Positions 1 through 64,000 of a DNA stretch of 64,000 nt are shown here, piece by piece (the stretch's first letter is position 1; the number at the start of each line of letters is the position of its first letter). Source of the DNA: Streptomyces nitrosporeus (lineage in GTDB: Bacteria; Actinomycetota; Actinomycetes; Streptomycetales; Streptomycetaceae); assembly GCF_008704555.1 (NCBI RefSeq), contig NZ_CP023702.1:1922001-1986000 (forward strand). Reading direction: 5' to 3'. The position numbers and the translations under genes are program-made. Below the pieces are notes generated by a model. The model saw nothing but the letters and a program-made list of their open reading frames with translations, did no database searches and had not been told where the DNA came from.

Positions 1-167
1 CGTGACCAGATCGTCGGCCCGAAGCCGACCATGTACTGCGGCACCCGGATGCCGAACAGCTTGGCGGTCGACAGGTGCCCCAGCTCGTGCCAGGCGATCG
101 AGAACAGCAGCCCGAAGGCGAAGATGACGATCCCCAGGACCGTCATCAGGATGGACGTCGTACTCAT
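1..167 (-). CDS. Site-2 protease (M50 family), N-terminal fragment
   Basis: This is the first 55 codons of a membrane zinc metalloprotease of the RseP/S2P type. Such proteases cut transmembrane substrates such as anti-sigma factors within the membrane. The fragment starts with a hydrophobic segment (residues about 6-25), directly followed by the zinc-binding motif HELGH and then [13 protein letters not shown], which is typical of the family. The gene runs off the left edge. Its ATG overlaps the dxr stop codon (ATGA), so the two are translationally coupled. Next to dxr, this arrangement is common in actinobacteria. Confidence 0.88.
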
Positions 168-1417
168 GCATGCGCCTCCGCTGTCGCTGCCGCCGAGAGC
201 TCCCGGGCCCGGGTGCGTGCCCAGGTCTCCGCTTCCAGGACGTCCGCGACCGTCAGCGGAGTTCCCGTGGCGGGGGTGCCGTGTTCGGCCACCACCGCGG
301 TGACCGTGTCCATGATGCCGTTGAAGGGCAGCCGTCCCGCGAGGAAGGCGTCCACGCACTCCTCGTTGGCGGCGTTGAAGACCGCCGGGGCGGTGCCGCC
401 CAGGGCGCCGACGTGCCGTGCCAGGCCGACGGACGGGAACGCCTCGGTGTCCAGGGGGAAGAACTCCCAGGTGGAGGCGGTCCTCCAGTCGAAGGCGGGG
501 GCGGCGTCCGGGACCCGTTCGGGCCAGCCCAGGCCGATGGCGATCGGGCCCCGCATGTCGGGCGGGGTCGCCTGGGCCAGGGTGGAGCCGTCGGTGAACT
601 CCACCATCGAGTGAACGTAGGACTGGGGGTGGACGACGACCTCGATCCGGTCGAACGGGATGTCGTAGAGGAGGTGCGCCTCGATGACCTCCAGGCCCTT
701 GTTGACCAGGGTCGCCGAGTTGACCGTGATGACGGGGCCCATGGCCCAGGTCGGGTGGGCGAGTGCCTGCTCCCGGGTGACGCCGGCCAGTTCGCTCCGG
801 GTGCGCCCGCGGAAGGGGCCGCCGGACGCCGTGACGACCAGCTTGCGTACGTCGGCCCGCTCGCCGGCGGCCAGTGCCTGGAAGAGCGCGGCGTGCTCGG
901 AGTCGACCGGGATGATCTGGCCGGGCGCGGCGAGGGCCTTGACCAGCGGCCCTCCCACGATCAGCGACTCCTTGTTGGCGAGGGCGAGCGTGCGGCCCGC
1001 CTTCAGCGCCGCGAGGGTGGGGGCGAGCCCGATCGAGCCGGTGATGCCGTTCAGCACGGTGTGGCAGTCGCTCGCGGCCAGCTCGGTGGCCGCGTCGGGG
1101 CCGGCCAGGATCTCGGGCAGCGGCTCGCCCGCGCCGTAGTTCTCGCGCAGCGCCTCGCGCAGGGCCGGCGCCTTGTCCCGGTCGGCGACCGCTACGGCAC
1201 GCACCCGCAGCCGCCGCGCCTGCTCGGCGAGGAGCGCGACCCGGCCGCCCGCGGCGGACAGCGCGGTGACGCGGAAGCGGTCGGGGTTGCGCAGCACCAG
1301 GTCGACGGCCTGGGTGCCGATGGAGCCGGTGGAACCGAGGATCACCAGATCCCGGCGGCCTTGTGCCGCGTCGAAGACGATGTGGGGATCGGCGAGGGGT
1401 GCGGGACTGTCGCTCAT
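164..1417 (-). CDS. dxr: 1-deoxy-D-xylulose 5-phosphate reductoisomerase
   Basis: Converts 1-deoxy-D-xylulose 5-phosphate to 2-C-methyl-D-erythritol 4-phosphate with NADPH, the committed step of the MEP isoprenoid pathway, in the cytosol. The protein has the N-terminal dinucleotide-binding motif [10 protein letters not shown], the central LANKESL and VDSEH segments that bind metal and substrate, and the conserved PTWAMG and INSAT-like ([12 protein letters not shown]) stretches. At 417 residues it is slightly longer than typical because of an N-terminal extension. I chose the ATG giving MSDSPAPL. An in-frame ATG three codons upstream (1426) is an alternative. It is coupled by a 4-base overlap to the downstream site-2 protease. 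Confidence 0.95.
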
Positions 1418-1478
1418 GGGCCCCATTGTCGCCGCTCGTGCTGTGTGTCCTGACAGGGCGTCCCGCCCGGCGCGCGGC

Positions 1479-2267
1479 TCAGCCGGCGGCGGCGCGGAAT
1501 TTCTTCCACTGGGCGTCCATGACCTCCTGCGGGACGCCGCCGAAGTCCTCGGTGCCCAGGCTCTCGGCGCGGAAGGCGAGCGTGGTGGAGCCGGAGCGCA
1601 GGACCGTGAGGTATTCGTACAGCTTCAGCTCGTCCTTCACGTCCCTGATGGTGAAGCGGTACGCCTCCGCCTCGTCCGCCTCGTCCGCGAAGGGGGGCAG
1701 GGCGGCCGGTTCGGTCTTCTCGTATCCGGCCCGGACGAGGGCCCGTTCCTCGGTGAAGCCTCCGGCGCACTCCGTGCCCGCCTTGCCGAGGGCCCGCATG
1801 ACCTCGGCGGCCCCGTCACCGGGGTAGGAGCGCAGGGTCACGTCGACGGTGACGCCGCGCATGTCATCGAGGATGTCCGTCTTGCGCTGGACCTGGGCGG
1901 TGGGCTCGTGCCCGCTGACGTCACCGGCAAGGCTGACGAGGGGCTGGCAGACGGCCGGATCCGCGGTGTACATGTCGCTGTGCGGGCCGTCCAGGACGTA
2001 CTCGGACACCGTGTGGACACCGGCCCTCTCCCCCTCGGTGAGGGCCGCCTCGGTGAGCTGCGCCTCGGTGAGGCCGCCGGAGGGCGCGGCGCCCGCGGAA
2101 GGCGCGGTGGCCGCGGGTGCGGGGCTCTTCGCGGCCCTGCCGTCACCGCCGCCGCTCCCGTCCTCCCCGCATCCGCCGGCTCCGGCGAGTACCGCCACCG
2201 CGCAGGCGGCGGCGAGGGCGCCGCGCCTCCCGGTACCGCCGTCACCTCGTGCGAACAGCTCGAACAT
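1479..2267 (-). CDS. Putative secreted lipoprotein of unknown function
   Basis: A 262-residue protein with a basic N-terminus, a hydrophobic Ala-rich segment (residues about 16-30) and a lipobox-like LAGAGGC, so it is probably exported and lipid-anchored. After a Gly/Ala/Pro-rich linker (residues about 35-65) follows a domain of roughly 190 residues with two cysteines (in AVCQPL and ECAGG). I recognise no enzymatic motif. The fold may belong to the sensor-type lipoproteins common in actinobacteria, but that is a guess. It lies 61 bases upstream of dxr on the same strand and may be part of that transcription unit. Confidence 0.7.
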
Positions 2268-2373
2268 CCCTGCCCCTGTCTCCCGTTCGTCGGCCGCGTC
2301 CGTTCCCGTGCGCGTACCGGAGCACGATTGTGCGGCATGCGGCGCCCGGCCGGTGGCCCGGCGGGGGCCGGAC

Positions 2374-3612
2374 TCAGCCGGCGCCCTGTGCCGCGAACCG
2401 GGCGAACTCCTCGTGGAAGGCGGGGAACGTCTTGCGGACGCACCCGGGGTCGTCGTAGCTCATGCCGGGGGCGCGGAGTCCCGCGACGGCGAACGACATC
2501 ACGATGCGGTGGTCGCCGTACGTGGTGATCCCGGTGGCCTTCGGGGTGCCGGGGTGGATCTCGATCCAGTCCGGGCCGGTGTGCACGGTGACGCCCATCC
2601 GCCGCAGGTTGAGGGCGCATGCCTCCAGCCGGTCGCACTCCTTGACCCGGGTGTTGCCGACGTCCTCGATGCGTACGGGTGAGGAGGCGTAGGGGGCGAT
2701 CGCAGCGAGGGTCGGCATGGTGTCGGAGATGTCCCGCATGTTGACGGTGAGTCCCCGCAGGGTTCCGCCGGAGCGCACCGTGGTGCCCTCGGCCGTGGTC
2801 GTCACCTCGGCGCCCATGCGGCGCAGCACCTCGGTGAAGCGCAGGTCGCCCTGGAGTGCGCCGGTGCCGAGCCCGGGGACGGTGACCTCCCGGCCGGTGA
2901 GGGCCGCGGCGGCGAAGAAGTAGCTCGCGGTGGACGCGTCGGGCTCCACGGCGTAGGTGGTGGCGCGGTAACCGCCGGGGGCCACGGTGAAGGTGTCGCC
3001 CTCCCGGACCGCCTCGGCCCCGAAGCCGCGCATCATGGCGAGGGTGATCTCGACGTACGGCGCGGAGACCAGCTCCGTGACGTGGATGGTGAGCCCTTCG
3101 GCGGTGAGCGGGGCTAGCATCAGCAGCGCGGTGAGGTACTGCGAGGACTGGCCCGCGTCCAGGGTGAGTTCGCCGCCCTTGACCCCGGACGCCCGGACGG
3201 TGAGCGGGTGGTGGCCCTCCGCGCCCTCGTGCCGCAGGTCCACACCGAGGGTGCGCAGCGCTTCGGTGAGCGGGGCGAGGGGGCGCCGGCGCATCTGGGC
3301 GGAGGCGTCGAAGCGGTAGGTGCCGGTGGCCGCGGCGGCGGCGAGGGTGGGCAGGAAGCGTGCGGTGGTGGCGCCGTCCCGGCAGTAGACGTCGGCCTCG
3401 GCGACGGAGGGGCCGAGGGGGCGTCCTTCGATGTGCCAGCGGTCCGGTTCGCGCCTCACCCCGTATCCGAGGCGGGTGAGTCCCTCGGTGAACCCTTCCG
3501 TGTCGTCGGAACACAGGGGGCGCAGGAGGGTGGTGGTGCCGTCCGCGGCGGCGGCCAGGAAGAGGGCGCGGGCGGTGACGGACTTGGAGCCTGGGACATG
3601 GATGACGGTCAC
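2374..3612 (-). CDS. aroA: 3-phosphoshikimate 1-carboxyvinyltransferase (EPSP synthase)
   Basis: Joins shikimate 3-phosphate and phosphoenolpyruvate to form EPSP, the sixth step of the shikimate pathway. The 412-residue protein has the N-terminal PGSKSVTARAL (substrate-binding KS and R), RDGATTARFL, the DASTASYFFAAAAL segment, VKECDRLEA, YGDHRIVMSFAVAG and the C-terminal DPGCVRKTFPAF. These are all in the usual order, with mild departures (VTAR for the more usual xTNR, KECDR for KESDR). The gene is isolated from other aromatic amino acid genes. Streptomyces usually carry another aroA elsewhere, so this may be a second copy, possibly serving secondary metabolism or a divergent host need; that is inference. 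Confidence 0.88.
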   Translation of the reverse strand: MTVIHVPGSKSVTARALFLAAAADGTTTLLRPLCSDDTEGFTEGLTRLGYGVRREPDRWHIEGRPLGPSVAEADVYCRDGATTARFLPTLAAAAATGTYRFDASAQMRRRPLAPLTEALRTLGVDLRHEGAEGHHPLTVRASGVKGGELTLDAGQSSQYLTALLMLAPLTAEGLTIHVTELVSAPYVEITLAMMRGFGAEAVREGDTFTVAPGGYRATTYAVEPDASTASYFFAAAALTGREVTVPGLGTGALQGDLRFTEVLRRMGAEVTTTAEGTTVRSGGTLRGLTVNMRDISDTMPTLAAIAPYASSPVRIEDVGNTRVKECDRLEACALNLRRMGVTVHTGPDWIEIHPGTPKATGITTYGDHRIVMSFAVAGLRAPGMSYDDPGCVRKTFPAFHEEFARFAAQGAG

Positions 3613-3682
3613 GGGGCGCCATCTTGCCGCGTGCCGGGCACGGCTGCGGGGCGCGTCCAGGCAGTGGACGGGCCCCGGCGGG

Positions 3683-3766
3683 GTGTCGGCGGACAGGCGG
3701 GGGGATGGCGGCGGACAGGCCGCGGGCGTCGGCGGACAGGGGGATGCCGGCGGACAGGCGGGGGCG
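3683..3766. repeat. Degenerate tandem repeat around CGGCGGACAGG
   Basis: The stretch between aroA and the acyl-CoA dehydrogenase gene holds four imperfect copies of a unit of about 20 bases sharing the core CGGCGGACAGG, followed by very GC-rich sequence to 3859. No open frame with a plausible ribosome-binding site is evident. It is probably a small minisatellite made by slippage. The rest of the 247-base gap shows nothing I can name. Confidence 0.6.
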
Positions 3767-3859
3767 CGCCCGGGTCGGGCGGGGCCGCCGGCCGGGCACC
3801 CCGTCCCGGGGGCCGGATGCCCGGCCGGGGGTGGGCCGGGTGCCCGGCCGGGAGCGCTG

Positions 3860-5806
3860 TCAGCCGAAGGGCCGGCGGACGTTCTCCCCGGTGGCCGGGC
3901 CCGGGGTGGCGTCCGCGATCCAGGGTCCTTCGCCGCTGGGGTCCACGACCCCTTCCTCCAGCCAGGTGTACGCGCCGCCGAGGACGCCGTCGACCACCCG
4001 CCGGTCGATGTCGTCGGTGTTGGTCCACAGCCGGCCGAAGATCTCCTCCACCCGGATGCGGGACTGCCGGCAGAAGACGTCGGCGAGCTGGTAGGCCTCG
4101 CGCCCGTGGTCGCCGTCGGCGCGCAGGTGCTCGGCCCGCACGCACGCGGCGCTCATCGCGAAGAGTTCCGCCCCGATGTCGACGATGCGCCCCAGGAAGC
4201 CCTGCTTGGTCTCCATCCGGCCCTGCCAGCGGGACATGCCGTAGAAGACCGACCGGGCCAGGCGGCGCGCGGCGCGTTCGACGTACCGCAGGTGGGCGGA
4301 GAGGTCGGGGTACCCGGGGATGCGGAACTCTCGGTACGAGCTGGGGAGTTGCCCCGGGCCGCTGACCAGTCCGGGGAGCCAGCGGGCGTAGAAGCCGGCG
4401 GCGTTCGCCCCCGCCCTCGCCTTGTCGGCCAGCGGTTTGCCGGGGTCGATGATGTCCCCGGCGACCTTGAGGTGGGCGTCCACGGCCTCCCGGGCGATCA
4501 GCAGGTGCATGATCTCCGTGGAGCCCTCGAAGATCCGGTTGATGCGCATGTCGCGGAGCATCTGCTCGGCGGGCACGGGCCGTTCGCCGCGGGCGGCGAG
4601 CGAGTCGGCGGTCTCGAAGCCGCGTCCGCCGCGGATCTGGACGAGTTCGTCGGAGATCAGCCAGCCCATCTCGGAGCCGTACAGCTTGGCGAGGGCCGCC
4701 TCGATGCGGATGTCGTTGCGGCTCTCGTCGGCCATCTGGGAGGAGAGGTCCACGATCGCCTCCAGGGCGAAGGTGGTGGCGGCGATGAAGGAGATCTTCG
4801 CGCCGACGGCCTCGTGCCGGGCGACGGGCCTGCCCCACTGCTCGCGGACCGCCGACCACTCGCGGGCGATCTTCAGCGACCACTTGCCGACGCCGACGCA
4901 CATGGCGGGCAGCGAGAGACGGCCGGTGTTGAGGGTGGTGAGGGCGATCCTGAGCCCGGCGCCCTCGGGGCCGATCCGGTTGGCCGCGGGGACCCGCACC
5001 CGGTGGAAGCGGGTGACGCCGTTCTCGATGCCGCGCAGCCCCATGAAGGCGTTGCGGTGTTCCACGGTGATGCCCGGGGAGTCCGCCTCGACGACGAACG
5101 CGGTGATCCCGCCCCGGTGCCCCTCCGACTCGGGGACCCGGGCCATGACGACGAGCAGGTCGGCGACGACACCGTTGGTGGTCCAGAGCTTCACCCCGTC
5201 CAGGACGTAGTCGTCCCCCTCGGGAACGGCCGTGGCCGCGAGCCGGGCGGGGTCGGAGCCGACGTCGGGCTCGGTGAGGAGGAACGCCGAGATGTCCGTG
5301 GTGGCCAGGCGCGGGAGGAAGGTGTCCTTCTGCTCCTGGGTGCCGAACATCTTCAGCGGCTGGGGCACCCCGATCGACTGGTGCGCGGAGAGCAGCGCGC
5401 CGATCGCGGGGCTGGCCGAACCGGCGAGCGCCAGGGCCCTGTTGTAGTAGACCTGGGTGAGCCCGAGGCCGCCGTACCTCGTCCCGATCTTCATGCCGAG
5501 GGCGCCGAGCTCCTTGAGCCCGGCCACCACCTCGTCGGGGATCCTGGCCTCGCGTTCGATGAGGGCTCCGTCGACCCGGGTCTCGCAGAACGTGCGCAGC
5601 CGGCCGAGGAACGCCTCGCCGCGGCGCACGTCGTCGGCGCCGGGCACCGGGTGGGGGTGGATCAGATCGAGCCGGAAGCGGCCGAGGAAGAGTTCCTTGG
5701 CGAAGGACGGCTTGTGCCAGTCCTGTTCACGGGCGGCCTCGGCCACCTGCCGCGCTTCGCGCTCGGTGACCCGGGGGGCCTGGGGGGTGTCGGATGGGGC
5801 GGACAT
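3860..5806 (-). CDS. Acyl-CoA dehydrogenase, long form
   Basis: Flavoprotein expected to desaturate acyl-CoA at the alpha-beta bond in fatty-acid beta-oxidation. The 648-residue protein has an extra N-terminal region of about 70 residues and a C-terminal extension of about 170 residues beyond the classical 380-residue fold, as in very-long-chain/FadE-type enzymes. Visible signatures: LLTEPDVGSDP (FAD/substrate loop), WTTNGVVADLLVV, VREQWGRPVARHEAVG, QIRGGRGFE and RIFEGSTEIM, whose glutamate is the likely catalytic base. It starts at an ATG preceded by GAGGTGAG. Upstream on the same strand lie two copies of a CCGATCGG-centred repeat, a likely operator. Confidence 0.87.
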   Translation of the reverse strand: MSAPSDTPQAPRVTEREARQVAEAAREQDWHKPSFAKELFLGRFRLDLIHPHPVPGADDVRRGEAFLGRLRTFCETRVDGALIEREARIPDEVVAGLKELGALGMKIGTRYGGLGLTQVYYNRALALAGSASPAIGALLSAHQSIGVPQPLKMFGTQEQKDTFLPRLATTDISAFLLTEPDVGSDPARLAATAVPEGDDYVLDGVKLWTTNGVVADLLVVMARVPESEGHRGGITAFVVEADSPGITVEHRNAFMGLRGIENGVTRFHRVRVPAANRIGPEGAGLRIALTTLNTGRLSLPAMCVGVGKWSLKIAREWSAVREQWGRPVARHEAVGAKISFIAATTFALEAIVDLSSQMADESRNDIRIEAALAKLYGSEMGWLISDELVQIRGGRGFETADSLAARGERPVPAEQMLRDMRINRIFEGSTEIMHLLIAREAVDAHLKVAGDIIDPGKPLADKARAGANAAGFYARWLPGLVSGPGQLPSSYREFRIPGYPDLSAHLRYVERAARRLARSVFYGMSRWQGRMETKQGFLGRIVDIGAELFAMSAACVRAEHLRADGDHGREAYQLADVFCRQSRIRVEEIFGRLWTNTDDIDRRVVDGVLGGAYTWLEEGVVDPSGEGPWIADATPGPATGENVRRPFG

Positions 5807-5852
5807 GAGGAGCTCACCTCGCCGCGAGTCGGGACGGTGGTCGGGCCGTACG

Positions 5853-5887
5853 CGTACCGATCGGCAGCCGTACCTGTACCGATCGGC
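5853..5887 (-). promoter_or_regulatory. Two copies of a CCGATCGG-centred operator
   Basis: GTACCGATCGGCA occurs at 5853-5865 and again at 5875-5887. The copies are 22 bases apart, about two helical turns, and lie 47 to 81 bases upstream of the acyl-CoA dehydrogenase start. Each centres on the perfect palindrome CCGATCGG. The spacing and position suggest binding sites for a dimeric repressor (for example TetR-type) controlling the dehydrogenase gene. No regulator gene is adjacent. Confidence 0.5.
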
Positions 5888-6012
5888 ACCACTCGTCCGT
5901 ATCTACCCGATGTGCGCCACCGCCACCACCCGTGTGGCGGTCCCCCGCCGGGGCCGCCCGCGGCCGGGGCCCGCTGTGCGGCGGGCTCCGGCCGTCCGGG
6001 CGCCGGCGCTCC

Positions 6013-7458
6013 TCAGAGGGCCAGGCCGGTGAGGACGAGGACCCGTTCGTAGGTGTAGTCGTCCATGGCGTACCGCACGCCTTCACGGCCCACCCCGGAC
6101 CGTTTGGTGCCGCCGTAGGGCATCTGGTCGGCGCGGTAGGACGGGACGTCGCCGATGACCACACCGCCGACCTCCAGGGCGCGGTGGGCGCGGAAGGCGG
6201 TCTGCAGGTCGTGGGTGAAGACACCTGCCTGGAGGCCGTACTCGGAGGCGTTGACGGCGGCGAACGCCTCGGCCTCGCCGTCGGTCCGCTGGACGGAGAG
6301 CACCGGGCCGAAGACCTCTTCGCAGGCGAGCTTCGTGGTGGCGGGCAGGCCGGTGAGGACCGTGGGGGCGTAGGTGGCCCCGTCGCGCGTGCCTCCGGTG
6401 AGCAGCGTGGCGCCCGCCGCGACGGCCTCCTCGACCCAGGATCCGACCCGGCGGGCGGCGTCCTCGCTGACTAGCGGGCCGACGTCGGTGGCCGGGTCGG
6501 AGGGGTCACCGGTGACCAGGGCCTCGACGGCGGCGACGATCTTCGGGACGAGCCGGTCGTACACCGCGGTGTCCGCGATGACCCGCTGCACCGAGATGCA
6601 GGACTGGCCGCCCTGGTAGTTGGAGAAGGTCGCGATGCGGGTGGCGGCCCAGTCCAGGTCCTGTTCGGAGGCGTAGTCGCCGAGGACGACGGCGGCGGCG
6701 TTGCCGCCGAGTTCCAGGGTGCAGTGCTTGCGCGGCACCGAATCCATGATCGAGTAGCCGACCGGGCCGGAGCCGGTGAAGGAGATGACGGGCAGCCGCT
6801 CGTCCTGGACCAGGGCGGGCATGCGGTCGTTGGGCACGGTCAGGACCGACCAGGAACCGGCCGGGAGGCCGGTCTCGGCCAGCAGCTCGCCCAGGACCAG
6901 CGACGAGAGGGGTGTGGCCGGGGCCGGCTTGAGGATGATCGGCGTGCCGACGGCGATGGCCGGGGCGACCTTGTGGGCGCTGAGGTTGAGCGGGAAGTTG
7001 AAGGGCGCGATGCCGAGGACAGGGCCGCGCGGGAAGCGCCGGGTCAGCGCGAGGCGGCCGGTGCCGCCGGCGTCGGTGTCCAGCCGCTGGGCGTCCCCGC
7101 CGTTGAAGCGGCGGGCCTCCTCGGCGGCGAACCGGAAGACGGACACGGCCCGCCCGACCTCGCCCCGGGCCCACTTGACGGGCTTGCCGTTCTCGGCGGA
7201 GATCAGCTGGGCGATCTCCTCGGTGCGCTCGGTGAGACGGCGTACGACGTGGTCCAGCGCGGCGGCGCGGACGTGGGCCGGAGTGGCGGCGAACTCCTCG
7301 CGCACGGCGTGCGCGGCGGCGACCGCCTCCTCCACCTGGGCGTCGGACGGTACGGAGGCCGTGCCGACGAGGCGGCCGTCGTAGGGGTTGGTGACGTCGA
7401 AGGCGTCCTCGCCGGTGGCCCGGCGGCCGGCCAGCCAGAAGGCGTGGGTGGAGGTCAT
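6013..7458 (-). CDS. NAD(P)-dependent aldehyde dehydrogenase
   Basis: Oxidises an aldehyde to the carboxylic acid. The 481-residue protein has the full aldehyde dehydrogenase fold: the cofactor-binding GIAPFNFPLN and ILKPAPATP, SFTGSGPVG, the glutamate in LELGGNAAAVV, the nucleophilic cysteine in GGQSCISVQR, and EEVFGPVLSV. Placed beside a PucR regulator and near gabT, it may be the succinate-semialdehyde dehydrogenase completing GABA breakdown; the sequence alone does not fix the substrate. The start is the ATG giving MTSTHAFW. The frame is open much further upstream, but that part shows no family similarity. Confidence 0.88.
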   Translation of the reverse strand: MTSTHAFWLAGRRATGEDAFDVTNPYDGRLVGTASVPSDAQVEEAVAAAHAVREEFAATPAHVRAAALDHVVRRLTERTEEIAQLISAENGKPVKWARGEVGRAVSVFRFAAEEARRFNGGDAQRLDTDAGGTGRLALTRRFPRGPVLGIAPFNFPLNLSAHKVAPAIAVGTPIILKPAPATPLSSLVLGELLAETGLPAGSWSVLTVPNDRMPALVQDERLPVISFTGSGPVGYSIMDSVPRKHCTLELGGNAAAVVLGDYASEQDLDWAATRIATFSNYQGGQSCISVQRVIADTAVYDRLVPKIVAAVEALVTGDPSDPATDVGPLVSEDAARRVGSWVEEAVAAGATLLTGGTRDGATYAPTVLTGLPATTKLACEEVFGPVLSVQRTDGEAEAFAAVNASEYGLQAGVFTHDLQTAFRAHRALEVGGVVIGDVPSYRADQMPYGGTKRSGVGREGVRYAMDDYTYERVLVLTGLAL

Positions 7459-7685
7459 GACGGATTCCGGCCCTTCGGGGTGGTGAACTGCACGATGGTG
7501 GACTTCGGAGGACTGTCCGTGGACGGACCTCGGCGGGGCTTCGGTGACGGACAGGGTTCGCGGGCACCGCGGAGCGCCCTCCGGCCCCCACGGTAGGGGG
7601 AGGGGGCGCCGTTGAGGTTTGTCCGGGAAGGAGTGGAGGGCGCGGCCGGTACGCCGGTTTGTCAGGGGGCGGCCGCGATCCCGGG

Positions 7686-7782
7686 CGGGTGCGTGGTGGC
7701 CGCCGTGGCCTTCAGGGCGGGTGCGCGGCGGCCTCCCCGGCCTCAAGCCGGGTGCGTGGTGGCCGCCGTGGCCTTCAGGGCG
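7686..7782. repeat. 34-bp direct repeat duplicating the end of the PucR gene
   Basis: A perfect 34-base repeat occurs at 7686-7719 and 7749-7782, offset by 63 bases. The right-hand copy contains the last codons of the PucR regulator gene (encoding ALKATAATTHP). The left-hand copy lies just beyond its stop codon. It looks like a recent local tandem duplication of a gene's 3' end, now non-coding. The remainder of the 284-base gap to the aldehyde dehydrogenase gene shows no gene. Confidence 0.8.
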
Positions 7783-9311
7783 AGCCAGAGTTCCATCCGC
7801 ACGTCCGGGTCGTCCAGGGAGCGGCCCAGGATCTCCTCCACCCGGCGCATCCGGTAGCGCAGGGTGTGCCGGTGGACCCCCAGGTCCGCTGCGGCGGCGT
7901 CCCACTGGCCGTGCCGGGAGAGCCAGGCGCGCAGGGACGCCACCAGGTCCCCGCGGCCCTTCGCGTCGTGCTCCAGCAGCGGGCGGAGCATCCCGTCCGC
8001 GAACGCGCGCACGGCGTCGTCGGCGAGGAGCGGCAGCACGGAGCCGCTGGCCAGTTCCTCGTGTTCGACCAGGGCGCTGCCCCGGCGGCGGGCCACCGAC
8101 AGCGCCTGGCCGGCCTGCTTGTACGCGGCGGAGGCCGCTATCGGACCGGCCGGGGCGGACAGGCCCGCCGCCATGGCCACGTCGTCGTCGCCCCGCTCGC
8201 CCGTCGGCCGCCCCTCACACGCGCGGGCGTACGCCGCGCAGGCGGCCACCGCGGCGCCGCCGTCCGCCGCCAGCACCACCACCCGGTCGCCGTCGCCCTC
8301 CGGCACCGTCAGCAGTGTCTCGCCGGAGCGGGCCGCGGCGGCCTCCATGGCGTCGGTGAGCGGCTCGGGGTCGGGCGACTCCACGATGATCAGCCGGAAG
8401 GGGGCGTCCAGCAGGGCCCCGTAGAGATCGCCCGCGACAGCCCGCGCGTGGTCGGACTGCCCCGCGAGCAGCAGTTGCAGCACCGCGGCCCCCAGCCTCT
8501 GCTCGGCCTCCTGGAGCGCGCGGGAGCGGGCGGTGGTGAGCGTCAGCAGGGCGACGGCGGAGTGCACGGCGTACCGCTCGGCCGTGCCGAGGGCGAAGGC
8601 CGTACCGACGGCGAGCGCTCCCCGGGTGAGCCTGCCGGTGCCCAGGGACTGGAGTTCCACCCGCTCCTCCGGGCCGCCGACCACCGCGCTGGCCGGGGCG
8701 GCGCGGTCCCCGAGGCGGCGTACGTCGGCGGTGAGCCCGGCCGCCCGCCGGGCCGCCCACTCGGGGGCCGCGGCGACGACGGCGCCCGCCGTGTCGTACA
8801 GGGCGGCCCAGCCGTCGACGTGCGCGGCGAGGCGGGTGACGACTCCGGCCGGCCCCTCCCCGACGAGGGCGGCCCGGGTGAGCTCGCGCTGCGCCTCGAA
8901 ACCCGCGGTGACGGCCCGGTACTGATCGGCCGCGATCGCCGCGGACACCGCCTTGCTGATGGCGATGAAGGGGGTGCGCCGGGGCACCTCCAGGAGCGGG
9001 AGGCCGGCTTCCTCGGCGGCCTCGACCAAGGCGTGGGGGACCTCGTCGTAGGTGACGCCGACGGCGAAGCCCAGTCCGGCGACCTGGGCCCCGGTCAGCC
9101 TGCGGACGTAGCGCCGCATCGTCCCGGGGTCCTCGGCGTCCAGGCTGGTCGCGGTGATCAGCAGGAGTTCGCCGCCCTCCATGTACGGGACGGGGTCGGC
9201 CAGCTCGCTGGCGTGTGCCCAGCGCACCGGGGTGGCCAGCCGGTCCGCCCCCGCGCGGACCTTGAGCCTGAGCGCCGGGTGCTGGACGAGTGAGGCGAGA
9301 GTGGGGGGCAT
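7743..9311 (-). CDS. PucR-family transcriptional regulator
   Basis: A 522-residue regulator with the three parts of the PucR family. The N-terminal purine-catabolism-type sensor domain (residues about 1-130) contains WAHASELADPVPYMEGGELLL. A central GGDEF-like region follows. The C-terminal PucR helix-turn-helix (residues about 455-515) contains AAADLGVHRHTLRYRMRRVEEILG. Members often activate neighbouring genes for purine, GABA or amino-acid use. Here it is flanked by an aldehyde dehydrogenase gene downstream and gabT about 3 kb upstream, so control of GABA-related genes is plausible. The start is the ATG giving MPPTLASLVQ. Its last codons are duplicated just downstream. Confidence 0.9.
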   Translation of the reverse strand: MPPTLASLVQHPALRLKVRAGADRLATPVRWAHASELADPVPYMEGGELLLITATSLDAEDPGTMRRYVRRLTGAQVAGLGFAVGVTYDEVPHALVEAAEEAGLPLLEVPRRTPFIAISKAVSAAIAADQYRAVTAGFEAQRELTRAALVGEGPAGVVTRLAAHVDGWAALYDTAGAVVAAAPEWAARRAAGLTADVRRLGDRAAPASAVVGGPEERVELQSLGTGRLTRGALAVGTAFALGTAERYAVHSAVALLTLTTARSRALQEAEQRLGAAVLQLLLAGQSDHARAVAGDLYGALLDAPFRLIIVESPDPEPLTDAMEAAAARSGETLLTVPEGDGDRVVVLAADGGAAVAACAAYARACEGRPTGERGDDDVAMAAGLSAPAGPIAASAAYKQAGQALSVARRRGSALVEHEELASGSVLPLLADDAVRAFADGMLRPLLEHDAKGRGDLVASLRAWLSRHGQWDAAAADLGVHRHTLRYRMRRVEEILGRSLDDPDVRMELWLALKATAATTHPA

Positions 9312-9589
9312 GGGAGGACGTGACCTCTGGGAGTCGATTACGCCGTCCTGTACAGACGGCCGGTCCCGATTCTGCCAGGGCGGCGTACATCCCGTCAGGG
9401 TGCCCGCGTCGGCGCGGGCCTGTGGGGCGGGGGCTGGCCGGGGGCGGCGCGGTCCTGCGGAGCGGACGGAGGGCCGCGTCGGCGCGGTCCTGCGGGACGG
9501 GCGGCAGGCCGGCGGCGGCGGGCACGCCGCCGGCCGTGCCCCGGCCGGCGCCTCGGAACCGGCCTCCGCGCGGGCCGCCCGGCAGCCGC

Positions 9590-11938
9590 TCAGCCGCCGA
9601 GGTCCACCAGGAGCGGCGGCGCGTGCTCCCCGTCCACGCGCGTGAGCGACAGGACCGCGTGCCCGGCCGGCAGATGGTAGGCCAGCTCCGAGGCCGACCA
9701 GCGTTCCCGCTCGACGCGCCGCACGGTCACCGCGTCCCGGGTCACGGCCTTGCCGGTGACCAGCTTGCGCAGCGCGTGCAGGGCGCGGGTGAACGGCTGG
9801 TCGGCGAAGACCGCGTGCTGGGCGACCTCCCGGGTCTCCACCCACTCCTTGCCCCAGACGTCGGCGAAGCGCTTGCCGTCCCAGGTGCTGATCCCGCAGA
9901 AGGCCATGCAGCAGCCGACCCCGCCGAGCAGCGCGGTGTGCAGGTGCTCGGGGACGTCGTCGACGGTGCGCAGGGTGAGGACGGCGCCCGCGTTGAGGGA
10001 CCGCAGCCTCCTGACGCCCCGGACGGTCCCGGCGGTGACGGCCGAGGTGGCGTCGTCCAGGACGAGGCAGACGAAGAGCGAACGGTCGGTGCGGGCGGCG
10101 GCGATCGCGGTGAACTGGGCGAGGACGAGCCGGGTGAGCAGCCGGGACGCCTCCGCGTGGGCCCGCTCCGGCAGGTCGATCCTGACCCGCAGGGGGAGGT
10201 GTTCCAGAGAGCGCAGGGAGAAGGGCCGGGCCTCGGGTCCGGTGGCGAAGAACGAGGCGAAGGCGGGCCGGTCCAGGAGCGCGATCCGGTCGGCGAGCAC
10301 CGGCCCGGGGTCGCCCGGACCGCCGCCCTGCCGGGTACGGGCGTCGAGTTCGCGCAGCATCGCGGTCCGGCCGCCGGCGCTCAGCGCCTCCCGCAGGGCG
10401 CCGACGGCGGCCCGGTCGCCGTCGAGGAGTTCACGGAGCGCCGGTACGCCCGGGAAGTGCCCGTGGACGGCGCGGTAGGGGCCGAGGAGCTGGGCGAGCA
10501 CGGTGGCCGCGCGCCGGCTGTCCAGGCCCTCCACATCGCCCACCAGCCCCTCCGCGAGCACGCCCGCCGCCTCGTCGGGGTCCGTCGTACCGCCGTAGAG
10601 GTCGAAGTCGTGGTCGGAGGCGGGGTCGCCGACGCGGACGACGACGTCGTAGGCCCCGTCGGGGCCGAGCGGCTCGCCCGCGTTGCCGACCGCCAGGACG
10701 GCGGCCTGGCCGGCGAGTGCCTGGAGGGCGAGGGACTCGACGACGGGCCGGACCAGCCGGTCGGTCTTCCCCGACCCCGGCGGCCCGACGGCCAGCAGGC
10801 AGGTGCCGAGCAGCGCGGGTTCCAGGGCGGCGCCGGAGCCGCGGCGGGCGTAGGGGTTGCGCGGGTCGTCGGCCCAGGCGCCGATGCGGACCTGCCCGGT
10901 GAGCAGGTCGTGGCGGGCGGCGCGCGCGGGCAGGTCGCGGGCGCCGGACGGATGCAGCGCGGCGGCGCCGCCCGCGCGCAGCACGGCCTCCTCCAGTGCG
11001 GCGAGCCGCTCGGGGTGGGCCCGGCCGGCGCTGAAGGCGCGGCGCAGGCGGGCCACGTCGACGTCGTTCATCCGGCCGGCGCGCACCGCGGCGGCCAGTG
11101 CCTCGGCGGCGTCCGTCCGCCCGGCTTCGCGCAGTTCGGGCCATGCGTCGGGCCCCGGAACCCCGGGGGCCCCGGTCTCACCGGGGGCGGGGGCCGCCGC
11201 CGCGCGGCGGGCCGCGAGCAGGGCGCGCCAGCGGCCGAGCCGGGCGAACGGCCAGAGCACCCCGAGGGTGATCAGGGCGTAGATCAGGTTGACGACGTTC
11301 TGGCTCTGGTAGATCTCGCCGCCGAAGACCGCGGCGATGACGACCAGCACCGGCCGGACCACCGGTACGGCGTCCTTCCAGACCAGGAGCTGGGCGAGCC
11401 CGGCCGCCGCGGCGGCGGCCAGGGCGAGGAAGGGCTGACCGCGGCCGGCGACGTGCCGCCGGAAGAGTTCGGCCCAGTTGCCCAGGCGCAGGCACCCGTA
11501 GACGAGGAGGCCGAAGAGCAGGGCCTCGTAGACCGTGAGCGCGTCCACCCCCTCGATCGTGCGGGGGCCGCCGGACGTGCCGATGTGCCACCACTCGCCC
11601 GGGGTGAACAGTTTCAGGGGCACCAGCCGGTAGGGCAGATAGCCGTTGCGCCACAGCGACCACAGGAGGAGCGCGCTGAGGACGGAGATCAGGGCGCCGA
11701 CGACCAGGGCCCGGTCCGGCACCCCCTCGGGCTTCTCGGGCGGGCGCGGTGTGTGGCCGTAGCGCCAGACACCCGGCTCCCGGGCCGGCCGGGGGGTGCG
11801 CAGCCACTCCGTCAGCGGCGGCCGGCCGGCGGCGGGGGTGTGGGAGGGGGGCGGTGGCACGGCGGGGGGTGGGCCCGCCGGGCGGGGCACCCGGCCCGCG
11901 TCCGTGCCCAGCGCGTCGTACATGCCTTCGGTGTCCAT
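9590..11938 (-). CDS. Membrane-anchored VirD4/FtsK-like ATPase
   Basis: A 782-residue protein annotated in Streptomyces as ATP/GTP-binding. A Pro-rich N-terminus (about 75 residues) is followed by several hydrophobic segments (roughly 75-95, 130-155, 165-195 and 205-230). A P-loop ATPase domain follows, with Walker A GPPGSGKT near residue 385 and a Walker B-like LVLDD near 640. This layout resembles TraG/VirD4 coupling proteins or type VII-type ATPases. No relaxase or secretion partner is nearby, and the gene lies in the backbone, not in the mobile element. Its role is unknown; some form of substrate pumping or membrane-linked DNA or protein handling is inference. It is divergent from gabT. 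Confidence 0.75.
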   Translation of the reverse strand: MDTEGMYDALGTDAGRVPRPAGPPPAVPPPPSHTPAAGRPPLTEWLRTPRPAREPGVWRYGHTPRPPEKPEGVPDRALVVGALISVLSALLLWSLWRNGYLPYRLVPLKLFTPGEWWHIGTSGGPRTIEGVDALTVYEALLFGLLVYGCLRLGNWAELFRRHVAGRGQPFLALAAAAAAGLAQLLVWKDAVPVVRPVLVVIAAVFGGEIYQSQNVVNLIYALITLGVLWPFARLGRWRALLAARRAAAAPAPGETGAPGVPGPDAWPELREAGRTDAAEALAAAVRAGRMNDVDVARLRRAFSAGRAHPERLAALEEAVLRAGGAAALHPSGARDLPARAARHDLLTGQVRIGAWADDPRNPYARRGSGAALEPALLGTCLLAVGPPGSGKTDRLVRPVVESLALQALAGQAAVLAVGNAGEPLGPDGAYDVVVRVGDPASDHDFDLYGGTTDPDEAAGVLAEGLVGDVEGLDSRRAATVLAQLLGPYRAVHGHFPGVPALRELLDGDRAAVGALREALSAGGRTAMLRELDARTRQGGGPGDPGPVLADRIALLDRPAFASFFATGPEARPFSLRSLEHLPLRVRIDLPERAHAEASRLLTRLVLAQFTAIAAARTDRSLFVCLVLDDATSAVTAGTVRGVRRLRSLNAGAVLTLRTVDDVPEHLHTALLGGVGCCMAFCGISTWDGKRFADVWGKEWVETREVAQHAVFADQPFTRALHALRKLVTGKAVTRDAVTVRRVERERWSASELAYHLPAGHAVLSLTRVDGEHAPPLLVDLGG

Positions 11939-12182
11939 GAACCGCTGCCCCCTGACCAGCCAGGTCCCGCCTTCTGCACGGCCAATCTAGTGCCTCGGCG
12001 GGCGGGGACGGGGAGTTCGGCCGGAGAGGTGCGGCCGCCGGCCCGGTGAGGCGGAGGGCCAGCATCTGTCCGCCGCGGACAAGGACACCCGTCCACCACT
12101 CCGGAGCGGAGCATGCCTTGTGGCCGCCCCCGCACCTAGCCTGCTGGGACAGAAGCGTCCGGAACACCCCCAGGAGTCCCGC

Positions 12183-13523
12183 ATGTCCGACATTCCGCAG
12201 GAGCGTCGCCTCGTCACCGCCGTCCCCGGCCCCAGGTCGGTGGAGCTGCAGGCCCGCCGCACGGCCGCGGTCGCCGCGGGTGTGGGCTCCACGCTGCCCG
12301 TGTTCACCGCCCGGGCGGGCGGCGGGATCATCGAGGACGTGGACGGCAACCGGCTGATCGACTTCGGTTCCGGTATCGCGGTCACCTCGGTGGGCGCCTC
12401 CGCCGAAGCCGTCGTCCGCCGGGCGTCGGCGCAGCTCGCCGACTTCACGCACTCCTGCTTCATGGTCACGCCCTACGAGGGGTACGTGGAGGTCTGCGAG
12501 CGGCTCGCCGAGCTGACGCCGGGCGACCACGCCAAGAAGTCGGCGCTGTTCAACTCGGGTGCCGAGGCCGTCGAGAACGCGGTGAAGATCGCCCGCGCGT
12601 ACACCGGGCGCACCGCGGTCGTCGTCTTCGACCACGGCTACCACGGCCGCACCAACCTCACGATGGCGCTGACCGCGAAGAACATGCCGTACAAGCAGGG
12701 CTTCGGCCCCTTCGCGCCCGAGGTGTACCGCGTCCCCGTGGCCTACGGCTACCGCTGGCCGACCGGTGCGGAGAACGCCGGGGCGGAGGCGTCCGCCCAG
12801 GCCATCGACCAGATCACCAAGCAGATCGGCGCCGGGAACGTCGCCGCGGTCATCATCGAGCCGGTGCTGGGCGAGGGCGGCTTCATCGAGCCGGCCAAGG
12901 GCTTCCTCCCGGCGATCGCCCGGTTCGCCCGGGAGAACGGCATCGTCTTCGTCGCGGACGAGATCCAGTCCGGCTTCTGCCGTACCGGCCAGTGGTTCGC
13001 CTGCGAGGACGAGGGCATCGTCCCCGACCTGATCACCACCGCGAAGGGCATCGCGGGCGGCCTGCCACTCTCCGCGGTGACCGGCCGCGCCGAGATCATG
13101 GACGCGGCGCACTCCGGCGGTCTCGGTGGTACGTACGGCGGCAATCCGGTGGCGTGCGCCGGCGCGCTCGGCGCGATCGAGACGATGCGCGAGCTGGACC
13201 TGAACGCGAGGGCCCGGCGTATCGAGGAGGTCATGAAGGGCCGCCTGGGCGAGATGCGGGCGAAGCTCCCGAACGGCGGTGTCATCGGTGACATCCGGGG
13301 CCGCGGCGCGATGATCGCGATCGAGCTGGTGAAGGCGGGCACCAAGGACCCGGACGCGGAGGCCGCGGCCTCCCTGGCCAAGGCCTGCCACGCCGAGGGT
13401 CTGCTGGTGCTGACCTGCGGCACCTACGGCAACGTCCTGCGCTTCCTGCCGCCGCTGGTCATCGGCGAGGACCTGCTGAACGAGGGCCTCGACATTCTCG
13501 AACAGGCTTTCGGCACTCTCTGA
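12183..13523 (+). CDS. gabT: 4-aminobutyrate--2-oxoglutarate transaminase
   Basis: PLP enzyme transferring the amino group of GABA to 2-oxoglutarate, giving succinic semialdehyde and glutamate. The 446-residue protein is a class-III aminotransferase with GSGIAVTSVG, FNSGAEAVENAVKIAR, the YHGRT substrate loop, the VADEIQSGFCRTG cofactor segment and the PLP lysine in TTAKGIAGGLPL. The ATG giving MSDIPQER is preceded by AGGAG at a good distance. With the two aminobutyraldehyde dehydrogenases and the aldehyde dehydrogenase in this window it forms a GABA/polyamine degradation route. Confidence 0.94.
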   Translation: MSDIPQERRLVTAVPGPRSVELQARRTAAVAAGVGSTLPVFTARAGGGIIEDVDGNRLIDFGSGIAVTSVGASAEAVVRRASAQLADFTHSCFMVTPYEGYVEVCERLAELTPGDHAKKSALFNSGAEAVENAVKIARAYTGRTAVVVFDHGYHGRTNLTMALTAKNMPYKQGFGPFAPEVYRVPVAYGYRWPTGAENAGAEASAQAIDQITKQIGAGNVAAVIIEPVLGEGGFIEPAKGFLPAIARFARENGIVFVADEIQSGFCRTGQWFACEDEGIVPDLITTAKGIAGGLPLSAVTGRAEIMDAAHSGGLGGTYGGNPVACAGALGAIETMRELDLNARARRIEEVMKGRLGEMRAKLPNGGVIGDIRGRGAMIAIELVKAGTKDPDAEAAASLAKACHAEGLLVLTCGTYGNVLRFLPPLVIGEDLLNEGLDILEQAFGTL

Positions 13524-13672
13524 CGTGTGCGGGCGCGCCGGACGCCGCGAGGCGTTCGGGGCGGCGCCGGCCCGTGCGCGGGTGAGGGCCTGTGAAGAAG
13601 GTGTGGGGGGCCGATGGCGGGATACCGTTGCCCCTGTCGGCCCGCCCTCCCCCTGACGTACGGTTTCCAGCG

Positions 13673-14491
13673 ATGAGAGAAACACCCCGCCCGCGGGAGA
13701 CCGCGGACGGCGCCGGGCCGGGGCTCCCCCCGCACCGTCCCGGCGGCGCCTCGGCGCACACCGCTGGAGCATCGCGCTCCGGAACTCCTCACCGACCGGA
13801 CGGCCGCTCGCCCCACACCCCCCGGGGCGCGCGGCATACCGGTCCGACCGGCCGTCCCGGAACATCCCCCCCAGTTCCCGGACGGCCGGTCCTTCTCTGC
13901 GCGCGCGTCACCGCGGTCCTCACGCTCTTCGCGCTGATCACCTGGCAGGTCGTGTCCGGTGGTCCGCTGACCGGTCCGGACGAGCGGATCAGCGGCGCGC
14001 TGGCCGGCCGCGGGCCCGCGGGCCCGGCCGAGTTCTGCGCCGACCTCGGCAACATGCAGGTGGCGCTGCCCGTGCTGGCCTGCGCGGTGGCGTTCGCCTG
14101 GTGGCGCGGGTCCCGCCGGGCCGCGGCCGGCGCGGTGGCGGCCATGGCGGCCGTACCGGCCCTGGTCGTCCCCCTCAAGCTGCTGACGGACCGCCCGGGT
14201 CCGCTGACCGAGGAGACCGGCTACTACCCCTCGGGGCACGCGGTCACCGCCGCGGTGGCCTACGGGGCGGCGGCCCTGCTGCTCGCGCCGTACGTCCGCC
14301 GTGCGTGGATGACGCCCGCCGCGGCCGTCCTGGTGACGGTCGCGACGGGCATCGGTCTGGTGCTGCGGGGCTACCACTGGCCGCTGGACGTGCTGGCCGG
14401 CTGGTGCCTCGCGGGGGTGCTGCTGCTGGTCCTCGGGGAGGTCAGTTCCCGAAGTAGGAGTCGAAGTTCTTCGAGAACTCCCAGTTGTTGA
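13673..14491 (+). CDS. PAP2-family membrane phosphatase
   Basis: Probable lipid phosphatase of the type-2 phosphatidic acid phosphatase family. After a Pro/Arg-rich N-terminal tail of about 70 residues there are about five membrane segments. The three active-site signatures are present: KLLTDRPGP, YPSGHAV and RGYHWPLDVLAG. The C-terminal run SSRSRSRSSSRT reads into the end of the convergent chitinase gene, overlapping it by 50 bases, so the natural end may have been shifted. I chose the ATG at 13673; a GTG at 13592 is an alternative but adds unlike sequence. Confidence 0.75.
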   Translation: MRETPRPRETADGAGPGLPPHRPGGASAHTAGASRSGTPHRPDGRSPHTPRGARHTGPTGRPGTSPPVPGRPVLLCARVTAVLTLFALITWQVVSGGPLTGPDERISGALAGRGPAGPAEFCADLGNMQVALPVLACAVAFAWWRGSRRAAAGAVAAMAAVPALVVPLKLLTDRPGPLTEETGYYPSGHAVTAAVAYGAAALLLAPYVRRAWMTPAAAVLVTVATGIGLVLRGYHWPLDVLAGWCLAGVLLLVLGEVSSRSRSRSSSRTPSC

Positions 14492-16268
14492 AGCGGTCCC
14501 AGTTGATCGACCAGGTCATCAGCCCGCGCAGGGCCGGCCAGGTGCCGTGCGTCTGGTAGGAGCCGCAGTCGGTCTTCTTCGTCAGGCAGTTGAGGGCCTT
14601 GGTGACCTCGGCCGGAGAGGTGTGGCCGTTGCCCGCCTGGGTGGAGGCCGGGAGGCCGATGGCGACCTGCTCGGGCCGCAGCGCCGGGAAGACCTTGGTC
14701 CGGTCGCCCGCCACCGGGAAGCCGGTGAGCAGCATGTCGGTCATGGCGATGTGGAAGTCGGCGCCGCCCATCGAGTGGTACTGGTTGTCCAGGCCCATGA
14801 TGGAGCCCGAGTTGTAGTCCTGGACGTGCAGCAGGGTGAGGTCGTCGCGCAGGGCGTGGATGACCGGCAGATAGGCGCCGGCGCGCGGGTCCTGTCCGCC
14901 CCAGGGGCCGGAGCCGTAGTACTGGTAGCCGAGCTGCACGAAGAAGGTCTCGGGGGCCATGGTGAGGACGAAGTCGTCACCGTACTTGGCCTTGAGGGTC
15001 TTCACCGCGGAGATCAGGTTGACGATCACCGGGGTCGTCGGGGAGCGGAAGTCGGTGTCACCGGTGTTCAGCGAGAGCGAGTGGCCCTCGAAGTCGATGT
15101 CCAGGCCGTCCAGGCCGTAGGTGTCGATGATCCGGGACACGGAGGAGACGAAGGTGTCGCGGGCGGCGGTCGAGTTGAGCTGGACCTGGCCGTTCTGGCC
15201 GCCGATGGAGATCAGGACCTTCTTGCCCGCGGCCTGCTTGACCTTGATCGCGGCCTTGAACTCCGCCTCGGTCTCCACGCCCGGGCACTCGGCCACCGGG
15301 CACAGCGAGAAGCGGATGTCACCGGAGGTGACGGAGGTGGGCTCGCCGAAGGCGAGGTTGATGACGTCCCACGAGTCGGGGACGTCGGCCATCCGCGTGT
15401 AGCCGGAGCCGTTGGCGAAGCTGGAGTGCAGATAGCCGACCAGGGCGTGGGCCGGGAGGTCCCCGCCGCCGCCGCCCCCGCCGCCCTGGGTGGTGGTGGC
15501 GCTCACGGCGGCCGACTTCGGGGACTCGCCGGCCTCGTTGACCGCGCTGACCTGGAAGCTGTACGCGGTCGAGGCGGCCAGCCCGGTGACGGTCGCCGAG
15601 GTGCCGGACACGGAGAGGACCTTCGCGCCGTCGCGGTAGACGTGGTAGCCGGTGGCCCCCGCGGAGGCGGTCCAGTTCAGCGGTACGGAGGACGAGGTGG
15701 GGGAGCCCGCGCGCAGACCGCCGGGGGCGGCGGGCACGGTGGCGGGGGCGCCGCCGGGGCCGACCAGGCTCAGGTCGTCGACGTGGTAGGCGGGCGTGCC
15801 GTACCAGCCGTGGGTGTAGACGGTCACCGAGGTGGTGGACGGGCCGGTCCGGAAGGAGGTGCCCAGCTTGGTGTACGAACCGGCGGACTGGGTCCAGGTG
15901 GAGACGTCGGTGGTGCCCGTGCCGGACGCGCCGAGGTAGACGTATCCGCCCTGCACGAAGGCTTCCAGGGTGTACGCGGAGTCGGGCTTGACCGTCACGG
16001 TCTGCGAGCACCGGGCGTTGTCGCTGCCGGCCGGGGTGGCCTTCAGCGCCTTGGCCCCGCCGTGCACGGGGCTGCTGACGACGGCCCCGCTGCCGCCCGA
16101 GCAGGTCCAGCCGTCCAGCCCGGCCTCGAAGCCCCCGTTGCGGGCCAGGTCGGTGTCGGCGGCCTGGGCCGCCGGCGCGGTGGCGACCAGTCCGGCGGCG
16201 GCCATCAGGGCCGCCGAACAGACGGCCAGAATTCCGGTGAATCGGGCGGGTGGTCCGGTGCGTTCCAC
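14442..16268 (-). CDS. Secreted GH18 chitinase with CBM and FnIII modules
   Basis: Hydrolyses beta-1,4 linkages of chitin outside the cell. The 608-residue precursor has a signal peptide (residues about 1-38, ending AAQAAD), then a carbohydrate-binding module (about 40-170, one disulfide possible between TCSG and ARCSQ), a fibronectin type III domain (about 180-265), a Gly-rich linker and a family-18 catalytic domain. The catalytic signature is LDGLDIDFEG, that is DxxDxDxE with Glu as acid. The GTG start has GGAGG seven bases upstream. The promoter carries a DasR-type operator, so induction by chitin or N-acetylglucosamine is expected. It converges on the PAP2 gene. Confidence 0.92.
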   Translation of the reverse strand: MERTGPPARFTGILAVCSAALMAAAGLVATAPAAQAADTDLARNGGFEAGLDGWTCSGGSGAVVSSPVHGGAKALKATPAGSDNARCSQTVTVKPDSAYTLEAFVQGGYVYLGASGTGTTDVSTWTQSAGSYTKLGTSFRTGPSTTSVTVYTHGWYGTPAYHVDDLSLVGPGGAPATVPAAPGGLRAGSPTSSSVPLNWTASAGATGYHVYRDGAKVLSVSGTSATVTGLAASTAYSFQVSAVNEAGESPKSAAVSATTTQGGGGGGGGDLPAHALVGYLHSSFANGSGYTRMADVPDSWDVINLAFGEPTSVTSGDIRFSLCPVAECPGVETEAEFKAAIKVKQAAGKKVLISIGGQNGQVQLNSTAARDTFVSSVSRIIDTYGLDGLDIDFEGHSLSLNTGDTDFRSPTTPVIVNLISAVKTLKAKYGDDFVLTMAPETFFVQLGYQYYGSGPWGGQDPRAGAYLPVIHALRDDLTLLHVQDYNSGSIMGLDNQYHSMGGADFHIAMTDMLLTGFPVAGDRTKVFPALRPEQVAIGLPASTQAGNGHTSPAEVTKALNCLTKKTDCGSYQTHGTWPALRGLMTWSINWDRFNNWEFSKNFDSYFGN

Positions 16269-16310
16269 AACAGCCTCCGTGCTGGGGGGAATTGAGTGCG
16301 GCCGCCGCAC

Positions 16311-16339
16311 AACATGGTCCAGACCAATCAGGTTGTCAA
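16311..16339 (-). promoter_or_regulatory. Chitinase promoter with DasR-type (dre) operator
   Basis: On the minus strand a TTGACA -35 box (16334-16339) is separated by 17 bases from CATGTT (16311-16316). Overlapping the -10 side is TGGTCCAGACCA (16315-16326), matching the TGGTCTAGACCA core known from DasR sites at Streptomyces chitinase promoters. Position and match imply repression by DasR, relieved by aminosugar phosphate. The GTG start lies about 43 bases downstream. Confidence 0.8.
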
Positions 16340-16383
16340 GACCTCTGGCGGCGCCTCGGCCCTCCGGCCCGGGGCCGGGTGCG

Positions 16384-17799
16384 TCAGCTGTCGAACCCGA
16401 ATCCCATCCGGTCCATGGTCCGCAGCCACAGGTCCCGGTGGCCCCCGTGGCGGTCCGCGCGGGCCAGCGACCGCTTGGTGAGGCCGATCCCGGCCCAGGC
16501 GAACGGCTCGGGCGGGAACGGCAGCGGCTTGGAACGGACCATGGTGAGGGCGGTCCGCCCGGTCGGCTCACCGGCCAGCAGGTCGAGCATCACCTCGGCC
16601 CCGAACCGGGTGGCCCCGACGCCCAGGCCGGTGTAGCCGGCCGCGTAGGAGACCCGCCCCCGCAGGGCCGTGCCGAAGAAGGCGGAGAAACGTGAACAGG
16701 TGTCGATCGCCCCGCCCCAGGCATGGCTGAAACGCAGTCCGGAAAGCTGCGGGAAATAGGTGAAGAACTGCCCGGCGAGCGTGAGGAAGGTCTCCGGACG
16801 CTGGTCGAGCGCGGAATTCAGCCGTCCTCCGAACGGATAGACCGCGTCATATCCGCCCCACAGGATCCGGTTGTCCGCGGAGAGCCGGAAATAGTGGAAC
16901 CGATGGGCGCTCTCACCGATTCCCTGGCGGTTCCTCCAGCCGATCGAGGCGAGTTGTCCCGCGTTCAGCGGTTCGGTCATCAGCGCGTAGTCGTAGACCG
17001 GGACGGTGTAGGGCCGCAGCCGCCGCACGAGGGACGGGAAGACGTTCGTCCCCAGCGCCACCCGGCGGGCCAGCACCCGGCCGTAGGGGGTGCGGACGGC
17101 GACACCCGGACCCGACCGGGCGAGGCCGAGGGCGCGGGTGTTCTCGAAGACGCGGACCCCCAGTCCGAGGCAGGCCCGCTTCAGGCCCCAGGCCAGCTTC
17201 GCGGGGTGCAGCATGGCGACCCCGCGCCGGTCCCAGAGCCCGCCGAGGAAGGCCGGCGAGTCGATCTCGGCCCGCACCTGGTCGCGGTCGAGGAAGTCCG
17301 TCCGGCCGAGTCCCATCTCCTCGGTCCTGCGGTGCCAGGCGCGCAGACCGGCGAGTTCGTGGGGCCGGGTGGCCACGTCGATCTCCCCGGTGCGCTCGAA
17401 GTCGCAGCGGATGCCGTAGCGGACGAGCGTCTCCTCGATGGCGTCGAGGTTCCGCTCCCCCAGCTCCTCCAGCTCCGCGATCTCGTCCGGCCAGCGGTCC
17501 GCGCCGTTGGCCAGGCCATGGGTCAGGGAGGCCGCGCAGAAGCCCCCGTTGCGGCCGGAGGCCGCCCAGCCCACCTCGTGCCCCTCGACGAGGACGACTT
17601 CCCGGCCGGGGTCCCGTTCCTTGGCGAGCAGCGCGGTCCACAGTCCGCTGTAGCCGCCGCCGACGACCAGGAGGTCGCACCGCTCGTCGCCGGTGAGGGC
17701 GGGGAGGGGCTCCGGCCTCTCCGGATCGTCGAGCCAGTAGGACCGGGGACGCGCGTCGGAAAGGGATGACGCCGCTTGACGCATGGCTTCGCCAGCCAT
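16384..17799 (-). CDS. FAD-dependent amine oxidoreductase (DAO family)
   Basis: A 471-residue flavoprotein with the N-terminal dinucleotide motif VVGGGYSGLWTAL near residue 50 and the family motif EVGWAASGRNGG that contacts FAD, then a C-terminal GYTGLGVGATRFGAEV flavin-binding stretch. It resembles PuuB/gamma-glutamylputrescine oxidase-type enzymes. It is the last gene of the polyamine transport operon, so oxidative deamination of a polyamine or its gamma-glutamyl derivative is the likely role. The start giving MAGEAMRQ has AAGGAG nine bases upstream; the ATG at 17784 is an alternative. Confidence 0.85.
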   Translation of the reverse strand: MAGEAMRQAASSLSDARPRSYWLDDPERPEPLPALTGDERCDLLVVGGGYSGLWTALLAKERDPGREVVLVEGHEVGWAASGRNGGFCAASLTHGLANGADRWPDEIAELEELGERNLDAIEETLVRYGIRCDFERTGEIDVATRPHELAGLRAWHRRTEEMGLGRTDFLDRDQVRAEIDSPAFLGGLWDRRGVAMLHPAKLAWGLKRACLGLGVRVFENTRALGLARSGPGVAVRTPYGRVLARRVALGTNVFPSLVRRLRPYTVPVYDYALMTEPLNAGQLASIGWRNRQGIGESAHRFHYFRLSADNRILWGGYDAVYPFGGRLNSALDQRPETFLTLAGQFFTYFPQLSGLRFSHAWGGAIDTCSRFSAFFGTALRGRVSYAAGYTGLGVGATRFGAEVMLDLLAGEPTGRTALTMVRSKPLPFPPEPFAWAGIGLTKRSLARADRHGGHRDLWLRTMDRMGFGFDS

Positions 17800-17846
17800 G
17801 GCTTCCAACTCCTTCGGGATTTCTTCCGCGGGGGCGCTCGCCCCCA

Positions 17847-18650
17847 TTATTTCTCCGCGCGGGCCTTTCTCCGGCCGGACACGGTCCGGCCCAGGACGAC
17901 GACGGCCACGGCGAGGACGAACATGGCTGTACCGATGACGTTGATCTGTACGGGAGTTCCGCGCTGGGCGGAGCCCCAGACGAACATCGGGAACGTCACC
18001 GTGGAGCCCGCGTTGAAATTGGTGATGATGAAGTCGTCGAAGGAGAGCGCGAAGGCGAGCAGCGCGCCCGCCGCGATCCCCGGTGCCGCGATCGGCAGCG
18101 TCACCCGCAGGAAGGTCTGCACGGGGCCCGCGTACAGATCGCGGGCGGCCTCCTCCAGGCGCGGGTCCATCGACATCACCCGCGCCTTGACCGCCGTCAC
18201 CACGAAGCCGATGCAGAACATGATGTGCGCGATCAGTACGGTCCGGAAGCCGAGTTCGGCCCCCATGTTGAGGAAGAGCGTGAGCAGCGAGGCCGCCATG
18301 ACGACCTCGGGCATGGCCATCGGCAGGAAGACCAGCGAGTTGACGGCGCCCCGGGCCCGGAACCGGTAGCGCACCAGCGCGAAGGCGATCATGGTGCCGA
18401 GCACGGTCGCCCCGACGGTGGCGAGGCCGGCGGTCCACAGCGAGACGGAGAGCGACGCGCAGAGGCCGGGGACGCCGCAGGGGTCCTTCCAGGCGTCCAG
18501 GGAGAAGGTCTGCCAGGCGTAGTTGAACCGCCCCTTCGGGTCGTTGAAGGAGAACACCATGACGACGAGGTTCGGCAGGATCATGTAGGCCAGGGTCAGC
18601 AGGCCGGCGATCACGACCAGATGGCGCCGAAGGCTTCGGAGCAGACGCAT
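17847..18650 (-). CDS. potC: Spermidine/putrescine ABC transporter permease
   Basis: Inner-membrane subunit of a polyamine importer, 267 residues with about six hydrophobic helices. The permease coupling loop is EEAARDLYAGPVQTFLRVTLP with the conserved glycine-containing EAA motif. FALSFDDFIITNFNAG is characteristic of PotC-type permeases. Its ATG shares one base with the potB stop codon (TGATG), so the two are coupled. A 47-base gap separates it from the FAD oxidoreductase gene downstream. Confidence 0.9.
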   Translation of the reverse strand: MRLLRSLRRHLVVIAGLLTLAYMILPNLVVMVFSFNDPKGRFNYAWQTFSLDAWKDPCGVPGLCASLSVSLWTAGLATVGATVLGTMIAFALVRYRFRARGAVNSLVFLPMAMPEVVMAASLLTLFLNMGAELGFRTVLIAHIMFCIGFVVTAVKARVMSMDPRLEEAARDLYAGPVQTFLRVTLPIAAPGIAAGALLAFALSFDDFIITNFNAGSTVTFPMFVWGSAQRGTPVQINVIGTAMFVLAVAVVVLGRTVSGRRKARAEK

Positions 18651-19588
18651 CAGACCAGGTCCTCCGTCCCGGAGCGGCGGATGTAGAGGGTGACCACGAG
18701 CAGGACGACCGCCATGAGGATGAAGGAGAGGGCGGCCGCCGTCGGGTAGTCCAGGACCCGCAGGAACTGCGACTGGATGACGCTGCCGACCATCTTGGTG
18801 TCCGTGGAGCCGAGGAGCTCGGCGTTGACGTAGTCGCCGCTGGCGGGGATGAACGTCAGCAGGGTGCCGGAGACGACCCCGGGCATGGACAGCGGGAAGG
18901 TGACCTTGCGGAAGGTGGTGGCGGGGGTGGCGTAGAGGTCGCCGGCCGCCTCGTGGAGCCGGTGGTCGATCCGGTCCAGCGAGGTGTAGAGCGGCAGGAT
19001 CATGAACGGCAGGAAGTTGTACGTGAGTCCGCAGACCACGGCCATGGGGGTGGCGAGGACCCGGTCGCCCTCCGTCCAGCCGAGCCAGGCGGTGACGTCC
19101 AGGACGTGCAGGGAGTCCAGGAGGCCCACGGCCGTGCCGCCGTCGGCGAGGATCGTCTTCCAGGCGAGCGTACGGATCAGGAAGCTGGTGAAGAAGGGGG
19201 CGATGACCAGGACGAGCAGCAGGCTGCGCCACCGGCCGGCCTTGAAGGCGATCAGATAGGCGAGCGGGTAGCCGAGCAGCAGGCACAGGAGCGTGGCGGT
19301 GCCGGCGTACAGCAGGGACCGGACGAACTGCGGGTGGTAGCCGGCGAGGGCGTCGAGGTAGGTGCCGAAGTGCCAGGTGACCTCGAACCCCTCTTCCAGG
19401 GACCCGGTCTGTACCGAGGTCGATGCCTGGTAGACCATCGGCAGCGCGAAGAAGACGAGCAGCCACAGGATGCCGGGCAGCAGCAGCCAGTAGGGCACGA
19501 GCCGCCTGCGGACGGACGGTGTGCGGGGCGCCGGGCCGGGGGCCCCGTCTCCGGCGGGCGGCGCCGGTGGCGCGCCGGTGACGCTCAC
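18650..19588 (-). CDS. potB: Spermidine/putrescine ABC transporter permease
   Basis: Second membrane subunit of the polyamine importer, 312 residues. After a Pro-rich cytoplasmic tail of about 28 residues come about six membrane helices. The EAA coupling loop is HEAAGDLYATPATTFRKVTFP and the PotB-like segment is TFIPASGDYVNAELLG. It overlaps potA by 4 bases upstream and potC by one base downstream, which indicates tight operon organisation. Confidence 0.9.
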   Translation of the reverse strand: MSVTGAPPAPPAGDGAPGPAPRTPSVRRRLVPYWLLLPGILWLLVFFALPMVYQASTSVQTGSLEEGFEVTWHFGTYLDALAGYHPQFVRSLLYAGTATLLCLLLGYPLAYLIAFKAGRWRSLLLVLVIAPFFTSFLIRTLAWKTILADGGTAVGLLDSLHVLDVTAWLGWTEGDRVLATPMAVVCGLTYNFLPFMILPLYTSLDRIDHRLHEAAGDLYATPATTFRKVTFPLSMPGVVSGTLLTFIPASGDYVNAELLGSTDTKMVGSVIQSQFLRVLDYPTAAALSFILMAVVLLVVTLYIRRSGTEDLV

Positions 19589-20736
19589 GCGGCGTCCTCC
19601 ACGCTTCGTACCCCGGCGTCGATGTCCTGGGCGGCGTCGAGGGCGAAGGTGTGCGCGGGGTCCCAGTGCAGGACGACCTCGGTGCCCGGGGCGAGTCCGC
19701 GGCGGTCCCCGGCGTTCTGTTCGTAGACCTGGAGCGCCGTGCCGGCCGGTGACTCGACGACGTACTGGGTGCTGACGCCGATGAAGCTCGATCCGGTGAT
19801 CCGCCCGGTGATCCGGTTGCGGGTGCCGGGCACCGTGCCGGCGTCCTCGGCGCGGGCGAGGGATATCTTCTCGGGCCGTACGCCGAGCAGGAGCCTGCCG
19901 CCCTCCTTCGCAGGGGCGGTGCTGCGGTCGCCGGGCAGCCGCAGGGTGCTCCCGGCGGCCGAGACCACGAGGGCGGCGCCGGCGGACACGATCTCGGCCT
20001 CGATGAGGTTGGAGGTGCCGAGGAAGTTGGCGACGAAGGTGGTGCGGGGGTTCTCGTACAGCTCGGCGGGGGCACCGAGCTGTTCGACCCGCCCGCCGTT
20101 CATCACCGCGACGGTGTCGGCCATCGTCATGGCCTCCTCCTGGTCGTGGGTGACGTGGATGAAGGTGATGCCGACCTCGGTCTGGATGCGTTTGAGTTCG
20201 AGCTGCATCCGGCGGCGGAGCTTGAGGTCGAGGGCGCCGAGCGGTTCGTCCAGCAGCAGCACCCGCGGGTGGTTGATGAGGGCGCGGGCCACGGCGACGC
20301 GCTGCTGCTGGCCGCCGGAGAGCTGGTGCGGGCGGCGGCGGGCGAGGTCGCCGAGCTGGACGAGTTCCAGCATCTGCTCCACCTGCTTCCCCACCTGCCT
20401 GATGCCGCGGCGGCGCAGGCCGAAGGCGATGTTCTCGGTGACGTCGAGGTGCGGGAAGAGCGCGTAGCTCTGGAAGACGGTGTTGACGGGCCGTTTGTGC
20501 GGGGGCAGGCCCGTGATGTCGCTGCCGCCGAGGAAGACCGCGCCGGTGGTGGCGTCCTCCAGGCCGGCGATCATCCGCAGGGTCGTGGTCTTGCCGCAGC
20601 CCGACGCGCCGAGCAGGGCGAAGAACGAGCCCTGGGGAACGGTCAGGTCGAGCGGGTGCACGGCGGTGAAGGAGCCGTACGCCTTGCTGATCCCGGTCAG
20701 GCGGACGTCGCCGCCCGCCGTCTGCTGCTGTGTCAT
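19585..20736 (-). CDS. potA: Spermidine/putrescine ABC transporter ATPase
   Basis: Nucleotide-binding subunit of the polyamine importer, 383 residues. It has Walker [11 protein letters not shown]-loop [11 protein letters not shown], signature [15 protein letters not shown], Walker [12 protein letters not shown] and the H-loop [10 protein letters not shown]-terminal TOBE domain (residues about 285-365) is normal for this subfamily. It follows potD after 155 GC-rich bases without a recognisable strong terminator and overlaps potB by 4 bases. Confidence 0.92.
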
Positions 20737-20891
20737 GGGTCGCGGTCCCGGTGGTGTCGGAGGAGATCGGTCGGGGCGGGCCGGACGGGTGCCGGCGGGC
20801 CCGGGGAGCGGGCCGGACGGGCGCCGCCGGAGCCGGCCGGATGCCGGAACGGGCCCGGTGCCGGCGGGGTGCCCGGTCAGGCGGAGCCCGG

Positions 20892-22142
20892 TCAGGCGCC
20901 GATGAGGGTGGCGAACTTCTCCTCGTACGCCGTCTCTTCCCCGGCGTCGAGCGAACGGAAGGCGTGCGACTTCGCGGCCATCTCCCTGTCCGGGAGGATC
21001 AGGGGGTCGGAGGCCATCGACGGGTCGATCTTCGCGAGTTCGGCGGCGACCCCGTCGACCGGGCAGACGTAGTTGATGTAGGCGGCGAGCCGGGCGGCGA
21101 CCGGGGGTTCGTAGTAGTAGTCGATCAGCTTCTCGGCGTTGGTCTTGTGCCGTGCGCCGGCCGGGACCAGCAGGTTGTCGCTGGAGGTGATGTAGCCGGC
21201 GGCCGGGATCGAGAACTCGATGTCCGGGTTGTCGGCCCGGAGCTGGATGATGTCGCCCGCCCAGGCGACGCAGGCCGCGATGTCGCCCTTGCTGAGGTCC
21301 GCGGTGTAGTCGTTGCCGGTGAAGCGGCGTATCTGCTTCCTGTCGACACCCTTCTGGAGCCGTCCGATCGCGGCGTCGTAGTCGGCGTCGGTGAAGGCGG
21401 CGGGGTCCTTGCCCAGGTCGAGGAGCGTCATGCCGACGGTGTCGCGCATCTCGGAGAGGAAGGAGACCCTGCCCTTGAGCTCCGGGTCGTCCAGCAGCTG
21501 GGTGACGGAGTCGACCTTGCGTCCGCCGGTCGCCTTCCGGTTGTACGCGATGACGGTGGGGATGCCGGTCCAGGCGTACGAGTAGGCGCGTCCCGGGTCC
21601 CAGTCGGGGCTGCGGAACTGCGGGGAGAGGTTGGCGAAGGCGTGCGGCAGGTTCGCCGGGTCGAGCTTCTGGGCCCAGCCGAGCCGGATGAGGCGTGCGG
21701 CGAGCCAGTCGGTGACGACGATCAGGTCGCGGCCGGTGTCCTGGCCGGCGGCGAGCTGCGGTTTGATCTTTCCGAAGAACTCGACGTTGTCGTTGATGTC
21801 CTCGGTGTACTCGACCGTGATCCCGGTACGCGCGGTGAACGCCTCCAGGGTCGGGCGGCCCCGGTCGTCCTCGCCGACGTCCATGTACTCGGTCCAGTTG
21901 GAGAAGGTGACCCTCTTCTCCTTCGCCGAGTGGTCGTCAGAGGCGGCCGCGCCCGCGTCGTCACGCTTCGCGGGCGGGATACCGCAGGCGCTCAGCACGC
22001 CGAGGCCGCCGAGCGTGAGCGCCCCCGCGCCCGAGGCCCGCAGCAGCGAGCGGCGGGTGAGGGCGCCCCGGCCGTGGGTCAGGCTGCGCCGTATCGCTGC
22101 CGCCTGTGCGGTGGAGAGGCGTGCGGCCTCGGACTCCTGCAT
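20892..22142 (-). CDS. potD: Polyamine-binding lipoprotein (Tat-exported)
   Basis: Extracellular solute-binding subunit of the importer, 416 residues. The N-terminus carries a twin-arginine signal (TRRSLLRASGAGALTLGG) followed by the lipobox LSAC near residue 54, so it is probably exported by Tat and lipid-anchored. The mature part has the PotD-like segments FSNWTEYMD and VVTDWLAARL and a C-terminal PPVAARLAAYINYVCPVDG. It sits between the aminobutyraldehyde dehydrogenase and potA genes and defines the substrate class of the operon. Confidence 0.9.
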   Translation of the reverse strand: MQESEAARLSTAQAAAIRRSLTHGRGALTRRSLLRASGAGALTLGGLGVLSACGIPPAKRDDAGAAASDDHSAKEKRVTFSNWTEYMDVGEDDRGRPTLEAFTARTGITVEYTEDINDNVEFFGKIKPQLAAGQDTGRDLIVVTDWLAARLIRLGWAQKLDPANLPHAFANLSPQFRSPDWDPGRAYSYAWTGIPTVIAYNRKATGGRKVDSVTQLLDDPELKGRVSFLSEMRDTVGMTLLDLGKDPAAFTDADYDAAIGRLQKGVDRKQIRRFTGNDYTADLSKGDIAACVAWAGDIIQLRADNPDIEFSIPAAGYITSSDNLLVPAGARHKTNAEKLIDYYYEPPVAARLAAYINYVCPVDGVAAELAKIDPSMASDPLILPDREMAAKSHAFRSLDAGEETAYEEKFATLIGA

Positions 22143-22181
22143 ACGCGTTGCCCTTCCGGGTGGGTCGTGGCCGGCGGCCTG

Positions 22182-23696
22182 CTACCGGTCCCCGAAGACG
22201 GTGCGGTGCCAGTCCTTCCGGGCCACCGCGGTGTTGTCGTACATGACGTGCTTGACCTGGGTGTACTCCTCGAAGGAGTACGCCGACATGTCCTTGCCGA
22301 AGCCGCTGGCCCGGTAACCGCCGTGCGGCATCTCGCTGACGATGGGGATGTGGTCGTTGACCCACACGCAGCCGGCGCGGAGTTCACGGGTGGCCCGGCC
22401 CGTCCGGTACACGTCCCTGCTCCAGGCGGAGGCCGCGAGTCCGTACGGGGTGCCGTTCGCGAGCCGGATGCCCTCGTCGTCGCTGTCGAAGGGGAGCACG
22501 GCCAGGACCGGGCCGAAGATCTCCGAGGTGACCACCTCGCTGTCCTGGGCGGCACCCGTGATCAGCGTGGGCCGGTAGTAGGCGCCGGAGGCCAGGGGGC
22601 CGCCGGGGGCTTCGCCGCCGGTGACGACGGTGGCGTACGCCCGGGCCCGCTCGACGAATCCGGCGACGCGGTCGCGCTGGGCGAAGCCGGTCAGCGGCCC
22701 GATGTCGGTCGCCGGGTCGAAGGGGTCCCCGAGCCGGACGCTCTCCATCAGCTCCGCCACGCCGCCGACGAACGCGTCGTACAGGGGGCGCTGGACGTAG
22801 GCGCGGGTGGCGGCCGTGCAGTCCTGGCCGGTGTTGATGAGCGCGGCGGCCACGGCCCCGTGGACCGCGGCGTCCAGGTCGGCGTCGTCGAAGACGAGGA
22901 AGGGCGCCTTGCCGCCCAGTTCCAGGTGGAGGCGCTTGACCGTGGAGGCCGCGAGCTCGGCGACACGTCTGCCGACGGCCGTGGAGCCGGTGAAGGAGGT
23001 CATCACCACGCCGGGGTGGGCGACGAGGTGTTCACCGGCGTCCGCCCCGGCACCCGAGACGATGTTGATCACCCCGTCCGGGATGCCGGCCGCGGTGGCC
23101 GCCTCGGCGAACATCAGGGAGGTCAGGGGGGTGGTCTCGGCGGGCTTCAGCACGACGGTGTTGCCCGCGGCGACGGCCGGGAGGATCTTCCAGGCGGCCA
23201 TCTGGAGCGGGTAGTTCCACGGTGCGATCGAGCCGACGACCCCGATGGCCTCCCGGCGTACGCAGGAGGTGTGGTCGCCGCTGTACTCGGCGGCCGCCTT
23301 CCCTTCGAGCTGGCGGGCGGCCCCGGCGAAGAAGGAGGTGTTGTCGACGGTGCCGGGCACGTCGAACCCGGTGGTCAGCTTGAGCGGCTTGCCGCACTGG
23401 AGCGACTCGGTGTACGCGAGGCCGTCGGCCTGTTCGCCGAGGACGGCGGCGAAGCGGTGGAGGAGCGCGGAGCGTTCGCCGGGCGTGGCTCCGGACCAGC
23501 CGGGGAAGGCTCCCGCGGCGGCGGCGACCGCGGCGTCCACGTCCGCGGTGCCGGCCGGTTCGTAGCGGTACACGCTCTCGCCCGTCGCCGGGTTCACCAC
23601 GTCCTGGAGCCTGCCGGACGTGCCCGGTCGCAGCCGTCCGCCGATGTACTGCGCCCCCGCCGTGAGGCGTTCCGGCACCTGGAAGCTGTGGCCCAT
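22182..23696 (-). CDS. Gamma-aminobutyraldehyde dehydrogenase-type aldehyde dehydrogenase
   Basis: NAD-dependent enzyme, 504 residues, likely oxidising 4-aminobutyraldehyde (from putrescine) to GABA. Features: SIAPWNYPLQM, VLKPAETTPL, SFTGSTAVG, the glutamate of LELGGKAPFLV, the nucleophile in GQDCTAATRAYV, and the C-terminal FGKDMSAYSFEEYTQVKHVM, which is typical of the aminobutyraldehyde group. It heads the polyamine operon: potD follows after 39 bases. The ATG giving MGHSFQVP was chosen by family length. It shares the general family with the gene at 28126-29565 but is clearly distinct from it. Confidence 0.9.
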   Translation of the reverse strand: MGHSFQVPERLTAGAQYIGGRLRPGTSGRLQDVVNPATGESVYRYEPAGTADVDAAVAAAAGAFPGWSGATPGERSALLHRFAAVLGEQADGLAYTESLQCGKPLKLTTGFDVPGTVDNTSFFAGAARQLEGKAAAEYSGDHTSCVRREAIGVVGSIAPWNYPLQMAAWKILPAVAAGNTVVLKPAETTPLTSLMFAEAATAAGIPDGVINIVSGAGADAGEHLVAHPGVVMTSFTGSTAVGRRVAELAASTVKRLHLELGGKAPFLVFDDADLDAAVHGAVAAALINTGQDCTAATRAYVQRPLYDAFVGGVAELMESVRLGDPFDPATDIGPLTGFAQRDRVAGFVERARAYATVVTGGEAPGGPLASGAYYRPTLITGAAQDSEVVTSEIFGPVLAVLPFDSDDEGIRLANGTPYGLAASAWSRDVYRTGRATRELRAGCVWVNDHIPIVSEMPHGGYRASGFGKDMSAYSFEEYTQVKHVMYDNTAVARKDWHRTVFGDR

Positions 23697-23906
23697 GACG
23701 ATCTCCTGTGCCGTTCCCGTCGGACGGGGCGGCGTAGCTTCTTCCCGAGTTGACTGCCGATCCTGACAGAGGAGGACTTCACCAACAAGTGATTCCGTTG
23801 TTTCCTTTTGGTTACGCGACGGAATCTGTCGACGCCGAACCGTCCGGGGCCGGCCCTGCGGAAACCCCGTACCGCCGGCCGGCCGCGGATGCCAGACTCG
23901 GCTGTC

Positions 23907-24461
23907 ATGGAACAGCGTCACCAGGACGACCTCCTGGCCCGGGTGGCACGCGGCGAGCGGGTGAAGTACCTGCCGTTCTGGGGGCATCGCCCCCGTCCGG
24001 ACGGCCGGCTCGGTCCGAGCTGCCTCAGCCAGTGGTGGCCCGCGCCGTTCACGGTCGAAGGGGTCGCCTACGCGTCGGCCGAGCACTGGATGATGGCGGG
24101 CAAGGCCCGGCTCTTCGGCGACCCGGAGGCGGAGGCCGAGGCGGTGGCCGCGCGCAGTCCCGCGGCGGCGAAGAAGGCGGGCCGGCTGGTCCGGGGCTTC
24201 GACGAGGAGGTCTGGGCCGGGGAGCGGTTCGGCCTCGTGGTGGCCGGCAGTGTGCACAAGTTCGGCCAGGACCCGGCGCTGAAGGCGTATCTGCTGGGCA
24301 CCGGCCGGCGGGTGCTGGTCGAGGCGAGTCCGCTGGACCGGGTCTGGGGCATCGGGCTCGCCCCGGACGACCCGCGGGCCGTGCGCCCGGACGCCTGGCG
24401 GGGGCTGAACCTGCTGGGCTTCGCGCTGATGGAGGCGCGGGACCGGCTGCGGGGGGCATGA
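23907..24461 (+). CDS. NADAR-family N-glycosidase-like protein
   Basis: A 184-residue protein of the NADAR/YbiA family (formerly DUF1768). Members hydrolyse N-glycosidic bonds in riboflavin-pathway intermediates, and some remove ADP-ribose from guanine in DNA. Family hallmarks are LPFWGHRP, the LSQWWPAPF segment, YASAEHWMMAGKARLFGD, and the C-terminal VWGIGLAPDDPRA followed by W..NLLGFALMEAR. The start at 23907 matches the family; an ATG at 23889 would add six residues. It stands alone and converges on the DUF4190 gene. Without a DarT-like partner nearby, a metabolic repair role is the more cautious reading. Confidence 0.85.
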   Translation: MEQRHQDDLLARVARGERVKYLPFWGHRPRPDGRLGPSCLSQWWPAPFTVEGVAYASAEHWMMAGKARLFGDPEAEAEAVAARSPAAAKKAGRLVRGFDEEVWAGERFGLVVAGSVHKFGQDPALKAYLLGTGRRVLVEASPLDRVWGIGLAPDDPRAVRPDAWRGLNLLGFALMEARDRLRGA

Positions 24462-24534
24462 CCGCGGGCCCGCCGGCCGGTGACCGGTCCGCGGGCCCGC
24501 CGGCCGTACCGCCTGTGCGGCCGGCGCGGTCCGG
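24462..24534. terminator. GC-rich region between convergent genes, likely bidirectional terminator
   Basis: Between the stop codons of the NADAR and DUF4190 genes lie two direct copies of an 18-base GC sequence (24466-24483 and 24493-24510 approximately). Each contains the palindrome GCGGGCCCGC, followed by further complementary GC blocks. The stretch can form strong hairpins on either strand, without a T-run, as is usual for Streptomyces terminators. Confidence 0.45.
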
Positions 24535-25203
24535 TCAGTGCCGGCCTTCGACGACCAGGGTGGTGGCGTACGGGTCCTCGTACCGGTAGCTGTCCTCCTC
24601 CAGGTCCGAGCCGTACTGGACGAACAGCCAGACGAAGAAGCTGATGATCGCGATGCCCGTCACGATGCCGATGGCGCCCATGATGATCCCGGCGAGCGCC
24701 TGCCCGGGGTTGGTGGCCTCTCCCCGCTGGGCCCGCTTGCGGCCGAGGATGCCGAAGATCAGGGCGAGGACGCCCAGGATCAGGCTGGGGATCCCGTAGA
24801 GGCAGAAGAGGCACAGGGCGAGGATGCCGAGCACCATCGCGGCGGTCCCCATGCCGTTCGCGGGCGCCGGGCCTCCCCAGACCTGGCCGGGGTAGCCCGG
24901 GTAACCGGCGTAGGGGGCGGCCGGCGCGGCGGGTGCCGGGTAGCCGTACTGCCCCTGCGGCTGCACCGGGGCGGCCGGCGGCGGGGGCACGGTGCCCTGC
25001 GGCGGGCCGAACCCTCCGGCGGCGCCGGGTATCGGTCCCGTACCGGCGTCCGCGCCCGGCATCGAGGCGACCGTCGGCCGGCTGTGCACATCCGGCGCCC
25101 CGGCCCGGCCGGTCTGCTTGCCCAGGTCCACCCTGTGCTCCGGCGGCGCCCACGGATCGTGCGGCACGGGTCCGCCCCCGGGCTGCTGCGTGTTCTCTGA
25201 CAT
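24535..25203 (-). CDS. DUF4190-type membrane protein with Pro/Gly-rich tail
   Basis: A 222-residue protein. The first 115 residues are rich in Pro, Gly, Ala and Tyr (for example YAGYPGYPGQ) and are probably disordered and cytoplasmic. Two long hydrophobic helices follow (about 120-155 and 170-200) with GMGTAAMVLGILALCLF between them and the tail, which is typical of DUF4190 proteins. The function of this family is not known. The start giving MSENTQQP is preceded by GGGGAGG. It is divergent from the adenosine deaminase gene. Confidence 0.75.
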   Translation of the reverse strand: MSENTQQPGGGPVPHDPWAPPEHRVDLGKQTGRAGAPDVHSRPTVASMPGADAGTGPIPGAAGGFGPPQGTVPPPPAAPVQPQGQYGYPAPAAPAAPYAGYPGYPGQVWGGPAPANGMGTAAMVLGILALCLFCLYGIPSLILGVLALIFGILGRKRAQRGEATNPGQALAGIIMGAIGIVTGIAIISFFVWLFVQYGSDLEEDSYRYEDPYATTLVVEGRH

Positions 25204-25424
25204 GGGCCTCCCCCATCGTGGTCCCGCCATGCTAACGGCCCCACTCCCCGCCGGGGGCGGGGCCGTTGGAGCTCCGGACAAAAGGGACACCATGGGCCGG
25301 GCGCCCTTTCCGCCCAGGGCTCCCGGGGCTCCGGGCCCGACGGCCGGGCGCCCCGGCCCCGCGCATACGATGACGGGTGCGGCCGACGGGGCCGGCCCAG
25401 AACCCTCAGACCCGGGAGAGTCCG

Positions 25425-26459
25425 ATGAACGATCTGAACCCCTTCATCGCGGGGCTGCCGAAGGCCGAGCTCCACGTCCACCACGTCGGATCCGCCTCGC
25501 CCCGCATCGTGGCCGAACTGGCCGCGCGCCACCCGGACTCCAAGGTCCCCACCGCCCCCGAGGCGCTGGCCGACTTCTTCACCTTCACCGACTTCGGGCA
25601 CTTCATCGACGTGTACCTCTCGGTGGTGGACCTGGTCCGCACCCCGGAGGACGTGCGCCTGCTGACGTTCGAGATCGCCCGGGACATGGCCCGGCAGAAC
25701 ATCCGGTACGCGGAGCTGACGGTCACCCCGTTCAGCTCGACCCGGCGCGGCATCCCCGAGCAGGGGTTCATGGAGGCGATCGAGGACGCCCGGAAGGCCG
25801 CGGAGGCCGAGCTGGGGGTCGTCCTGCGCTGGTGCTTCGACATCCCCGGCGAGGCGGGGCTGGAGGCGGCGGAGGAGACGACCCGCCTCGCGGTGGACCT
25901 GCGGCCCGAGGGGCTGGTCTCCTTCGGTCTGGGCGGGCCCGAGACCGGCGTGGAACGCCCGCAGTTCAAGCCGTACTTCGACCGTGCCATCGCGGAGGGG
26001 CTGCACTCCGTCCCGCACGCCGGGGAGACGACGGGCCCGCAGACCGTCTGGGACGCGCTGACCGCCCTGCGGGCCGAGCGCATCGGCCACGGCACCAGCT
26101 CCGCACAGGACCCCGCGCTGCTGGCCCACCTCGCCGAGCACCGCATCCCGCTGGAGGTCTGCCCCACGTCGAACATCGCGACCAGGGCGGTCGCGGACCT
26201 GGAGCTGCACCCGGTGAAGCAGATGGTGGAGGCGGGCGTCCTCGTCACCGTCAACAGTGACGACCCGCCCATGTTCGGCACCGACCTCAACAACGAGTAC
26301 GCGGTGGCCGCCCGGCTGCTCGGGCTCGACGAGCGGGGCCTGGCGGGGCTCGCCAGGAACGCGGTGGAGGCGTCCTTCCTCGACGCGGCCGGCAAGCGGC
26401 TGCTGGCCGCCGAGATCGACACGTACACGACGAACTGGCTGTCCGCGACCGGCCGGTGA
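25425..26459 (+). CDS. add: Adenosine deaminase-family amidohydrolase
   Basis: Zinc hydrolase expected to convert adenosine (or a related aminopurine) to inosine; 344 residues. Metal and substrate residues are seen in order: HVHHVG near residue 18, SVPHAGE, ERIGHGTS, LEVCPTSN and the metal aspartate in VNSDDPPMFGTDL. The first motif reads HVHHVGS, not the usual HxHLxGT; this keeps the two metal histidines but changes the neighbouring position, so specificity may differ from canonical adenosine deaminase. The ATG has GGGAGAG upstream. A glycerophosphodiesterase gene follows immediately. Confidence 0.9.
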   Translation: MNDLNPFIAGLPKAELHVHHVGSASPRIVAELAARHPDSKVPTAPEALADFFTFTDFGHFIDVYLSVVDLVRTPEDVRLLTFEIARDMARQNIRYAELTVTPFSSTRRGIPEQGFMEAIEDARKAAEAELGVVLRWCFDIPGEAGLEAAEETTRLAVDLRPEGLVSFGLGGPETGVERPQFKPYFDRAIAEGLHSVPHAGETTGPQTVWDALTALRAERIGHGTSSAQDPALLAHLAEHRIPLEVCPTSNIATRAVADLELHPVKQMVEAGVLVTVNSDDPPMFGTDLNNEYAVAARLLGLDERGLAGLARNAVEASFLDAAGKRLLAAEIDTYTTNWLSATGR

Positions 26460-26482
26460 GTCTTCGAGGCCACAATGGCCTC

Positions 26483-27298
26483 ATGGCCACCACCCTTCGC
26501 ACCGTCACCGCCGTCGCCCACCGCGGTGATCCGTACCGCGCCCGTGAGAACACCCTTGCCTCGATCCGGTCGGCGGTCGCCCGCGGGGCGGACGCCGTCG
26601 AGATCGACGTCCGGGTGACCCGTGACGGGGTGCCGGTGCTGCTGCACGACTCCACGCTGGGGAGGCTGTGGGGGCACGACGTGCGGGTCGACCGGCTCAC
26701 GCACCGGGAGCTCACCGAGCGGACCGGGGGCGGTGTCCCCACCCTGCGCGAGGCGCTGGCCGCGGCGGCCTCCCGCCCCTTCATGGTGGACCTGCCGGGC
26801 GCCACCGACGCCTCGGTACGGCGGATCGTCGGCGTGATCGGCGAGTGCGGGGCGGCCGAGCGCGTGTACTACTGCGCGGACACCTCCGCCATGCTGCGGG
26901 TGCGCGCCGCCGACCCGTCCGCCGAGATCGCGCTGACCTGGACGACCCTGGCGCCGCCGCGTCCGGTGCTGCTCGACGCCGTCCGGCCGCACTGGCTGAA
27001 CTACCGCTTCGGGCTGATGAGCCGTGAACTGGCCGACCGGGTCCACGCGGACGGCCTGCTCGTCTCGGTCTGGACGGCGGACACCCGGCGCACGATGCGC
27101 CGGCTGACCGGATACGGCGTGGACTCGATCACCACCAACCGGATCGACACGCTCCGGGCGCATCTGGACGGCCGCCGGGCGCCCCTGGACGACCGCCGGG
27201 CCTCTCCGGACGGCCACCGGGCCGGGGGCGGCGAGGAGGTCCGGACGACGGTGCGCCCGGACGCCGGCGGCGTCGGCGCGGCGGGCCGGAAGCCCTGA
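26483..27298 (+). CDS. Glycerophosphodiester phosphodiesterase
   Basis: Hydrolyses glycerophosphodiesters to glycerol 3-phosphate and an alcohol. The 271-residue protein has the catalytic AHRGDPYRARENTLASI with its histidine and arginine, then EIDVRVTRDGVPVLLHDSTLGR carrying the metal-binding Glu-x-Asp and the second histidine. A late VWTADT and GVDSITTNR close the TIM barrel. The C-terminal 45 residues contain a short repeat rich in Asp-Arg-Arg. The ATG at 26483 is chosen; a GTG at 26456 overlapping the deaminase stop codon is possible. Probably co-transcribed with the deaminase gene. Confidence 0.87.
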   Translation: MATTLRTVTAVAHRGDPYRARENTLASIRSAVARGADAVEIDVRVTRDGVPVLLHDSTLGRLWGHDVRVDRLTHRELTERTGGGVPTLREALAAAASRPFMVDLPGATDASVRRIVGVIGECGAAERVYYCADTSAMLRVRAADPSAEIALTWTTLAPPRPVLLDAVRPHWLNYRFGLMSRELADRVHADGLLVSVWTADTRRTMRRLTGYGVDSITTNRIDTLRAHLDGRRAPLDDRRASPDGHRAGGGEEVRTTVRPDAGGVGAAGRKP

Positions 27299-27465
27299 TG
27301 CGAAGACCGTGGACGCACCGGGCCACCCGCTCCGCACGGGCCGCCGGTCCCGGTGTCGCCCTGCTGGTCCACAGCGTCGACCCGACGGACGCCGAGGGCC
27401 GGGAGACGAACGCCACGGCGATGGACGTCGTGGTGGCGGCCTTCGGCGCACCGTCGGGGAGCTGA
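27298..27465 (+). CDS. Possible 55-residue protein, coupled to the phosphodiesterase gene
   Basis: The ATG shares a base with the preceding stop codon (TGATG), and the frame stays open for 55 codons ending FGAPSGS. There is an Arg-rich N-terminus, a short hydrophobic stretch (GPGVALLVH) and an acidic middle. I recognise no family. Because the frame is short and the sequence GC-rich, it may be a chance frame or the remnant of a larger gene; coupling is the only positive sign. Confidence 0.3.
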   Translation: MRRPWTHRATRSARAAGPGVALLVHSVDPTDAEGRETNATAMDVVVAAFGAPSGS

Positions 27466-27468
27466 CGC

Positions 27469-28020
27469 TCAGCCGGCCGCCGGGAGCACCGGTCCCGGAC
27501 CGCCCGCCGGCGCCCCCGGCACCCCGGCCGCCGCCTCCAGGCGCCTGATCATGCGGTGGACGACGAGCAGCGGGATCACGCCGAACACCCCGAAGGACAT
27601 GTCGATGACGGACCACCAGAAGGGGATGTCCCGGATCGGTCCGCAGATCAGGGCGAGCGGGACGATCCCGGCGCAGGCGATCATCCCGAACTCGACGACC
27701 CAGATGTTGCGGACCGGGTCGCGGTAGGGGCCGTAGAAGGCGACGGCGATGACGAGGTGGGCGAAGGCCAGCCAGTCGGTGCCGTACAGCACGAAGGGGT
27801 ACCGCGCGTCGGCCTCGTCGAGACCGGTCCTGACCCGGGTGATCCACTCCCCCAGGGCGGGGAGGTGCTCGGGGACGGGGGATGCGGAGGACAGCAACAG
27901 GTCCTCGGCCCAGCGGAGTTCGTGCACCAGGGGGAAGGCGGTCAGGCCGCTCAGCACCAGGCAGACGATGAAGACGACCAACCACACGCGTATGCGCCGC
28001 AAGAGGGCTCGCTCGCTCAT
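27469..28020 (-). CDS. Membrane protein of unknown function
   Basis: A 183-residue protein with about four hydrophobic segments (roughly residues 11-32, 82-100, 108-128 and 135-155) and a Pro/Gly-rich C-terminus. The loop between helices one and two carries RWAEDLLL and TRVRTGLDEADARYPFVLYGTDW. No catalytic motif is evident. It starts with MSERALLRR, a positively charged N-terminus consistent with a cytoplasmic start. It is separated from the upstream aldehyde dehydrogenase gene by a strong terminator. Confidence 0.7.
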   Translation of the reverse strand: MSERALLRRIRVWLVVFIVCLVLSGLTAFPLVHELRWAEDLLLSSASPVPEHLPALGEWITRVRTGLDEADARYPFVLYGTDWLAFAHLVIAVAFYGPYRDPVRNIWVVEFGMIACAGIVPLALICGPIRDIPFWWSVIDMSFGVFGVIPLLVVHRMIRRLEAAAGVPGAPAGGPGPVLPAAG

Positions 28021-28074
28021 GCCCGCAGCGTACGCCCGCCATGAACGCGTTCAAAAAGTGGGGTGGGGGTACGC

Positions 28075-28106
28075 GGACGGCCCCGGGCCGGAGCCCGGGG
28101 CCGTCC
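28075..28106 (-). terminator. Terminator hairpin of the second aminobutyraldehyde dehydrogenase gene
   Basis: A perfect 14-bp stem (28075-28088 with 28093-28106) closes a four-base loop 20 bases downstream of the aldehyde dehydrogenase stop codon. There is no T-run, as is common in this genus. Confidence 0.75.
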
Positions 28107-28125
28107 GTCCGTGCCGTCGGCGGGG

Positions 28126-29565
28126 TCAGTCCTCCAGGGACGTCATGACGTGCTTGATCCGGGTGTAGTCCTCGAAGCCGTAGGCCGAGAGGTCCTTGCC
28201 GTAGCCGGACTTCTTGAATCCGCCGTGCGGCATCTCGGCGACGAGCGGGATGTGGGTGTTGATCCACACGCAGCCGAAGTCCAGGCTCCTGGACATCCGC
28301 ATGGCGCGGGCGTGGTCCTTGGTCCACACCGAGGAGGCCAGGGCGTACTCCACGCCGTTGGCGTACTCCAGCGCCTGGGCCTCGTCCGTGAAGGGCTGGA
28401 CGGTGATGACGGGGCCGAACACCTCGCGCTGGACGATCTCGTCGTCCTGCTTGAGCCCGGAGACGACCGTAGGGGCATAGAAGTAGCCCTTGTCGCCGAC
28501 CCGGTGACCGCCGGCCTCGACCCTGGCGTGGGCGGGGAGGCGCTCGATGAACCCGCTGACCTGCGCCAGCTGGTTCGCGTTGTTCAGCGGGCCGTAGAGC
28601 ACGTCCTCGTCGTCGGGCAGACCGGTCTTCGTGTCGGACGCGGCCTTGGCGAGCGCGGAGACGAACTCGTCGTGGACGGACTCGTGGACCAGCACACGGG
28701 TGGCCGCCGTGCAGTCCTGGCCCGCGTTGAAGTAGCCCGCCTCGGAGATGCCCGCGACGGCCTTGGCGATGTCGGCGTCCTCGAACACGACGACGGGGGC
28801 CTTGCCGCCGAGCTCCAGGTGCACCCGCTTGACGTCCTTGGCGGCCGACCCGGCGACCTGGACGCCGGCCCGCACCGAGCCGGTGATGGAGGCCATCGCC
28901 GGGACGGGGTGCTCCACCATCGCACGGCCCGTGTCGCGGTCGCCGCACAGGACGTTGAAGACGCCCTTGGGCAGGATCTGCCCGATGATCTCGGCGATCA
29001 GCACGGTCGAGGCGGGCGTGGTGTCGGACGGTTTGATGACGACGGTGTTGCCCGCGGCCAGTGCCGGGGCGAACTTCCACACGGCCATCATCATGGGGTA
29101 GTTCCACGGGGCGACCTGGGCGCAGACGCCCACCGGTTCACGGCGGACGATCGAGGTCAGGCCCTCCATGTACTCACCGGCCGAGCGGCCCTCCAGCATC
29201 CGCGCCGCGCCCGCGAAGAAGCGGATCTGGTCCACCATCGGCGGGATCTCCTCGGTGCGGGTGAGCCCGAGCGGCTTGCCGGTGTTCTCCGACTCCGCCG
29301 CGATGAGGTCCTCCGCCCGCTCCTCGAAGGCGTCCGCGATCTTCAGCAGCGCCCGCTGGCGCTCGGCGGGCGTGATGTCACGCCAGGCCGGGAACGCGGC
29401 GGCGGCGGCCTCCATGGCGGCATCGACGTCGGCCTGCCCGGAGAGCGGGGAGGTCGCGTAGACCTCTTCCGTCACCGGGTTGACCACGTCGATGGTCCGC
29501 CCGTCCGCGGCGTCCCGGAACTCTCCGTTGATGTAGTTGCGCAGACGGCGCACCTCGGTGGTCAC
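28126..29565 (-). CDS. Gamma-aminobutyraldehyde dehydrogenase
   Basis: Oxidises 4-aminobutyraldehyde to GABA with NAD; 479 residues. Key stretches are QVAPWNYPMMM, VIKPSDTTPAS, SITGSVRAG, the glutamate in LELGGKAPVVV, the nucleophile in GQDCTAATRVLVH and the C-terminal YGKDLSAYGFEDYTRIKHVM. The GTG start has GGAGGGG at the right distance. It is transcribed divergently from an Lrp-type regulator and next to a putrescine-type aminotransferase. This makes putrescine to GABA conversion its likely pathway and the regulator its likely controller. Confidence 0.92.
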   Translation of the reverse strand: MTTEVRRLRNYINGEFRDAADGRTIDVVNPVTEEVYATSPLSGQADVDAAMEAAAAAFPAWRDITPAERQRALLKIADAFEERAEDLIAAESENTGKPLGLTRTEEIPPMVDQIRFFAGAARMLEGRSAGEYMEGLTSIVRREPVGVCAQVAPWNYPMMMAVWKFAPALAAGNTVVIKPSDTTPASTVLIAEIIGQILPKGVFNVLCGDRDTGRAMVEHPVPAMASITGSVRAGVQVAGSAAKDVKRVHLELGGKAPVVVFEDADIAKAVAGISEAGYFNAGQDCTAATRVLVHESVHDEFVSALAKAASDTKTGLPDDEDVLYGPLNNANQLAQVSGFIERLPAHARVEAGGHRVGDKGYFYAPTVVSGLKQDDEIVQREVFGPVITVQPFTDEAQALEYANGVEYALASSVWTKDHARAMRMSRSLDFGCVWINTHIPLVAEMPHGGFKKSGYGKDLSAYGFEDYTRIKHVMTSLED

Positions 29566-29742
29566 GACCACCCCTCCTGTCGGCTGTCCGATGGGTGAGA
29601 CACCCAGCCTAGACGGTGTGGTGACGCTTTCGACATACCCAACCGCCACCACCTACGGAATCAGTGCCATTCGAGGTTCTGAACAACGGATTTCATCGGT
29701 CTGCGCTTGCCAGACAGACGACTCCCGGTGCAGAGTGGGCAC

Positions 29743-30228
29743 GTGGCCAGCCGTAACGCAGATTCCAGGACCGGGCCGTCGGCCTCCGTCGACGCCGTCT
29801 CCCTCGCGATCATCGAGCAGCTCCAGGAGGACGGACGGCGCCCGTACGCGGCGATAGGCAAGGCCGTGGGCCTGTCCGAGGCCGCCGTACGCCAGCGTGT
29901 GCAGAAACTGCTCGACCAGGGTGTGATGCAGATCGTCGCCGTCACCGACCCACTGACGGTCGGCCTGATGCGCCAGGCGATGGTCGGGATCCGCGTCGAG
30001 GGCGACCTCGACCCGGTGGCGGAGGCCCTGTCGGCCATGAGTGAGTGCGAGTACGTGGTGATGACCGCGGGCTCCTTCGATCTGATGGTGGAGATCGTCT
30101 GCGAGGACGACGACCACCTCCTGGAGACGATCAACAAGCGCATCCGGGCCATCGACGGGGTTCGCTCCACCGAGAGCTTCGTCTACCTCAAGCTCAAGAA
30201 GCAGACCTACATGTGGGGAACCCGATAG
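29743..30228 (+). CDS. Lrp/AsnC-family regulator
   Basis: A 161-residue DNA-binding regulator. An N-terminal helix-turn-helix (residues about 15-65) contains LQEDGRRPYAAIGKAVGLSEAAVRQRVQKL. A C-terminal RAM effector-binding domain follows (about 75-155). It starts at a GTG preceded by a purine-rich stretch and is transcribed away from the aminobutyraldehyde dehydrogenase gene. An aminotransferase gene follows after two bases. The arrangement points to local control of polyamine/GABA genes by an amino-acid-like ligand. The 177-base divergent region shows no operator I can state with confidence. Confidence 0.9.
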   Translation: MASRNADSRTGPSASVDAVSLAIIEQLQEDGRRPYAAIGKAVGLSEAAVRQRVQKLLDQGVMQIVAVTDPLTVGLMRQAMVGIRVEGDLDPVAEALSAMSECEYVVMTAGSFDLMVEIVCEDDDHLLETINKRIRAIDGVRSTESFVYLKLKKQTYMWGTR

Positions 30229-30230
30229 CC

Positions 30231-31592
30231 GTGAGCAAGGACCTCAGCCGGACCGCGTACGACCACCTGTGGATGCACTTCACCCGCATGTCGGACTACG
30301 CGAAAGCGCCCGTGCCCACCATCGTGCGGGGCGAGGGCACCTATATCTACGACGACCGGGGCAAGCGGTATCTCGACGGCCTGTCCGGCCTGTTCGTGGT
30401 CAACGCCGGCCACGGCCGCCGCGAGCTGGCCGAGACGGCGTACAAGCAGGCGCAGGAGCTGGCCTTCTTCCCGGTGTGGTCCTACGCCCACCCCAAGGCG
30501 GTCGAGCTGGCCGAACGGCTCGCCCACCACGCCCCCGGCGACCTCAACAAGGTCTTCTTCACCACGGGCGGCGGCGAGGCCGTGGAGACGGCCTGGAAGC
30601 TGGCCAAGCAGTACTTCAAGCTCAAGGGCAAGCCCACCAAGTACAAGGTCGTCTCGCGCGCGGTCGCCTACCACGGCACCCCGCAGGGCGCCCTGTCGAT
30701 CACCGGACTGCCCGCGCTCAAGGCACCGTTCGAACCGCTGGTCCCGGGCGCGCGCAAGGCGGCGAACACCAACATCTACCGTGCGCCGCTCTTCGGCGAC
30801 GACCCGGAGGCCTTCGGCCACTGGGCGGCCGACCAGATCGAGCAGCAGATCCTCTTCGAGGGCCCCGACACGGTCGCCGCGGTCTTCCTGGAACCGGTGC
30901 AGAACGCGGGCGGCTGCTTCCCGCCGCCGCCCGGCTACTTCCAGCGGGTGCGCGAGATCTGCGACCGGCACGACGTGCTGCTGGTGTCCGACGAGGTCAT
31001 CTGCGCCTTCGGCCGGCTCGGCACGATGTTCGCCTGCGACAAGTTCGGCTACGTACCGGACATGATCACCTGCGCCAAGGGCATGACCTCGGGCTACTCC
31101 CCGATAGGAGCCTGCGTCATCTCCGACCGGATCGCCGAGCCGTTCTACGAGGGCGACAACACCTTCCTGCACGGGTACACCTTCGGCGGCCACCCCGTCT
31201 CGGCGGCGGTCGCCCTGGCCAACCTCGACATCTTCGAGCGGGAGGGGCTCAACCAGCACGTCCTGGACAACGAGAACGCCTTCTTCTCCACCCTGCGGAA
31301 GCTGCACGACCTGCCGATCGTCGGCGACGTCCGGGGCAACGGCTTCTTCTACGGCATCGAGCTGGTGAAGGACAAGGCCACCAAGGCGACGTTCGACGAG
31401 GAGGAGACCGAGCGCGTCCTGTACGGCTTCCTCTCCAAGGCGCTGTACGACAACGGGCTGTACTGCCGGGCCGACGACCGCGGCGACCCGGTCGTCCAGC
31501 TCGCCCCTCCGCTGGTCTCGGACCAGGCCGTGTTCGACGAGATCGAGGGCATCATGCGCGGTGTCCTGACGGAGGCCTGGACCAAGCTCTGA
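30231..31592 (+). CDS. Class-III aminotransferase, putrescine/polyamine type
   Basis: PLP enzyme, 453 residues, related to putrescine--pyruvate or omega-amino acid transaminases. Signatures: LDGLSGLFVVNAGHGR, FTTGGGEAVETAWKLAKQY, AYHGTPQGALS, LVSDEVICAFGRLG and the PLP lysine in TCAKGMTSGYSPIG. It probably removes the terminal amino group of putrescine, giving 4-aminobutyraldehyde for the adjacent dehydrogenase. The GTG start lies just after the Lrp gene stop, so the two are likely co-transcribed. A 16-bp terminator hairpin follows. Confidence 0.9.
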   Translation: MSKDLSRTAYDHLWMHFTRMSDYAKAPVPTIVRGEGTYIYDDRGKRYLDGLSGLFVVNAGHGRRELAETAYKQAQELAFFPVWSYAHPKAVELAERLAHHAPGDLNKVFFTTGGGEAVETAWKLAKQYFKLKGKPTKYKVVSRAVAYHGTPQGALSITGLPALKAPFEPLVPGARKAANTNIYRAPLFGDDPEAFGHWAADQIEQQILFEGPDTVAAVFLEPVQNAGGCFPPPPGYFQRVREICDRHDVLLVSDEVICAFGRLGTMFACDKFGYVPDMITCAKGMTSGYSPIGACVISDRIAEPFYEGDNTFLHGYTFGGHPVSAAVALANLDIFEREGLNQHVLDNENAFFSTLRKLHDLPIVGDVRGNGFFYGIELVKDKATKATFDEEETERVLYGFLSKALYDNGLYCRADDRGDPVVQLAPPLVSDQAVFDEIEGIMRGVLTEAWTKL

Positions 31593-31594
31593 GC

Positions 31595-31640
31595 GGCGGC
31601 CCCGGCCGCCCCGTGCCCCCACCCGGCGGCCGGGGCCGCC
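31595..31640 (+). terminator. Terminator hairpin after the aminotransferase gene
   Basis: A perfect 16-bp inverted repeat (31595-31610 with 31625-31640) with a 14-base loop begins three bases after the stop codon. It separates the polyamine genes from the ABC pair downstream. Confidence 0.8.
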
Positions 31641-31803
31641 GCCTCCGGCCCGGATGCACCCGTTCGAGTGAGAAGGGGGGCCTCCGGGCCGCGTGGCGTC
31701 CCGACACCCCGGTCCGGCTGCCTAGCGTGCCGAGTGACCGATCGGCCATGTCCGTTCCCCCGGACGGGGGACAGGATCCCTGATCCGAACCGAGGTGTAC
31801 GCC

Positions 31804-32541
31804 ATGGTGGCCCCGCCCGACAACGACGTGATCTGGGCACGTTCCCTGCACCATTCCTACAACGGATCGCCGGGGCTCCGCGGGGTCTCCCTCGGGGTGG
31901 GCGACGGCGAGATCCTCGCCGTGACGGGCCCGCGCGGCAGCGGGAAGTCGACACTGCTGCACTGCCTTTCCGGCCAGCTGACGGCCCAGGAGGGCGAGGT
32001 CTGGTTCAACAGCGTCCCCGTCCACACCATGGGCCCGCGGCTGCGTGAGCAGCTGCGCCGGGACCGGTTCGGCTGGATCGGCGCGGAGGCGGATCTCGTA
32101 CCGGAGCTGACCGCCTGGGAGAACGCCGCCCTTCCGCTGCTGCTGCGCGGGGTCTCGAACCGGGCGGCGAGGAAGACCGCGACGGAGTGGCTGGAGCGCC
32201 TGGACATCGGCCCGCTGGCGAAGAAGCGGCCGCACGCACTGCTCCAGTCGCAGCGCCAGCGGATCTCCGTCGCCCGTGCGCTGGCCGCCGCCCCGACGGT
32301 GATCTTCGCCGACGAGCCGACGGCGACCCTGCACCGCGCGGAGCGCGCCCAGCTGCTGCGCACCCTCACCACCGCGGCGCGCTCGCACGGCATCACGATG
32401 GTGCTCGCCACCCATGACCTGGAGGTCGCCGCCCTCGCCGACCGCGCCCTCGGCCTGCTGGACGGCCGGCGCGTCAACGACGTCTCCCTGCCCGCCGCGT
32501 CCGATACGGAAGGCCGCTCGGCGTGCTCGCTCTCCGTCTGA
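31804..32541 (+). CDS. ABC transporter ATPase with degenerate signature motif
   Basis: A 245-residue nucleotide-binding subunit of the LolD/MacB-like subfamily. Walker A GPRGSGKST, Walker B VIFADEPT and the H-loop THDLEVAALAD are intact. The signature motif, normally LSGGQ, reads LLQSQRQR here, and the D-loop is ATLHRAE. This implies weakened or altered ATP hydrolysis. GAGG lies before the ATG at 31804. The downstream membrane subunit gene overlaps its 3' end by 19 bases, so the two are surely a pair. Substrate is unknown. Confidence 0.85.
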   Translation: MVAPPDNDVIWARSLHHSYNGSPGLRGVSLGVGDGEILAVTGPRGSGKSTLLHCLSGQLTAQEGEVWFNSVPVHTMGPRLREQLRRDRFGWIGAEADLVPELTAWENAALPLLLRGVSNRAARKTATEWLERLDIGPLAKKRPHALLQSQRQRISVARALAAAPTVIFADEPTATLHRAERAQLLRTLTTAARSHGITMVLATHDLEVAALADRALGLLDGRRVNDVSLPAASDTEGRSACSLSV

Positions 32542-33686
32542 CCCGCGGTGCCCACCCCCTGGTCCTGATGCGGCGGCTGCTGCTCGCCGCGGCTTCGGCG
32601 GGGGTGGGCTTCCTCCTGCTGTGCACCCTGGGGTACGCCTCCGGACACCCCGCCCACTCCTCCAGCTCCGTGCTGCGGCTGCTGTGGTGCGCCGTTCCCC
32701 TGGCGGCGACGGTCCGGTTCGCGGTCGCGGTCGCCCTCACCGACCCGGGGACCCGGCCGCGGCCGGGGCTCTTCGCCGCGGGCCTCGGTCCGGCCCGGCT
32801 GGGCGTGCTGGCGGCCGTCTCCACCGCCGTCTCCACCACGCTGGGCTCACTGGTGGCCCTGCTGCTCTTCCTGCATCTGCGGGGTGACCTGACCGGGCTG
32901 CCCTTCGACGGCGGGGCGGCCGGGTTCCTGGGGGCCGGCACCCCGCTGCCGGTCGCGGCGGTCCTCATGCTGCTGTCCCTGGCCCCGCTGGCCTCGGCCG
33001 CGGCCGGCGGGCTGGCGCTGCGTTCACGGCCGTCCACCGCGCCCGGCGCCCCGGAGACGGCGGAGCTGCTCACGCCCGCCCCGGCCCCCACCGGCCTGCC
33101 GTGGGGCGTGGCCCTGACCGCGGCGGGCCTCGCGGTGGAGGCGTACGCGAGCCGGGGCTCGGCGGGTGACCCGCTGCCGCTGCCGGGGAAGCTGGAATCC
33201 ACCCCGGCGAGCGTGCTGGTGGGCTGGACGCTCACCGCGATCGGGCTGGCGATGGCGGGGCCGGGCCTCGCCCATCTGTGCGGCCGGCTGCTGCAGGCGG
33301 TGCGCCCCGGGGCCGTACGGCTGCTGGCGGGGCGGGTCCTGATGGACGAGGCCGTCCGTATCGGCCGCCCCCTGGGCGTCGTCTGCGCGGTGCTCTCCGG
33401 GATGATCGCGGCGTCGGTGCTCTACACCGGCGAACCACGTGCGGTGGGCCCGCTGACCACGCTGGGCGCGGTGCTCGTCCTGGGGTGCACCACCGCCACG
33501 CTGCTGACCTCCGCGGTGGAGGCGAAACAGTCCCGGGTCCGGGTGGCCGAGACGGTGCTGCGCCTCGGCGCCCCGGTCTCGGTGCTGCGGAGGGCGACGG
33601 CGCTGCGCGTCCTGGTGCTGCTGGTCGTGTTCGCTCCGCTGACCTGGGTGATCGCCCGGCTGGCGGCGCTGCCGCTGACGGGCTGA
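32523..33686 (+). CDS. ABC transporter-associated membrane protein
   Basis: A 387-residue protein with about eight hydrophobic segments, starting at a GTG inside the preceding ATPase gene. Its layout (paired four-helix halves with an extracytoplasmic linker) recalls FtsX/MacB-type permeases that move lipids or peptides or act as mechanical transducers rather than import solutes. No lipobox or catalytic motif is evident. The stop codon directly precedes an 8-bp tandem repeat. Confidence 0.75.
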   Translation: MLALRLTRGAHPLVLMRRLLLAAASAGVGFLLLCTLGYASGHPAHSSSSVLRLLWCAVPLAATVRFAVAVALTDPGTRPRPGLFAAGLGPARLGVLAAVSTAVSTTLGSLVALLLFLHLRGDLTGLPFDGGAAGFLGAGTPLPVAAVLMLLSLAPLASAAAGGLALRSRPSTAPGAPETAELLTPAPAPTGLPWGVALTAAGLAVEAYASRGSAGDPLPLPGKLESTPASVLVGWTLTAIGLAMAGPGLAHLCGRLLQAVRPGAVRLLAGRVLMDEAVRIGRPLGVVCAVLSGMIAASVLYTGEPRAVGPLTTLGAVLVLGCTTATLLTSAVEAKQSRVRVAETVLRLGAPVSVLRRATALRVLVLLVVFAPLTWVIARLAALPLTG

Positions 33687-33695
33687 CGGTCCCTC

Positions 33696-33743
33696 GGGCT
33701 GACGGGCTGACGGGCTGACGGGCTGACGGGCTGACGGGCTGAC
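33696..33743. repeat. Six perfect tandem copies of GGGCTGAC
   Basis: An uninterrupted array of six 8-base units just after the permease gene stop codon. One further copy, separated from the array, overlaps the stop itself (33680-33687). The array is non-coding on the plus strand as annotated. Slippage is expected to make its length vary between strains. Confidence 0.9.
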
Positions 33744-33821
33744 AGTCCCTGCGGCGCCGCGTCTTTGCCGCTTTCCTTCCGTTTTCCCGCTGCTTCCTGC
33801 CGCGGGTCCCGGCCCGTCCAT

Positions 33822-33860
33822 GAAATATTCCTTGACACGAATATTCACTGTCGGGAATGA
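33822..33860 (+). promoter_or_regulatory. Promoter with AATATTC half-sites, probably leaderless
   Basis: A TTGACA -35 box (33832-33837) is followed after 17 bases by GAATGA (33855-33860). The predicted transcription start falls at or near the ATG at 33869, so the message may be leaderless. GAAATATTC (33822-33830) and the palindrome GAATATTC (33839-33846) flank or overlap the -35 box and are candidate operators for the ArsR-type product. Confidence 0.6.
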
Positions 33861-33868
33861 TCGCGTCC

Positions 33869-34726
33869 ATGGACGCACTTCTCACCGCGCTGGCCGACCC
33901 GGCCCGCTGGCGGCTCGTGAGCCTGCTGGCCGAGCGGCCCCGCCCGGTCGGCGTCCTCGCGCAGCTCGCGGGGGCGCGGCAGCCCCAGACGACCAAACAC
34001 CTCCAGACGCTCGAACGCGCCGGCGTCGTCACCTCCCTGCGCACCGGCCGGCGCCGCGTCTACACCCTCCGGCCCGCTTCCCTGCGGGACCTCGCCGCCG
34101 CGCTCAACCTGCTCGCCGACACCGCGACCCGGGCCGACGGCCCCCACGCGGCTTACGACCGCTACGGGGCGAGCGTCCACGCGGAGCGGGCCGCCGCGGA
34201 GGGGGCGGGGTGGGCCGACGGCCGTTCGTTCACGTTCCGCCGGCCGCTCGCGGGCGGTCCCGGGCTGGTCTGGCGGCACCTGACCGAGCCCACCCTGCTC
34301 TCCCGGTGGTGGACACCCGACGGCCTCCGCGTCTCCGAGCTCGTCTTCGAGGCGTGGCCCGGCGGGCGGATCGTCCACGAGTACCGCGATGCCGAGGACA
34401 CCGACGGCTCCGACGTGGTCGCCGGACGCGCGGAGGGCACCGTCGAGGACGTACGGCCCGCCGAGCGCCTCGTCTACCGGACCTCGCCGGTGCTCCCCGA
34501 CGGCAGTCCCGCCTTCACCGCCCACGTCAGCCTGGGCCTGCACCCCGCCGGCACCGACACGGATCTCGACGTCCACTGGCGGATAGCCGACAGCACCGTC
34601 GCCTCCGCCGACTTCATCGCGGGCATCGAGACCGGTTTCGGCCAGAGTCTCGACAAACTCGTGGCGGCCCTCACCGCGACCGCGCACGACACCGCCACCG
34701 CCACCGAAGCGAGGAGTGCGACATGA
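33869..34726 (+). CDS. ArsR-type repressor fused to an SRPBCC (AHSA1) domain
   Basis: A 285-residue two-domain protein. Residues about 1-95 form an ArsR-type winged helix (DPARWRLVSLLAERP, QPQTTKHLQTLERAGVV, RTGRRRVYTL). Residues about 110-265 form an AHSA1/SRPBCC ligand-binding domain (VWRHLTEPTLLSRWWTPDGL). The fusion suggests a regulator that senses a hydrophobic ligand. I prefer the ATG at 33869 because the -10 box overlaps the in-frame ATG at 33857. The stop codon overlaps the next ATG (ATGA). Confidence 0.87.
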   Translation: MDALLTALADPARWRLVSLLAERPRPVGVLAQLAGARQPQTTKHLQTLERAGVVTSLRTGRRRVYTLRPASLRDLAAALNLLADTATRADGPHAAYDRYGASVHAERAAAEGAGWADGRSFTFRRPLAGGPGLVWRHLTEPTLLSRWWTPDGLRVSELVFEAWPGGRIVHEYRDAEDTDGSDVVAGRAEGTVEDVRPAERLVYRTSPVLPDGSPAFTAHVSLGLHPAGTDTDLDVHWRIADSTVASADFIAGIETGFGQSLDKLVAALTATAHDTATATEARSAT

Positions 34727-35322
34727 CCGGTCCGGCCCGGCGCAGGGTCACCGCGAACCTGGCCCTCTCCCTCGACGGGCGCTACCACGGCCCCGGAGGG
34801 CCCGGCGATTTCAGCATGTTCGCGCCGTACGTGGTCTCCGAGGTCGCGCGGCGGCAGCTCACCCGCATCTGGGAGGGCGCTACGACGGCGCTGCTCGGCC
34901 GGGTCAACGCCGAGGGGTTCCTGGGGTACTGGCCCTCGGTCGCCGAGGACGAGACCGCCGATCCGCGTGATCGCGGATACGCGAAGTGGCTGGTGGACAC
35001 GGAGAAGGTGGTCCTCTCGACCACCCTGACCGAGGCACCGTGGGACCGCACCCGTGTGGTGAACGCCCCGGCCGCCGGCCTCGTCACCGGTCTCAGGGCG
35101 GTGGGAGAGGGGGACATCCTCGTCAACAGCTCCCCGAGTGTCATCAAGCCGCTCCTCGCGGCGGACCTGGTCGACCGGCTGTACCTCATGGTCCTCCCCG
35201 AGATCGCGGGAGACGGGCAGCGGCTGTTCGACGACGGTCTGCCGGCCACGAAGTGGAGACTCACCCACCAGGAGACCGGTGTGCTGGGCGAGATAGCCCT
35301 GGTCTGCGACCGGGCCCGCTGA
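34723..35322 (+). CDS. Dihydrofolate reductase-like (RibD C-terminal) protein
   Basis: A 199-residue protein of the dihydrofolate reductase/RibD-C fold (VTANLALSLDGRYHGPGGPG, ALLGRVNAEGF, DILVNSSPSVIKPLL, EIAGDGQRLFDDG). Members of this group are NADPH-binding reductases of unknown substrate and are often encoded beside ArsR/SRPBCC regulators, as here by a 4-base overlap. It is probably a reductase controlled by the preceding gene's product. True dihydrofolate reductase activity is unlikely. Confidence 0.85.
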   Translation: MTGPARRRVTANLALSLDGRYHGPGGPGDFSMFAPYVVSEVARRQLTRIWEGATTALLGRVNAEGFLGYWPSVAEDETADPRDRGYAKWLVDTEKVVLSTTLTEAPWDRTRVVNAPAAGLVTGLRAVGEGDILVNSSPSVIKPLLAADLVDRLYLMVLPEIAGDGQRLFDDGLPATKWRLTHQETGVLGEIALVCDRAR

Positions 35323-35345
35323 CCCGCCGGGGGTACGGCCGGCTC

Positions 35346-36377
35346 TCAGGCCGTCTTCGCCGGCGGGAGGACCACGACGTCCGCCGCGTCGAAGGTGACG
35401 CCCACCGAGGCGCCCTCCCCGGGGGTGTCGCGCAGGGCGCACTCCGCCTCGATGACGGGCCCCCGGCCGGGGTGCAGGAGCACCGAGACGTGGTGACCGC
35501 GGAAGGTGCGTGCGCCGACCGTGCAGCGCAGACCGGCCTCCGGTCCGCCGATCCGTACGCCGGTGGGCCGGACGAGCAGTTCGTACCGGCCCCGGGGTGT
35601 CCCGTCCGGTACGGGCACCTCGCCCCAGGCGGTGTCCGCCGCCGCGCCGGTGACCGTCGCCTCGACCACGTTGTCGAAGCCGAGGAACCGGGCCACGAAG
35701 GCGGACGCCGGCCGCTGCCAGACCTCCAGCGGGGTGCCCGTCTGGGTGATCCGGCCGTCCCGCATCACCACCACCCGGTCGGCGAGCGCGAATGCCTCGC
35801 CCTGGTCGTGCGTGACGGCGAGGACGGTGGTGCCCAGCCTGCCGAACAGCTCGCGCAGTTCGACGACGAGCCGTTCGCGCAGGCTGCGGTCGAGTTGTCC
35901 GAGCGGTTCGTCCAGCATGAGCAGTCCAGGCCGGGGGGCCAGGGCGCGGGCAAGGGCCACTCTCTGCTGCTCGCCCCCGGACAGCGCGGAGACGGCGCGC
36001 CGGCCGGCGCCGGGCAGGCCGACCAGGTCGAGCAGTTCACCGGCCCGGCTCTCCCGTTCGCCGCGCGGGACGCCGTGCATCCGCAGTCCGAAGGCGACGT
36101 TCGTGGCGACGTCCTGGTGCGGGAAGAGCTGGTGGTCCTGGAACATCAGCCCCACGCCGCGCCGGTGCACGGGGACGGCCGCCTGGTCGGCGCCGTCGAG
36201 CAGGATCCGCCCGCCGTCCAGCGGCTGCAGCCCGGCGACGGCCCGCAGCAGGGTCGACTTGCCGCTTCCGCTCGGTCCGAGCACACAGACGGTCTCGTGG
36301 TCGGCGACCTCCAGGTCCACCGCGTCCAGCGCGGTCCGCCCCCCGAACCGGACGGTGGCCGCCTCCAGTGCCAGCAT
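35346..36377 (-). CDS. Thiamine ABC transporter ATPase
   Basis: Nucleotide-binding subunit, 343 residues, with Walker A GPSGSGKST, Q-loop LMFQDHQLFPH, signature LSGGEQQRVALARAL, Walker B LLMLDEPLGQLD and THDQGEAFALAD. A C-terminal extension of about 100 residues is TOBE-like. It is the last gene of a three-gene operon preceded by a TPP riboswitch, which identifies the substrate as thiamine or a derivative. Only three bases separate it from the permease gene. Confidence 0.9.
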   Translation of the reverse strand: MLALEAATVRFGGRTALDAVDLEVADHETVCVLGPSGSGKSTLLRAVAGLQPLDGGRILLDGADQAAVPVHRRGVGLMFQDHQLFPHQDVATNVAFGLRMHGVPRGERESRAGELLDLVGLPGAGRRAVSALSGGEQQRVALARALAPRPGLLMLDEPLGQLDRSLRERLVVELRELFGRLGTTVLAVTHDQGEAFALADRVVVMRDGRITQTGTPLEVWQRPASAFVARFLGFDNVVEATVTGAAADTAWGEVPVPDGTPRGRYELLVRPTGVRIGGPEAGLRCTVGARTFRGHHVSVLLHPGRGPVIEAECALRDTPGEGASVGVTFDAADVVVLPPAKTA

Positions 36378-36380
36378 GTG

Positions 36381-38087
36381 TCAGAACTCCCCGGATCGGT
36401 CGGTGCGGATACGTTCGAGCAGGAGCAGCGACACGGCGCAGACCAGCATCAGGATCGTGCTGAGGGCCATCGCCTGCCCGTAGTTGAGCTCCCCGGACCG
36501 CCCCAGCAGCCGGGCCACCGCGACCGGCAGCGTCGGGTTGTCGGGCCGGGCGATGAAGACGGTCGCGCCGAACTCCCCGAGCGAGACGGCGAAGGCGAAC
36601 CCGGCCGCGACCAGGAGCGCGCGGCGTACCAGCGGCAGGTCCACCTCGCGCCAGGCCCGTAGCGGTGAGGCCCCGAGCACGGCGGCGGCCTCCCGCAGCC
36701 GTTCGTCCACCGCCCGCAGGACCGGCAGCATGGTGCGGACGACGAAGGGGACGCCCACCAGGGCCTGGGCGAGCGGTACGAGGATCCAGGAGGTCCGCAG
36801 GTCCAGCGGGGGTTCGTCCAGCGTGATCAGGAAACCGAAGCCGACGGTGACCGCGGACACCCCGAGCGGCAGCATCAGCAGTGCGTCGAAGCCGCGTACC
36901 AGGCGCCCGGCCCGCCTGGTGAGCGCCGCGGCGGCGAGTCCGCCGATCACCAGGGCGATCCCGGTCGCGGCCAGCGCGTACCGCAGCGAGTTGCCGATCG
37001 CCTCCAGCGGGGGCACCAGGAAGGTGGAGCCGCCGGCGTCGGCGGACCGCAGGGCCCGGTAGTAGCCGAAGCCGTAGCCGCCGGAGGTGTCCAGCGAGCG
37101 CTCCACCAGGACGCCGAGCGGCAGCACGACCAGCAGGACGATGCTCAGCAGGACTCCGCCGAGCAGTGCCCGCTGCCCGGCGCCGCGCGGAGGGCGGGAG
37201 GTCAGCGCGGGGTCGGTCAGCTTGAGCGCCCGCTCCCTGTGGCGGACGGTACGGGCGTGGACGGCGAGGATCGCTCCGACCGCGGCGAACTGCACCAGGG
37301 TGAGGACGGCCGCCGTCGGCAGATCGAGCAGTTGCGCGGTCTGCCGGTAGATCTCCACCTCAAGGGTGGAGTAGGCGGGGCCGCCGAGGATCTGGACGAC
37401 CCCGAAGGAGGTGAACGTGAAGAGGAAGACCATCACACCGGCCGCGGCCACCGCCGGGGCGAGCGCGGGCAGTGTCACCCGCCGCCAGGCGCCGAGGCGT
37501 CCGGCGCCGAGCACCCGGGCGGCCTCCTCCTGGCGTGGGTCGAGCTGCGACCAGAGCCCGCCGACGGTCCGTACGACCACCGCGTAGTTGAAGAACACAT
37601 GGGCGAGCAGGATCGCCCACACGGTGGTGTCCAGGCGTACGCCCCACAGGTCGTCGAGCAGTCCGCCACGCCCCAGCAGGGCCAGGAAGGCCGTGCCGAC
37701 CACCACGGTGGGCAGCACGAACGGCACGGTGACCACGGCCCGCAGCACCTGCTTCCCGGGGAAGTCGAGGCGGGCGAACACATAGGCGCCGGGCAGCGCG
37801 ATCAGCAGGGTGAGCGCGGTGGACGCGAGAGCCTGCCAGGTGGTGAACCACAGGACGTCGAGCAGGTCCGGCCGGGTCAGTACGTCACCGATCCGGCCGA
37901 ACTGCCAGACCCCGTCCGCCTTGAGACCGCGGCCGACGATCGCGGCGACGGGGTAGGCGAAGAACAGGGCGAAGAACGCGACCGGCAGAGCCATCAGGGC
38001 GAGCCGCGCCGCGGTGCCCCGCCGCCGGGGCGGGGCCGGGCGGGCGGCGGCTACTTGACGACGATCGAGGACCACGACCGGACCCAC
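36381..38087 (-). CDS. Thiamine ABC transporter permease (double-length)
   Basis: A 568-residue membrane protein made of two fused permease halves, each with about six helices and an EAA loop (EEAARVLGAGRLGAWRRVTLP near residue 185; REAAAVLGASPLRAWREVDLP near 475), as in ThiP. The start is uncertain: the GTG at 38087 gives a 37-base overlap with the upstream binding-protein gene; a GTG at 38075 is also possible. Both give the same mature protein apart from a few residues. Confidence 0.87.
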   Translation of the reverse strand: MGPVVVLDRRQVAAARPAPPRRRGTAARLALMALPVAFFALFFAYPVAAIVGRGLKADGVWQFGRIGDVLTRPDLLDVLWFTTWQALASTALTLLIALPGAYVFARLDFPGKQVLRAVVTVPFVLPTVVVGTAFLALLGRGGLLDDLWGVRLDTTVWAILLAHVFFNYAVVVRTVGGLWSQLDPRQEEAARVLGAGRLGAWRRVTLPALAPAVAAAGVMVFLFTFTSFGVVQILGGPAYSTLEVEIYRQTAQLLDLPTAAVLTLVQFAAVGAILAVHARTVRHRERALKLTDPALTSRPPRGAGQRALLGGVLLSIVLLVVLPLGVLVERSLDTSGGYGFGYYRALRSADAGGSTFLVPPLEAIGNSLRYALAATGIALVIGGLAAAALTRRAGRLVRGFDALLMLPLGVSAVTVGFGFLITLDEPPLDLRTSWILVPLAQALVGVPFVVRTMLPVLRAVDERLREAAAVLGASPLRAWREVDLPLVRRALLVAAGFAFAVSLGEFGATVFIARPDNPTLPVAVARLLGRSGELNYGQAMALSTILMLVCAVSLLLLERIRTDRSGEF

Positions 38088-39142
38088 TGCTCACGGTTCT
38101 CGGCGATCCTCTCCGGTGCCACGGTGGCCGGTTCGTCGACGGTGGCACCGAACTCCGTGAACAGTTCCGGCAGTTCCGCGTCCTTCACGACCGGGTTCAC
38201 GAACATGTTCAGCGGCATGTCCTCCTGGAACCGCTTGCCGATCAGGAAGTCGAGGAGCGCCTTGCCGCCCGCCTCATTCTTCGCGCCGTCGAGCAGCCCG
38301 GCGAACTCGATCTGCCGGAAGCAAGTGCCGGCCGCCACTCCGGTGGGCGCCTCGGTGGGCTGCGGCTCGGCGTAGAGCACCTCGACGGGCGGGCTGGAGG
38401 CGTAGGAGACGACGAGCGGCCGGTCGGCACCGGCCTTCCGGCCGCCCGCGGAGCCGGAGAACTCCTCGTTGTAGGCCTGCTCCCAGCCGTCGACGACCTT
38501 GACGCCGTTGTCCTTCAGCTTCTTCCAGTAGCTCTCGTAGCCCTTCTCCCCGTGGGAGGCGACGGTGCCGAGGAGGAAACCGAGACCGGGCGAGGAGGTC
38601 GCGGCGTTCTCGGTGACGAGCAGGTCCTTGTACTCCGGCTTCAGCAGGTCGTCGAAGGTCTGCGGGGGGTCCAGCTTCTTGTCGGCGAAGTACTGCTTGT
38701 CGTAGTTGACGCAGATGTCGCCGGTGTCGACGGGTGTCACCCGGTTCTTCTCCGCGTCCAGCCGGACGTCCGCGGCGACCCTGTCGATCCCCTCGGCCTC
38801 GTACGGGGTGAACAGGCCGTTGTCCAGGGCGCGGGAGAGCAGGGTGTTGTCGACGCCGAAGAAGACGTCGCCCCGCGGGGAGCCCTTGGTCAGGATCTCC
38901 TGGTTGAGCGCGCTGCCCGCGTCACCGCTCTTGAGCACCTTGACGGTGTAGCCGGTCTCCTCGGTGAACGCCTTCAGGGCGGCGTCCGAGGCGTTGAAGG
39001 AGTCATGGGTGACCAGGGTGACGGTCCTGGAGCCCTTCGAGGTCCCGGAGGCGCCGTCGTCCGAGCCGCCGCAGCCCGCCAGGACGGTGACCCCGAGTGC
39101 GGCGGCGAGCGCCGTCGCCGTGTACTTCGTGGTGGTGTTCAT
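38051..39142 (-). CDS. Thiamine-binding lipoprotein
   Basis: Solute-binding subunit of the thiamine importer, 363 residues. A short signal peptide ends in the lipobox LAGC near residue 24. The mature part has the ThiB-like VTHDSFNASDAALKAF, GDVFFGVDNTLLSRAL, VNYDKQYFADKKLDPPQTF and ATSSPGLGFLL. It is the first gene of the operon and starts with an ATG after GGAGGAA. It is governed by the TPP riboswitch immediately upstream. Confidence 0.92.
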   Translation of the reverse strand: MNTTTKYTATALAAALGVTVLAGCGGSDDGASGTSKGSRTVTLVTHDSFNASDAALKAFTEETGYTVKVLKSGDAGSALNQEILTKGSPRGDVFFGVDNTLLSRALDNGLFTPYEAEGIDRVAADVRLDAEKNRVTPVDTGDICVNYDKQYFADKKLDPPQTFDDLLKPEYKDLLVTENAATSSPGLGFLLGTVASHGEKGYESYWKKLKDNGVKVVDGWEQAYNEEFSGSAGGRKAGADRPLVVSYASSPPVEVLYAEPQPTEAPTGVAAGTCFRQIEFAGLLDGAKNEAGGKALLDFLIGKRFQEDMPLNMFVNPVVKDAELPELFTEFGATVDEPATVAPERIAENREQWVRSWSSIVVK

Positions 39143-39176
39143 GTGATTCCTCCTGGAATGACCAGGAAGAGACGCG

Positions 39177-39205
39177 GCCCTGCCCGCTCGGCGAGCGGGC
39201 AGGGC
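39177..39205 (-). terminator. Expression-platform hairpin of the TPP riboswitch
   Basis: A perfect 13-bp GC-rich stem (39177-39189 with 39193-39205) with a three-base loop lies between the aptamer and the ribosome-binding site of the binding-protein gene. There is no T-run. It probably acts as a transcription terminator or traps downstream sequence when TPP is bound. Confidence 0.75.
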
Positions 39206-39228
39206 GCAACAGCTTGAGTACTGTCCGA

Positions 39229-39322
39229 ACTTCCTACCCGGAATGACCCGGGCGAGGTTCAGAGGGTCTGCGACGACCGGTCACCGGTGCCGCACTCTCA
39301 GCGCTGTGGCGCTCCCCTGTCG
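39229..39322 (-). promoter_or_regulatory. TPP riboswitch
   Basis: On the minus strand the leader contains the conserved THI-box blocks in order: ACAGGGGAGCG, GCGCTGAGAGTGCGGC, GACCCTCTGAACCTC and CCGGGTCATTCCGGGTAGGAAG (each read in part). These match the thiamine pyrophosphate aptamer. It lies 87 bases upstream of the thiamine-binding lipoprotein gene and is followed by a terminator-like stem. High TPP should stop expression of the importer. Confidence 0.95.
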
Positions 39323-39406
39323 GAATATGAAGTTGATCGCACGGCCAGGCTACACGGGCGGGGCCGGACTCCCACGGCCGGCCGGGGCCCGCTCCGGCAC
39401 GGGCCG

Positions 39407-40513
39407 TCAGCGCTCGGAGGCCGCCAGCTGTCCGCAGGCCCCGTCGATCTCCTGGCCGCGGGTGTCCCGGACGGTCACCGGCACACCGTGGGCGGCGATG
39501 GCCTCCACGAACGCCTTCTCGTCCTCGGGCCGCGAGGCGGTCCACTTGGAGCCCGGCGTCGGGTTCAGCGGGATCAGGTTGACGTGTACCCGCTTGCCCT
39601 TGAGCAGCCGGCCCAGCAGGTCACCGCGCCATGCCTGGTCGTTGATGTCGCGGATCAGCGCGTACTCGACGGAGATACGGCGTCCGGACTTCTCCGCGTA
39701 CTCCCAGGCGGCGTCCAGCACCTCCCGCACCTTCCAGCGGGTGTTCACCGGCACGAGGGTGTCGCGCAGTTCGTCGTCCGGGGCGTGCAGGGACACGGCG
39801 AGACGGCACTTGAAGCCCTCGTCGGCGAAGCGCAGCATGGCCGGGACCAGTCCCACGGTGGAGACGGTGATGCCCCGCTGCGAGAGCCCGAGCCCATCCG
39901 GCTCCGGGTCGGTCAGCCGCCGGATCGCACCGACCACCCGCTTGTAGTTGGCCAGCGGTTCGCCCATGCCCATGAAGACGATGTTCGACAGCCGCGCCGG
40001 CCCGCCCGGGACCTCGCCGTCGCGCAGGGCCCGCATGCCGTCCACGATCTGGTGGACGATCTCGGCGGTGGACAGGTTGCGGTCGAGACCCGCCTGGCCG
40101 GTCGCGCAGAACGGACAGTTCATCCCGCACCCGGCCTGGGAGGAGATGCACATGGTGACCCGCTCGGGGTACCGCATGAGGACCGACTCGACGAGGGTCC
40201 CGTCGTGCAGCTTCCACAGGGTCTTGCGGGTGGTGTCGTCGTCACAGCTGATGTGGCGCACCACGGACATCAGGTCGGGGAACATCGCCTCGGCGAGCTT
40301 GTCCCGCGACCCGGCCGGGATGTTGGTCCACTCGGCCGGGGCGTGCGCGTACCGCGCGAAGTAGTGCTGCGAGAGCTGCTTGGCGCGGAACGGCTTCTCG
40401 CCGATGGCCGCGACCGCCTCCTTGCGCTCGTCGGGTGTGAGGTCGGCGAGGTGCCGCGGCGGCTGCTTGGCTCCGCGGGGCGCGACAAAGGTGAGTTCTC
40501 CGGGCTTAGGCAT
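39407..40513 (-). CDS. rlmN: 23S rRNA/tRNA adenine C2-methyltransferase
   Basis: Radical-SAM enzyme methylating C2 of A2503 in 23S rRNA and A37 of some tRNAs; 368 residues. The cluster motif is CGMNCPFC (CxxxCxxC), preceded by VCMIS-like [25 protein letters not shown] and the C-terminal [14 protein letters not shown]-like [11 protein letters not shown] confirm the family. The ribosome-binding site (GGAAG), ATG and first seven codons lie inside the 43-base repeat at the left end of the integrated element. The coding sequence is therefore intact, but everything further upstream is element DNA. In the uninterrupted chromosome it would follow cdsA. Confidence 0.93.
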
Positions 40514-40536
40514 GGTTCTTCCAGTGTCGCAGACAC
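40494..40536. repeat. attL: left 43-bp direct repeat of the element
   Basis: Identical to 54663-54705 over 43 bases, with sequence differing on both sides. It covers the ribosome-binding site, start codon and first codons of rlmN. Within it, TGTCGCAGACA has inverted arms (TGTC/GACA), a plausible strand-exchange core. With the integrase gene beside the other copy, this defines the element's ends. Confidence 0.93.
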
Positions 40537-40684
40537 GCCGAGGTACCCCGGGTCGTCGCCCAGCTCAGCGGTGATCCGGGCGGTCCGGCGCCGGTCATTG
40601 ATGGTGGTTGTGGGTCGTCGTTGGCTACTCCTTGACGGCCCACAGACGGCCCGGCCCTATGGCCCCGTCCGCAGGTCAGGGCCG

Positions 40685-41506
40685 TCAGCCAGCGCTGCCG
40701 GTCGGGACAGTGCCGACGGCCAAAAGGTGCGAGCTGGCGGCGAGCAGTTCCGGGTACGGCTCTGCCATACGGGCCGCGTCCATGGCTGAGGCGATCAGCT
40801 CATCCGTGGGACCTTCGCCCGGCTGCTGCTCTGCCGCCTTCACCAGCGACCAGGCCGGGCCCTCGATGCCGAAGACCTGCACGGTCTCAAGCCCGGAGGC
40901 GACCAGTTCCGTCACCAGCTCTTCGGCCCGGTGGAAGTAGGACAGGGTAAACCCCCGCGCTCCGTCGTAGACCGCCGTCTCCAGAATCTTGGAGACAGAG
41001 TTGTGAATCCGCTCGGTGTGCAGGTGGGCGTACGTGACGTGCTCGAAAAGCGACGCATAGCGATTGATCGCGGCTGCGGCGACCAGCCCGCCAGGCTTGG
41101 CCACGCGGGATGCCTCCGCGAGGGCCCGCTGCCGGTCGGCGGGGTCCGGTAGGTGGTAGAGCGGCCCGAGGAGCTGCACGACGTCGAAGGTGTTGTCGGG
41201 CTCGGACAGGTCGCGCGCGTCCCCGACAGTCGCCGGGCACACTGCCGACGCGGCTTCAACGTGACGGGGCACGGGATCCACCAGGGCGACGTCGTAACCG
41301 TCCTTCACGAGCCATTCAGCGTGAATCCCGGTTCCCCCGCCCACGTCGAGCACACGTGCTGGCGCAGGGGGCAGAAAACGCCGGAGGAGTTCTTGGGTCC
41401 TGACCAGTTCCATCCGACCGTCTGCCGAGCTGCGCAGACGACTGTCCTCGTTGACCGTCTCGCCATAGAACCGCATCACGGAGGGAGCCAATTCGAGATT
41501 CGACAT
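40685..41506 (-). CDS. Class I SAM-dependent methyltransferase
   Basis: A 273-residue methyltransferase with motif I VLDVGGGTGIHAEWL near residue 52, the acidic VALVDPVPRHVEAA and the motif IV-like DVVQLLGPLYHLPDP, typical of small-molecule methyltransferases. Substrate is unknown. It is the element's left-most gene and diverges from the GntR gene with a shared operator, so it is probably controlled by that regulator. It points toward rlmN with 171 bases between, so its promoter could also read into rlmN. In pSAM2 a different accessory gene (a Nudix-type protein) serves transfer immunity; whether this enzyme has such a role is speculation. Confidence 0.85.
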   Translation of the reverse strand: MSNLELAPSVMRFYGETVNEDSRLRSSADGRMELVRTQELLRRFLPPAPARVLDVGGGTGIHAEWLVKDGYDVALVDPVPRHVEAASAVCPATVGDARDLSEPDNTFDVVQLLGPLYHLPDPADRQRALAEASRVAKPGGLVAAAAINRYASLFEHVTYAHLHTERIHNSVSKILETAVYDGARGFTLSYFHRAEELVTELVASGLETVQVFGIEGPAWSLVKAAEQQPGEGPTDELIASAMDAARMAEPYPELLAASSHLLAVGTVPTGSAG

Positions 41507-41524
41507 GGTCGCAGTATCGTGTGT

Positions 41525-41543
41525 ACCGGTGGACCAGTCCAGT
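41525..41543 (+). promoter_or_regulatory. GntR operator copy A
   Basis: First of three copies of a 19-base sequence ACCRGTGGACCRGTCCAGT. It lies in the 56-base gap between the divergent methyltransferase and GntR gene starts, so a bound repressor would cover both promoters. The centre TGGACCAGTCCA is an imperfect palindrome. Confidence 0.75.
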
Positions 41544-41562
41544 GCAGGAAATAGGGGAAGCC

Positions 41563-42279
41563 ATGGCAGTCCTGAAGTACGAAGAGATCGCAGAGTTCCT
41601 GCGTGCCCGCATTGCCGCTGGTGAGATCGCACCCGGGGCCACGATCCCATCGGGCCGCGAACTGGCTGAGCAGTGGAACGTGTCACGGGCCACCGCCATC
41701 AAAGCCGTCGACGTACTGCGCAACGACGGCGTAGTCGTGGCCAAGCAAGGAACCGGGTTCGTCGTCACGGAGATGCCCGTGGCGCGCCCTGCTGGCGCTC
41801 GCCGCGCGGGTTCTGCTCGCATCCTGGGCGGGATGCCGTTCCAGCGCGTCGGGGAACCCGACTGGGCTGAACCCCCTATCCGCGTCGCTGCCGCCCTCGG
41901 CCTCTCCCCCGGAACAACGGCGCTTCGGCGCGTTCGGGTCCTACAACTCCCGGACGGAACACCGAACAGCTGCGTTGAGGCGTGGTTTCCCCCGGAGATC
42001 GCAGAGGTGTCGCCGCGCCTTGCCGACACCAACCCGATCGCTGAAGGGACGACACGCTATGTACGACGACAAACCGGGCGGGGTCCGTCAGAAGGCGTGG
42101 ACATCACAACCGTGCGCCTTGCCTCAGAGACAGAGGCGGACCTCCTAAAGGTGCCGCAAGGCACCCCGGTCGCCGTACTACTGCACACCGCGTACGACGA
42201 GCAGGGGAAGCCGTTGGTGTGCGAGGAGGGAGTCACGCCGGCGTCTCTCTTCGAGCAGGTGGACACCTACGCGATGTAG
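41563..42279 (+). CDS. GntR-family regulator (KorSA-like)
   Basis: A 238-residue regulator. An N-terminal GntR winged helix (residues about 3-70) reads YEEIAEFLRARIAAGEIAPG and SGRELAEQWNVSRATAIKAV. A UTRA effector domain (about 95-235) contains TALRRVRVLQ and TTVRLASETEADLLKVPQGTPV. GntR/UTRA proteins in this position (such as KorSA of pSAM2) repress transfer and replication genes. The ATG at 41563 has AGGGGAAG just upstream; translation from the earlier in-frame GTG would run through operator A. Three matching operators support autorepression and control of neighbours. Confidence 0.9.
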   Translation: MAVLKYEEIAEFLRARIAAGEIAPGATIPSGRELAEQWNVSRATAIKAVDVLRNDGVVVAKQGTGFVVTEMPVARPAGARRAGSARILGGMPFQRVGEPDWAEPPIRVAAALGLSPGTTALRRVRVLQLPDGTPNSCVEAWFPPEIAEVSPRLADTNPIAEGTTRYVRRQTGRGPSEGVDITTVRLASETEADLLKVPQGTPVAVLLHTAYDEQGKPLVCEEGVTPASLFEQVDTYAM

Positions 42280-42302
42280 CCAGCAAGAGACGCCAAAGAG
42301 AG

Positions 42303-42332
42303 CTGGACCAGTGGACCGGTCCAGTTTTTTTT
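42303..42332 (+). terminator. GntR operator copy B, also shaped as an intrinsic terminator
   Basis: The 19-base operator recurs at 42307-42325. Its arms CTGGACC (42303-42309) and GGTCCAG (42318-42324) can form a stem directly followed by eight T residues (42325-42332), the classic form of a Rho-independent terminator and rare in this GC-rich DNA. It lies 24 bases after the gntR stop codon. Confidence 0.7.
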
Positions 42333-42382
42333 ATTTCCCAAACCCCCCCCTCACCTGCACCTTCATACGGAAAGAGGGCAAC

Positions 42383-42403
42383 ATGAGCAAACCCATCGCT
42401 TGA
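42383..42403 (+). CDS. Possible six-codon leader peptide (MSKPIA)
   Basis: ATG to TGA over seven codons, with AAGAGGG eight bases upstream, in an unusually AT-rich stretch between operators B and C. Its stop codon abuts operator C. It may be a leader peptide or chance; nothing but the ribosome-binding site and position supports it. Confidence 0.25.
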   Translation: MSKPIA

Positions 42404-42421
42404 CTGGACCGGTCCACCGGT
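42403..42421 (-). promoter_or_regulatory. GntR operator copy C (inverted)
   Basis: Third copy of the 19-base operator, on the minus strand, within a 10-bp inverted repeat (ACTGGACCGG / CCGGTCCAGT, 42403-42412 and 42417-42426). It lies about 50 bases upstream of the next small gene and probably represses it and the transfer genes beyond. Confidence 0.75.
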
Positions 42422-42469
42422 CCAGTCTCTTGTTGTGGCCACCACCCGATCCGGAACTTTCGGAAAGAA

Positions 42470-42688
42470 GTGGTGACCAACGCAGAAGGGGCCTTCTTTG
42501 GGCTGCTTCAAACTGCGCCCGTCGGCTCTCCGCCGGACCGCATCGCTGAACAACTCCACAGTGTGATCCACCGCAGCACGACGGCCGTGACGACACCGGC
42601 CGGGGCGAGTGGAGACCAGTCGGCCGAGAAGGGGCTCCCGTCACACCGGGGCCTGACACCCCAGACGGGGGACACGCCACCGACTTGA
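42470..42688 (+). CDS. Small hypothetical protein of the element
   Basis: A 72-residue protein, GTG start (42470, or 42473) with GGAAAG just upstream. The N-terminal part reads GAFFGLLQTAP and DRIAEQLHSVIHRST, likely one amphipathic helix; the C-terminus is Gly/Pro/Thr-rich and probably disordered. I recognise no named domain. It follows operator C and precedes the first tRNA-like minihelix, so it may be expressed early in transfer induction. Confidence 0.5.
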   Translation: MVTNAEGAFFGLLQTAPVGSPPDRIAEQLHSVIHRSTTAVTTPAGASGDQSAEKGLPSHRGLTPQTGDTPPT

Positions 42689-42783
42689 AAGAACCGCACG
42701 GCACACCTTGAAGCTGCCTCCCCAGACGTCCGGGATTTCGGATCTCCCCGGATCGAGCGGCGCCGTGCGAATCGGAGAACCGA

Positions 42784-42833
42784 GCCCCGGCAGTCACGCC
42801 GTGAGGGCGCCCGATCGACTCGGGCCCGGGGCG
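42784..42833 (+). ncRNA. tRNA-like minihelix 1 (acceptor stem plus T arm)
   Basis: GCCCCGG (42784-42790) pairs perfectly with CCGGGGC (42826-42832). Between them, after an 18-base linker containing TCACgccGTGA, is a 5-bp T stem (GCCCG/CGGGC) with the 7-base loop ATCGACT. The order and sizes match a tRNA acceptor stem stacked on a T arm, without D and anticodon arms. Two relatives occur at 44750 and 46233. Confidence 0.55.
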
Positions 42834-42869
42834 CTGCCGCCAACCGAGGCGGCTGACACATAACGGCGC

Positions 42870-42899
42870 GCGGCCCCGGGTCTAGCCACCCGGGGCCGC
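42870..42899 (+). terminator. Perfect 12-bp hairpin
   Basis: GCGGCCCCGGGT and its complement enclose the loop CTAGCC, 37 bases before the next start codon. It could terminate upstream transcription or shape the 5' end of the transfer message. Confidence 0.6.
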
Positions 42900-42935
42900 T
42901 GTTGGGCCGTTCACCTGCGAAGGAGATAACGACCC

Positions 42936-43244
42936 ATGAAGAACATCGTTGCTGGTCATGTGGCCGTTACGGCCACCGAGTTCATCGAGTTGGCTCTGGG
43001 TATCGATCTGGAGCTGTTCACCGGTCCGGCTGTCGAGTCTGCGATGGAGCGGGCGGCGCGGCTGGACGTGGCCCGGGAGGTCCTGGCGGAGCTGCGGGAG
43101 TCGGACCCGGAGGCCGCGGCTTACGCCGCCTCCCTGCTGCGCACCTTGCCGCTGAAGGCCCGGCCGGACGGCCGGCGCCCGCACCACATGGCCCACCGCC
43201 CGGCCGCGACGGGCGTCACCGCCGGTTCGGCGGTGGCCGCATGA
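42936..43244 (+). CDS. Small hypothetical protein, first of an overlapping transfer cluster
   Basis: A 102-residue protein with an excellent ribosome-binding site (GAAGGAGAT). Residues 1-70 are likely helical (EFIELALGIDLELF, ESAMERAARLDVAREVLAEL); the C-terminal 30 residues are Arg/His/Pro/Ala-rich. I recognise no domain. Its TGA overlaps the next ATG. The strong start suggests it leads the operon of spread/transfer genes. Confidence 0.65.
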   Translation: MKNIVAGHVAVTATEFIELALGIDLELFTGPAVESAMERAARLDVAREVLAELRESDPEAAAYAASLLRTLPLKARPDGRRPHHMAHRPAATGVTAGSAVAA

Positions 43245-43528
43245 GCAAGCACACTGCGCAGATGTCCATCCGAGATGGCCGGTGGTGCCTGTACGTCGCG
43301 CTGATGCGCGTTCGGGTGTCCCAGTGGCCGGAGCACGACTTCGGCCCGGCCGTCCAGGTGCCCACGGTGGCCGAGCGTTCACGGGCGCTCATCGCCCTCG
43401 GTTTCGTGTTCACCGAGGGCGCCGAGTGGGAGTGGACGGAGTACAGCGAGACGCCGGATGACGACACCTCCCCGGTGCGGCTGCTGGCCTCGGTTCAGGT
43501 GCGTTCACTGGACGGAGCCGTGTCGTGA
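43241..43528 (+). CDS. Small conserved element protein (DUF6303-like)
   Basis: A 95-residue protein (YVALMRVRVSQWPEHDFG, VPTVAERSRALIALGF, EWEWTEYSETPDD). From memory it resembles small proteins filed as DUF6303 that accompany spread genes in Streptomyces elements; that assignment is tentative. Its ATG overlaps the upstream stop and its stop overlaps the next GTG, so it is firmly part of a coupled series. Function unknown. Confidence 0.65.
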   Translation: MSKHTAQMSIRDGRWCLYVALMRVRVSQWPEHDFGPAVQVPTVAERSRALIALGFVFTEGAEWEWTEYSETPDDDTSPVRLLASVQVRSLDGAVS

Positions 43529-44403
43529 ACAGGTCCGCGAAGTTTCTGCTGGTGGCCGCGTTGGTCGCGGTGGTCGGTATGGCGTTTCGGGTGTCGTGGA
43601 ACGCACTGCGGGACGTCGCCCGTGCGATCGGTGCCGATTCGACCGCGGCGACCCTCTACCCGTTCGTCATCGACGGTTTGATGGCCCTCGCGCTCATCGC
43701 CACCCTGGTCCTGGCCGGCAAGGACCGCCAGTTCGCCCTCAAGGTGCTGGGCGGGTACACGGCCGCGTCGCTGGTCCTGAACTATGTGCACGGCCTGGTC
43801 CCCGCACTGCACCAGCCGGGGGCGGGCATGGTCCGCCTCGCACACTGGGACAGCGCACACTACGCACTCGTCCTGATCGCGACGTCCCTGCCGGTCGGGG
43901 CGATCTTCTTCGGGTCCGATCTGGTCGCGAAGGTGCTGCACCACCGCCCCACCACCGAGACCGTGCGGGTGCTGGACGGGCAGGAACCCGCCCCCGACCC
44001 GCACACCCCCGCACACCCCGCGCAGGAACCGGCAGCCGAGCCCGCCGGGCTTCCCGCACCGGCTCCCGCTCTGGAGCCGTCCGCGCAGGCCACGGGAGGA
44101 ACGGGCACCGTACGGGAGGCCGATCCGCACACCCCGCACGATGCCCGCACACCCGCCGCGGAGACGCCGGAGGAACTGCTGCACCGGGAGCAGTTCGAGG
44201 AGGCGGAGCTGGAGCGGATGCGGCAGGACGCACGCCGCGCGTATGCCGAATCCGCACAGGCGGGCCGTCCGCTCAGCGCCCGTGCGCTGGGCGAGGCGTT
44301 CGGCATGAGCGAGTCATGGGGACGCAAGCAGATCCTCGCCGTCCGCGACGACGAAGAGTCCTCCCGCCCGCACCTGCGGGCCGTCGAGACCGCGGCCGTG
44401 TGA
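43525..44403 (+). CDS. DUF2637-type membrane protein with C-terminal helix-turn-helix (spread protein)
   Basis: A 292-residue protein. The N-terminal 140 residues hold four hydrophobic helices (about 7-24, 44-65, 72-90 and 112-132), as in DUF2637 proteins of mobile elements. A long Pro/Ala/His/Glu-rich linker (145-215) leads to a helical C-terminus with RPLSARALGEAFGMSESWGRKQIL, a likely helix-turn-helix. This suggests a membrane-tethered DNA-binding protein, perhaps acting with TraB in intramycelial spread. The GTG start overlaps the previous stop codon. Confidence 0.75.
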   Translation: MNRSAKFLLVAALVAVVGMAFRVSWNALRDVARAIGADSTAATLYPFVIDGLMALALIATLVLAGKDRQFALKVLGGYTAASLVLNYVHGLVPALHQPGAGMVRLAHWDSAHYALVLIATSLPVGAIFFGSDLVAKVLHHRPTTETVRVLDGQEPAPDPHTPAHPAQEPAAEPAGLPAPAPALEPSAQATGGTGTVREADPHTPHDARTPAAETPEELLHREQFEEAELERMRQDARRAYAESAQAGRPLSARALGEAFGMSESWGRKQILAVRDDEESSRPHLRAVETAAV

Positions 44404-44729
44404 TGGCCTCCCTGCCTGTCTACCGGTGACGCCTGGCCCCCGACGGCTTGGCCACCCGCCGCCAGCTCCGCGCCCTCGGGCTGCGGCCCGGCGGCCAAGA
44501 TGTCGCCGCGCAGCTTGAACGGCCGCGGCGTCGTCGGGGTCCGCTGGTCGCCTACCTCTACCGCATCGACCACGCCAGACCGGTCCGGCCGATGACCCCG
44601 GCCCGCCAGGCCGCGCTCGCCGCGGCGATGCGGGCCCGCCGCACCTGCCCCAACTGCCGGCAGGTCCGGGGGTACTGCATCCCGCGTTCCCTCGGCATGT
44701 GCGTGCCCTGCGCCGACTCCGGCGCCTGA
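44403..44729 (+). pseudogene. RRQRL-type zinc-binding protein with an in-frame TGA at codon 9
   Basis: The frame from ATG 44403 reads MASLPVYR, then TGA (44427-44429), then RLAPDGLATRRQLRALGLRPGG and on to a C-terminal zinc-like site CPNCRQVRGYC...CVPC. Relatives I remember read LPVYRWRLAP, so the TGA most likely replaces a TGG tryptophan codon. Either the gene is broken, or translation restarts at the in-frame TTG (44448, giving a 93-residue protein), or the stop is read through. The ATG overlaps the previous stop codon, consistent with a formerly full-length gene. Confidence 0.7.
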
Positions 44730-44749
44730 ACCAGCCCCTGACCACCACC

Positions 44750-44797
44750 GCCCCGGAGCACGGCGTGAGGCTGCCGGATCGACTCCGGCCCGGGGCA
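44750..44797 (+). ncRNA. tRNA-like minihelix 2 (acceptor stem plus T arm)
   Basis: GCCCCGG (44750-44756) pairs with CCGGGGC (44790-44796). The T stem is GCCGG/CCGGC with loop ATCGACT, and the linker is 16 bases containing CACggcGTG. Compared with minihelix 1 the T stem shows a paired G-C to C-G change that keeps pairing, which argues for selection on the RNA fold. It lies 35 bases upstream of the SpdD-like gene. Confidence 0.55.
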
Positions 44798-44831
44798 CTT
44801 AACGAACTCCCCTATCAGGCAGGAGACAGCA

Positions 44832-45320
44832 ATGGAGCAGCTCCCCACCTCCCGGGTGCAGGTTCCCCCGGGCTGGCCGACCGTCCCGGCCGCGCCCGTG
44901 TCCGGGACGGTCAGCCTCTACGGCGAGCAGTCCGGCACCGTCGTCTACGTCCCCGGGCCCGGCGGGCAGATGGTCCCGGTCCTGCGCGAGCACCTGCCCA
45001 CCGCCCCCGCGGTTTACCAGCCGCGGGATCTGACCCCGGCCCCGCTCATCGACCCCCGCGCCCAGCGTCTCGCCGCGGGTGGGCTGCTGGCCGGCGGGAT
45101 CGGGTTCGGGGGCGGGCAGCTCCTGGTCGGTGCCGGGCAGGTCGTGTCCGCGCTGACCGGGCTCGGCTCCGTCGTGATGTGGATCGCAGTTGCGGTCGTC
45201 GCTTCCCGGATCGCCCCGGCCGCGCTCGGCACCGCCCGTACCGGCACGGTCCACCACCACACCACCACGGTCACGCACTCCGCCCGCTGGTTCGGGCGCA
45301 CCACGACGCACGTGAGCTGA
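44832..45320 (+). CDS. SpdD-like spread protein with two membrane helices
   Basis: A 162-residue protein with AGGAGA before its ATG. The N-terminal 75 residues are Pro/Val-rich. Two hydrophobic segments follow (about 80-104, Gly-rich, and 110-130), then a His/Thr-rich tail (VHHHTTTVTHS). Size and layout match SpdD-type proteins that help spread elements along the recipient mycelium; there is no catalytic motif. It is flanked by a minihelix upstream and a 15-bp hairpin downstream. Confidence 0.6.
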   Translation: MEQLPTSRVQVPPGWPTVPAAPVSGTVSLYGEQSGTVVYVPGPGGQMVPVLREHLPTAPAVYQPRDLTPAPLIDPRAQRLAAGGLLAGGIGFGGGQLLVGAGQVVSALTGLGSVVMWIAVAVVASRIAPAALGTARTGTVHHHTTTVTHSARWFGRTTTHVS

Positions 45321-45376
45321 CGGTCCTCTGCCGCCCCCGGTACCGCTCTCGCGGGCCCGGAGGCGGCAGAGGACCG
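45321..45376 (+). terminator. Perfect 15-bp hairpin between spread gene and traA
   Basis: CGGTCCTCTGCCGCC (45321-45335) pairs fully with 45362-45376 across a 26-base loop, starting right after the stop codon. It probably reduces read-through or stabilises the message end; traA starts 38 bases later. Confidence 0.65.
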
Positions 45377-45414
45377 GACAGACCGGCCCGCAGTACCCCA
45401 TCACGGAGGACCGC

Positions 45415-46038
45415 ATGACCAGCAGTTCAGATCAGGTCCGCAACTTCGCGCAGCACCAGGCCGACCAGCCCTTCGGGCCGCCGCAGGGCGATGGGTTCTT
45501 CAACGTTCCCCCGCAGAACGGGCAGCAGGCCGGCGGGCGGCAGCGGGCGCAGCAGCCGAAGGAGGCGCCGACGTACAACTTCCACTTCGGGCCCAAGGAC
45601 GACGGCGGGAAGCGGCAGGGCCGGGGCAGCGGGTCCCGGGTCGGTCAGGGCCAGCAGCAGGGGCAGGGCGGTGGCCGTCGCGGCAGCACTCATTCGCCGT
45701 TGGCGGATCCGGAGTTCTTCACCAACGACGACGTCCGCAACTACTGCGAGGCCGCGCGGGCCGCGTTCATCCAGCTGTCCTTCGACATCGCGATGGCCTC
45801 CGAGGTGCTGAACGCGGTGCTGAAGGAGGTGCCCGACGCGGACGGGAAGCCGTTCGGGTCGCGGATGCGGGCCCGGCGGGTGACCCGGCGCCTGTCGAAG
45901 GTCGCCGACGAGGCGAAGAACGCCGCGAAGAACGCCGCCGCCACCTACGCCGCGTTCCAGCGGGAGTACTCCCCCGAGATGCAGCACAATCCCCGCGCCC
46001 GCCAGCAGCCCGGCCGCCGCTTCGACTTCAACGCGTGA
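45415..46038 (+). CDS. traA: Plasmid transfer protein TraA-like
   Basis: A 207-residue protein. The first 95 residues are Gln/Gly-rich and probably disordered. The C-terminal part holds the recognisable FFTNDDVRNYCEAARAAFIQLSFDIAMASEVL and RRLSKVADEAKNAAKNAAATYAAF, two predicted long helices as in TraA-type proteins of Streptomyces AICEs. Its biochemical role is not established; it accompanies TraB. A small gene overlaps its stop codon. Confidence 0.75.
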   Translation: MTSSSDQVRNFAQHQADQPFGPPQGDGFFNVPPQNGQQAGGRQRAQQPKEAPTYNFHFGPKDDGGKRQGRGSGSRVGQGQQQGQGGGRRGSTHSPLADPEFFTNDDVRNYCEAARAAFIQLSFDIAMASEVLNAVLKEVPDADGKPFGSRMRARRVTRRLSKVADEAKNAAKNAAATYAAFQREYSPEMQHNPRARQQPGRRFDFNA

Positions 46039-46220
46039 GCGGGGACCGCGCCATGGACGCTGCCATCGCTGCCGCCGCCGCTCTCGTCGCCACCCTGACC
46101 GCGGCTCTCACCGACCCGACCGTCACCACCGAGCAGGTGCAGGCCGTCGCTCAGCAGGCCCACGACCGCATCGAGGAAGCCGGGGGCGACTACGCCGGCG
46201 TCTTCCACCGCCTTTCCTGA
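46035..46220 (+). CDS. Small helical protein coupled to traA
   Basis: A 61-residue frame whose GTG overlaps the traA stop (GTGA); an ATG at 46053 is the alternative start. It is Ala-rich and helical (AAIAAAAALVATLTAAL), with an acidic C-terminus ending GDYAGVFHRLS. No family recognised. The overlap and codon use like its neighbours support it as real. Confidence 0.5.
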   Translation: MSGDRAMDAAIAAAAALVATLTAALTDPTVTTEQVQAVAQQAHDRIEEAGGDYAGVFHRLS

Positions 46221-46232
46221 TCAGCGCCACCC

Positions 46233-46274
46233 GCCCCGATGGTCGCAGGGCCGGTTCGACTCCGGCCCGGGGCA
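46233..46274 (+). ncRNA. tRNA-like minihelix 3 (acceptor stem plus T arm)
   Basis: GCCCCG (46233-46238) pairs with CGGGGC (46268-46273). The T stem is GCCGG/CCGGC (46250-46254, 46262-46266) with the fully canonical T loop TTCGACT, and the linker is 11 bases with no hairpin. It begins 13 bases after one stop codon and ends 39 bases before the traB start codon. Confidence 0.55.
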
Positions 46275-46313
46275 CTCGGCACCACCCGCAGCAGAGCTGA
46301 GAGGACACGCACC

Positions 46314-48344
46314 ATGGCACGCAAGACCAGCAAGCACACCAGCACCGGTCCGGGCGCCGAGCAGCGTCACGAGGAGCAGTTGCAGGGCAGTGCCGGGCGC
46401 GGGGACCTGACCGGGTACGTGCTGCACCGGGCCAAGCCGCACCTTCCCCCGTGGCTGACCGCGGCCGGGATCGGTGTGGTGAGCCTGCCCGCGCACTGGC
46501 AGTGGGGCGGCTCGGCCGCGGCCGGCGTCGGTCTCACCCTGGCCTCCGTCGCCCTGTCCGGCGCGACCTGGTGGGCCGGGCGCACGACCAGCAGCCAGCG
46601 CCGTCTGCACTCCGCTGTCACCGTCGCCGCCGGATCCGCGTGGCTGACCGCCGCGGCGCTGGCCGGTCCCGCGTCGGGGCCGCTCGCGGACCTCTACCTG
46701 ATGGGCGCCCCGACGCTGGCCCTGTCGTGGAACATCCGCATGGTGATGCGCCGCAACCCCGATGCCACCGGCACCGAGTCCGTGGACAAGGGGCTGCTGG
46801 AGAAGGTCGGCCTGGCCAAGACCCTGCTCAAGGGGGCGAAGGTGGAGCCGAACCGGGTGACCGTCGGCTACCAGCTGCCGCCCGGTGAACTCGTCAACGA
46901 CGACGTCGCCAAGGCCCTGGTGCGGATCGCGGGGGCGCTGGACGTGGCGCCGAACGCGGTGCGGATGCGCCCGGATCCGGAGTCCGCCGGCCGCGGGGAA
47001 ATCATCGTCGTCCCCCAGGACGTGCTGAAGGACGGCAGCACGTGGCCCGGCCCGTCCGCCCCGGGCGGGTCGATCGCCGAGCCGCTGAACGTCGGCTTCT
47101 ACGAGCACGGCGACCCGCTGTTGATGTGGATGTCCGGTGACCCGGCCGTCTCCCGCAACGCGATGCACCTGCTCATCATGGGAATGACCGGCTCCGGGAA
47201 GTCGGTGTCCGCGCTGAACGCGCTCGCGGAGATCCTGACCCGCCGGGACGCCATCGTGTGGGGCTCCGACCCGGTCAAGGTCACCCAGACCTTCGGCCCG
47301 CTCATCGGCGCGATGGACTGGGCCGCCCTGGACATGGCCTCCACCGAAGCGATGGTCTCCGCCCTCGAAGCGGTCATCCCCGCCCGCACGGCATGGCTCG
47401 CCGCCCACGGCTACAACCAATGGGTCCCCGAAGCCGCCGAGCCCCGCGCCGACGGCAGCCCGGGCGTGCCCTACCTCGTCGCGTGGTTCGAGGAAGCCGC
47501 GAAGTCCCTGCGGGAAGGACTCGACTTCACCGGCATCGCGCAGGAAGCCCGCTCCGCCGGGGTGTCCCTGGTCGTCTCCATGCAGCGCGCCTCCGGCTAC
47601 CAGATGCCCACCGACACCCGCGCCTCCCTCGGCTCGTCCTGGTGCCACGGCGTCCGCGACCACACCGACGCCGGATTCGCCCTCCCCGAGGAAGCCATCG
47701 ACGCCGGCGCCCGCCCCGAAGCGTGGAAGGACAAGAAACCCGGCTACGCCTACCTCGCCGCGAACGGCATCGACCAGGACGAGTGGGCCACCCCCACCCG
47801 CTCCCACAACATCACCGCCGACGACCTCACCGCGATCGTCGCGGACTACGCGGCCGTGCGCCCCACCATCGACCCCGTCACCGCCAAGGCGGCTGCCGCG
47901 GCGGCCGGGAAGCTGTTCACCGACCGGGCCGCCCGCACCGGACACACCGCCCCCAACGCCTCCCTCCCGGCCCCTGCCGGCGGAAAGGACCTCACCCCCG
48001 TGCACGAGGACGACTTCGACGGGATCGACGCGGACGACTTCGACCCCGAGGAGGAGCTGCCCACCCCGGCCGGGACGCTCCAGCTCGCCAACCAGCCCGC
48101 GACCGAGCGGATCGCGGTCTCCCCCAGCGAGGCCCGGGAGGTGATGGTCCGGCTGCTGGAACAGTTCGAGCGGGACGGCATGGAAACCGTCGGCCCGAAG
48201 GAGTTCATGGCCTACTGCGACCAGTTCGGCCGCAAGCGCGGATGGGTCTCCGGAGAGATCGCCCGCATGGTCCTCGAAGGACGCCTCGCCGAGACCGCCG
48301 ACACCGGCCGCTACCGGATCGTGCCCCAGCTCGCCACCGTCTGA
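46314..48344 (+). CDS. traB: TraB-type DNA translocase
   Basis: FtsK/SpoIIIE-like ATPase that moves double-stranded element DNA between hyphae; 676 residues. Two hydrophobic segments (about 55-75 and 105-125) anchor it. The motor has Walker A GMTGSGKSVSAL near residue 290, a Walker B-like YLVAWFEEAAK and VVSMQRASGYQ. The C-terminal winged helix (about 610-670: VMVRLLEQFERDGMETVGP, KRGWVSGEIARMVLEGRL) is where TraB proteins read their 8-bp TRS repeats. The ATG has GAGAGGA upstream. A repeat array overlapping its stop codon is the likely target. Confidence 0.93.
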   Translation: MARKTSKHTSTGPGAEQRHEEQLQGSAGRGDLTGYVLHRAKPHLPPWLTAAGIGVVSLPAHWQWGGSAAAGVGLTLASVALSGATWWAGRTTSSQRRLHSAVTVAAGSAWLTAAALAGPASGPLADLYLMGAPTLALSWNIRMVMRRNPDATGTESVDKGLLEKVGLAKTLLKGAKVEPNRVTVGYQLPPGELVNDDVAKALVRIAGALDVAPNAVRMRPDPESAGRGEIIVVPQDVLKDGSTWPGPSAPGGSIAEPLNVGFYEHGDPLLMWMSGDPAVSRNAMHLLIMGMTGSGKSVSALNALAEILTRRDAIVWGSDPVKVTQTFGPLIGAMDWAALDMASTEAMVSALEAVIPARTAWLAAHGYNQWVPEAAEPRADGSPGVPYLVAWFEEAAKSLREGLDFTGIAQEARSAGVSLVVSMQRASGYQMPTDTRASLGSSWCHGVRDHTDAGFALPEEAIDAGARPEAWKDKKPGYAYLAANGIDQDEWATPTRSHNITADDLTAIVADYAAVRPTIDPVTAKAAAAAAGKLFTDRAARTGHTAPNASLPAPAGGKDLTPVHEDDFDGIDADDFDPEEELPTPAGTLQLANQPATERIAVSPSEAREVMVRLLEQFERDGMETVGPKEFMAYCDQFGRKRGWVSGEIARMVLEGRLAETADTGRYRIVPQLATV

Positions 48345-48473
48345 CACCCCCCTGACAGTCCTGACACCCCTGACGCCCTGACACCGCATTCCCCTAGGTA
48401 GACGGGGGTGTCAGACCCGTCTGACACCCCCGTCTGACGGCTCTGACACCCCGCACCTGACGCCCCTGACGGA
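48341..48473. repeat. Candidate clt locus: array of CTGAC-type 8-bp repeats with a 16-bp inverted repeat
   Basis: CTGACACC occurs exactly at 48341, 48361, 48378, 48421 and 48443, and inverted at 48407. Related CTGAC units start at 48352, 48370, 48434, 48457 and 48466, spaced 8-14 bases apart outside the inverted-repeat gap. Inside the array a perfect 16-bp inverted repeat (48401-48416, 48419-48434) has a 2-base spacer. The array begins in the traB stop codon. In characterised Streptomyces plasmids clt overlaps the 3' end of traB and consists of 8-bp TRS repeats. Confidence 0.7.
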
Positions 48474-48480
48474 CACCCCC

Positions 48481-48654
48481 ATGCCGCTTTTGGACTGGCG
48501 GGACGCCCGCCACTTCGACGCCCACCGGGATCTGCCGTGCGTGCTGTGCGGCAAACCCACCCCCATGCGCAGCCACGACCGCGAGCCGGTCCACAAGGTC
48601 TGCGCCGAGGACTGGTGCGACCACAATCCCCACTCCCACCGCTTCCACAACTGA
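48481..48654 (+). CDS. 57-residue putative zinc-binding protein
   Basis: ATG right after the repeat array, no clear ribosome-binding site. The protein reads LDWRDARHFDAHRDLPCVLC, then KPTPMRSH and KVCAEDWCDHNP. CxxC and CxxxxC pairs with several histidines suggest a small zinc-binding fold. Similar short proteins with MRSH..E..HKVCAE occur in Streptomyces elements, from memory. Function unknown. Confidence 0.6.
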   Translation: MPLLDWRDARHFDAHRDLPCVLCGKPTPMRSHDREPVHKVCAEDWCDHNPHSHRFHN

Positions 48655-48668
48655 CCCGAGGAACCCCC

Positions 48669-48779
48669 GTGATCCGACTCCGTATCCAGGCCGCATTGGC
48701 CTACCGCACCCTGCTCGCCGTGCCCGCGCACGCCACGGTGGGCGCCGACCCGCCCCAGCTTGCCCTCGACATCGCCTGA
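48669..48779 (+). CDS. 36-residue small protein
   Basis: GTG start with GAGGA eight bases upstream, 14 bases after the preceding gene. It reads IRLRIQAALAYRTLLAVPAH and ends PPQLALDIA. Likely one helix. No family is recognised with confidence; the spacing and ribosome-binding site are the main support. Confidence 0.4.
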   Translation: MIRLRIQAALAYRTLLAVPAHATVGADPPQLALDIA

Positions 48780-48785
48780 CAACAC

Positions 48786-48827
48786 CGACGGCGGCCCCCA
48801 TCCGACCAAGAACCGGGGCCGCCGTCG
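48786..48827 (+). terminator. Perfect 13-bp hairpin before the PP-loop gene
   Basis: CGACGGCGGCCCC (48786-48798) pairs with 48815-48827 across a 16-base loop. It separates the transfer module from the replication module; the next start codon is 37 bases away. Confidence 0.65.
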
Positions 48828-48864
48828 TCCAGCACAACTCAACAGTGGAACTGGAGTCCTGAAT

Positions 48865-49965
48865 ATGACGGCACGTACCAAGAAGAAGCAAGAGGTCCTG
48901 GAGATGTTCCCCGGAATGCCCGATCTCCTACCAAAGGCCCCGCCGAAGGCCGTGTCCGGCGAGCATGTGGCCCGCACCCTGGACGAGGCCATCGCCCGCT
49001 CCCACGAGATCCTCGACCAGGCCCTCGCCGAGCACACCATCGTGGTCACGATCAGCCTTTTCTCTGGCGGCAACGACTCCGTGATCGCCTCCCACCTCCT
49101 GCGCGGCCGGGTCAACGCCATCGCCCACGTCAACACCGGCACTGGCATCCCGGCAACCACCACCCACGTCCGGGACGTCACCGCTGCCTGGAACCTGCCC
49201 CTGCACGAGCTGCACCCCCGCGATTCCTACGAGGACCTTGTCCTCGGCCGCGTCATCGCCCGTACCGGCCCTAACGCGGGCAAACGCCAGGTCTGGAAAG
49301 GCTTCCCAGGCCCGGCCGGACACCGCGTGATGTACCGCCGCCTCAAAGACGAACCCCTGATGCGACTGCGGGCTCAGCTCCTCGACAGCCGCCCACGCTC
49401 CGCGAAGGTCGCCTACCTCGGCGGGATGCGCTGGGCTGAGACCCAGCGCCGGTTTCGTAACGCCGAAGCCATCGACGTACAAGGCCGACTGGTTTGGGTG
49501 TCCCCCCTCGTCCACTGGACCGACGCCCACATGCGTGAATATCGGGCCCGTCACCGCTGCCAGCAAGACCACGAGCATGCCAACCACCGCCTGTGCACCC
49601 CGGACGCCCTGCCGCTCAACGAGGTGACCGAACACCTCCACATGAGCGGCGAGTGCCTCTGCGGGGCCTACGCCAAGCCCGGCGAGCTCGATGAGATCGA
49701 GTTCTTCTACCCCGAGACGGCCGCCCGCCTCCGAGCCCTGGAAGAACAGGCCGAACAGGCCGGTCTCCTGGCGTGTCGGTGGGGACGCAAACCTCCCACC
49801 GGCACCGCATCGGAGAGCGGCCCGGCAGGACGGCTGTGCTCCTCCTGCCCCGGCACCAGCGCGTCCGGGGACGACAGCGACACCCTCCTCGATGCCTGGC
49901 GAGACGCCGGACTCATCACTACCCAGCAACATGCCAACTTCCTGCGTCCAGGAGACGCCGCATGA
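48865..49965 (+). CDS. PP-loop (PAPS reductase/DndC-like) protein
   Basis: A 366-residue nucleotide-alpha-hydrolase of the phosphoadenosine-phosphosulfate reductase superfamily. The PP-loop is SLFSGGNDSVIASHLL (SGGxDS) near residue 66. The conserved middle reads GHRVMYRRLKDEPL, and VAYLGGMRWAETQRR follows. The C-terminal third has cysteines in HRC, HRLC, GECLCG, LLACRW and CSSCPG, which could hold a metal or Fe-S cluster, as in DndC. It has no sulfate-assimilation neighbours and overlaps the prim-pol gene by 4 bases, so it is probably a nucleic-acid modification or stress function of the element, not a biosynthetic reductase. The ATG has GGAG upstream. Confidence 0.85.
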   Translation: MTARTKKKQEVLEMFPGMPDLLPKAPPKAVSGEHVARTLDEAIARSHEILDQALAEHTIVVTISLFSGGNDSVIASHLLRGRVNAIAHVNTGTGIPATTTHVRDVTAAWNLPLHELHPRDSYEDLVLGRVIARTGPNAGKRQVWKGFPGPAGHRVMYRRLKDEPLMRLRAQLLDSRPRSAKVAYLGGMRWAETQRRFRNAEAIDVQGRLVWVSPLVHWTDAHMREYRARHRCQQDHEHANHRLCTPDALPLNEVTEHLHMSGECLCGAYAKPGELDEIEFFYPETAARLRALEEQAEQAGLLACRWGRKPPTGTASESGPAGRLCSSCPGTSASGDDSDTLLDAWRDAGLITTQQHANFLRPGDAA

Positions 49966-50852
49966 CCACCCACCTCCTGACCGCCGCCCTGGACGCGGCC
50001 GGGCGCGGGTGGCACGTCTTCCCACTCCGACCCGCCGACAAGCGCCCCGCACTCCACGGCGAGACCGCCTGCTCCCGCACCGGGGACTGTGCCGGCGGGC
50101 ACAGCAAGTGGGAGGACCGGGCCACCACCGACCCCGACCGCATCCACCGAGCCTGGACCACGGGCCGGTTCAACATCGGGATCGCTACGGGCCCGTCCAG
50201 GCTGGTCGTGGTGGACCTTGACGCGGTCAAGGCCAAAGACCCGAAAGGGACGCCTGACGGCGCCACTTCCCTGCAAGCGCTCTGCGAGCGCGCCGGGCAG
50301 GCCGTCCCGGCCACCTACCGGGTGCGGACCGCGAGCGGCGGACACCACCTCTACTTCACCGCCCCATCCGGCATCCGGCTCACCAACACCGCCGGGCTCC
50401 TCGGCCCGCACATCGACACCCGCGCGTGGGGCGGCTACGTCGTCGCCCCCGGCAGCACCGTCAACGGCCACACCTACAAGGTGCTGGACGACGCGCCTGT
50501 GACCCCGCTGCCCGGCTGGCTGCTGGACCTGCTCAAGCCCGCCGACCGGCCCACCGAGCCCGTGCGGCTGTCCGTTCCCCGGCGGGGCAACCGGGCCGCC
50601 GAGACCGCCCTGGAACGCGAAACCGCCCTCGTCGCGAGCACCCCCGAGGGCGGCCGGGAAGCACAGCTGTTCGTGAGTGCCCGGAAGGTGGCCCGGTTCG
50701 TCGGATGGGGCGACCTGACCCGGCACGAGGTCGAAGAAGCATTTCAGAGGGCGGGCGAGGCGGCCGGACTCCCGGCATCCCAGTGCCGCTCAACCCTGCG
50801 CAGCGTCATGAACTGGTCCCTCGCCAACTGCCGGCCGAGGGAGACGGCATGA
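49962..50852 (+). CDS. Bifunctional primase-polymerase (prim-pol)
   Basis: Archaeo-eukaryotic primase-type replication protein, 296 residues. The prim-pol domain (about 1-190) has WHVFPLRPADKRP, the metal-binding VVVDLD, TASGGHHLYF and DTRAWGGYVVAPGS. A helical C-terminal region (about 215-290) contains REAQLFVSARKVARFVGWGD and resembles a primase C-terminal domain. It should initiate replication of the excised element with the DUF3987 protein. The ATG overlaps the previous stop codon (ATGA). Confidence 0.9.
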   Translation: MTTHLLTAALDAAGRGWHVFPLRPADKRPALHGETACSRTGDCAGGHSKWEDRATTDPDRIHRAWTTGRFNIGIATGPSRLVVVDLDAVKAKDPKGTPDGATSLQALCERAGQAVPATYRVRTASGGHHLYFTAPSGIRLTNTAGLLGPHIDTRAWGGYVVAPGSTVNGHTYKVLDDAPVTPLPGWLLDLLKPADRPTEPVRLSVPRRGNRAAETALERETALVASTPEGGREAQLFVSARKVARFVGWGDLTRHEVEEAFQRAGEAAGLPASQCRSTLRSVMNWSLANCRPRETA

Positions 50853-51199
50853 GCACCCGGCCGATCCCCCCTCTGAAATGCCTTCCCGCCACCCCCACCG
50901 GCCCCCACCCCGCCGAACCCGCCCCGGCCACTCCCGGTGGTGGGGCGGCGAAGGGCGTCGCCGAAGGCGTCCCTTCATCGGTTCGTTCTGACCCGCAGAC
51001 CGGAGACGGGCGGTTCCCCGTCGCCTGGCTCACCATCTCCGCGCCCCGCGGCGCCGTCCCCACCGCCACGAGCACCTGCGAGTGCGGACGCAACCTCTTC
51101 GCCGCCGGACACCGCAAAGCCCTCGCCCTGATCGACGATCACACCCGCCACCGTGACACCTGCCCGCTCCGCATCACCGAGGAAAGGAACGTCTCATGA
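50849..51199 (+). CDS. Hypothetical protein within the replication operon
   Basis: A 116-residue protein overlapped by 4 bases at both ends, so firmly in the operon. The N-terminal half is Pro-rich and disordered. The C-terminal half has TSTCECGRNLFAAGHRKALALIDDHTRHRDTCPL, where CxC with later His and Cys may bind zinc. No named family. A replication accessory role is inferred from position only. Confidence 0.65.
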   Translation: MSTRPIPPLKCLPATPTGPHPAEPAPATPGGGAAKGVAEGVPSSVRSDPQTGDGRFPVAWLTISAPRGAVPTATSTCECGRNLFAAGHRKALALIDDHTRHRDTCPLRITEERNVS

Positions 51200-52737
51200 G
51201 CCCGCACGACCCCGAGCTGTGGGCCGGGTTCGAGGAGATGACGGCTGAGGACATCGCCGGACCGGTCTGGGACGAGCCCGTGCTACTCAACCCGCGCGGG
51301 CAGCTCCCGGTGTTCCCCGTGGACGCGCTGCCCGAATGGCTCGCCGCCATGACGGCCGGTGTCGCCGAGGAGACCCAGACGCCCGTCGACCTAGCCGGGT
51401 GCCTCGCGCTAGCCGCCATCGGCACGGCCGCCGGCGGGCGTCTCACCGTGACCGTGCGCGGGCAGTGGAACGAGCCCGTCACCCTCTACACCGCCGTCGC
51501 CCTGCCGCCCGGCAACCGCAAGTCAGCGGTGTTCGGGCTCATGACCAAACCGCTCCTCACCGCCGAGAAGGCTCTGATCGAGCTCACGGCACCGCAGCGG
51601 GCCGAGGCCGCCGCCTCCGCACGGATCGCAAAAGCCGCGGCAGAGAAGGCTGAGAAGATGGCCGCCAACGCCGAGGCCGACAAGCTGGCCGACCTGACCG
51701 CCCAGGCCATCTCCCTGTCCGAGGCCGCCGAGCGGGCCGTCATCCCTGCCGAGCCTCAGCTCGTCGCCGACGATGTCACCGCCGAGAGCCTGACCACCCT
51801 GCTCTCCCAGCAGGACGGACGGATCTCTATCCTGTCCCCCGAAGGGGAGATCTTCGAGATCATCGCCGGACGCTACTCCGGCGTCCCGAACATGGGAATC
51901 TTCCTCAAGGGACACGCGGGAGACATGGCCCGCGTCAACCGCCAGGCCAGAGACGCCCAGTACATCGAGAACCCCGCCATCACCATGGGCCTCGCTGTGC
52001 AGCCCGAAGTCCTCGACGCCATCGGGCAGATCAAGGGCGCCGACGGCCGCGGGCTGCTCGCCCGGTTCCTCTATTCCAAGCCCAAGTCCCTCGTCGGCTA
52101 CCGCAACCTCACCCCGGAGCTCCTGAACCCCGACGTCGCCGACACCTACGCGAAGAAGCTCGGTGGCCTGGCGCTGACGCTCGCGGGTTGGACCGAGGCG
52201 GCTGAACTCACCCTCACCCCCGAAGCTGACGCGGTACTGCTGGCCTACCAGCGCGTCTCCGAATCCCGCCTCCGCGAGGACGGGCCGCTCCGCCCGATCG
52301 TGAACTGGGCCAGCAAGCGCGACGGGGCCGTCGCCCGTATCGCTGGGCTCCTTCACCTCGCCGCCCATCCCGAGGACGCCTGGACCCTGCCTATCGCGGC
52401 CGCCACGATGGCCGACGCCACCCGCCTCGGGGACTACTTCACCGCCCACGCCCTCGACGTCTTCAACGCCATGAAGGCCGACCCCGCCCAGGGCCCCGCC
52501 CACACCCTCCTAACCCACCTGACCGAGACCCGCACCGCCACCTTCACCAAGCGCGACCTCTTCCGCGCGGTACCCCGCAGCGAGTTCCCCGCCATGGGCG
52601 ACCTCGACCCCGCCCTGACCCTCCTGGAGGACCACGGCTGGGTCCGCCAGCAGCCCCCGCCGCCCCGCACCACCCGCGGCGGCCGACCGCCCTCCCCCCG
52701 CTACGAAACTCACCCCCGCATCACCCGCGCCGCCTGA
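51196..52737 (+). CDS. DUF3987-type replication ATPase-like protein
   Basis: A 513-residue protein of the DUF3987/YfjI-like group, usually encoded beside prim-pol proteins and probably a helicase-like ATPase. Seen: PVDLAGCLALAAIGTAAGG, a P-loop variant ALPPGNRKSAVFGLM, a predicted coiled coil (about 125-180, EKALIELTAPQRAEAAASAR onward), SILSPEGEIFEIIAGRYSG with its acidic site and GLLARFLYSKPKSLVGYR. The C-terminal segment (about 430-490) is a likely winged helix. The Walker A reads GNRKS, not GxGKS/T, so nucleotide use may differ from classical helicases. Confidence 0.83.
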   Translation: MSPHDPELWAGFEEMTAEDIAGPVWDEPVLLNPRGQLPVFPVDALPEWLAAMTAGVAEETQTPVDLAGCLALAAIGTAAGGRLTVTVRGQWNEPVTLYTAVALPPGNRKSAVFGLMTKPLLTAEKALIELTAPQRAEAAASARIAKAAAEKAEKMAANAEADKLADLTAQAISLSEAAERAVIPAEPQLVADDVTAESLTTLLSQQDGRISILSPEGEIFEIIAGRYSGVPNMGIFLKGHAGDMARVNRQARDAQYIENPAITMGLAVQPEVLDAIGQIKGADGRGLLARFLYSKPKSLVGYRNLTPELLNPDVADTYAKKLGGLALTLAGWTEAAELTLTPEADAVLLAYQRVSESRLREDGPLRPIVNWASKRDGAVARIAGLLHLAAHPEDAWTLPIAAATMADATRLGDYFTAHALDVFNAMKADPAQGPAHTLLTHLTETRTATFTKRDLFRAVPRSEFPAMGDLDPALTLLEDHGWVRQQPPPPRTTRGGRPPSPRYETHPRITRAA

Positions 52738-52752
52738 AAACGCCCGAAACCT

Positions 52753-53002
52753 CGGACAGAACTGACAGAACCCCCCGACCAGCCGCCTGACCTGCAAAAA
52801 CAAGCGTTTTCGGAGCTCTGACAAAACCTCCGGAAACTCTGACAGAACTCAAAAAACCCCGACCCTAGAACGGTCTGCCCGCGCTGACAGAACCTAGGTT
52901 TTCGAGGTTCTGTCAGAGTTTTTCGAGGTTTTGTCACGCGACCAAAAGCGGTCAACACCGCAGGTCAGAAGCTATACGGCGAGGTTCTGTCAGTTCTGTC
53001 AG
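52753..53002. other. Candidate replication origin with CTGACAGAACCT iterons
   Basis: The 310-base gap after the replication genes is AT-richer than anything around it. It holds four forward copies of CTGACAGAACCT or close variants (52762, 52818, 52839, 52884) and four inverted copies (52905, 52926, 52982, 52993), with a partial forward unit at 52753. The copies at 52884-52895 and 52905-52916 form a perfect 12-bp inverted repeat. Iterons next to prim-pol/DUF3987 genes and AT-rich DNA suggest the origin where those proteins act. No gene is seen here. Confidence 0.7.
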
Positions 53003-53047
53003 CAATTTCCGGGGTTTCCGGACCCCGGGCCGAGCTGAAGGAGCCCG

Positions 53048-53266
53048 ATGGCAACCGCCAAACCGTCCCAGCCCGTCACCGAACTCCCTGCCCGCTACCT
53101 CACCCCCAACGACCTCGCGGAGCTTCTTTCCATCCCGCTGGAGACGGTCTACGCCTGGCGAAAGAAGCGCACCGGCCCTCTCGGGTTCCGCATCGGCAAG
53201 CACCTCCGCTACGACCCCAGCGCTGTACACGACTGGATCAGCAACCTGACCGAACACGCTGCCTGA
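53048..53266 (+). CDS. xis: Excisionase-type DNA-binding protein
   Basis: A 72-residue MerR-like/excisionase winged helix (RYLTPNDLAELLSIPLETVYAWRKKR, GFRIGKHLRYDPSAVHDWI). It should bend att DNA and steer the integrase toward excision. AAGGAG lies ahead of the ATG. The integrase gene follows after a 13-bp hairpin, so the two may be separately tuned. Confidence 0.88.
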   Translation: MATAKPSQPVTELPARYLTPNDLAELLSIPLETVYAWRKKRTGPLGFRIGKHLRYDPSAVHDWISNLTEHAA

Positions 53267-53281
53267 TCACCCAGCTACCCC

Positions 53282-53312
53282 CAGGGGCGCGACCACGCCG
53301 GTCGCGCCCCTG
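53282..53312 (+). terminator. Perfect 13-bp hairpin between xis and int
   Basis: CAGGGGCGCGACC (53282-53294) pairs with 53300-53312 around the loop ACGCC. It sits 15 bases after the xis stop codon and 23 bases before the TTG start of int, so it may lower integrase expression from the xis message. Confidence 0.65.
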
Positions 53313-53335
53313 CTCTGCACCTGAGGAGCACCACG

Positions 53336-54595
53336 TTGGCCGGCCACATCCAAGACCGCTGGTACAAGACTGAGAGCAGCCCCGACGGCAAGGTTCGCCG
53401 GGTCAGAACCGATCGCTACGGCACCGGCCTCCGCTACCGTGCCCGGTACATCGGACCGGACGGTGGTGAGCAGTCCAAGAGTTTCCCAGACAAGCAGAAA
53501 CGCCTCGCCGAGAAGTGGCTCACCAACATCGCGTCCGACATGTCTCGCGGCCAGTACATCGACCCCCGCGCGGCCCGGATCACCTTCCAGACCTACGCCG
53601 AGAAATGGCTCACGGCTCACACCGCCGACCTGTCCAGCCAGATCGTGACGGAGCAACGGTTGCGGCTGCATGCATTCCCCGTTCTCGGCACTCGTCCGCT
53701 CGACTCGTTCCGTCCCGAGCACATCCGCGGGCTCGTCAGCGCTCTGGAAGCGAACCCCGCCGTGAGTGGTGCGTACGCACGCAACATCTACGGCGATGTA
53801 CGAGCGGTGCTAAGCGCGGCCGTAGATGACAGTCTCTTGTCACGCAACCCGTGCTCCGTGAAGTCCGTCCGCCCGCCGGCAGTGGAGCGGCGCCGCGTTG
53901 TGCCGTGGCTCCCCACCCAGGTACGCGCCGTTCGCGCGGCGCTCCCCGAGCGGTACCAGACCATGGTCGACACCGGGGCGGGGTGCGGGCTCCGGCAGGG
54001 TGAGATCGTGGGGCTCGCCGAGGACGCGGTCGACTTCGAGGACGGCATCCTGCGGGTGGTCCGACAGGTGAAGCTCATCCGAGGGAAGGCGGTGTTCGCC
54101 CCGCCCAAGTGCGGCAAAGAGCGAGACGTACCGCTGCCGCCATCGGTGGCGGAAGCCCTCCGTGCCCACGCCGACGCCTTCAAGCCGGTAGAGATCACGT
54201 TGCCGTGGCGGAAGCCGGACGGCCCGAAGGTGTCAGCCCGCCTCCTGTTCACGAACACCGCGAGCGGGGTCGTGTGGCGCAGCAACTTCAACATCCAGGA
54301 ATGGAAGCCCGCGCTGGCGGTCGCTGGCCTGATCCCGGGCGCCGACGACGGCAAGTTCGAGTCGGCGCGCGAGCACGGCATGCATGCCCTGAGGCATTTC
54401 TACGCCTCGGTGCTGTTGGACGCCGGAGAGAGCATCAAGGCCGTGAGCCAGTACCTGGGGCACACGGACCCCGCGCTGACGCTGCGGGTGTACGCCCACC
54501 TGATGCCGTCGAGTCAGGAACGCACGCGGAAGGCCGTCGACCGAGTGTTCCTGCCCGCGCCCGACGAGCCTGACGGCCCAGAGACGGCCCAGTAG
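53336..54595 (+). CDS. int: Tyrosine-family integrase
   Basis: Site-specific recombinase of the element, 419 residues. An N-terminal arm-binding region (1-65) and a core-binding SAM-like domain (about 85-170) precede the catalytic domain, with arginine in GAGCGLRQGEIVGL, HALRHFYAS (His-x-x-Arg), the histidine in YLGHTDP and the nucleophile in TLRVYAHLMPSS. The start is TTG with GAGGAG seven bases upstream, implying modest translation. It reads toward the right repeat, 68 bases away, which it should recombine with the copy in rlmN. Confidence 0.93.
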   Translation: MAGHIQDRWYKTESSPDGKVRRVRTDRYGTGLRYRARYIGPDGGEQSKSFPDKQKRLAEKWLTNIASDMSRGQYIDPRAARITFQTYAEKWLTAHTADLSSQIVTEQRLRLHAFPVLGTRPLDSFRPEHIRGLVSALEANPAVSGAYARNIYGDVRAVLSAAVDDSLLSRNPCSVKSVRPPAVERRRVVPWLPTQVRAVRAALPERYQTMVDTGAGCGLRQGEIVGLAEDAVDFEDGILRVVRQVKLIRGKAVFAPPKCGKERDVPLPPSVAEALRAHADAFKPVEITLPWRKPDGPKVSARLLFTNTASGVVWRSNFNIQEWKPALAVAGLIPGADDGKFESAREHGMHALRHFYASVLLDAGESIKAVSQYLGHTDPALTLRVYAHLMPSSQERTRKAVDRVFLPAPDEPDGPETAQ

Positions 54596-54662
54596 TCGGG
54601 GGGCGGCCCCCTGTCAGAGGCAAACGTGCTGGTAGGGGGCCTGTTTCTACCCAGTCGCTGCC

Positions 54663-54705
54663 AGTTCTCCGGGCTTAGGCATGGTTCTTCCAGTGTCGCA
54701 GACAC
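54663..54705. repeat. attR: right 43-bp direct repeat of the element
   Basis: Perfect copy of 40494-40536. It still carries the rlmN ribosome-binding site and ATG on the minus strand, but here they lead only into MPKPGELAATG and a stop codon. The sequence beyond 54705 is the native upstream region of rlmN on the cdsA side. Confidence 0.93.
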
Positions 54706-54777
54706 CGCGCGGTACTCGTCCCGGTGCGATCGGACCCCCGCGCAGCCCCCCGCCGAGGACGGCCCGGGGACGGCCCG

Positions 54778-54823
54778 AGGGCCCGTGGCTCCGGGCGGAG
54801 AACCACCTGGAGCCACGGGCCCT
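54778..54823 (-). terminator. Terminator hairpin of the rpsB-to-cdsA gene series
   Basis: A perfect 15-bp stem (54778-54792 with 54809-54823) with a 16-base loop begins 24 bases after the cdsA stop codon. It lies between cdsA and the original rlmN position, so rlmN probably had its own promoter in the remaining 72 bases before the att repeat. Confidence 0.75.
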
Positions 54824-54846
54824 CGTACGGACGGCGGACCGGCCGG

Positions 54847-55926
54847 TCAGCCGGAGCCGACGAACACCACCAGCAGCAGCCAGACGACCGGTGCCGTCGG
54901 CAGGAGGGAGTCGAGCCGGTCCATGATGCCGCCGTGACCGGGCAGCAGCGTTCCCATGTCCTTGATCCCGAGATCCCGCTTGATCATGGATTCACCGAGG
55001 TCGCCGAGTGTCGCACTGGCCGCGACGGCGAGGCCCATCAGGAGGCCCTGCCACCAGGTCCCGTCCTCGATGAGGAACTGCATGCACAGCGCCCCCGCCA
55101 CCATCGCGAAACCGACCGCGCCGAACAGCCCCTCCCGGGTCTTGCCGGGGCTGATACGGGGCGCCAGCTTGTGGGTGCCGAAGCGCCAGCCCACCGCGTA
55201 GGCGCCGGTGTCGCTGACCACGGTGAGCAGCAGGAAGGTGAGCACCCGCCAGGCACCGTCGTCGGCGGTGAGCATCATCGAGACGAACGTGGCGAGGAAC
55301 GGCACGTAGAACACGGCGAAGACCCCGGCCGTGACGTCCCTGAGGTAGTTCTCCGGCGGCTCGGTCATCCGCCACACGAGCACCGCGAGCGCGGTGAGCG
55401 CCATCGCGATCCATCCGCCCTCCGCGTCCCACACGTAGCCGGCGACCACCATGGCGGCGCCGCCGACTGCGAGGGGGACGAGGGGGACGCTGACGCCCTT
55501 GCGTTCCTTCAGACGGGAGGTGAGCTCCCAGAGCCCGACCACCACGGCCAGTACCACCACGCCGACGAAGACGGCCTTCACGACGAAGAGCGAGCCGATG
55601 ACCACGGCACCGAGCCCCACACCGACCCCTATGGCGGCGCGCAGGTCACGGCCCGCGCGCTTCTTCTGCGCCGGGGGCGGTGTCGGCGGGGCGGCCATGG
55701 GCTCCTGCGGCTTCTCGTCACGGAACAGGGGGCCGCTGACGTGCGCGGCCTCCCTGTTCCGGTCGTCGGCGTCTCTACCTGCGTCGGGAACGTCCGGCAC
55801 GATGGGCATGGGCCGAGTCTGCTGGGCGCCGTACACATCGTGAGCGGGACCCGCCGGGGCGGCCCCGAACTCGGGCGCACCCCGGTAACCGGCTCCCTGC
55901 GGGGTGCCCCAGGTGGAGTCGTTCAT
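54847..55926 (-). CDS. cdsA: Phosphatidate cytidylyltransferase
   Basis: Makes CDP-diacylglycerol from phosphatidic acid and CTP, feeding all phospholipid synthesis, in the membrane. The 359-residue protein has a Pro-rich cytoplasmic N-terminus of about 90 residues, eight or so membrane helices and the family signatures SDTGAYAVGWRFGTHKLAPRISPGKT (partly) and LGDLGESMIKRDLGIKDMG followed by LPGHGGIMDRLDSLL. The ATG shares a base with the frr stop codon (TGATG). It ends the conserved rpsB-tsf-pyrH-frr-cdsA order. Confidence 0.95.
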   Translation of the reverse strand: MNDSTWGTPQGAGYRGAPEFGAAPAGPAHDVYGAQQTRPMPIVPDVPDAGRDADDRNREAAHVSGPLFRDEKPQEPMAAPPTPPPAQKKRAGRDLRAAIGVGVGLGAVVIGSLFVVKAVFVGVVVLAVVVGLWELTSRLKERKGVSVPLVPLAVGGAAMVVAGYVWDAEGGWIAMALTALAVLVWRMTEPPENYLRDVTAGVFAVFYVPFLATFVSMMLTADDGAWRVLTFLLLTVVSDTGAYAVGWRFGTHKLAPRISPGKTREGLFGAVGFAMVAGALCMQFLIEDGTWWQGLLMGLAVAASATLGDLGESMIKRDLGIKDMGTLLPGHGGIMDRLDSLLPTAPVVWLLLVVFVGSG

Positions 55927-56483
55927 CAGACTTCGAGCAGCTCGGCTTCCTTGTGCTTGAGCAGCTCGTCCACCTGGGCGACGTACTTCGCGGTGGTGTC
56001 GTCGAGCTCCTTCTCCGCGCGGCGGACCTCGTCCTCGCCGGACTCCTTGTCCTTGACCAGCTTGTCCAGCGACTCCTTGGCCTTGCGGCGCACGGAGCGG
56101 ATCGAGATCTTGGAGTCCTCGGCCTTGGTCTTGGCGACCTTGATGAACTCCTTGCGGCGGTCCTGCGTGAGTTCGGGGAACGTCACGCGGATGATGTTGC
56201 CGTCGTTGCTCGGGTTGACGCCGAGGTCGGAGTCACGGATCGCCTGCTCGATGTTGCGCAGCGCGGTCTTGTCGAACGGGGTCACCACGGCCATCCGCGG
56301 CTCGGGTACCGAGAACGAGGCCAGCTGGTTGATCGGGGTCAGCGCGCCGTAGTAGTCGGCGACGATCTTGTTGAACATCGCCGGGTGCGCACGGCCGGTA
56401 CGGATCGCGGCAAAGTCCTCTTTGGCGACGACGACGGCCTTCTCCATCTTCTCCTCGGCCTCGAGGAGGATTTCTTCGATCAC
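55926..56483 (-). CDS. frr: Ribosome recycling factor
   Basis: Splits post-termination ribosomes together with EF-G; 185 residues, the usual length. Typical stretches are [48 protein letters not shown] and [25 protein letters not shown]. There are two adjacent GTG codons; the second (56483) has the better spacing from CAGGAG. It is coupled to cdsA. Confidence 0.95.
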
Positions 56484-56599
56484 CACGTGCTCCTGCGTGT
56501 CTTGAGCGGGTCCGGCACGGCCGGGCCCTGCGGGTCCTGCGTCGCGTCCTCACCTGCACGGTGTCCGACCGGCAGGCCGTTTGTCCATCCGGTGGGCCG

Positions 56600-57376
56600 T
56601 CAGGCCCGGGTGCCCTCGTCGCTCACCAGCGTGCCGATCTTCTCACCCTTGACCGCGCGGGCGATATTGCCCTCCGTGGTCAGCTCGAAGACGAGGATCG
56701 GCAGCTCGTTGTCGCGGCAGAGCGTGATGGCGGTGGCGTCGGCGACCTTGAGGTCGCGGGCGATCACCTCGCCGTACTCCAGCGCGTCGAACTTCACCGC
56801 GGCGGGATTGGTCCTCGGGTCGGAGTCGTAGACCCCGTCCACGCCGTTCTTGCCCATGAGCAGCGCCTCGGCGTCGATCTCCAGGGCCCGCTGGGCGGCC
56901 GTGGTGTCGGTGGAGAAGTACGGCATGCCCATACCCGCGCCGAAGATCACGACGCGTCCCTTCTCCAGGTGCCGCACGGCACGGAGCGGGATGTACGGCT
57001 CCGCGACCTGGCCCATGGTGATGGCGGTCTGGACGCGCGAGTCGATGCCTTCCTTCTCCAGGAAGTCCTGCAGCGCCAGGCAGTTCATGACGGTGCCGAG
57101 CATGCCCATGTAGTCGGACCGCGCCCGGTCCATTCCGCGCTGCTGGAGCTCGGCGCCACGGAAGAAGTTGCCGCCGCCGATGACGACCGCGATCTCGGCA
57201 CCGTCGCGTACGACCGCCGCGATCTCGCGCGCGATGGTGTGCACGACGTCGGGGTCGACGCCCAGTCCCCCGCCACCTGCGAACGCCTCGCCGGACAGCT
57301 TCAGCATGAAGCGCCCTGACACCTTGCCGTCGTCGCGCTTGTGGTCACCCGTGGGGGCGTCCGCGCCCTTGTTCAT
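56600..57376 (-). CDS. pyrH: UMP kinase
   Basis: Phosphorylates UMP to UDP; 258 residues. Hallmarks: [60 protein letters not shown]-like ([15 protein letters not shown]) and [14 protein letters not shown]. The first 20 residues form an Asp/Lys-rich tail. An inverted repeat lies 29-72 bases upstream, between tsf and pyrH. Confidence 0.95.
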
Positions 57377-57404
57377 GGAGATTCTCCTCGTGCACATACG
57401 AAGA

Positions 57405-57448
57405 AGGCCATTGCCGGTGGGGCTGTCGTCCCTGTGCGGCAATGGCCT
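57405..57448 (-). terminator. 12-bp inverted repeat between tsf and pyrH
   Basis: AGGCCATTGCCG (57405-57416) and its complement (57437-57448) enclose a 20-base loop. It may terminate the rpsB-tsf message or act as a leader structure for pyrH. Confidence 0.6.
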
Positions 57449-57534
57449 CCTCGTCAGATCTGCGGTCGTCCGGCTTGGTGCGGCCGACGACTGCACCAGA
57501 CCCTATCGGGGTCTGCCGTTGTTCGCGGACGGAC

Positions 57535-58371
57535 TCAGATGCCGACCTTGATACGCGCGAAGCGCGTCAGGCTGACACCGGCCTCGTCCAGGACCTTCTG
57601 GACCGACTTCTTGTTGTCCTTGGCGAAGGCCTGCTCGAGGACGACGACCTCCTTGAAGAAGCCGTTGACGCGACCCTCGACGATCTTCGGGAGGGCGGCC
57701 TCGGGCTTGCCCTCCTCGCGGGAGGTGGCCTCGGCGACACGGCGCTCGTTCTCGACCGTCTCGGCCGGGACCTCGTCGCGGCTGAGGTACTTCGGCGCGA
57801 ACGCGGCGATGTGCTGCGCGACGTCCTTGGCGACCTCGGCGTTCTCCTTGTCCAGCTGGACGAGGACGCCGACCTGCGGCGGGAGGTCGGGCATCGTGCG
57901 GTGCATGTACGCGGCCACGTAACCGCCGGTGAACTGCGCGAAGCGGTCCAGGACGATCTTCTCGCCGAGGTTGGCGTTGGCCTCGTCCACGTACGCCTGG
58001 ACGGTCTTGCCGGGCTCGATCTCCGAAGCGAGGAGCGCCTCGATGTCGGCCGGGGAGGTCGCGGCGACGTGCGCGGCGAGCGTGTTGGCGACGGTCTGGA
58101 ACTTCTCGCCCTTGGCGACGAAGTCCGTCTCGCACTTCAGCTCGAGCAGGACGCCGGAGGTCTTGTCGTCGGAGATCAGGGAGACGACGGCACCGTTCTC
58201 GGCAGAACGGCCCTCGCGCTTGGCGACGCCCTTCTGACCCTTGATACGGAGGGCCTCGACCGCGCCGTCGACGTTGCCGTCGGCCTCGTCGAGGGCCTTC
58301 TTGCAGTCCATCATGCCGGCGCCGGTGAGCTCGCGGAGCTTCTTGACGTCAGCGGCGGTGTAGTTCGCCAT
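57535..58371 (-). CDS. tsf: Elongation factor Ts
   Basis: Nucleotide exchange factor for EF-Tu; 278 residues. The N-terminal UBA-like domain reads [22 protein letters not shown]. The core has [15 protein letters not shown], the TDFV motif contacting EF-Tu. Position after rpsB is universal. A GC-rich hairpin lies between the two genes. Confidence 0.96.
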
Positions 58372-58414
58372 GAGTCTGTGTTTCTCTCTCGAAGTCTGAA
58401 AGATCTACGGGGGA

Positions 58415-58451
58415 ACGGCGGGGGCGGTGCCTGCGCACCGGCCCCCGCCGT
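58415..58451 (-). terminator. GC-rich hairpin between rpsB and tsf
   Basis: A stem of 16 bp with one bulged base (58415-58430 with 58435-58451) and a four-base loop lies between the genes. It probably attenuates rather than ends transcription, since tsf follows at once. Confidence 0.65.
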
Positions 58452-58473
58452 CTTCAACCGTGGCTGACGGGTG

Positions 58474-59376
58474 TCAGGCCTGCTCGGCGTCCGCGGCCGG
58501 GGCCTCGGCCTGCTCGTCGGCGATGGCGGCCGGCTTGGCGTCCGCGTCGGCGTCCTTCTCGGTCTCGACCGAGGACTGGACCTCGGCGTCGTCCTTCTTG
58601 TCACCCGCGAGCAGGTCGCGCTCCCACTCGGCGAGGGGCTCGCCGGCGGCCTTCTCGCCCGGCTTCGAGTCACCGGTGGCGGCACCGGAACGGGCGATGA
58701 GGCCCTCGGCGACGGCGTCGGCGATCACGCGGGTGAGCAGGGTGACGGAGCGGATCGCGTCGTCGTTGCCCGGGATCTTGTAGTCGACCTCGTCGGGGTC
58801 GCAGTTGGTGTCGAGGATCGCGACGACCGGGATGTGGAGCTTGCGCGCCTCACCGACGGCGATGTGCTCCTTCTTGGTGTCGACGATCCAGACGGCGCTG
58901 GGCACCTTCTGCATCTCGCGGATACCACCGAGGGTCTTCTCCAGCTTGGCCTTCTCGCGGGAGAGGACCAGGAGCTCCTTCTTGGTGAGGCCGGAGGCGG
59001 CCACGTCCTCGAAGTCGATGAGCTCGAGCTCCTTCAGACGCTGAAGGCGCTTGTAGACGGTGGAGAAGTTGGTGAGCATGCCGCCGAGCCAACGCTGGTT
59101 GACGTACGGCATGCCGACGCGCGTCGCCTGCTCGGCGATGGCCTCCTGGGCCTGCTTCTTGGTACCGACGAACATGATGGAACCGCCGTGGGCGACGGTC
59201 TCCTTGACGAACTCGTAGGCGCGGTCGATGTACGACAGCGACTGGAGCAGGTCGATGATGTAGATGCCGTTGCGCTCGGTGAAGATGAAGCGCTTCATCT
59301 TCGGGTTCCAGCGACGGGTCTGGTGACCGAAGTGGACGCCGCTCTCCAGCAGCTCCCGCATCGTGACGACGGCCAT
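58474..59376 (-). CDS. rpsB: 30S ribosomal protein S2
   Basis: Small-subunit protein, 300 residues. It starts [21 protein letters not shown], followed by [20 protein letters not shown] and [15 protein letters not shown], all typical. The C-terminal 70 residues are acidic and Ala-rich, an actinobacterial extension. A 9-bp hairpin stands in the leader. Confidence 0.97.
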
Positions 59377-59404
59377 GGCCGTACTCCTTGAGGTACTCGG
59401 TTGT

Positions 59405-59428
59405 CGCGAGCGCAGGATTGCGCTCGCG
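59405..59428 (-). promoter_or_regulatory. Leader hairpin of rpsB
   Basis: CGCGAGCGC and GCGCTCGCG flank a six-base loop 29-52 bases upstream of the rpsB start codon. A leader stem here could mediate autogenous control by S2 or protect the message; that is inference. The rest of the divergent region to 59653 holds the promoters, of which I see no clear consensus boxes. Confidence 0.5.
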
Positions 59429-59653
59429 CCTGACGCCCCGACGCGCCGTGCCACGAGGGACCGAGGAGCGCGGCCACCGTCCGCTGAGGGGGAGGTGGCG
59501 GGGCGTGCGAAGTCGATCCGGTGACCCGGATCGCCAGAAGAAGTGTACGGGACCCGCCGGGTGCCGGGTGACGGCGATGTCCACAAGGGGGCGGCTGTCC
59601 ACAGATCCGGACCATGATCCCCGAAGAAGCGGCCGCCGGGGCATCGTCGGGTC

Positions 59654-62224
59654 ATGCGCCGGACACCCGAAGTAACCGTACGCGGCCCCCGCCCCGGGCC
59701 GGGCCCCGCAGCGCCTGGGCGGCGGGGCGCGCACCCGCCCGTGGCCGTGGCGCGGTGGGCCGTGCTCGCCCTGCTGCTCGTCGCGCTCACCGCTCCCCCG
59801 GTCACGCTCGCGGTCGTACCGGGCCCGCTTGCCGGCTCCCCGGGTCCGCTTGCCGCCGCCGCGCCCGCGGGGTCTTTCGCGGGACCGGCGGACACGGTGG
59901 CGGTCCCCGCCGCGCAAGGGGCTCGGGAGGCGCCGTCCGCGGCACGGCGGACGGCCCGGACGGCGGCGGCCGGGCAGGGCGGGGAGCGGTCCTGGCCGCT
60001 CGCGGGCCGGCCCCGGGTCGTACGCGGCTGGGAGCCCCCCGCCGGTCCCTACGGGCCGGGGCACCGCGGCGTCGATCTCGCGGCACCGCCGGGCAGCCCG
60101 GTACGGGCGGCGGCGGCCGGCAGGGTCCTCTTCGCGGGGCGGGTGGCGGGGCGCGGTGTGCTGTCCGTGGAGGTCACCGGAACCGGCGACCCGCCCCTGC
60201 GGTTCACCTACGAACCGGTGCGGGCGGACGTGGCCGAGGGCGACAGGGTGGCCGCCGGGCAGGTGGTGGGCGCGACGGCTCCGGGACCGTCGCACTGCGG
60301 CCCGGGGTGCCTCCACTGGGGCCTGCTGCGTGGTGACGTCTATCTGGATCCGCTGTCGCTGCTGCCGCCCTCGCTGCTGCGGCGGGGACCTTCCCGGCTG
60401 CTTCCGGTGTCTAGGGTGCCCCTGCCCCGCGGCACCGCTTCCGGCGCGCATCCCGCCCTCGGCCCCGGGGCGGGCGGCGGGCAGCCCCCGGAGGACGGGC
60501 AGACACCGGACGGCAGCCGGGTCCCGGACGGCAGGCGGGTCCCGGAGGGCAGCCGGGTCCCGGAGGGCGGTCAGCCCCTGGCGGCCGGCCGGCCGGTGGC
60601 GGTCCCCGTCAGCCGGCCACGCCGCGCAGGACCATCGCCACTGCCGTGTCGGCGACCGCTTCCGGCTCGTCCACGCCCAGCTCGATCCGGCGCACCGCGG
60701 CGTCGACGGAGCCCTGGAGGAGCATGGCCGCCAGCCTCGGCTCCGCGTGTCCCAGATCGCCCAGAGCCTCGACGATCATGGCGATCAGCCCGCCGTGCGC
60801 GGCCCGGATCTTCTCCCGGGCGCCGGTGTCCAGCTCGCTCGCGGAGATCGCGACGACCGCACGGTGCCGCCGGTCCCCGACCAGGCCGAGCTGGCGGCGC
60901 ACATAGGCCTCGATCTTCCCCTCGGGGGTGTCGGCGCGGGCCATCGCGTTCTCGACCTCCGCCGCCCAGACGGGGAAGTCGACGGCGCAGAGCTCCTCGA
61001 CGACCGCGGCACGGGACCGGAAGTACTCGTACACGGAGGACCTGGCGAGTCCGGTCCGCTCGGCAAGGGCGGGGAAGGTCAGCGCCTCCGTACCCCCCTC
61101 GGACAGCAAGGAGCGTGCGGCGTCCAGGAGGGCGCCGCGCTGCATGGTCCGGTGCTCGGCCACGGAGGCCGCTCGAATCCTGGGCACGTGTCCACTCTAC
61201 GGCGGCAGGTGTCCCGGGGAAGGCGGGCGTCCCTGATCGTGCGGCCGGAGCCGGTCGCGTGGCGTGCACCGGACCGGCCGCCGCCCCGCTCACACACCTG
61301 CCCTCCCCGGCCGTACCCCTCTTCGCCCCGGCTCGCACGGCCTCGGCCCGGCCCGGCCCGCTCTCAGCGTCCGGCGTCGGCCAGTTTCGCGCGGAGCTGC
61401 AGGACCGACTTGGTGTGGATCTGGCTGACCCTGCTCTCGGTGACCCCGAGGACGTTGCCGATCTCCGCGAGGGTGAGCCCTTCGTAGTAGTAGAGGGTGA
61501 CCACGGTCTTCTCCCGTTCCGGGAGCGTGTTGATGGCGCGGGCGAGCAGGCGTCTGAGCTCCCGGTCCTCGGCCACCTCGACCGGGTCGTCGGCCGCGGT
61601 GTCCTCCAGGGTGTCCATCAGGCTGAGCCGGTCGCCGCCTTCTCCGCCGACATGGAGGAGCTCCTCCAGGGCCACCACGTTGGCGAGCGACAACTGACTG
61701 AAGACGGAGTGCAGTTCCTCCAGCGCGATCCCCATCTCGGCAGCCACTTCCGACTCGGTGGGGGTACGCCTCAGCTGCGCCTCCAGGGTGGCGTAGGCGC
61801 GCTCGACGTTCCGCGCCTTCTGCCGCACCGACCGCGGGATCCAGTCCAGTGCCCGGAGTTCGTCGATCATCGCCCCGCGGATCCGGGTGATCGCGTACGT
61901 CTCGAACTTGATGGCGCGTTCGATGTCGAACTTCTCGATGGCGTCGATCAGCCCGAACACCCCGGAGGAGACGAAGTCCGCCTGCTCCACGTTGGACGGC
62001 AGCCCGACACTGACCCGGCCGGCCACGTACTTCACCAGGGGCGAGTAGTGCAGGATCAGCTGCTCGCGCAGCCTCTCGTCGCCCGTGGTCTTGTACGAAC
62101 GCCACAACTCGTCGAGCGGGGACGGGGCTGCCGGAGGGGCGACTGGGCGCACAGTGCCACGCGCAGCCGGTGGAACTGCCGCGCGGTCAGACCCGGAGGT
62201 GTGCTGGGGCATGTGGTGCCTTGA
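59654..62224 (+). CDS. Secreted M23-family peptidase with an abnormally long open frame
   Basis: The first 235 codons encode a plausible secreted LytM/M23 endopeptidase: a membrane or signal segment (residues about 33-55), an Ala/Pro linker, and a peptidase domain with [21 protein letters not shown] (His-x(3)-Asp) and the second-metal [14 protein letters not shown]. The family normally ends soon after LDPLSLLP. Here no stop codon comes: a 21-base tandem repeat (RVPDG/RVPEG, about 60520-60583) follows, and the frame then runs antisense across the TetR and whiG genes. The tail from about residue 315 is probably not meaningful protein; the true end is unclear. Confidence 0.6.
60609..61187 (-). 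CDS. TetR-family regulator
   Basis: A 192-residue regulator with an N-terminal TetR helix-turn-helix ([41 protein letters not shown], seen in order) and a ligand domain without recognisable specificity. GTG start. It lies between the M23 gene's 3' side and whiG; its target is unknown. Confidence 0.88.
   Translation of the reverse strand: MPRIRAASVAEHRTMQRGALLDAARSLLSEGGTEALTFPALAERTGLARSSVYEYFRSRAAVVEELCAVDFPVWAAEVENAMARADTPEGKIEAYVRRQLGLVGDRRHRAVVAISASELDTGAREKIRAAHGGLIAMIVEALGDLGHAEPRLAAMLLQGSVDAAVRRIELGVDEPEAVADTAVAMVLRGVAG
61364..62212 (-). CDS. whiG: Sporulation sigma factor WhiG
   Basis: RNA polymerase sigma factor of the FliA/WhiG class, controlling the start of aerial hyphal sporulation in Streptomyces; 282 residues. 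After a Pro/Ala tail (about 35 residues) come sigma region 2 ([40 protein letters not shown]), [21 protein letters not shown], and region 4 ([39 protein letters not shown]). The ATG giving MPQHTSGS is at the family position. Confidence 0.95.
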
Positions 62225-62470
62225 GCCGTTCTGCTGTGTGGTGCTGGGACGTGTCTCTGGGGCGGAATCCTTGCGAGCGTAGCGTGACTGCGGCGTTGCG
62301 TTGTGCACAGGGCCGGGGCGTCCCGGGAGGTGAATCCCCCTCATATGCCGCGCCGGTGGACAGGCCGGGGACGTCCGCCGTGCCGTGTGCGACGGCCCCG
62401 GAGGCCCGGGGCGCACCGGCGAGGACGTGCCGGGAGCGCGGATATCACCCTTTCACCCGAATGCTTCAGG

Positions 62471-63643
62471 TCAAGCACCGCCTCGCCGCGTATCCCCGTT
62501 GCGGGTGGGCGGTGGCGTCAACCGCCATCCTTCGCCCTGCCGTTCGACGAACCCCAGTGAGTGCAATTCGTACAGTCGGCCGAGTGCTTCATCTGTCGAC
62601 GTCCCGGCGACCCGTGCCACTTCACGCGCGTCCACGGCCTCCCTCCGGGGCAGGGCGTCGAGAATCCGCGCGCAGACGGCGTCGAGCATGTCCCGGGGCA
62701 GTACGGGCCCTCTGCGGACCGGCGCGAGCTCACCGATCTCCCCCACCAGTTCGATGATCTCCGATGCGTCGGTGACCAGTACCCCTTCGCCGCGCAGGAG
62801 TTCGTGCACCCCGGCGGAGAGCCCGCTCGTCGCCGGTCCCGGCACCCCCATCGTGAACCGGCCCAGACGCTGGGCGTTCCTCGCCGTGACCAGCGAGCCG
62901 CTGCGGTACTCGGCCTCCACCACGACGGTGCCCCGGGTGAGCGCGGCGATCACCCGGTTCCTCAGGACGAACCTGCTCCGCGTCGGATGGCTCGCCGGCG
63001 GCAGCTCCCCGACGAGCAGTCCCTGTTCCCCGATCCGGGCGAGGAGTTCCGCGTGCCCGCGGGGGTAGGCGACGTCCACCCCGCAGGCCAGGACGGCCAC
63101 GGTCGCCCCGCCCGCGGCGAGCGCGCCGCGGTGGGCCGCCCCGTCCACGCCGAAGGCCGCCCCCGAGACCACCACCCAGCCACGCTCCGCCAGCCCCGCC
63201 GCGAGGGACGCGGCCATGTGCGCCCCGTACGGCGTGCAGGCGCGGGCGCCGACCGTGGCGACCGAGCGCAGGGCCCAGAGGCGGAGGTCGGGGGCGCCTT
63301 TCACCCAGAGCCCCACGGGCCGGGCGTCGCCCAGGTCGTCCAGCTGGCTGGGCCACTCCGGGTCACCGGGGCAGACGAACCGCCCGCCCACCCTGTCCAC
63401 CGCCTCCAGGTCCCGGGCGGGTTCGGCCGCCGCGGCGCGGAGGCGGTAGCCCGCCAGCCGTGTCGCGCTCATGCCCTCCAGCTTCCGTGCGGGCCCGCCG
63501 GGCTCCCGCAGGCACCGCATCAGTCCGGCCGCCCCGATCTCGCGGATCCAGCGCCCGCCCCGCTCGTCCCCGGGTTCCAAGACCCTGGTCAGGGCGGCCC
63601 TCGCCAGGCGTTCCGCGTCGTCGGCGGGCCGCGGGGTGTTCAC
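62471..63643 (-). CDS. dprA: DNA-processing protein DprA
   Basis: Rossmann-fold protein that loads RecA on single-stranded DNA during transformation in competent bacteria; its role in Streptomyces is unclear. The 390-residue protein has CPGDPEWPSQL, SVATVGARACTPYG, VVVSGAAFGVDGAAHRGAL, YPRGHAELLARI and RNRVIAALTRGTVVVEAE, then a C-terminal winged helix (about 325-375). The GTG start overlaps the upstream gene's end by 4 bases. Confidence 0.93.
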   Translation of the reverse strand: MNTPRPADDAERLARAALTRVLEPGDERGGRWIREIGAAGLMRCLREPGGPARKLEGMSATRLAGYRLRAAAAEPARDLEAVDRVGGRFVCPGDPEWPSQLDDLGDARPVGLWVKGAPDLRLWALRSVATVGARACTPYGAHMAASLAAGLAERGWVVVSGAAFGVDGAAHRGALAAGGATVAVLACGVDVAYPRGHAELLARIGEQGLLVGELPPASHPTRSRFVLRNRVIAALTRGTVVVEAEYRSGSLVTARNAQRLGRFTMGVPGPATSGLSAGVHELLRGEGVLVTDASEIIELVGEIGELAPVRRGPVLPRDMLDAVCARILDALPRREAVDAREVARVAGTSTDEALGRLYELHSLGFVERQGEGWRLTPPPTRNGDTRRGGA

Positions 63644-64000
63644 CGCGCCCCCGCTTCCAGAGGCACCCCGCGGTCAATGCCCGTACGCAGTTCGAGGGCG
63701 ACCGCGATGTCGGAGGCGTCCGGGCGGTCGGCCGCCCTCAGGTCGGCCACCGTCCATGCCACGCGCAGCACCCGGTCCAGCCCCCGCGCGGTGAGCAGTC
63801 CGCGTTCCATGTCCCGCTCGGCGGCCATCAGCGCCCCGGGGGCCGCGGTCAGCCTGGTCCGCAGCTCGTGTCCGGGGACCTCGCTGTTGGTGGTCCAGGG
63901 CGTACCGGCCAGCCGCTCGGCGGTCCGCGCCCTGGCTCCGCGCACCCGGGCGGCGACCTCGGCCGAGGTCTCCCCCCGGCCGCCCGCCCCCATCAGGTCC
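63640..64000 (-). CDS. Mg-chelatase-like ATPase (ChlI/ComM/YifB), C-terminal fragment
   Basis: The last 119 codons of a ComM/YifB-type AAA+ protein. It has the C-terminal VAARVRGARARTAERL, NSEVPGHELRTR, LTARGLDRVLRVAWTVADL and IAVALELRTGIDRG, all typical. The gene enters from the right edge and overlaps dprA by 4 bases. ComM helps branch migration in natural transformation in other bacteria; the pairing with dprA is widespread. Confidence 0.9.
   Translation of the reverse strand, partial: DLMGAGGRGETSAEVAARVRGARARTAERLAGTPWTTNSEVPGHELRTRLTAAPGALMAAERDMERGLLTARGLDRVLRVAWTVADLRAADRPDASDIAVALELRTGIDRGVPLEAGAR

Follow-up and report, generated by a model that had tools for sequence, protein, structure and literature searches.

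The host element and its transfer operon

The DNA analysed here, a 64,000-nt stretch of Streptomyces nitrosporeus (the window), contains an integrated element of the AICE type. The direct repeats that border it span the start codon of rlmN, at which the element integrates and where there is no tRNA gene. The features of the element considered in this work are the following:

40494-54705, integrated element (AICE), with 43-bp perfect direct repeats at 40494-40536 and 54663-54705
41563-42279, + strand, GntR-family regulator gene, upstream of the leader
42784-42832, + strand, minihelix copy 1, class A, in the 5' leader of the transfer operon; covariance model (CM) match of 66.7 bits
42862-42915, + strand, second conserved leader hairpin, between copy 1 and the first gene (AACGGC..GCGGCCCCGGG-loop-CCCGGGGCCGC..GGCCGTT)
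42936-43244, + strand, opening gene of the transfer operon, encoding 102 aa; in related plasmids a DUF6284 gene occupies this place
43241-43528, + strand, DUF6303 protein gene
43525-44403, + strand, DUF2637 (SpdB-like) membrane protein gene
44448-44729, + strand, RRQRL motif-containing zinc-binding protein gene (NF041638), upstream of copy 2
44750-44796, + strand, minihelix copy 2, class A; CM match of 83 bits
44832-45320, + strand, gene of a 162-aa protein, next downstream of copy 2
45415-46038, + strand, traA (NF041213 equivalog)
46053-46220, + strand, gene of a 55-aa protein, immediately upstream of copy 3
46233-46273, + strand, minihelix copy 3, class B, with canonical T-loop TTCGACT and linker TGGTCGCAGG
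46314-48344, + strand, traB, FtsK-like DNA translocase (NF041214 equivalog), immediately downstream of copy 3
53336-54595, integrase of the AICE

A Pfam search with the 102-aa product of the first transfer-operon gene gave no match. The second leader hairpin is also found in leaders without a minihelix and is therefore regarded as a separate element. An attenuator in which the minihelix would pair with this hairpin (in the window both hold GCCCCGG/CCGGGGC) was considered and rejected, since other leaders differ in the second hairpin and minihelix-free leaders keep it.

The three minihelices

The minihelices were found where the preliminary description of this DNA had placed them, all on the + strand, each ending one base earlier than reported; the extra base (G, A and A) is the would-be tRNA discriminator position 73. 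Copy 1 is laid out as GCCCCGG, an 18-nt linker, GCCCG-ATCGACT-CGGGC and CCGGGGC, comprising a 7-bp acceptor-like stem (42784-42790/42826-42832), a mini-hairpin (42798-42808) and a T-arm-like hairpin (42809-42825), and its 3' flank is G73 C74 T75. Copy 2 has a 16-nt linker and GCCGG-ATCGACT-CCGGC, copy 3 a 10-nt linker and GCCGG-TTCGACT-CCGGC, and both are flanked by A73 C74 T75. The compensated G-C/C-G difference between the T stems of copies 1 and 2 was confirmed, as was the tiny hairpin noticed in the linker of two copies, which are these same two (GCC-GUGAG-GGC and GGC-GUGAG-GCU). The acceptor stem of 6-7 bp ascribed to all three needs a correction in copy 3, which can be drawn with 6 acceptor pairs and an A.C mismatch or, no less well, with 5 + 7 pairs; about 12 pairs are stacked in either case.

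Every copy had been described as lying between a stop codon and the next start. Copy 2, with the RRQRL zinc-binding protein gene ending 20 nt before it and the next start 35 nt on, and copy 3, with a stop 12 nt before it and the traB start 40 nt after, are intercistronic. Copy 1 is not so in the same sense, being placed in the operon 5' leader at a distance of 504 nt from the upstream gene and of 103 nt from the first transfer gene. The T-arm/acceptor 3' half has no other perfect copies in the 7.58-Mb genome beyond these three. Their folding-energy z values (about 0 to -1.9) are unremarkable in GC-rich DNA, and folding energy was dropped as evidence, not being significant against such a background; a chance origin is excluded because homologues exist.

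Distribution and classes

Streptomyces conjugative plasmids and AICEs carry a family of miniature tRNA mimics, kept by selection and probably made as part of the mRNA, to which all three minihelices belong. The family occurs in 61 of 393 Streptomyces genomes and in many Streptomyces plasmids, and in the collections searched it is confined to the Streptomycetaceae plus two possible outliers. Among the laboratory strains with copies are S. tsukubensis NRRL 18488, which has pSTS1, and S. griseoruber DSM 40281. A scan of all GTDB species with a pattern that did not require T-stem pairing returned 86 stretches, every one from Streptomycetaceae. When the T-loop letters were included, 104 matches were obtained in loci chosen beforehand for holding copies, versus 0 and 1 for two altered loops; a generic scan without loop constraint gave many chance matches on both strands.

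Family members measure 41-63 nt and fall into two classes, A (copies 1 and 2) and B (copy 3), the latter having the canonical T-loop and 41-42 bases. The classes have only the acceptor/T domain in common and occupy the same kind of site, sometimes together in one element (the window, L086, L037, L079 and L023). Rare longer forms have an anticodon arm, such as that at 2098-2165 of L039, and the presence of a minihelix at a given junction varies between related elements. A blast match in a plasmid of Streptomyces sp. NBC_00826 was rejected as a further copy, being a CRISPR spacer, and phage matches turned out to be tRNA genes and chance. We did not find an earlier description of the family in the open-access literature, though one may exist elsewhere.

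Likeness to tRNA

In vitro, RNase P accepts as substrates minihelices made of an acceptor stem stacked on a T stem (PMC11221534). The substrate features, coaxial acceptor/T stems of about 12 bp and a T-loop, are found here as a 7+5-bp helix closed by a 7-base T-like loop, with 12 of 12 pairs in 88 of 99 distinct copies. As regards the 3' RCC contact, G1-C72, R73 (95/99) and C74 (97/99) are kept, whereas T predominates at position 75 (78/99). The RNase P RNA of the host belongs to type A and has a CGGGTAGAC stretch resembling the GGU motif that binds the 3' RCC (PMC11221534). The R73-C74 rule is common to the host genome's own tRNA genes, in which C74 was encoded in all 30 examined though most lack CCA; the minihelices do not encode CCA either, their 3' flank being ACTC-rich. 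The acceptor strands GCCCCGG and CCGGGGC are nearly invariant (88/99 and 87/99 copies). At loop position 54 class A carries A instead of T, and some copies have G at 58.

ARAGORN reported no tRNA in the window, and a search of 42700-46350 with RF00005 was negative at all E values up to 5. Among the Rfam 15 families none matched the minihelices above its gathering score, the only match in the window being Scr5676 at 13671-13800, and loose thresholds added only chance microRNA matches. The weak matches of the covariance model outside the order (n=8) were five tRNA-Arg(CCG), one tRNA-Leu and two further mini-tRNA-like sequences. The tRNA mimicry of the minihelices is well supported, also by features that the preliminary description had not noted: the conserved R73-C74, these outside matches and a resemblance to mascRNA.

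Covariation and position

In the A2 covariation analysis, 72 cells changed on both sides compared with 12.6 in shuffles, the covariation score was 0.219 against 0.016-0.033 for slid structures, and two-sided changes affected all five T-stem pairs. The four free T-stem positions were complementary in 83 of the 84 GTDB pattern copies (29.6 with shuffled partners), a test that is not biased by structure since T-stem pairing was left free in the pattern; the mini-hairpin was complementary in 84 of 84 (26 shuffled). The same copies held eight G.U and one C.A, as expected for RNA of the coding-sense strand, and a hand count in the A3 set gave 11 and 6, a modest strand bias.

None of the 84 GTDB copies lies inside an ORF, and the orientation is sense to the next gene in 80 of 80 of that set and in 95 of 96 of the first set. 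The distance past the previous stop is typically about 11-12 nt (median 11 in the GTDB set, the first set being alike), and copies are found 31-50 or 95-135 nt ahead of start codons, leaders included. The covarying copies in many elements and the sense-strand position between genes that the preliminary description had looked to were thus both observed, the second for most copies; locus L260, where three successive small genes are each set apart by one minihelix, is an example. Punctuation between cistrons does not aptly describe about 27 of 96 copies, which come after a divergent gene, in 5' leader position, and copies are found ahead of replication genes as well as transfer genes.

Proposed role and alternatives

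The best mechanism, and to our mind a fairly probable one, is a putative gene punctuation in which RNase P cuts at the minihelices. The nascent or polycistronic message would fold at the minihelix into an acceptor/T-arm domain, which RNase P would recognise and cut 5' of G1 (42784, 44750 and 46233 in the window); processing past position 73/74 by a tRNA 3' nuclease may come next. Through the cut the cistron that lies downstream, be it a small gene, traB or the primase/helicase gene of other elements, would acquire a separate 5' end 75-85 nt before the start codon, with the ribosome site intact, and separate 5' ends could lead to different levels for cistrons of one transcript. In leader copies the same cut would fix the 5' end of the whole message.

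This reading is incomplete, because it leaves the near-invariance of the acceptor sequence and the copies in 5' leaders partly unexplained. RNase P recognises shape, and such sequence conservation exceeds its known needs; something other than RNase P may read the acceptor. Moreover, cutting at leader copies after a divergent gene would separate no cistrons. A further idea, which we regard as unlikely, is that excised mimics of about 45 nt, perhaps CCA-tailed like mascRNA and cut by host RNase P and tRNA 3' nuclease, would persist as small RNAs acting on the host tRNA machinery, the invariant acceptor being a recognition mark, in a clade-wide operon punctuation.

The same invariance suggests a sequence-reading partner, and would also suit a cis-acting regulatory RNA that is not cleaved, its tRNA-like fold being bound by a tRNA-binding or tRNA-modifying protein, EF-Tu or a plasmid regulator with effects on downstream translation or stability. 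The distances of 31-50 or 95-135 nt to start codons, also in leaders, agree with this possibility, to which we give a modest chance; however, a protein-binding hairpin need not retain R73-C74 and the exact 12-bp length, and two classes with unlike linkers occupy the same kind of site. Control of transcription, by a hairpin that recurs along the operon and in the leader and causes pausing, attenuation or antitermination, appears rather improbable. It would explain a GC-rich hairpin soon past stop codons and in leaders, often followed in the latter by a terminator-like hairpin, but that hairpin also exists in minihelix-free leaders, the ACTC-rich 3' flank has no T run, and a terminator needs neither a 7-base T-loop, 12 pairs nor C74. 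In addition, 31-50 nt to the next start leaves little room for a promoter.

Stem covariation would likewise arise from a hairpin of single-stranded DNA, and the uneven presence at given junctions among related elements fits a folded DNA or protein site for transfer, replication or recombination. Such a site is nevertheless very improbable: the copies are sense to the downstream gene in 95 of 96 and 80 of 80 cases, always outside ORFs and right after stop codons, they conserve the tRNA loop letters and C74, and G.U exceeds C.A by 8 to 1 (11 to 6, a modest excess, in the A3 set). Some AICEs integrate in tRNA genes, and the T arm with the acceptor 3' half looks like the tRNA part of attachment sites; both points speak for the alternative raised in the preliminary description, decayed tRNA 3' ends captured in past integrations, here taken to have happened at attP. 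This we find hardly conceivable, and covariation and placement led us to reject it: the acceptor 5' strand is kept too, the stems covary, three copies are internal to the transfer operon and all sense, the att repeats are at the rlmN start and not at a tRNA gene, and the copies differ from all tRNAs of the searched genome (ARAGORN/RF00005).

Comparison with known systems

The attP sites that AICEs and plasmids derive from tRNA genes resemble the minihelices in having a T arm and an acceptor 3' end (e.g. L002 10-58), but they occur once per element, at att, with no conserved structure, whereas the minihelices lie inside the element and are conserved. Some RNAs of mobile elements and operons contain tRNA-like structures on which RNase P acts (PMC11143913). 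Bacterial non-tRNA substrates of this enzyme include polycistronic operon mRNAs, the phage C4 and M3 RNAs and 4.5S RNA; these are single, unrelated cases, while the minihelices are one covarying family reused in one kind of element.

The layout of a 7-bp acceptor, 5-bp T stem and 7-nt T-loop in a host transcript is also that of mascRNA/menRNA (RF01684), which is processed by RNase P (PMC11693755) and keeps acceptor and T arm within a longer transcript, the other arms being shrunken. It is the best Rfam match of class B, at a sub-threshold 24.6-26.9 bits (best E 0.2, L079 4536-4577; gathering cut-off 42.5 bits), and no homology is claimed. The vertebrate RNAs are about 58 nt with both small arms and are found at the 3' end of single lncRNAs, whereas the minihelices are bacterial, 41-63 nt, repeated within operons and upstream of ORFs. 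In mitochondrial tRNA punctuation, cuts between cistrons are likewise signalled by tRNA structure, as is proposed for the minihelices, but there the excised pieces are working tRNAs, while the minihelices, save the rare longer forms, lack an anticodon arm.

If our proposal is true, this would be, as far as we know, the first case of minimal tRNA mimics that form a covarying family and serve repeatedly as bacterial gene separators. It would supply many natural sequence variants of a putative minimal RNase P substrate, and perhaps a point at which conjugation genes such as traB are controlled, and the long-standing question of how far bacterial mRNAs are shaped by RNase P acting on tRNA-like signals within them would become testable. 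The minihelices would then parallel mascRNA and the tRNA punctuation of mitochondria, having arisen in mobile DNA.

The host element and its three minihelices

The element occupies 40494-54705 of the window and has at its ends perfect 43-bp att repeats (40494-40536 and 54663-54705) that span the start codon of rlmN. With these repeats and the genes listed next, it is an AICE that integrates at the 5' end of a protein gene and not at a tRNA gene. It encodes TraA and TraB (both NCBIfam equivalogs), a GntR regulator, DUF6303, DUF2637 (SpdB-like), an RRQRL zinc-binding protein, a primase-polymerase and an integrase. Elsewhere in the window, at 13671-13800, lies the Streptomyces RNA Scr5676 (RF02832, Rfam 82.3 bits).

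The preliminary description reported three tRNA-like minihelices as candidate RNase P cutting signals. Reading of 42400-46600 confirmed their presence, each being one base shorter than had been reported:

42784-42832 (+), copy 1, operon leader, first gene 103 nt downstream
44750-44796 (+), copy 2, 20 nt past a stop codon, next start 35 nt on
46233-46273 (+), copy 3, 12 nt past a stop codon, next start 40 nt on

Copies 2 and 3 have the position between a stop codon and the next start claimed for all three, while copy 1 is not intercistronic in that way. The linker mini-hairpin described in two copies is a 3-bp one placed 5' of the T arm in copies 1 and 2; the linker of copy 3 has none of note. 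A scan for minihelices of 7 bp and 5 bp with a 7-nt loop recovered the three copies amid lower-quality chance matches, and only these three perfect copies of the minihelix 3' half exist in the 7.58-Mb genome.

Distribution and forms

Using the 50-nt copy 2 as blastn query against PLSDB, full or partial copies were found in about 15-20 Streptomyces plasmids, including pFP11 and S. tsukubensis pSTS1, almost always in unannotated gaps; plasmid L001 carries three in succession between small genes. The covariance model R1, built from 15 copies, identified 77 copies (E <= 0.001), spread over 61 of the 393 Streptomyces genomes examined. In an order-level sample 25 of 198 genomes were positive, one belonging to a different bacterial family. 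When all 84,980 GTDB species were scanned with a pattern, 86 stretches matched, of which 85 are from Streptomyces and one is from Streptantibioticus. Among 395 genomes of the class outside Streptomyces, R1 gave eight weak matches: tRNA-Arg(CCG) (five), tRNA-Leu (one) and two mini-tRNA-like sequences from other actinobacterial families (L127 1511-1559 (-) and L126 1506-1560). The latter have a canonical or near-canonical T-loop, and that of L127 lies 8 nt past a stop codon and adjoins phage-like genes.

Class A, the type of copies 1 and 2, mostly has the loop ATCGAAT or ATCGACT and a linker of 13-19 nt, rarely up to 32. Class B, the type of copy 3, is GCCCCGATGGTCGYARRCCGGGTTCGACTCCCGGYCGGGGC (41-42 nt); its canonical T-loop letters were part of the search pattern, which gave 22 copies in 21 of the 393 Streptomyces genomes, the reversed pattern giving none. 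The two classes sometimes occur together in one element, and in IMG/VR they are present on 37 (A) and 8 (B) contigs. The acceptor/T domain is common to class A, class B and a 68-nt form. This last form (L039 2098-2165) is called tRNA-Glu by ARAGORN, as is a longer tRNA-like sequence at L042 1797-1882 (-) whose 3' end resembles the T arm and acceptor of class B; both lie in the same modules as minihelices.

Some loci carry further features. One element with both classes also has a gntR-DTE RNA (RF02989, 102 bits; L037 628-768). A pair of identical longer-linker minihelices separated by 5.4 kb (L085 3917-3993 and 9316-9392) suggests tandem copies of an element. In plasmid NZ_CP108874.1 of Streptomyces sp. 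NBC_00826 (L014), a type I-E CRISPR spacer (TGAGGCTGCCGGATCAAATCCGGCCCGGGGCAC; 6003-6035, between cas3 and istB) matches the minihelix, and the repeated element itself is therefore a CRISPR target.

Placement relative to genes

Placement was assessed with a home-made codon-usage gene caller in two sets that share part of their members. No minihelix was found to overlap a gene in either the first set (n=96) or the GTDB set, and the orientation is sense to the next gene in 95/96 and 80/80, respectively. When the upstream gene is on the same strand, its stop lies a median of 12 and 11 nt away. A divergent upstream gene is seen in 27/96, which places these copies in a 5' leader. Downstream genes include traB, P4-type primase-helicase genes, FtsK-like genes and many small unknowns; at L260 four small genes in a row have a copy in each of the three gaps between them. 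The minihelix is absent from homologous junctions of some relatives (L002) and is therefore acquired or lost as one piece.

Distances to the next start fall into two groups (30-50 or 95-135 nt). Most of the 95-135 nt group have an extra leader hairpin, which precedes a DUF6284-type gene and occurs with or without a minihelix. This second conserved leader hairpin is found at:

42862-42915, window
3903-3950, locus L002
3483-3540, locus L003

Structure and tRNA mimicry

The fold had been proposed to be kept, with covarying copies in many elements, and this is borne out by two-sided changes in 8 of 12 pairs, the five T-stem pairs among them, in 97 model-aligned matches (A2). In this alignment 98.9% of cells are paired and 72 are two-sided, against 12.6 when shuffled and no more than 12 when the structure is slid. 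Since the alignment was shaped by the structure itself and a few of its rows (E > 0.001) are doubtful, the GTDB pattern set, with four T-stem positions per side left free, served as a second test. The free positions were fully complementary (G.U allowed) in 83/84, where shuffled partners give 29.6; they comprise 14 different combinations, with eight G.U cells against one C.A. A 3-bp mini-hairpin with a GYGA-type loop was present in 84/84 linkers against 26 shuffled ones. Copies such as those of L012 and L085 have an additional linker hairpin and thus a near-cloverleaf form.

Of 99 distinct copies, 88 form all 12 pairs, 95 have a purine at position 73, 97 have C at position 74 and 78 have T at position 75. 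The 30 host tRNA genes examined in this genome all encode C74 and most lack CCA, so the minihelices obey the host tRNA-gene rule. This genome has a type A RNase P RNA, in which the stretch CGGGTAGAC appears to resemble the L15 GGU motif.

Possible function

We are confident that the minihelices are RNA elements under selection which mimic the acceptor/T domain of tRNA; decayed integration scars were considered and rejected. We lean towards RNase P as the enzyme that would cut them within the untranslated gaps of the message, as this would most simply account for the retention of exactly these features there. Such cutting does not explain the near-fixed acceptor sequence, the A at position 54 of the class A loop or the use in leaders. 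The acceptor sequence would be accounted for if a bound protein reads the minihelix, or if an excised mimic acts in trans. Roles in attenuation or at the DNA level are less likely.

No Rfam family matches the minihelices, nor did a search of the open-access literature turn up an earlier description; the Rfam mascRNA model picks up class B below threshold. mascRNA folds as a small tRNA and is processed by RNase P (PMC11693755). If cut by RNase P, the minihelices, which belong neither to the mascRNA family nor to the mitochondrial system of tRNA punctuation, would work like both as a mechanism.
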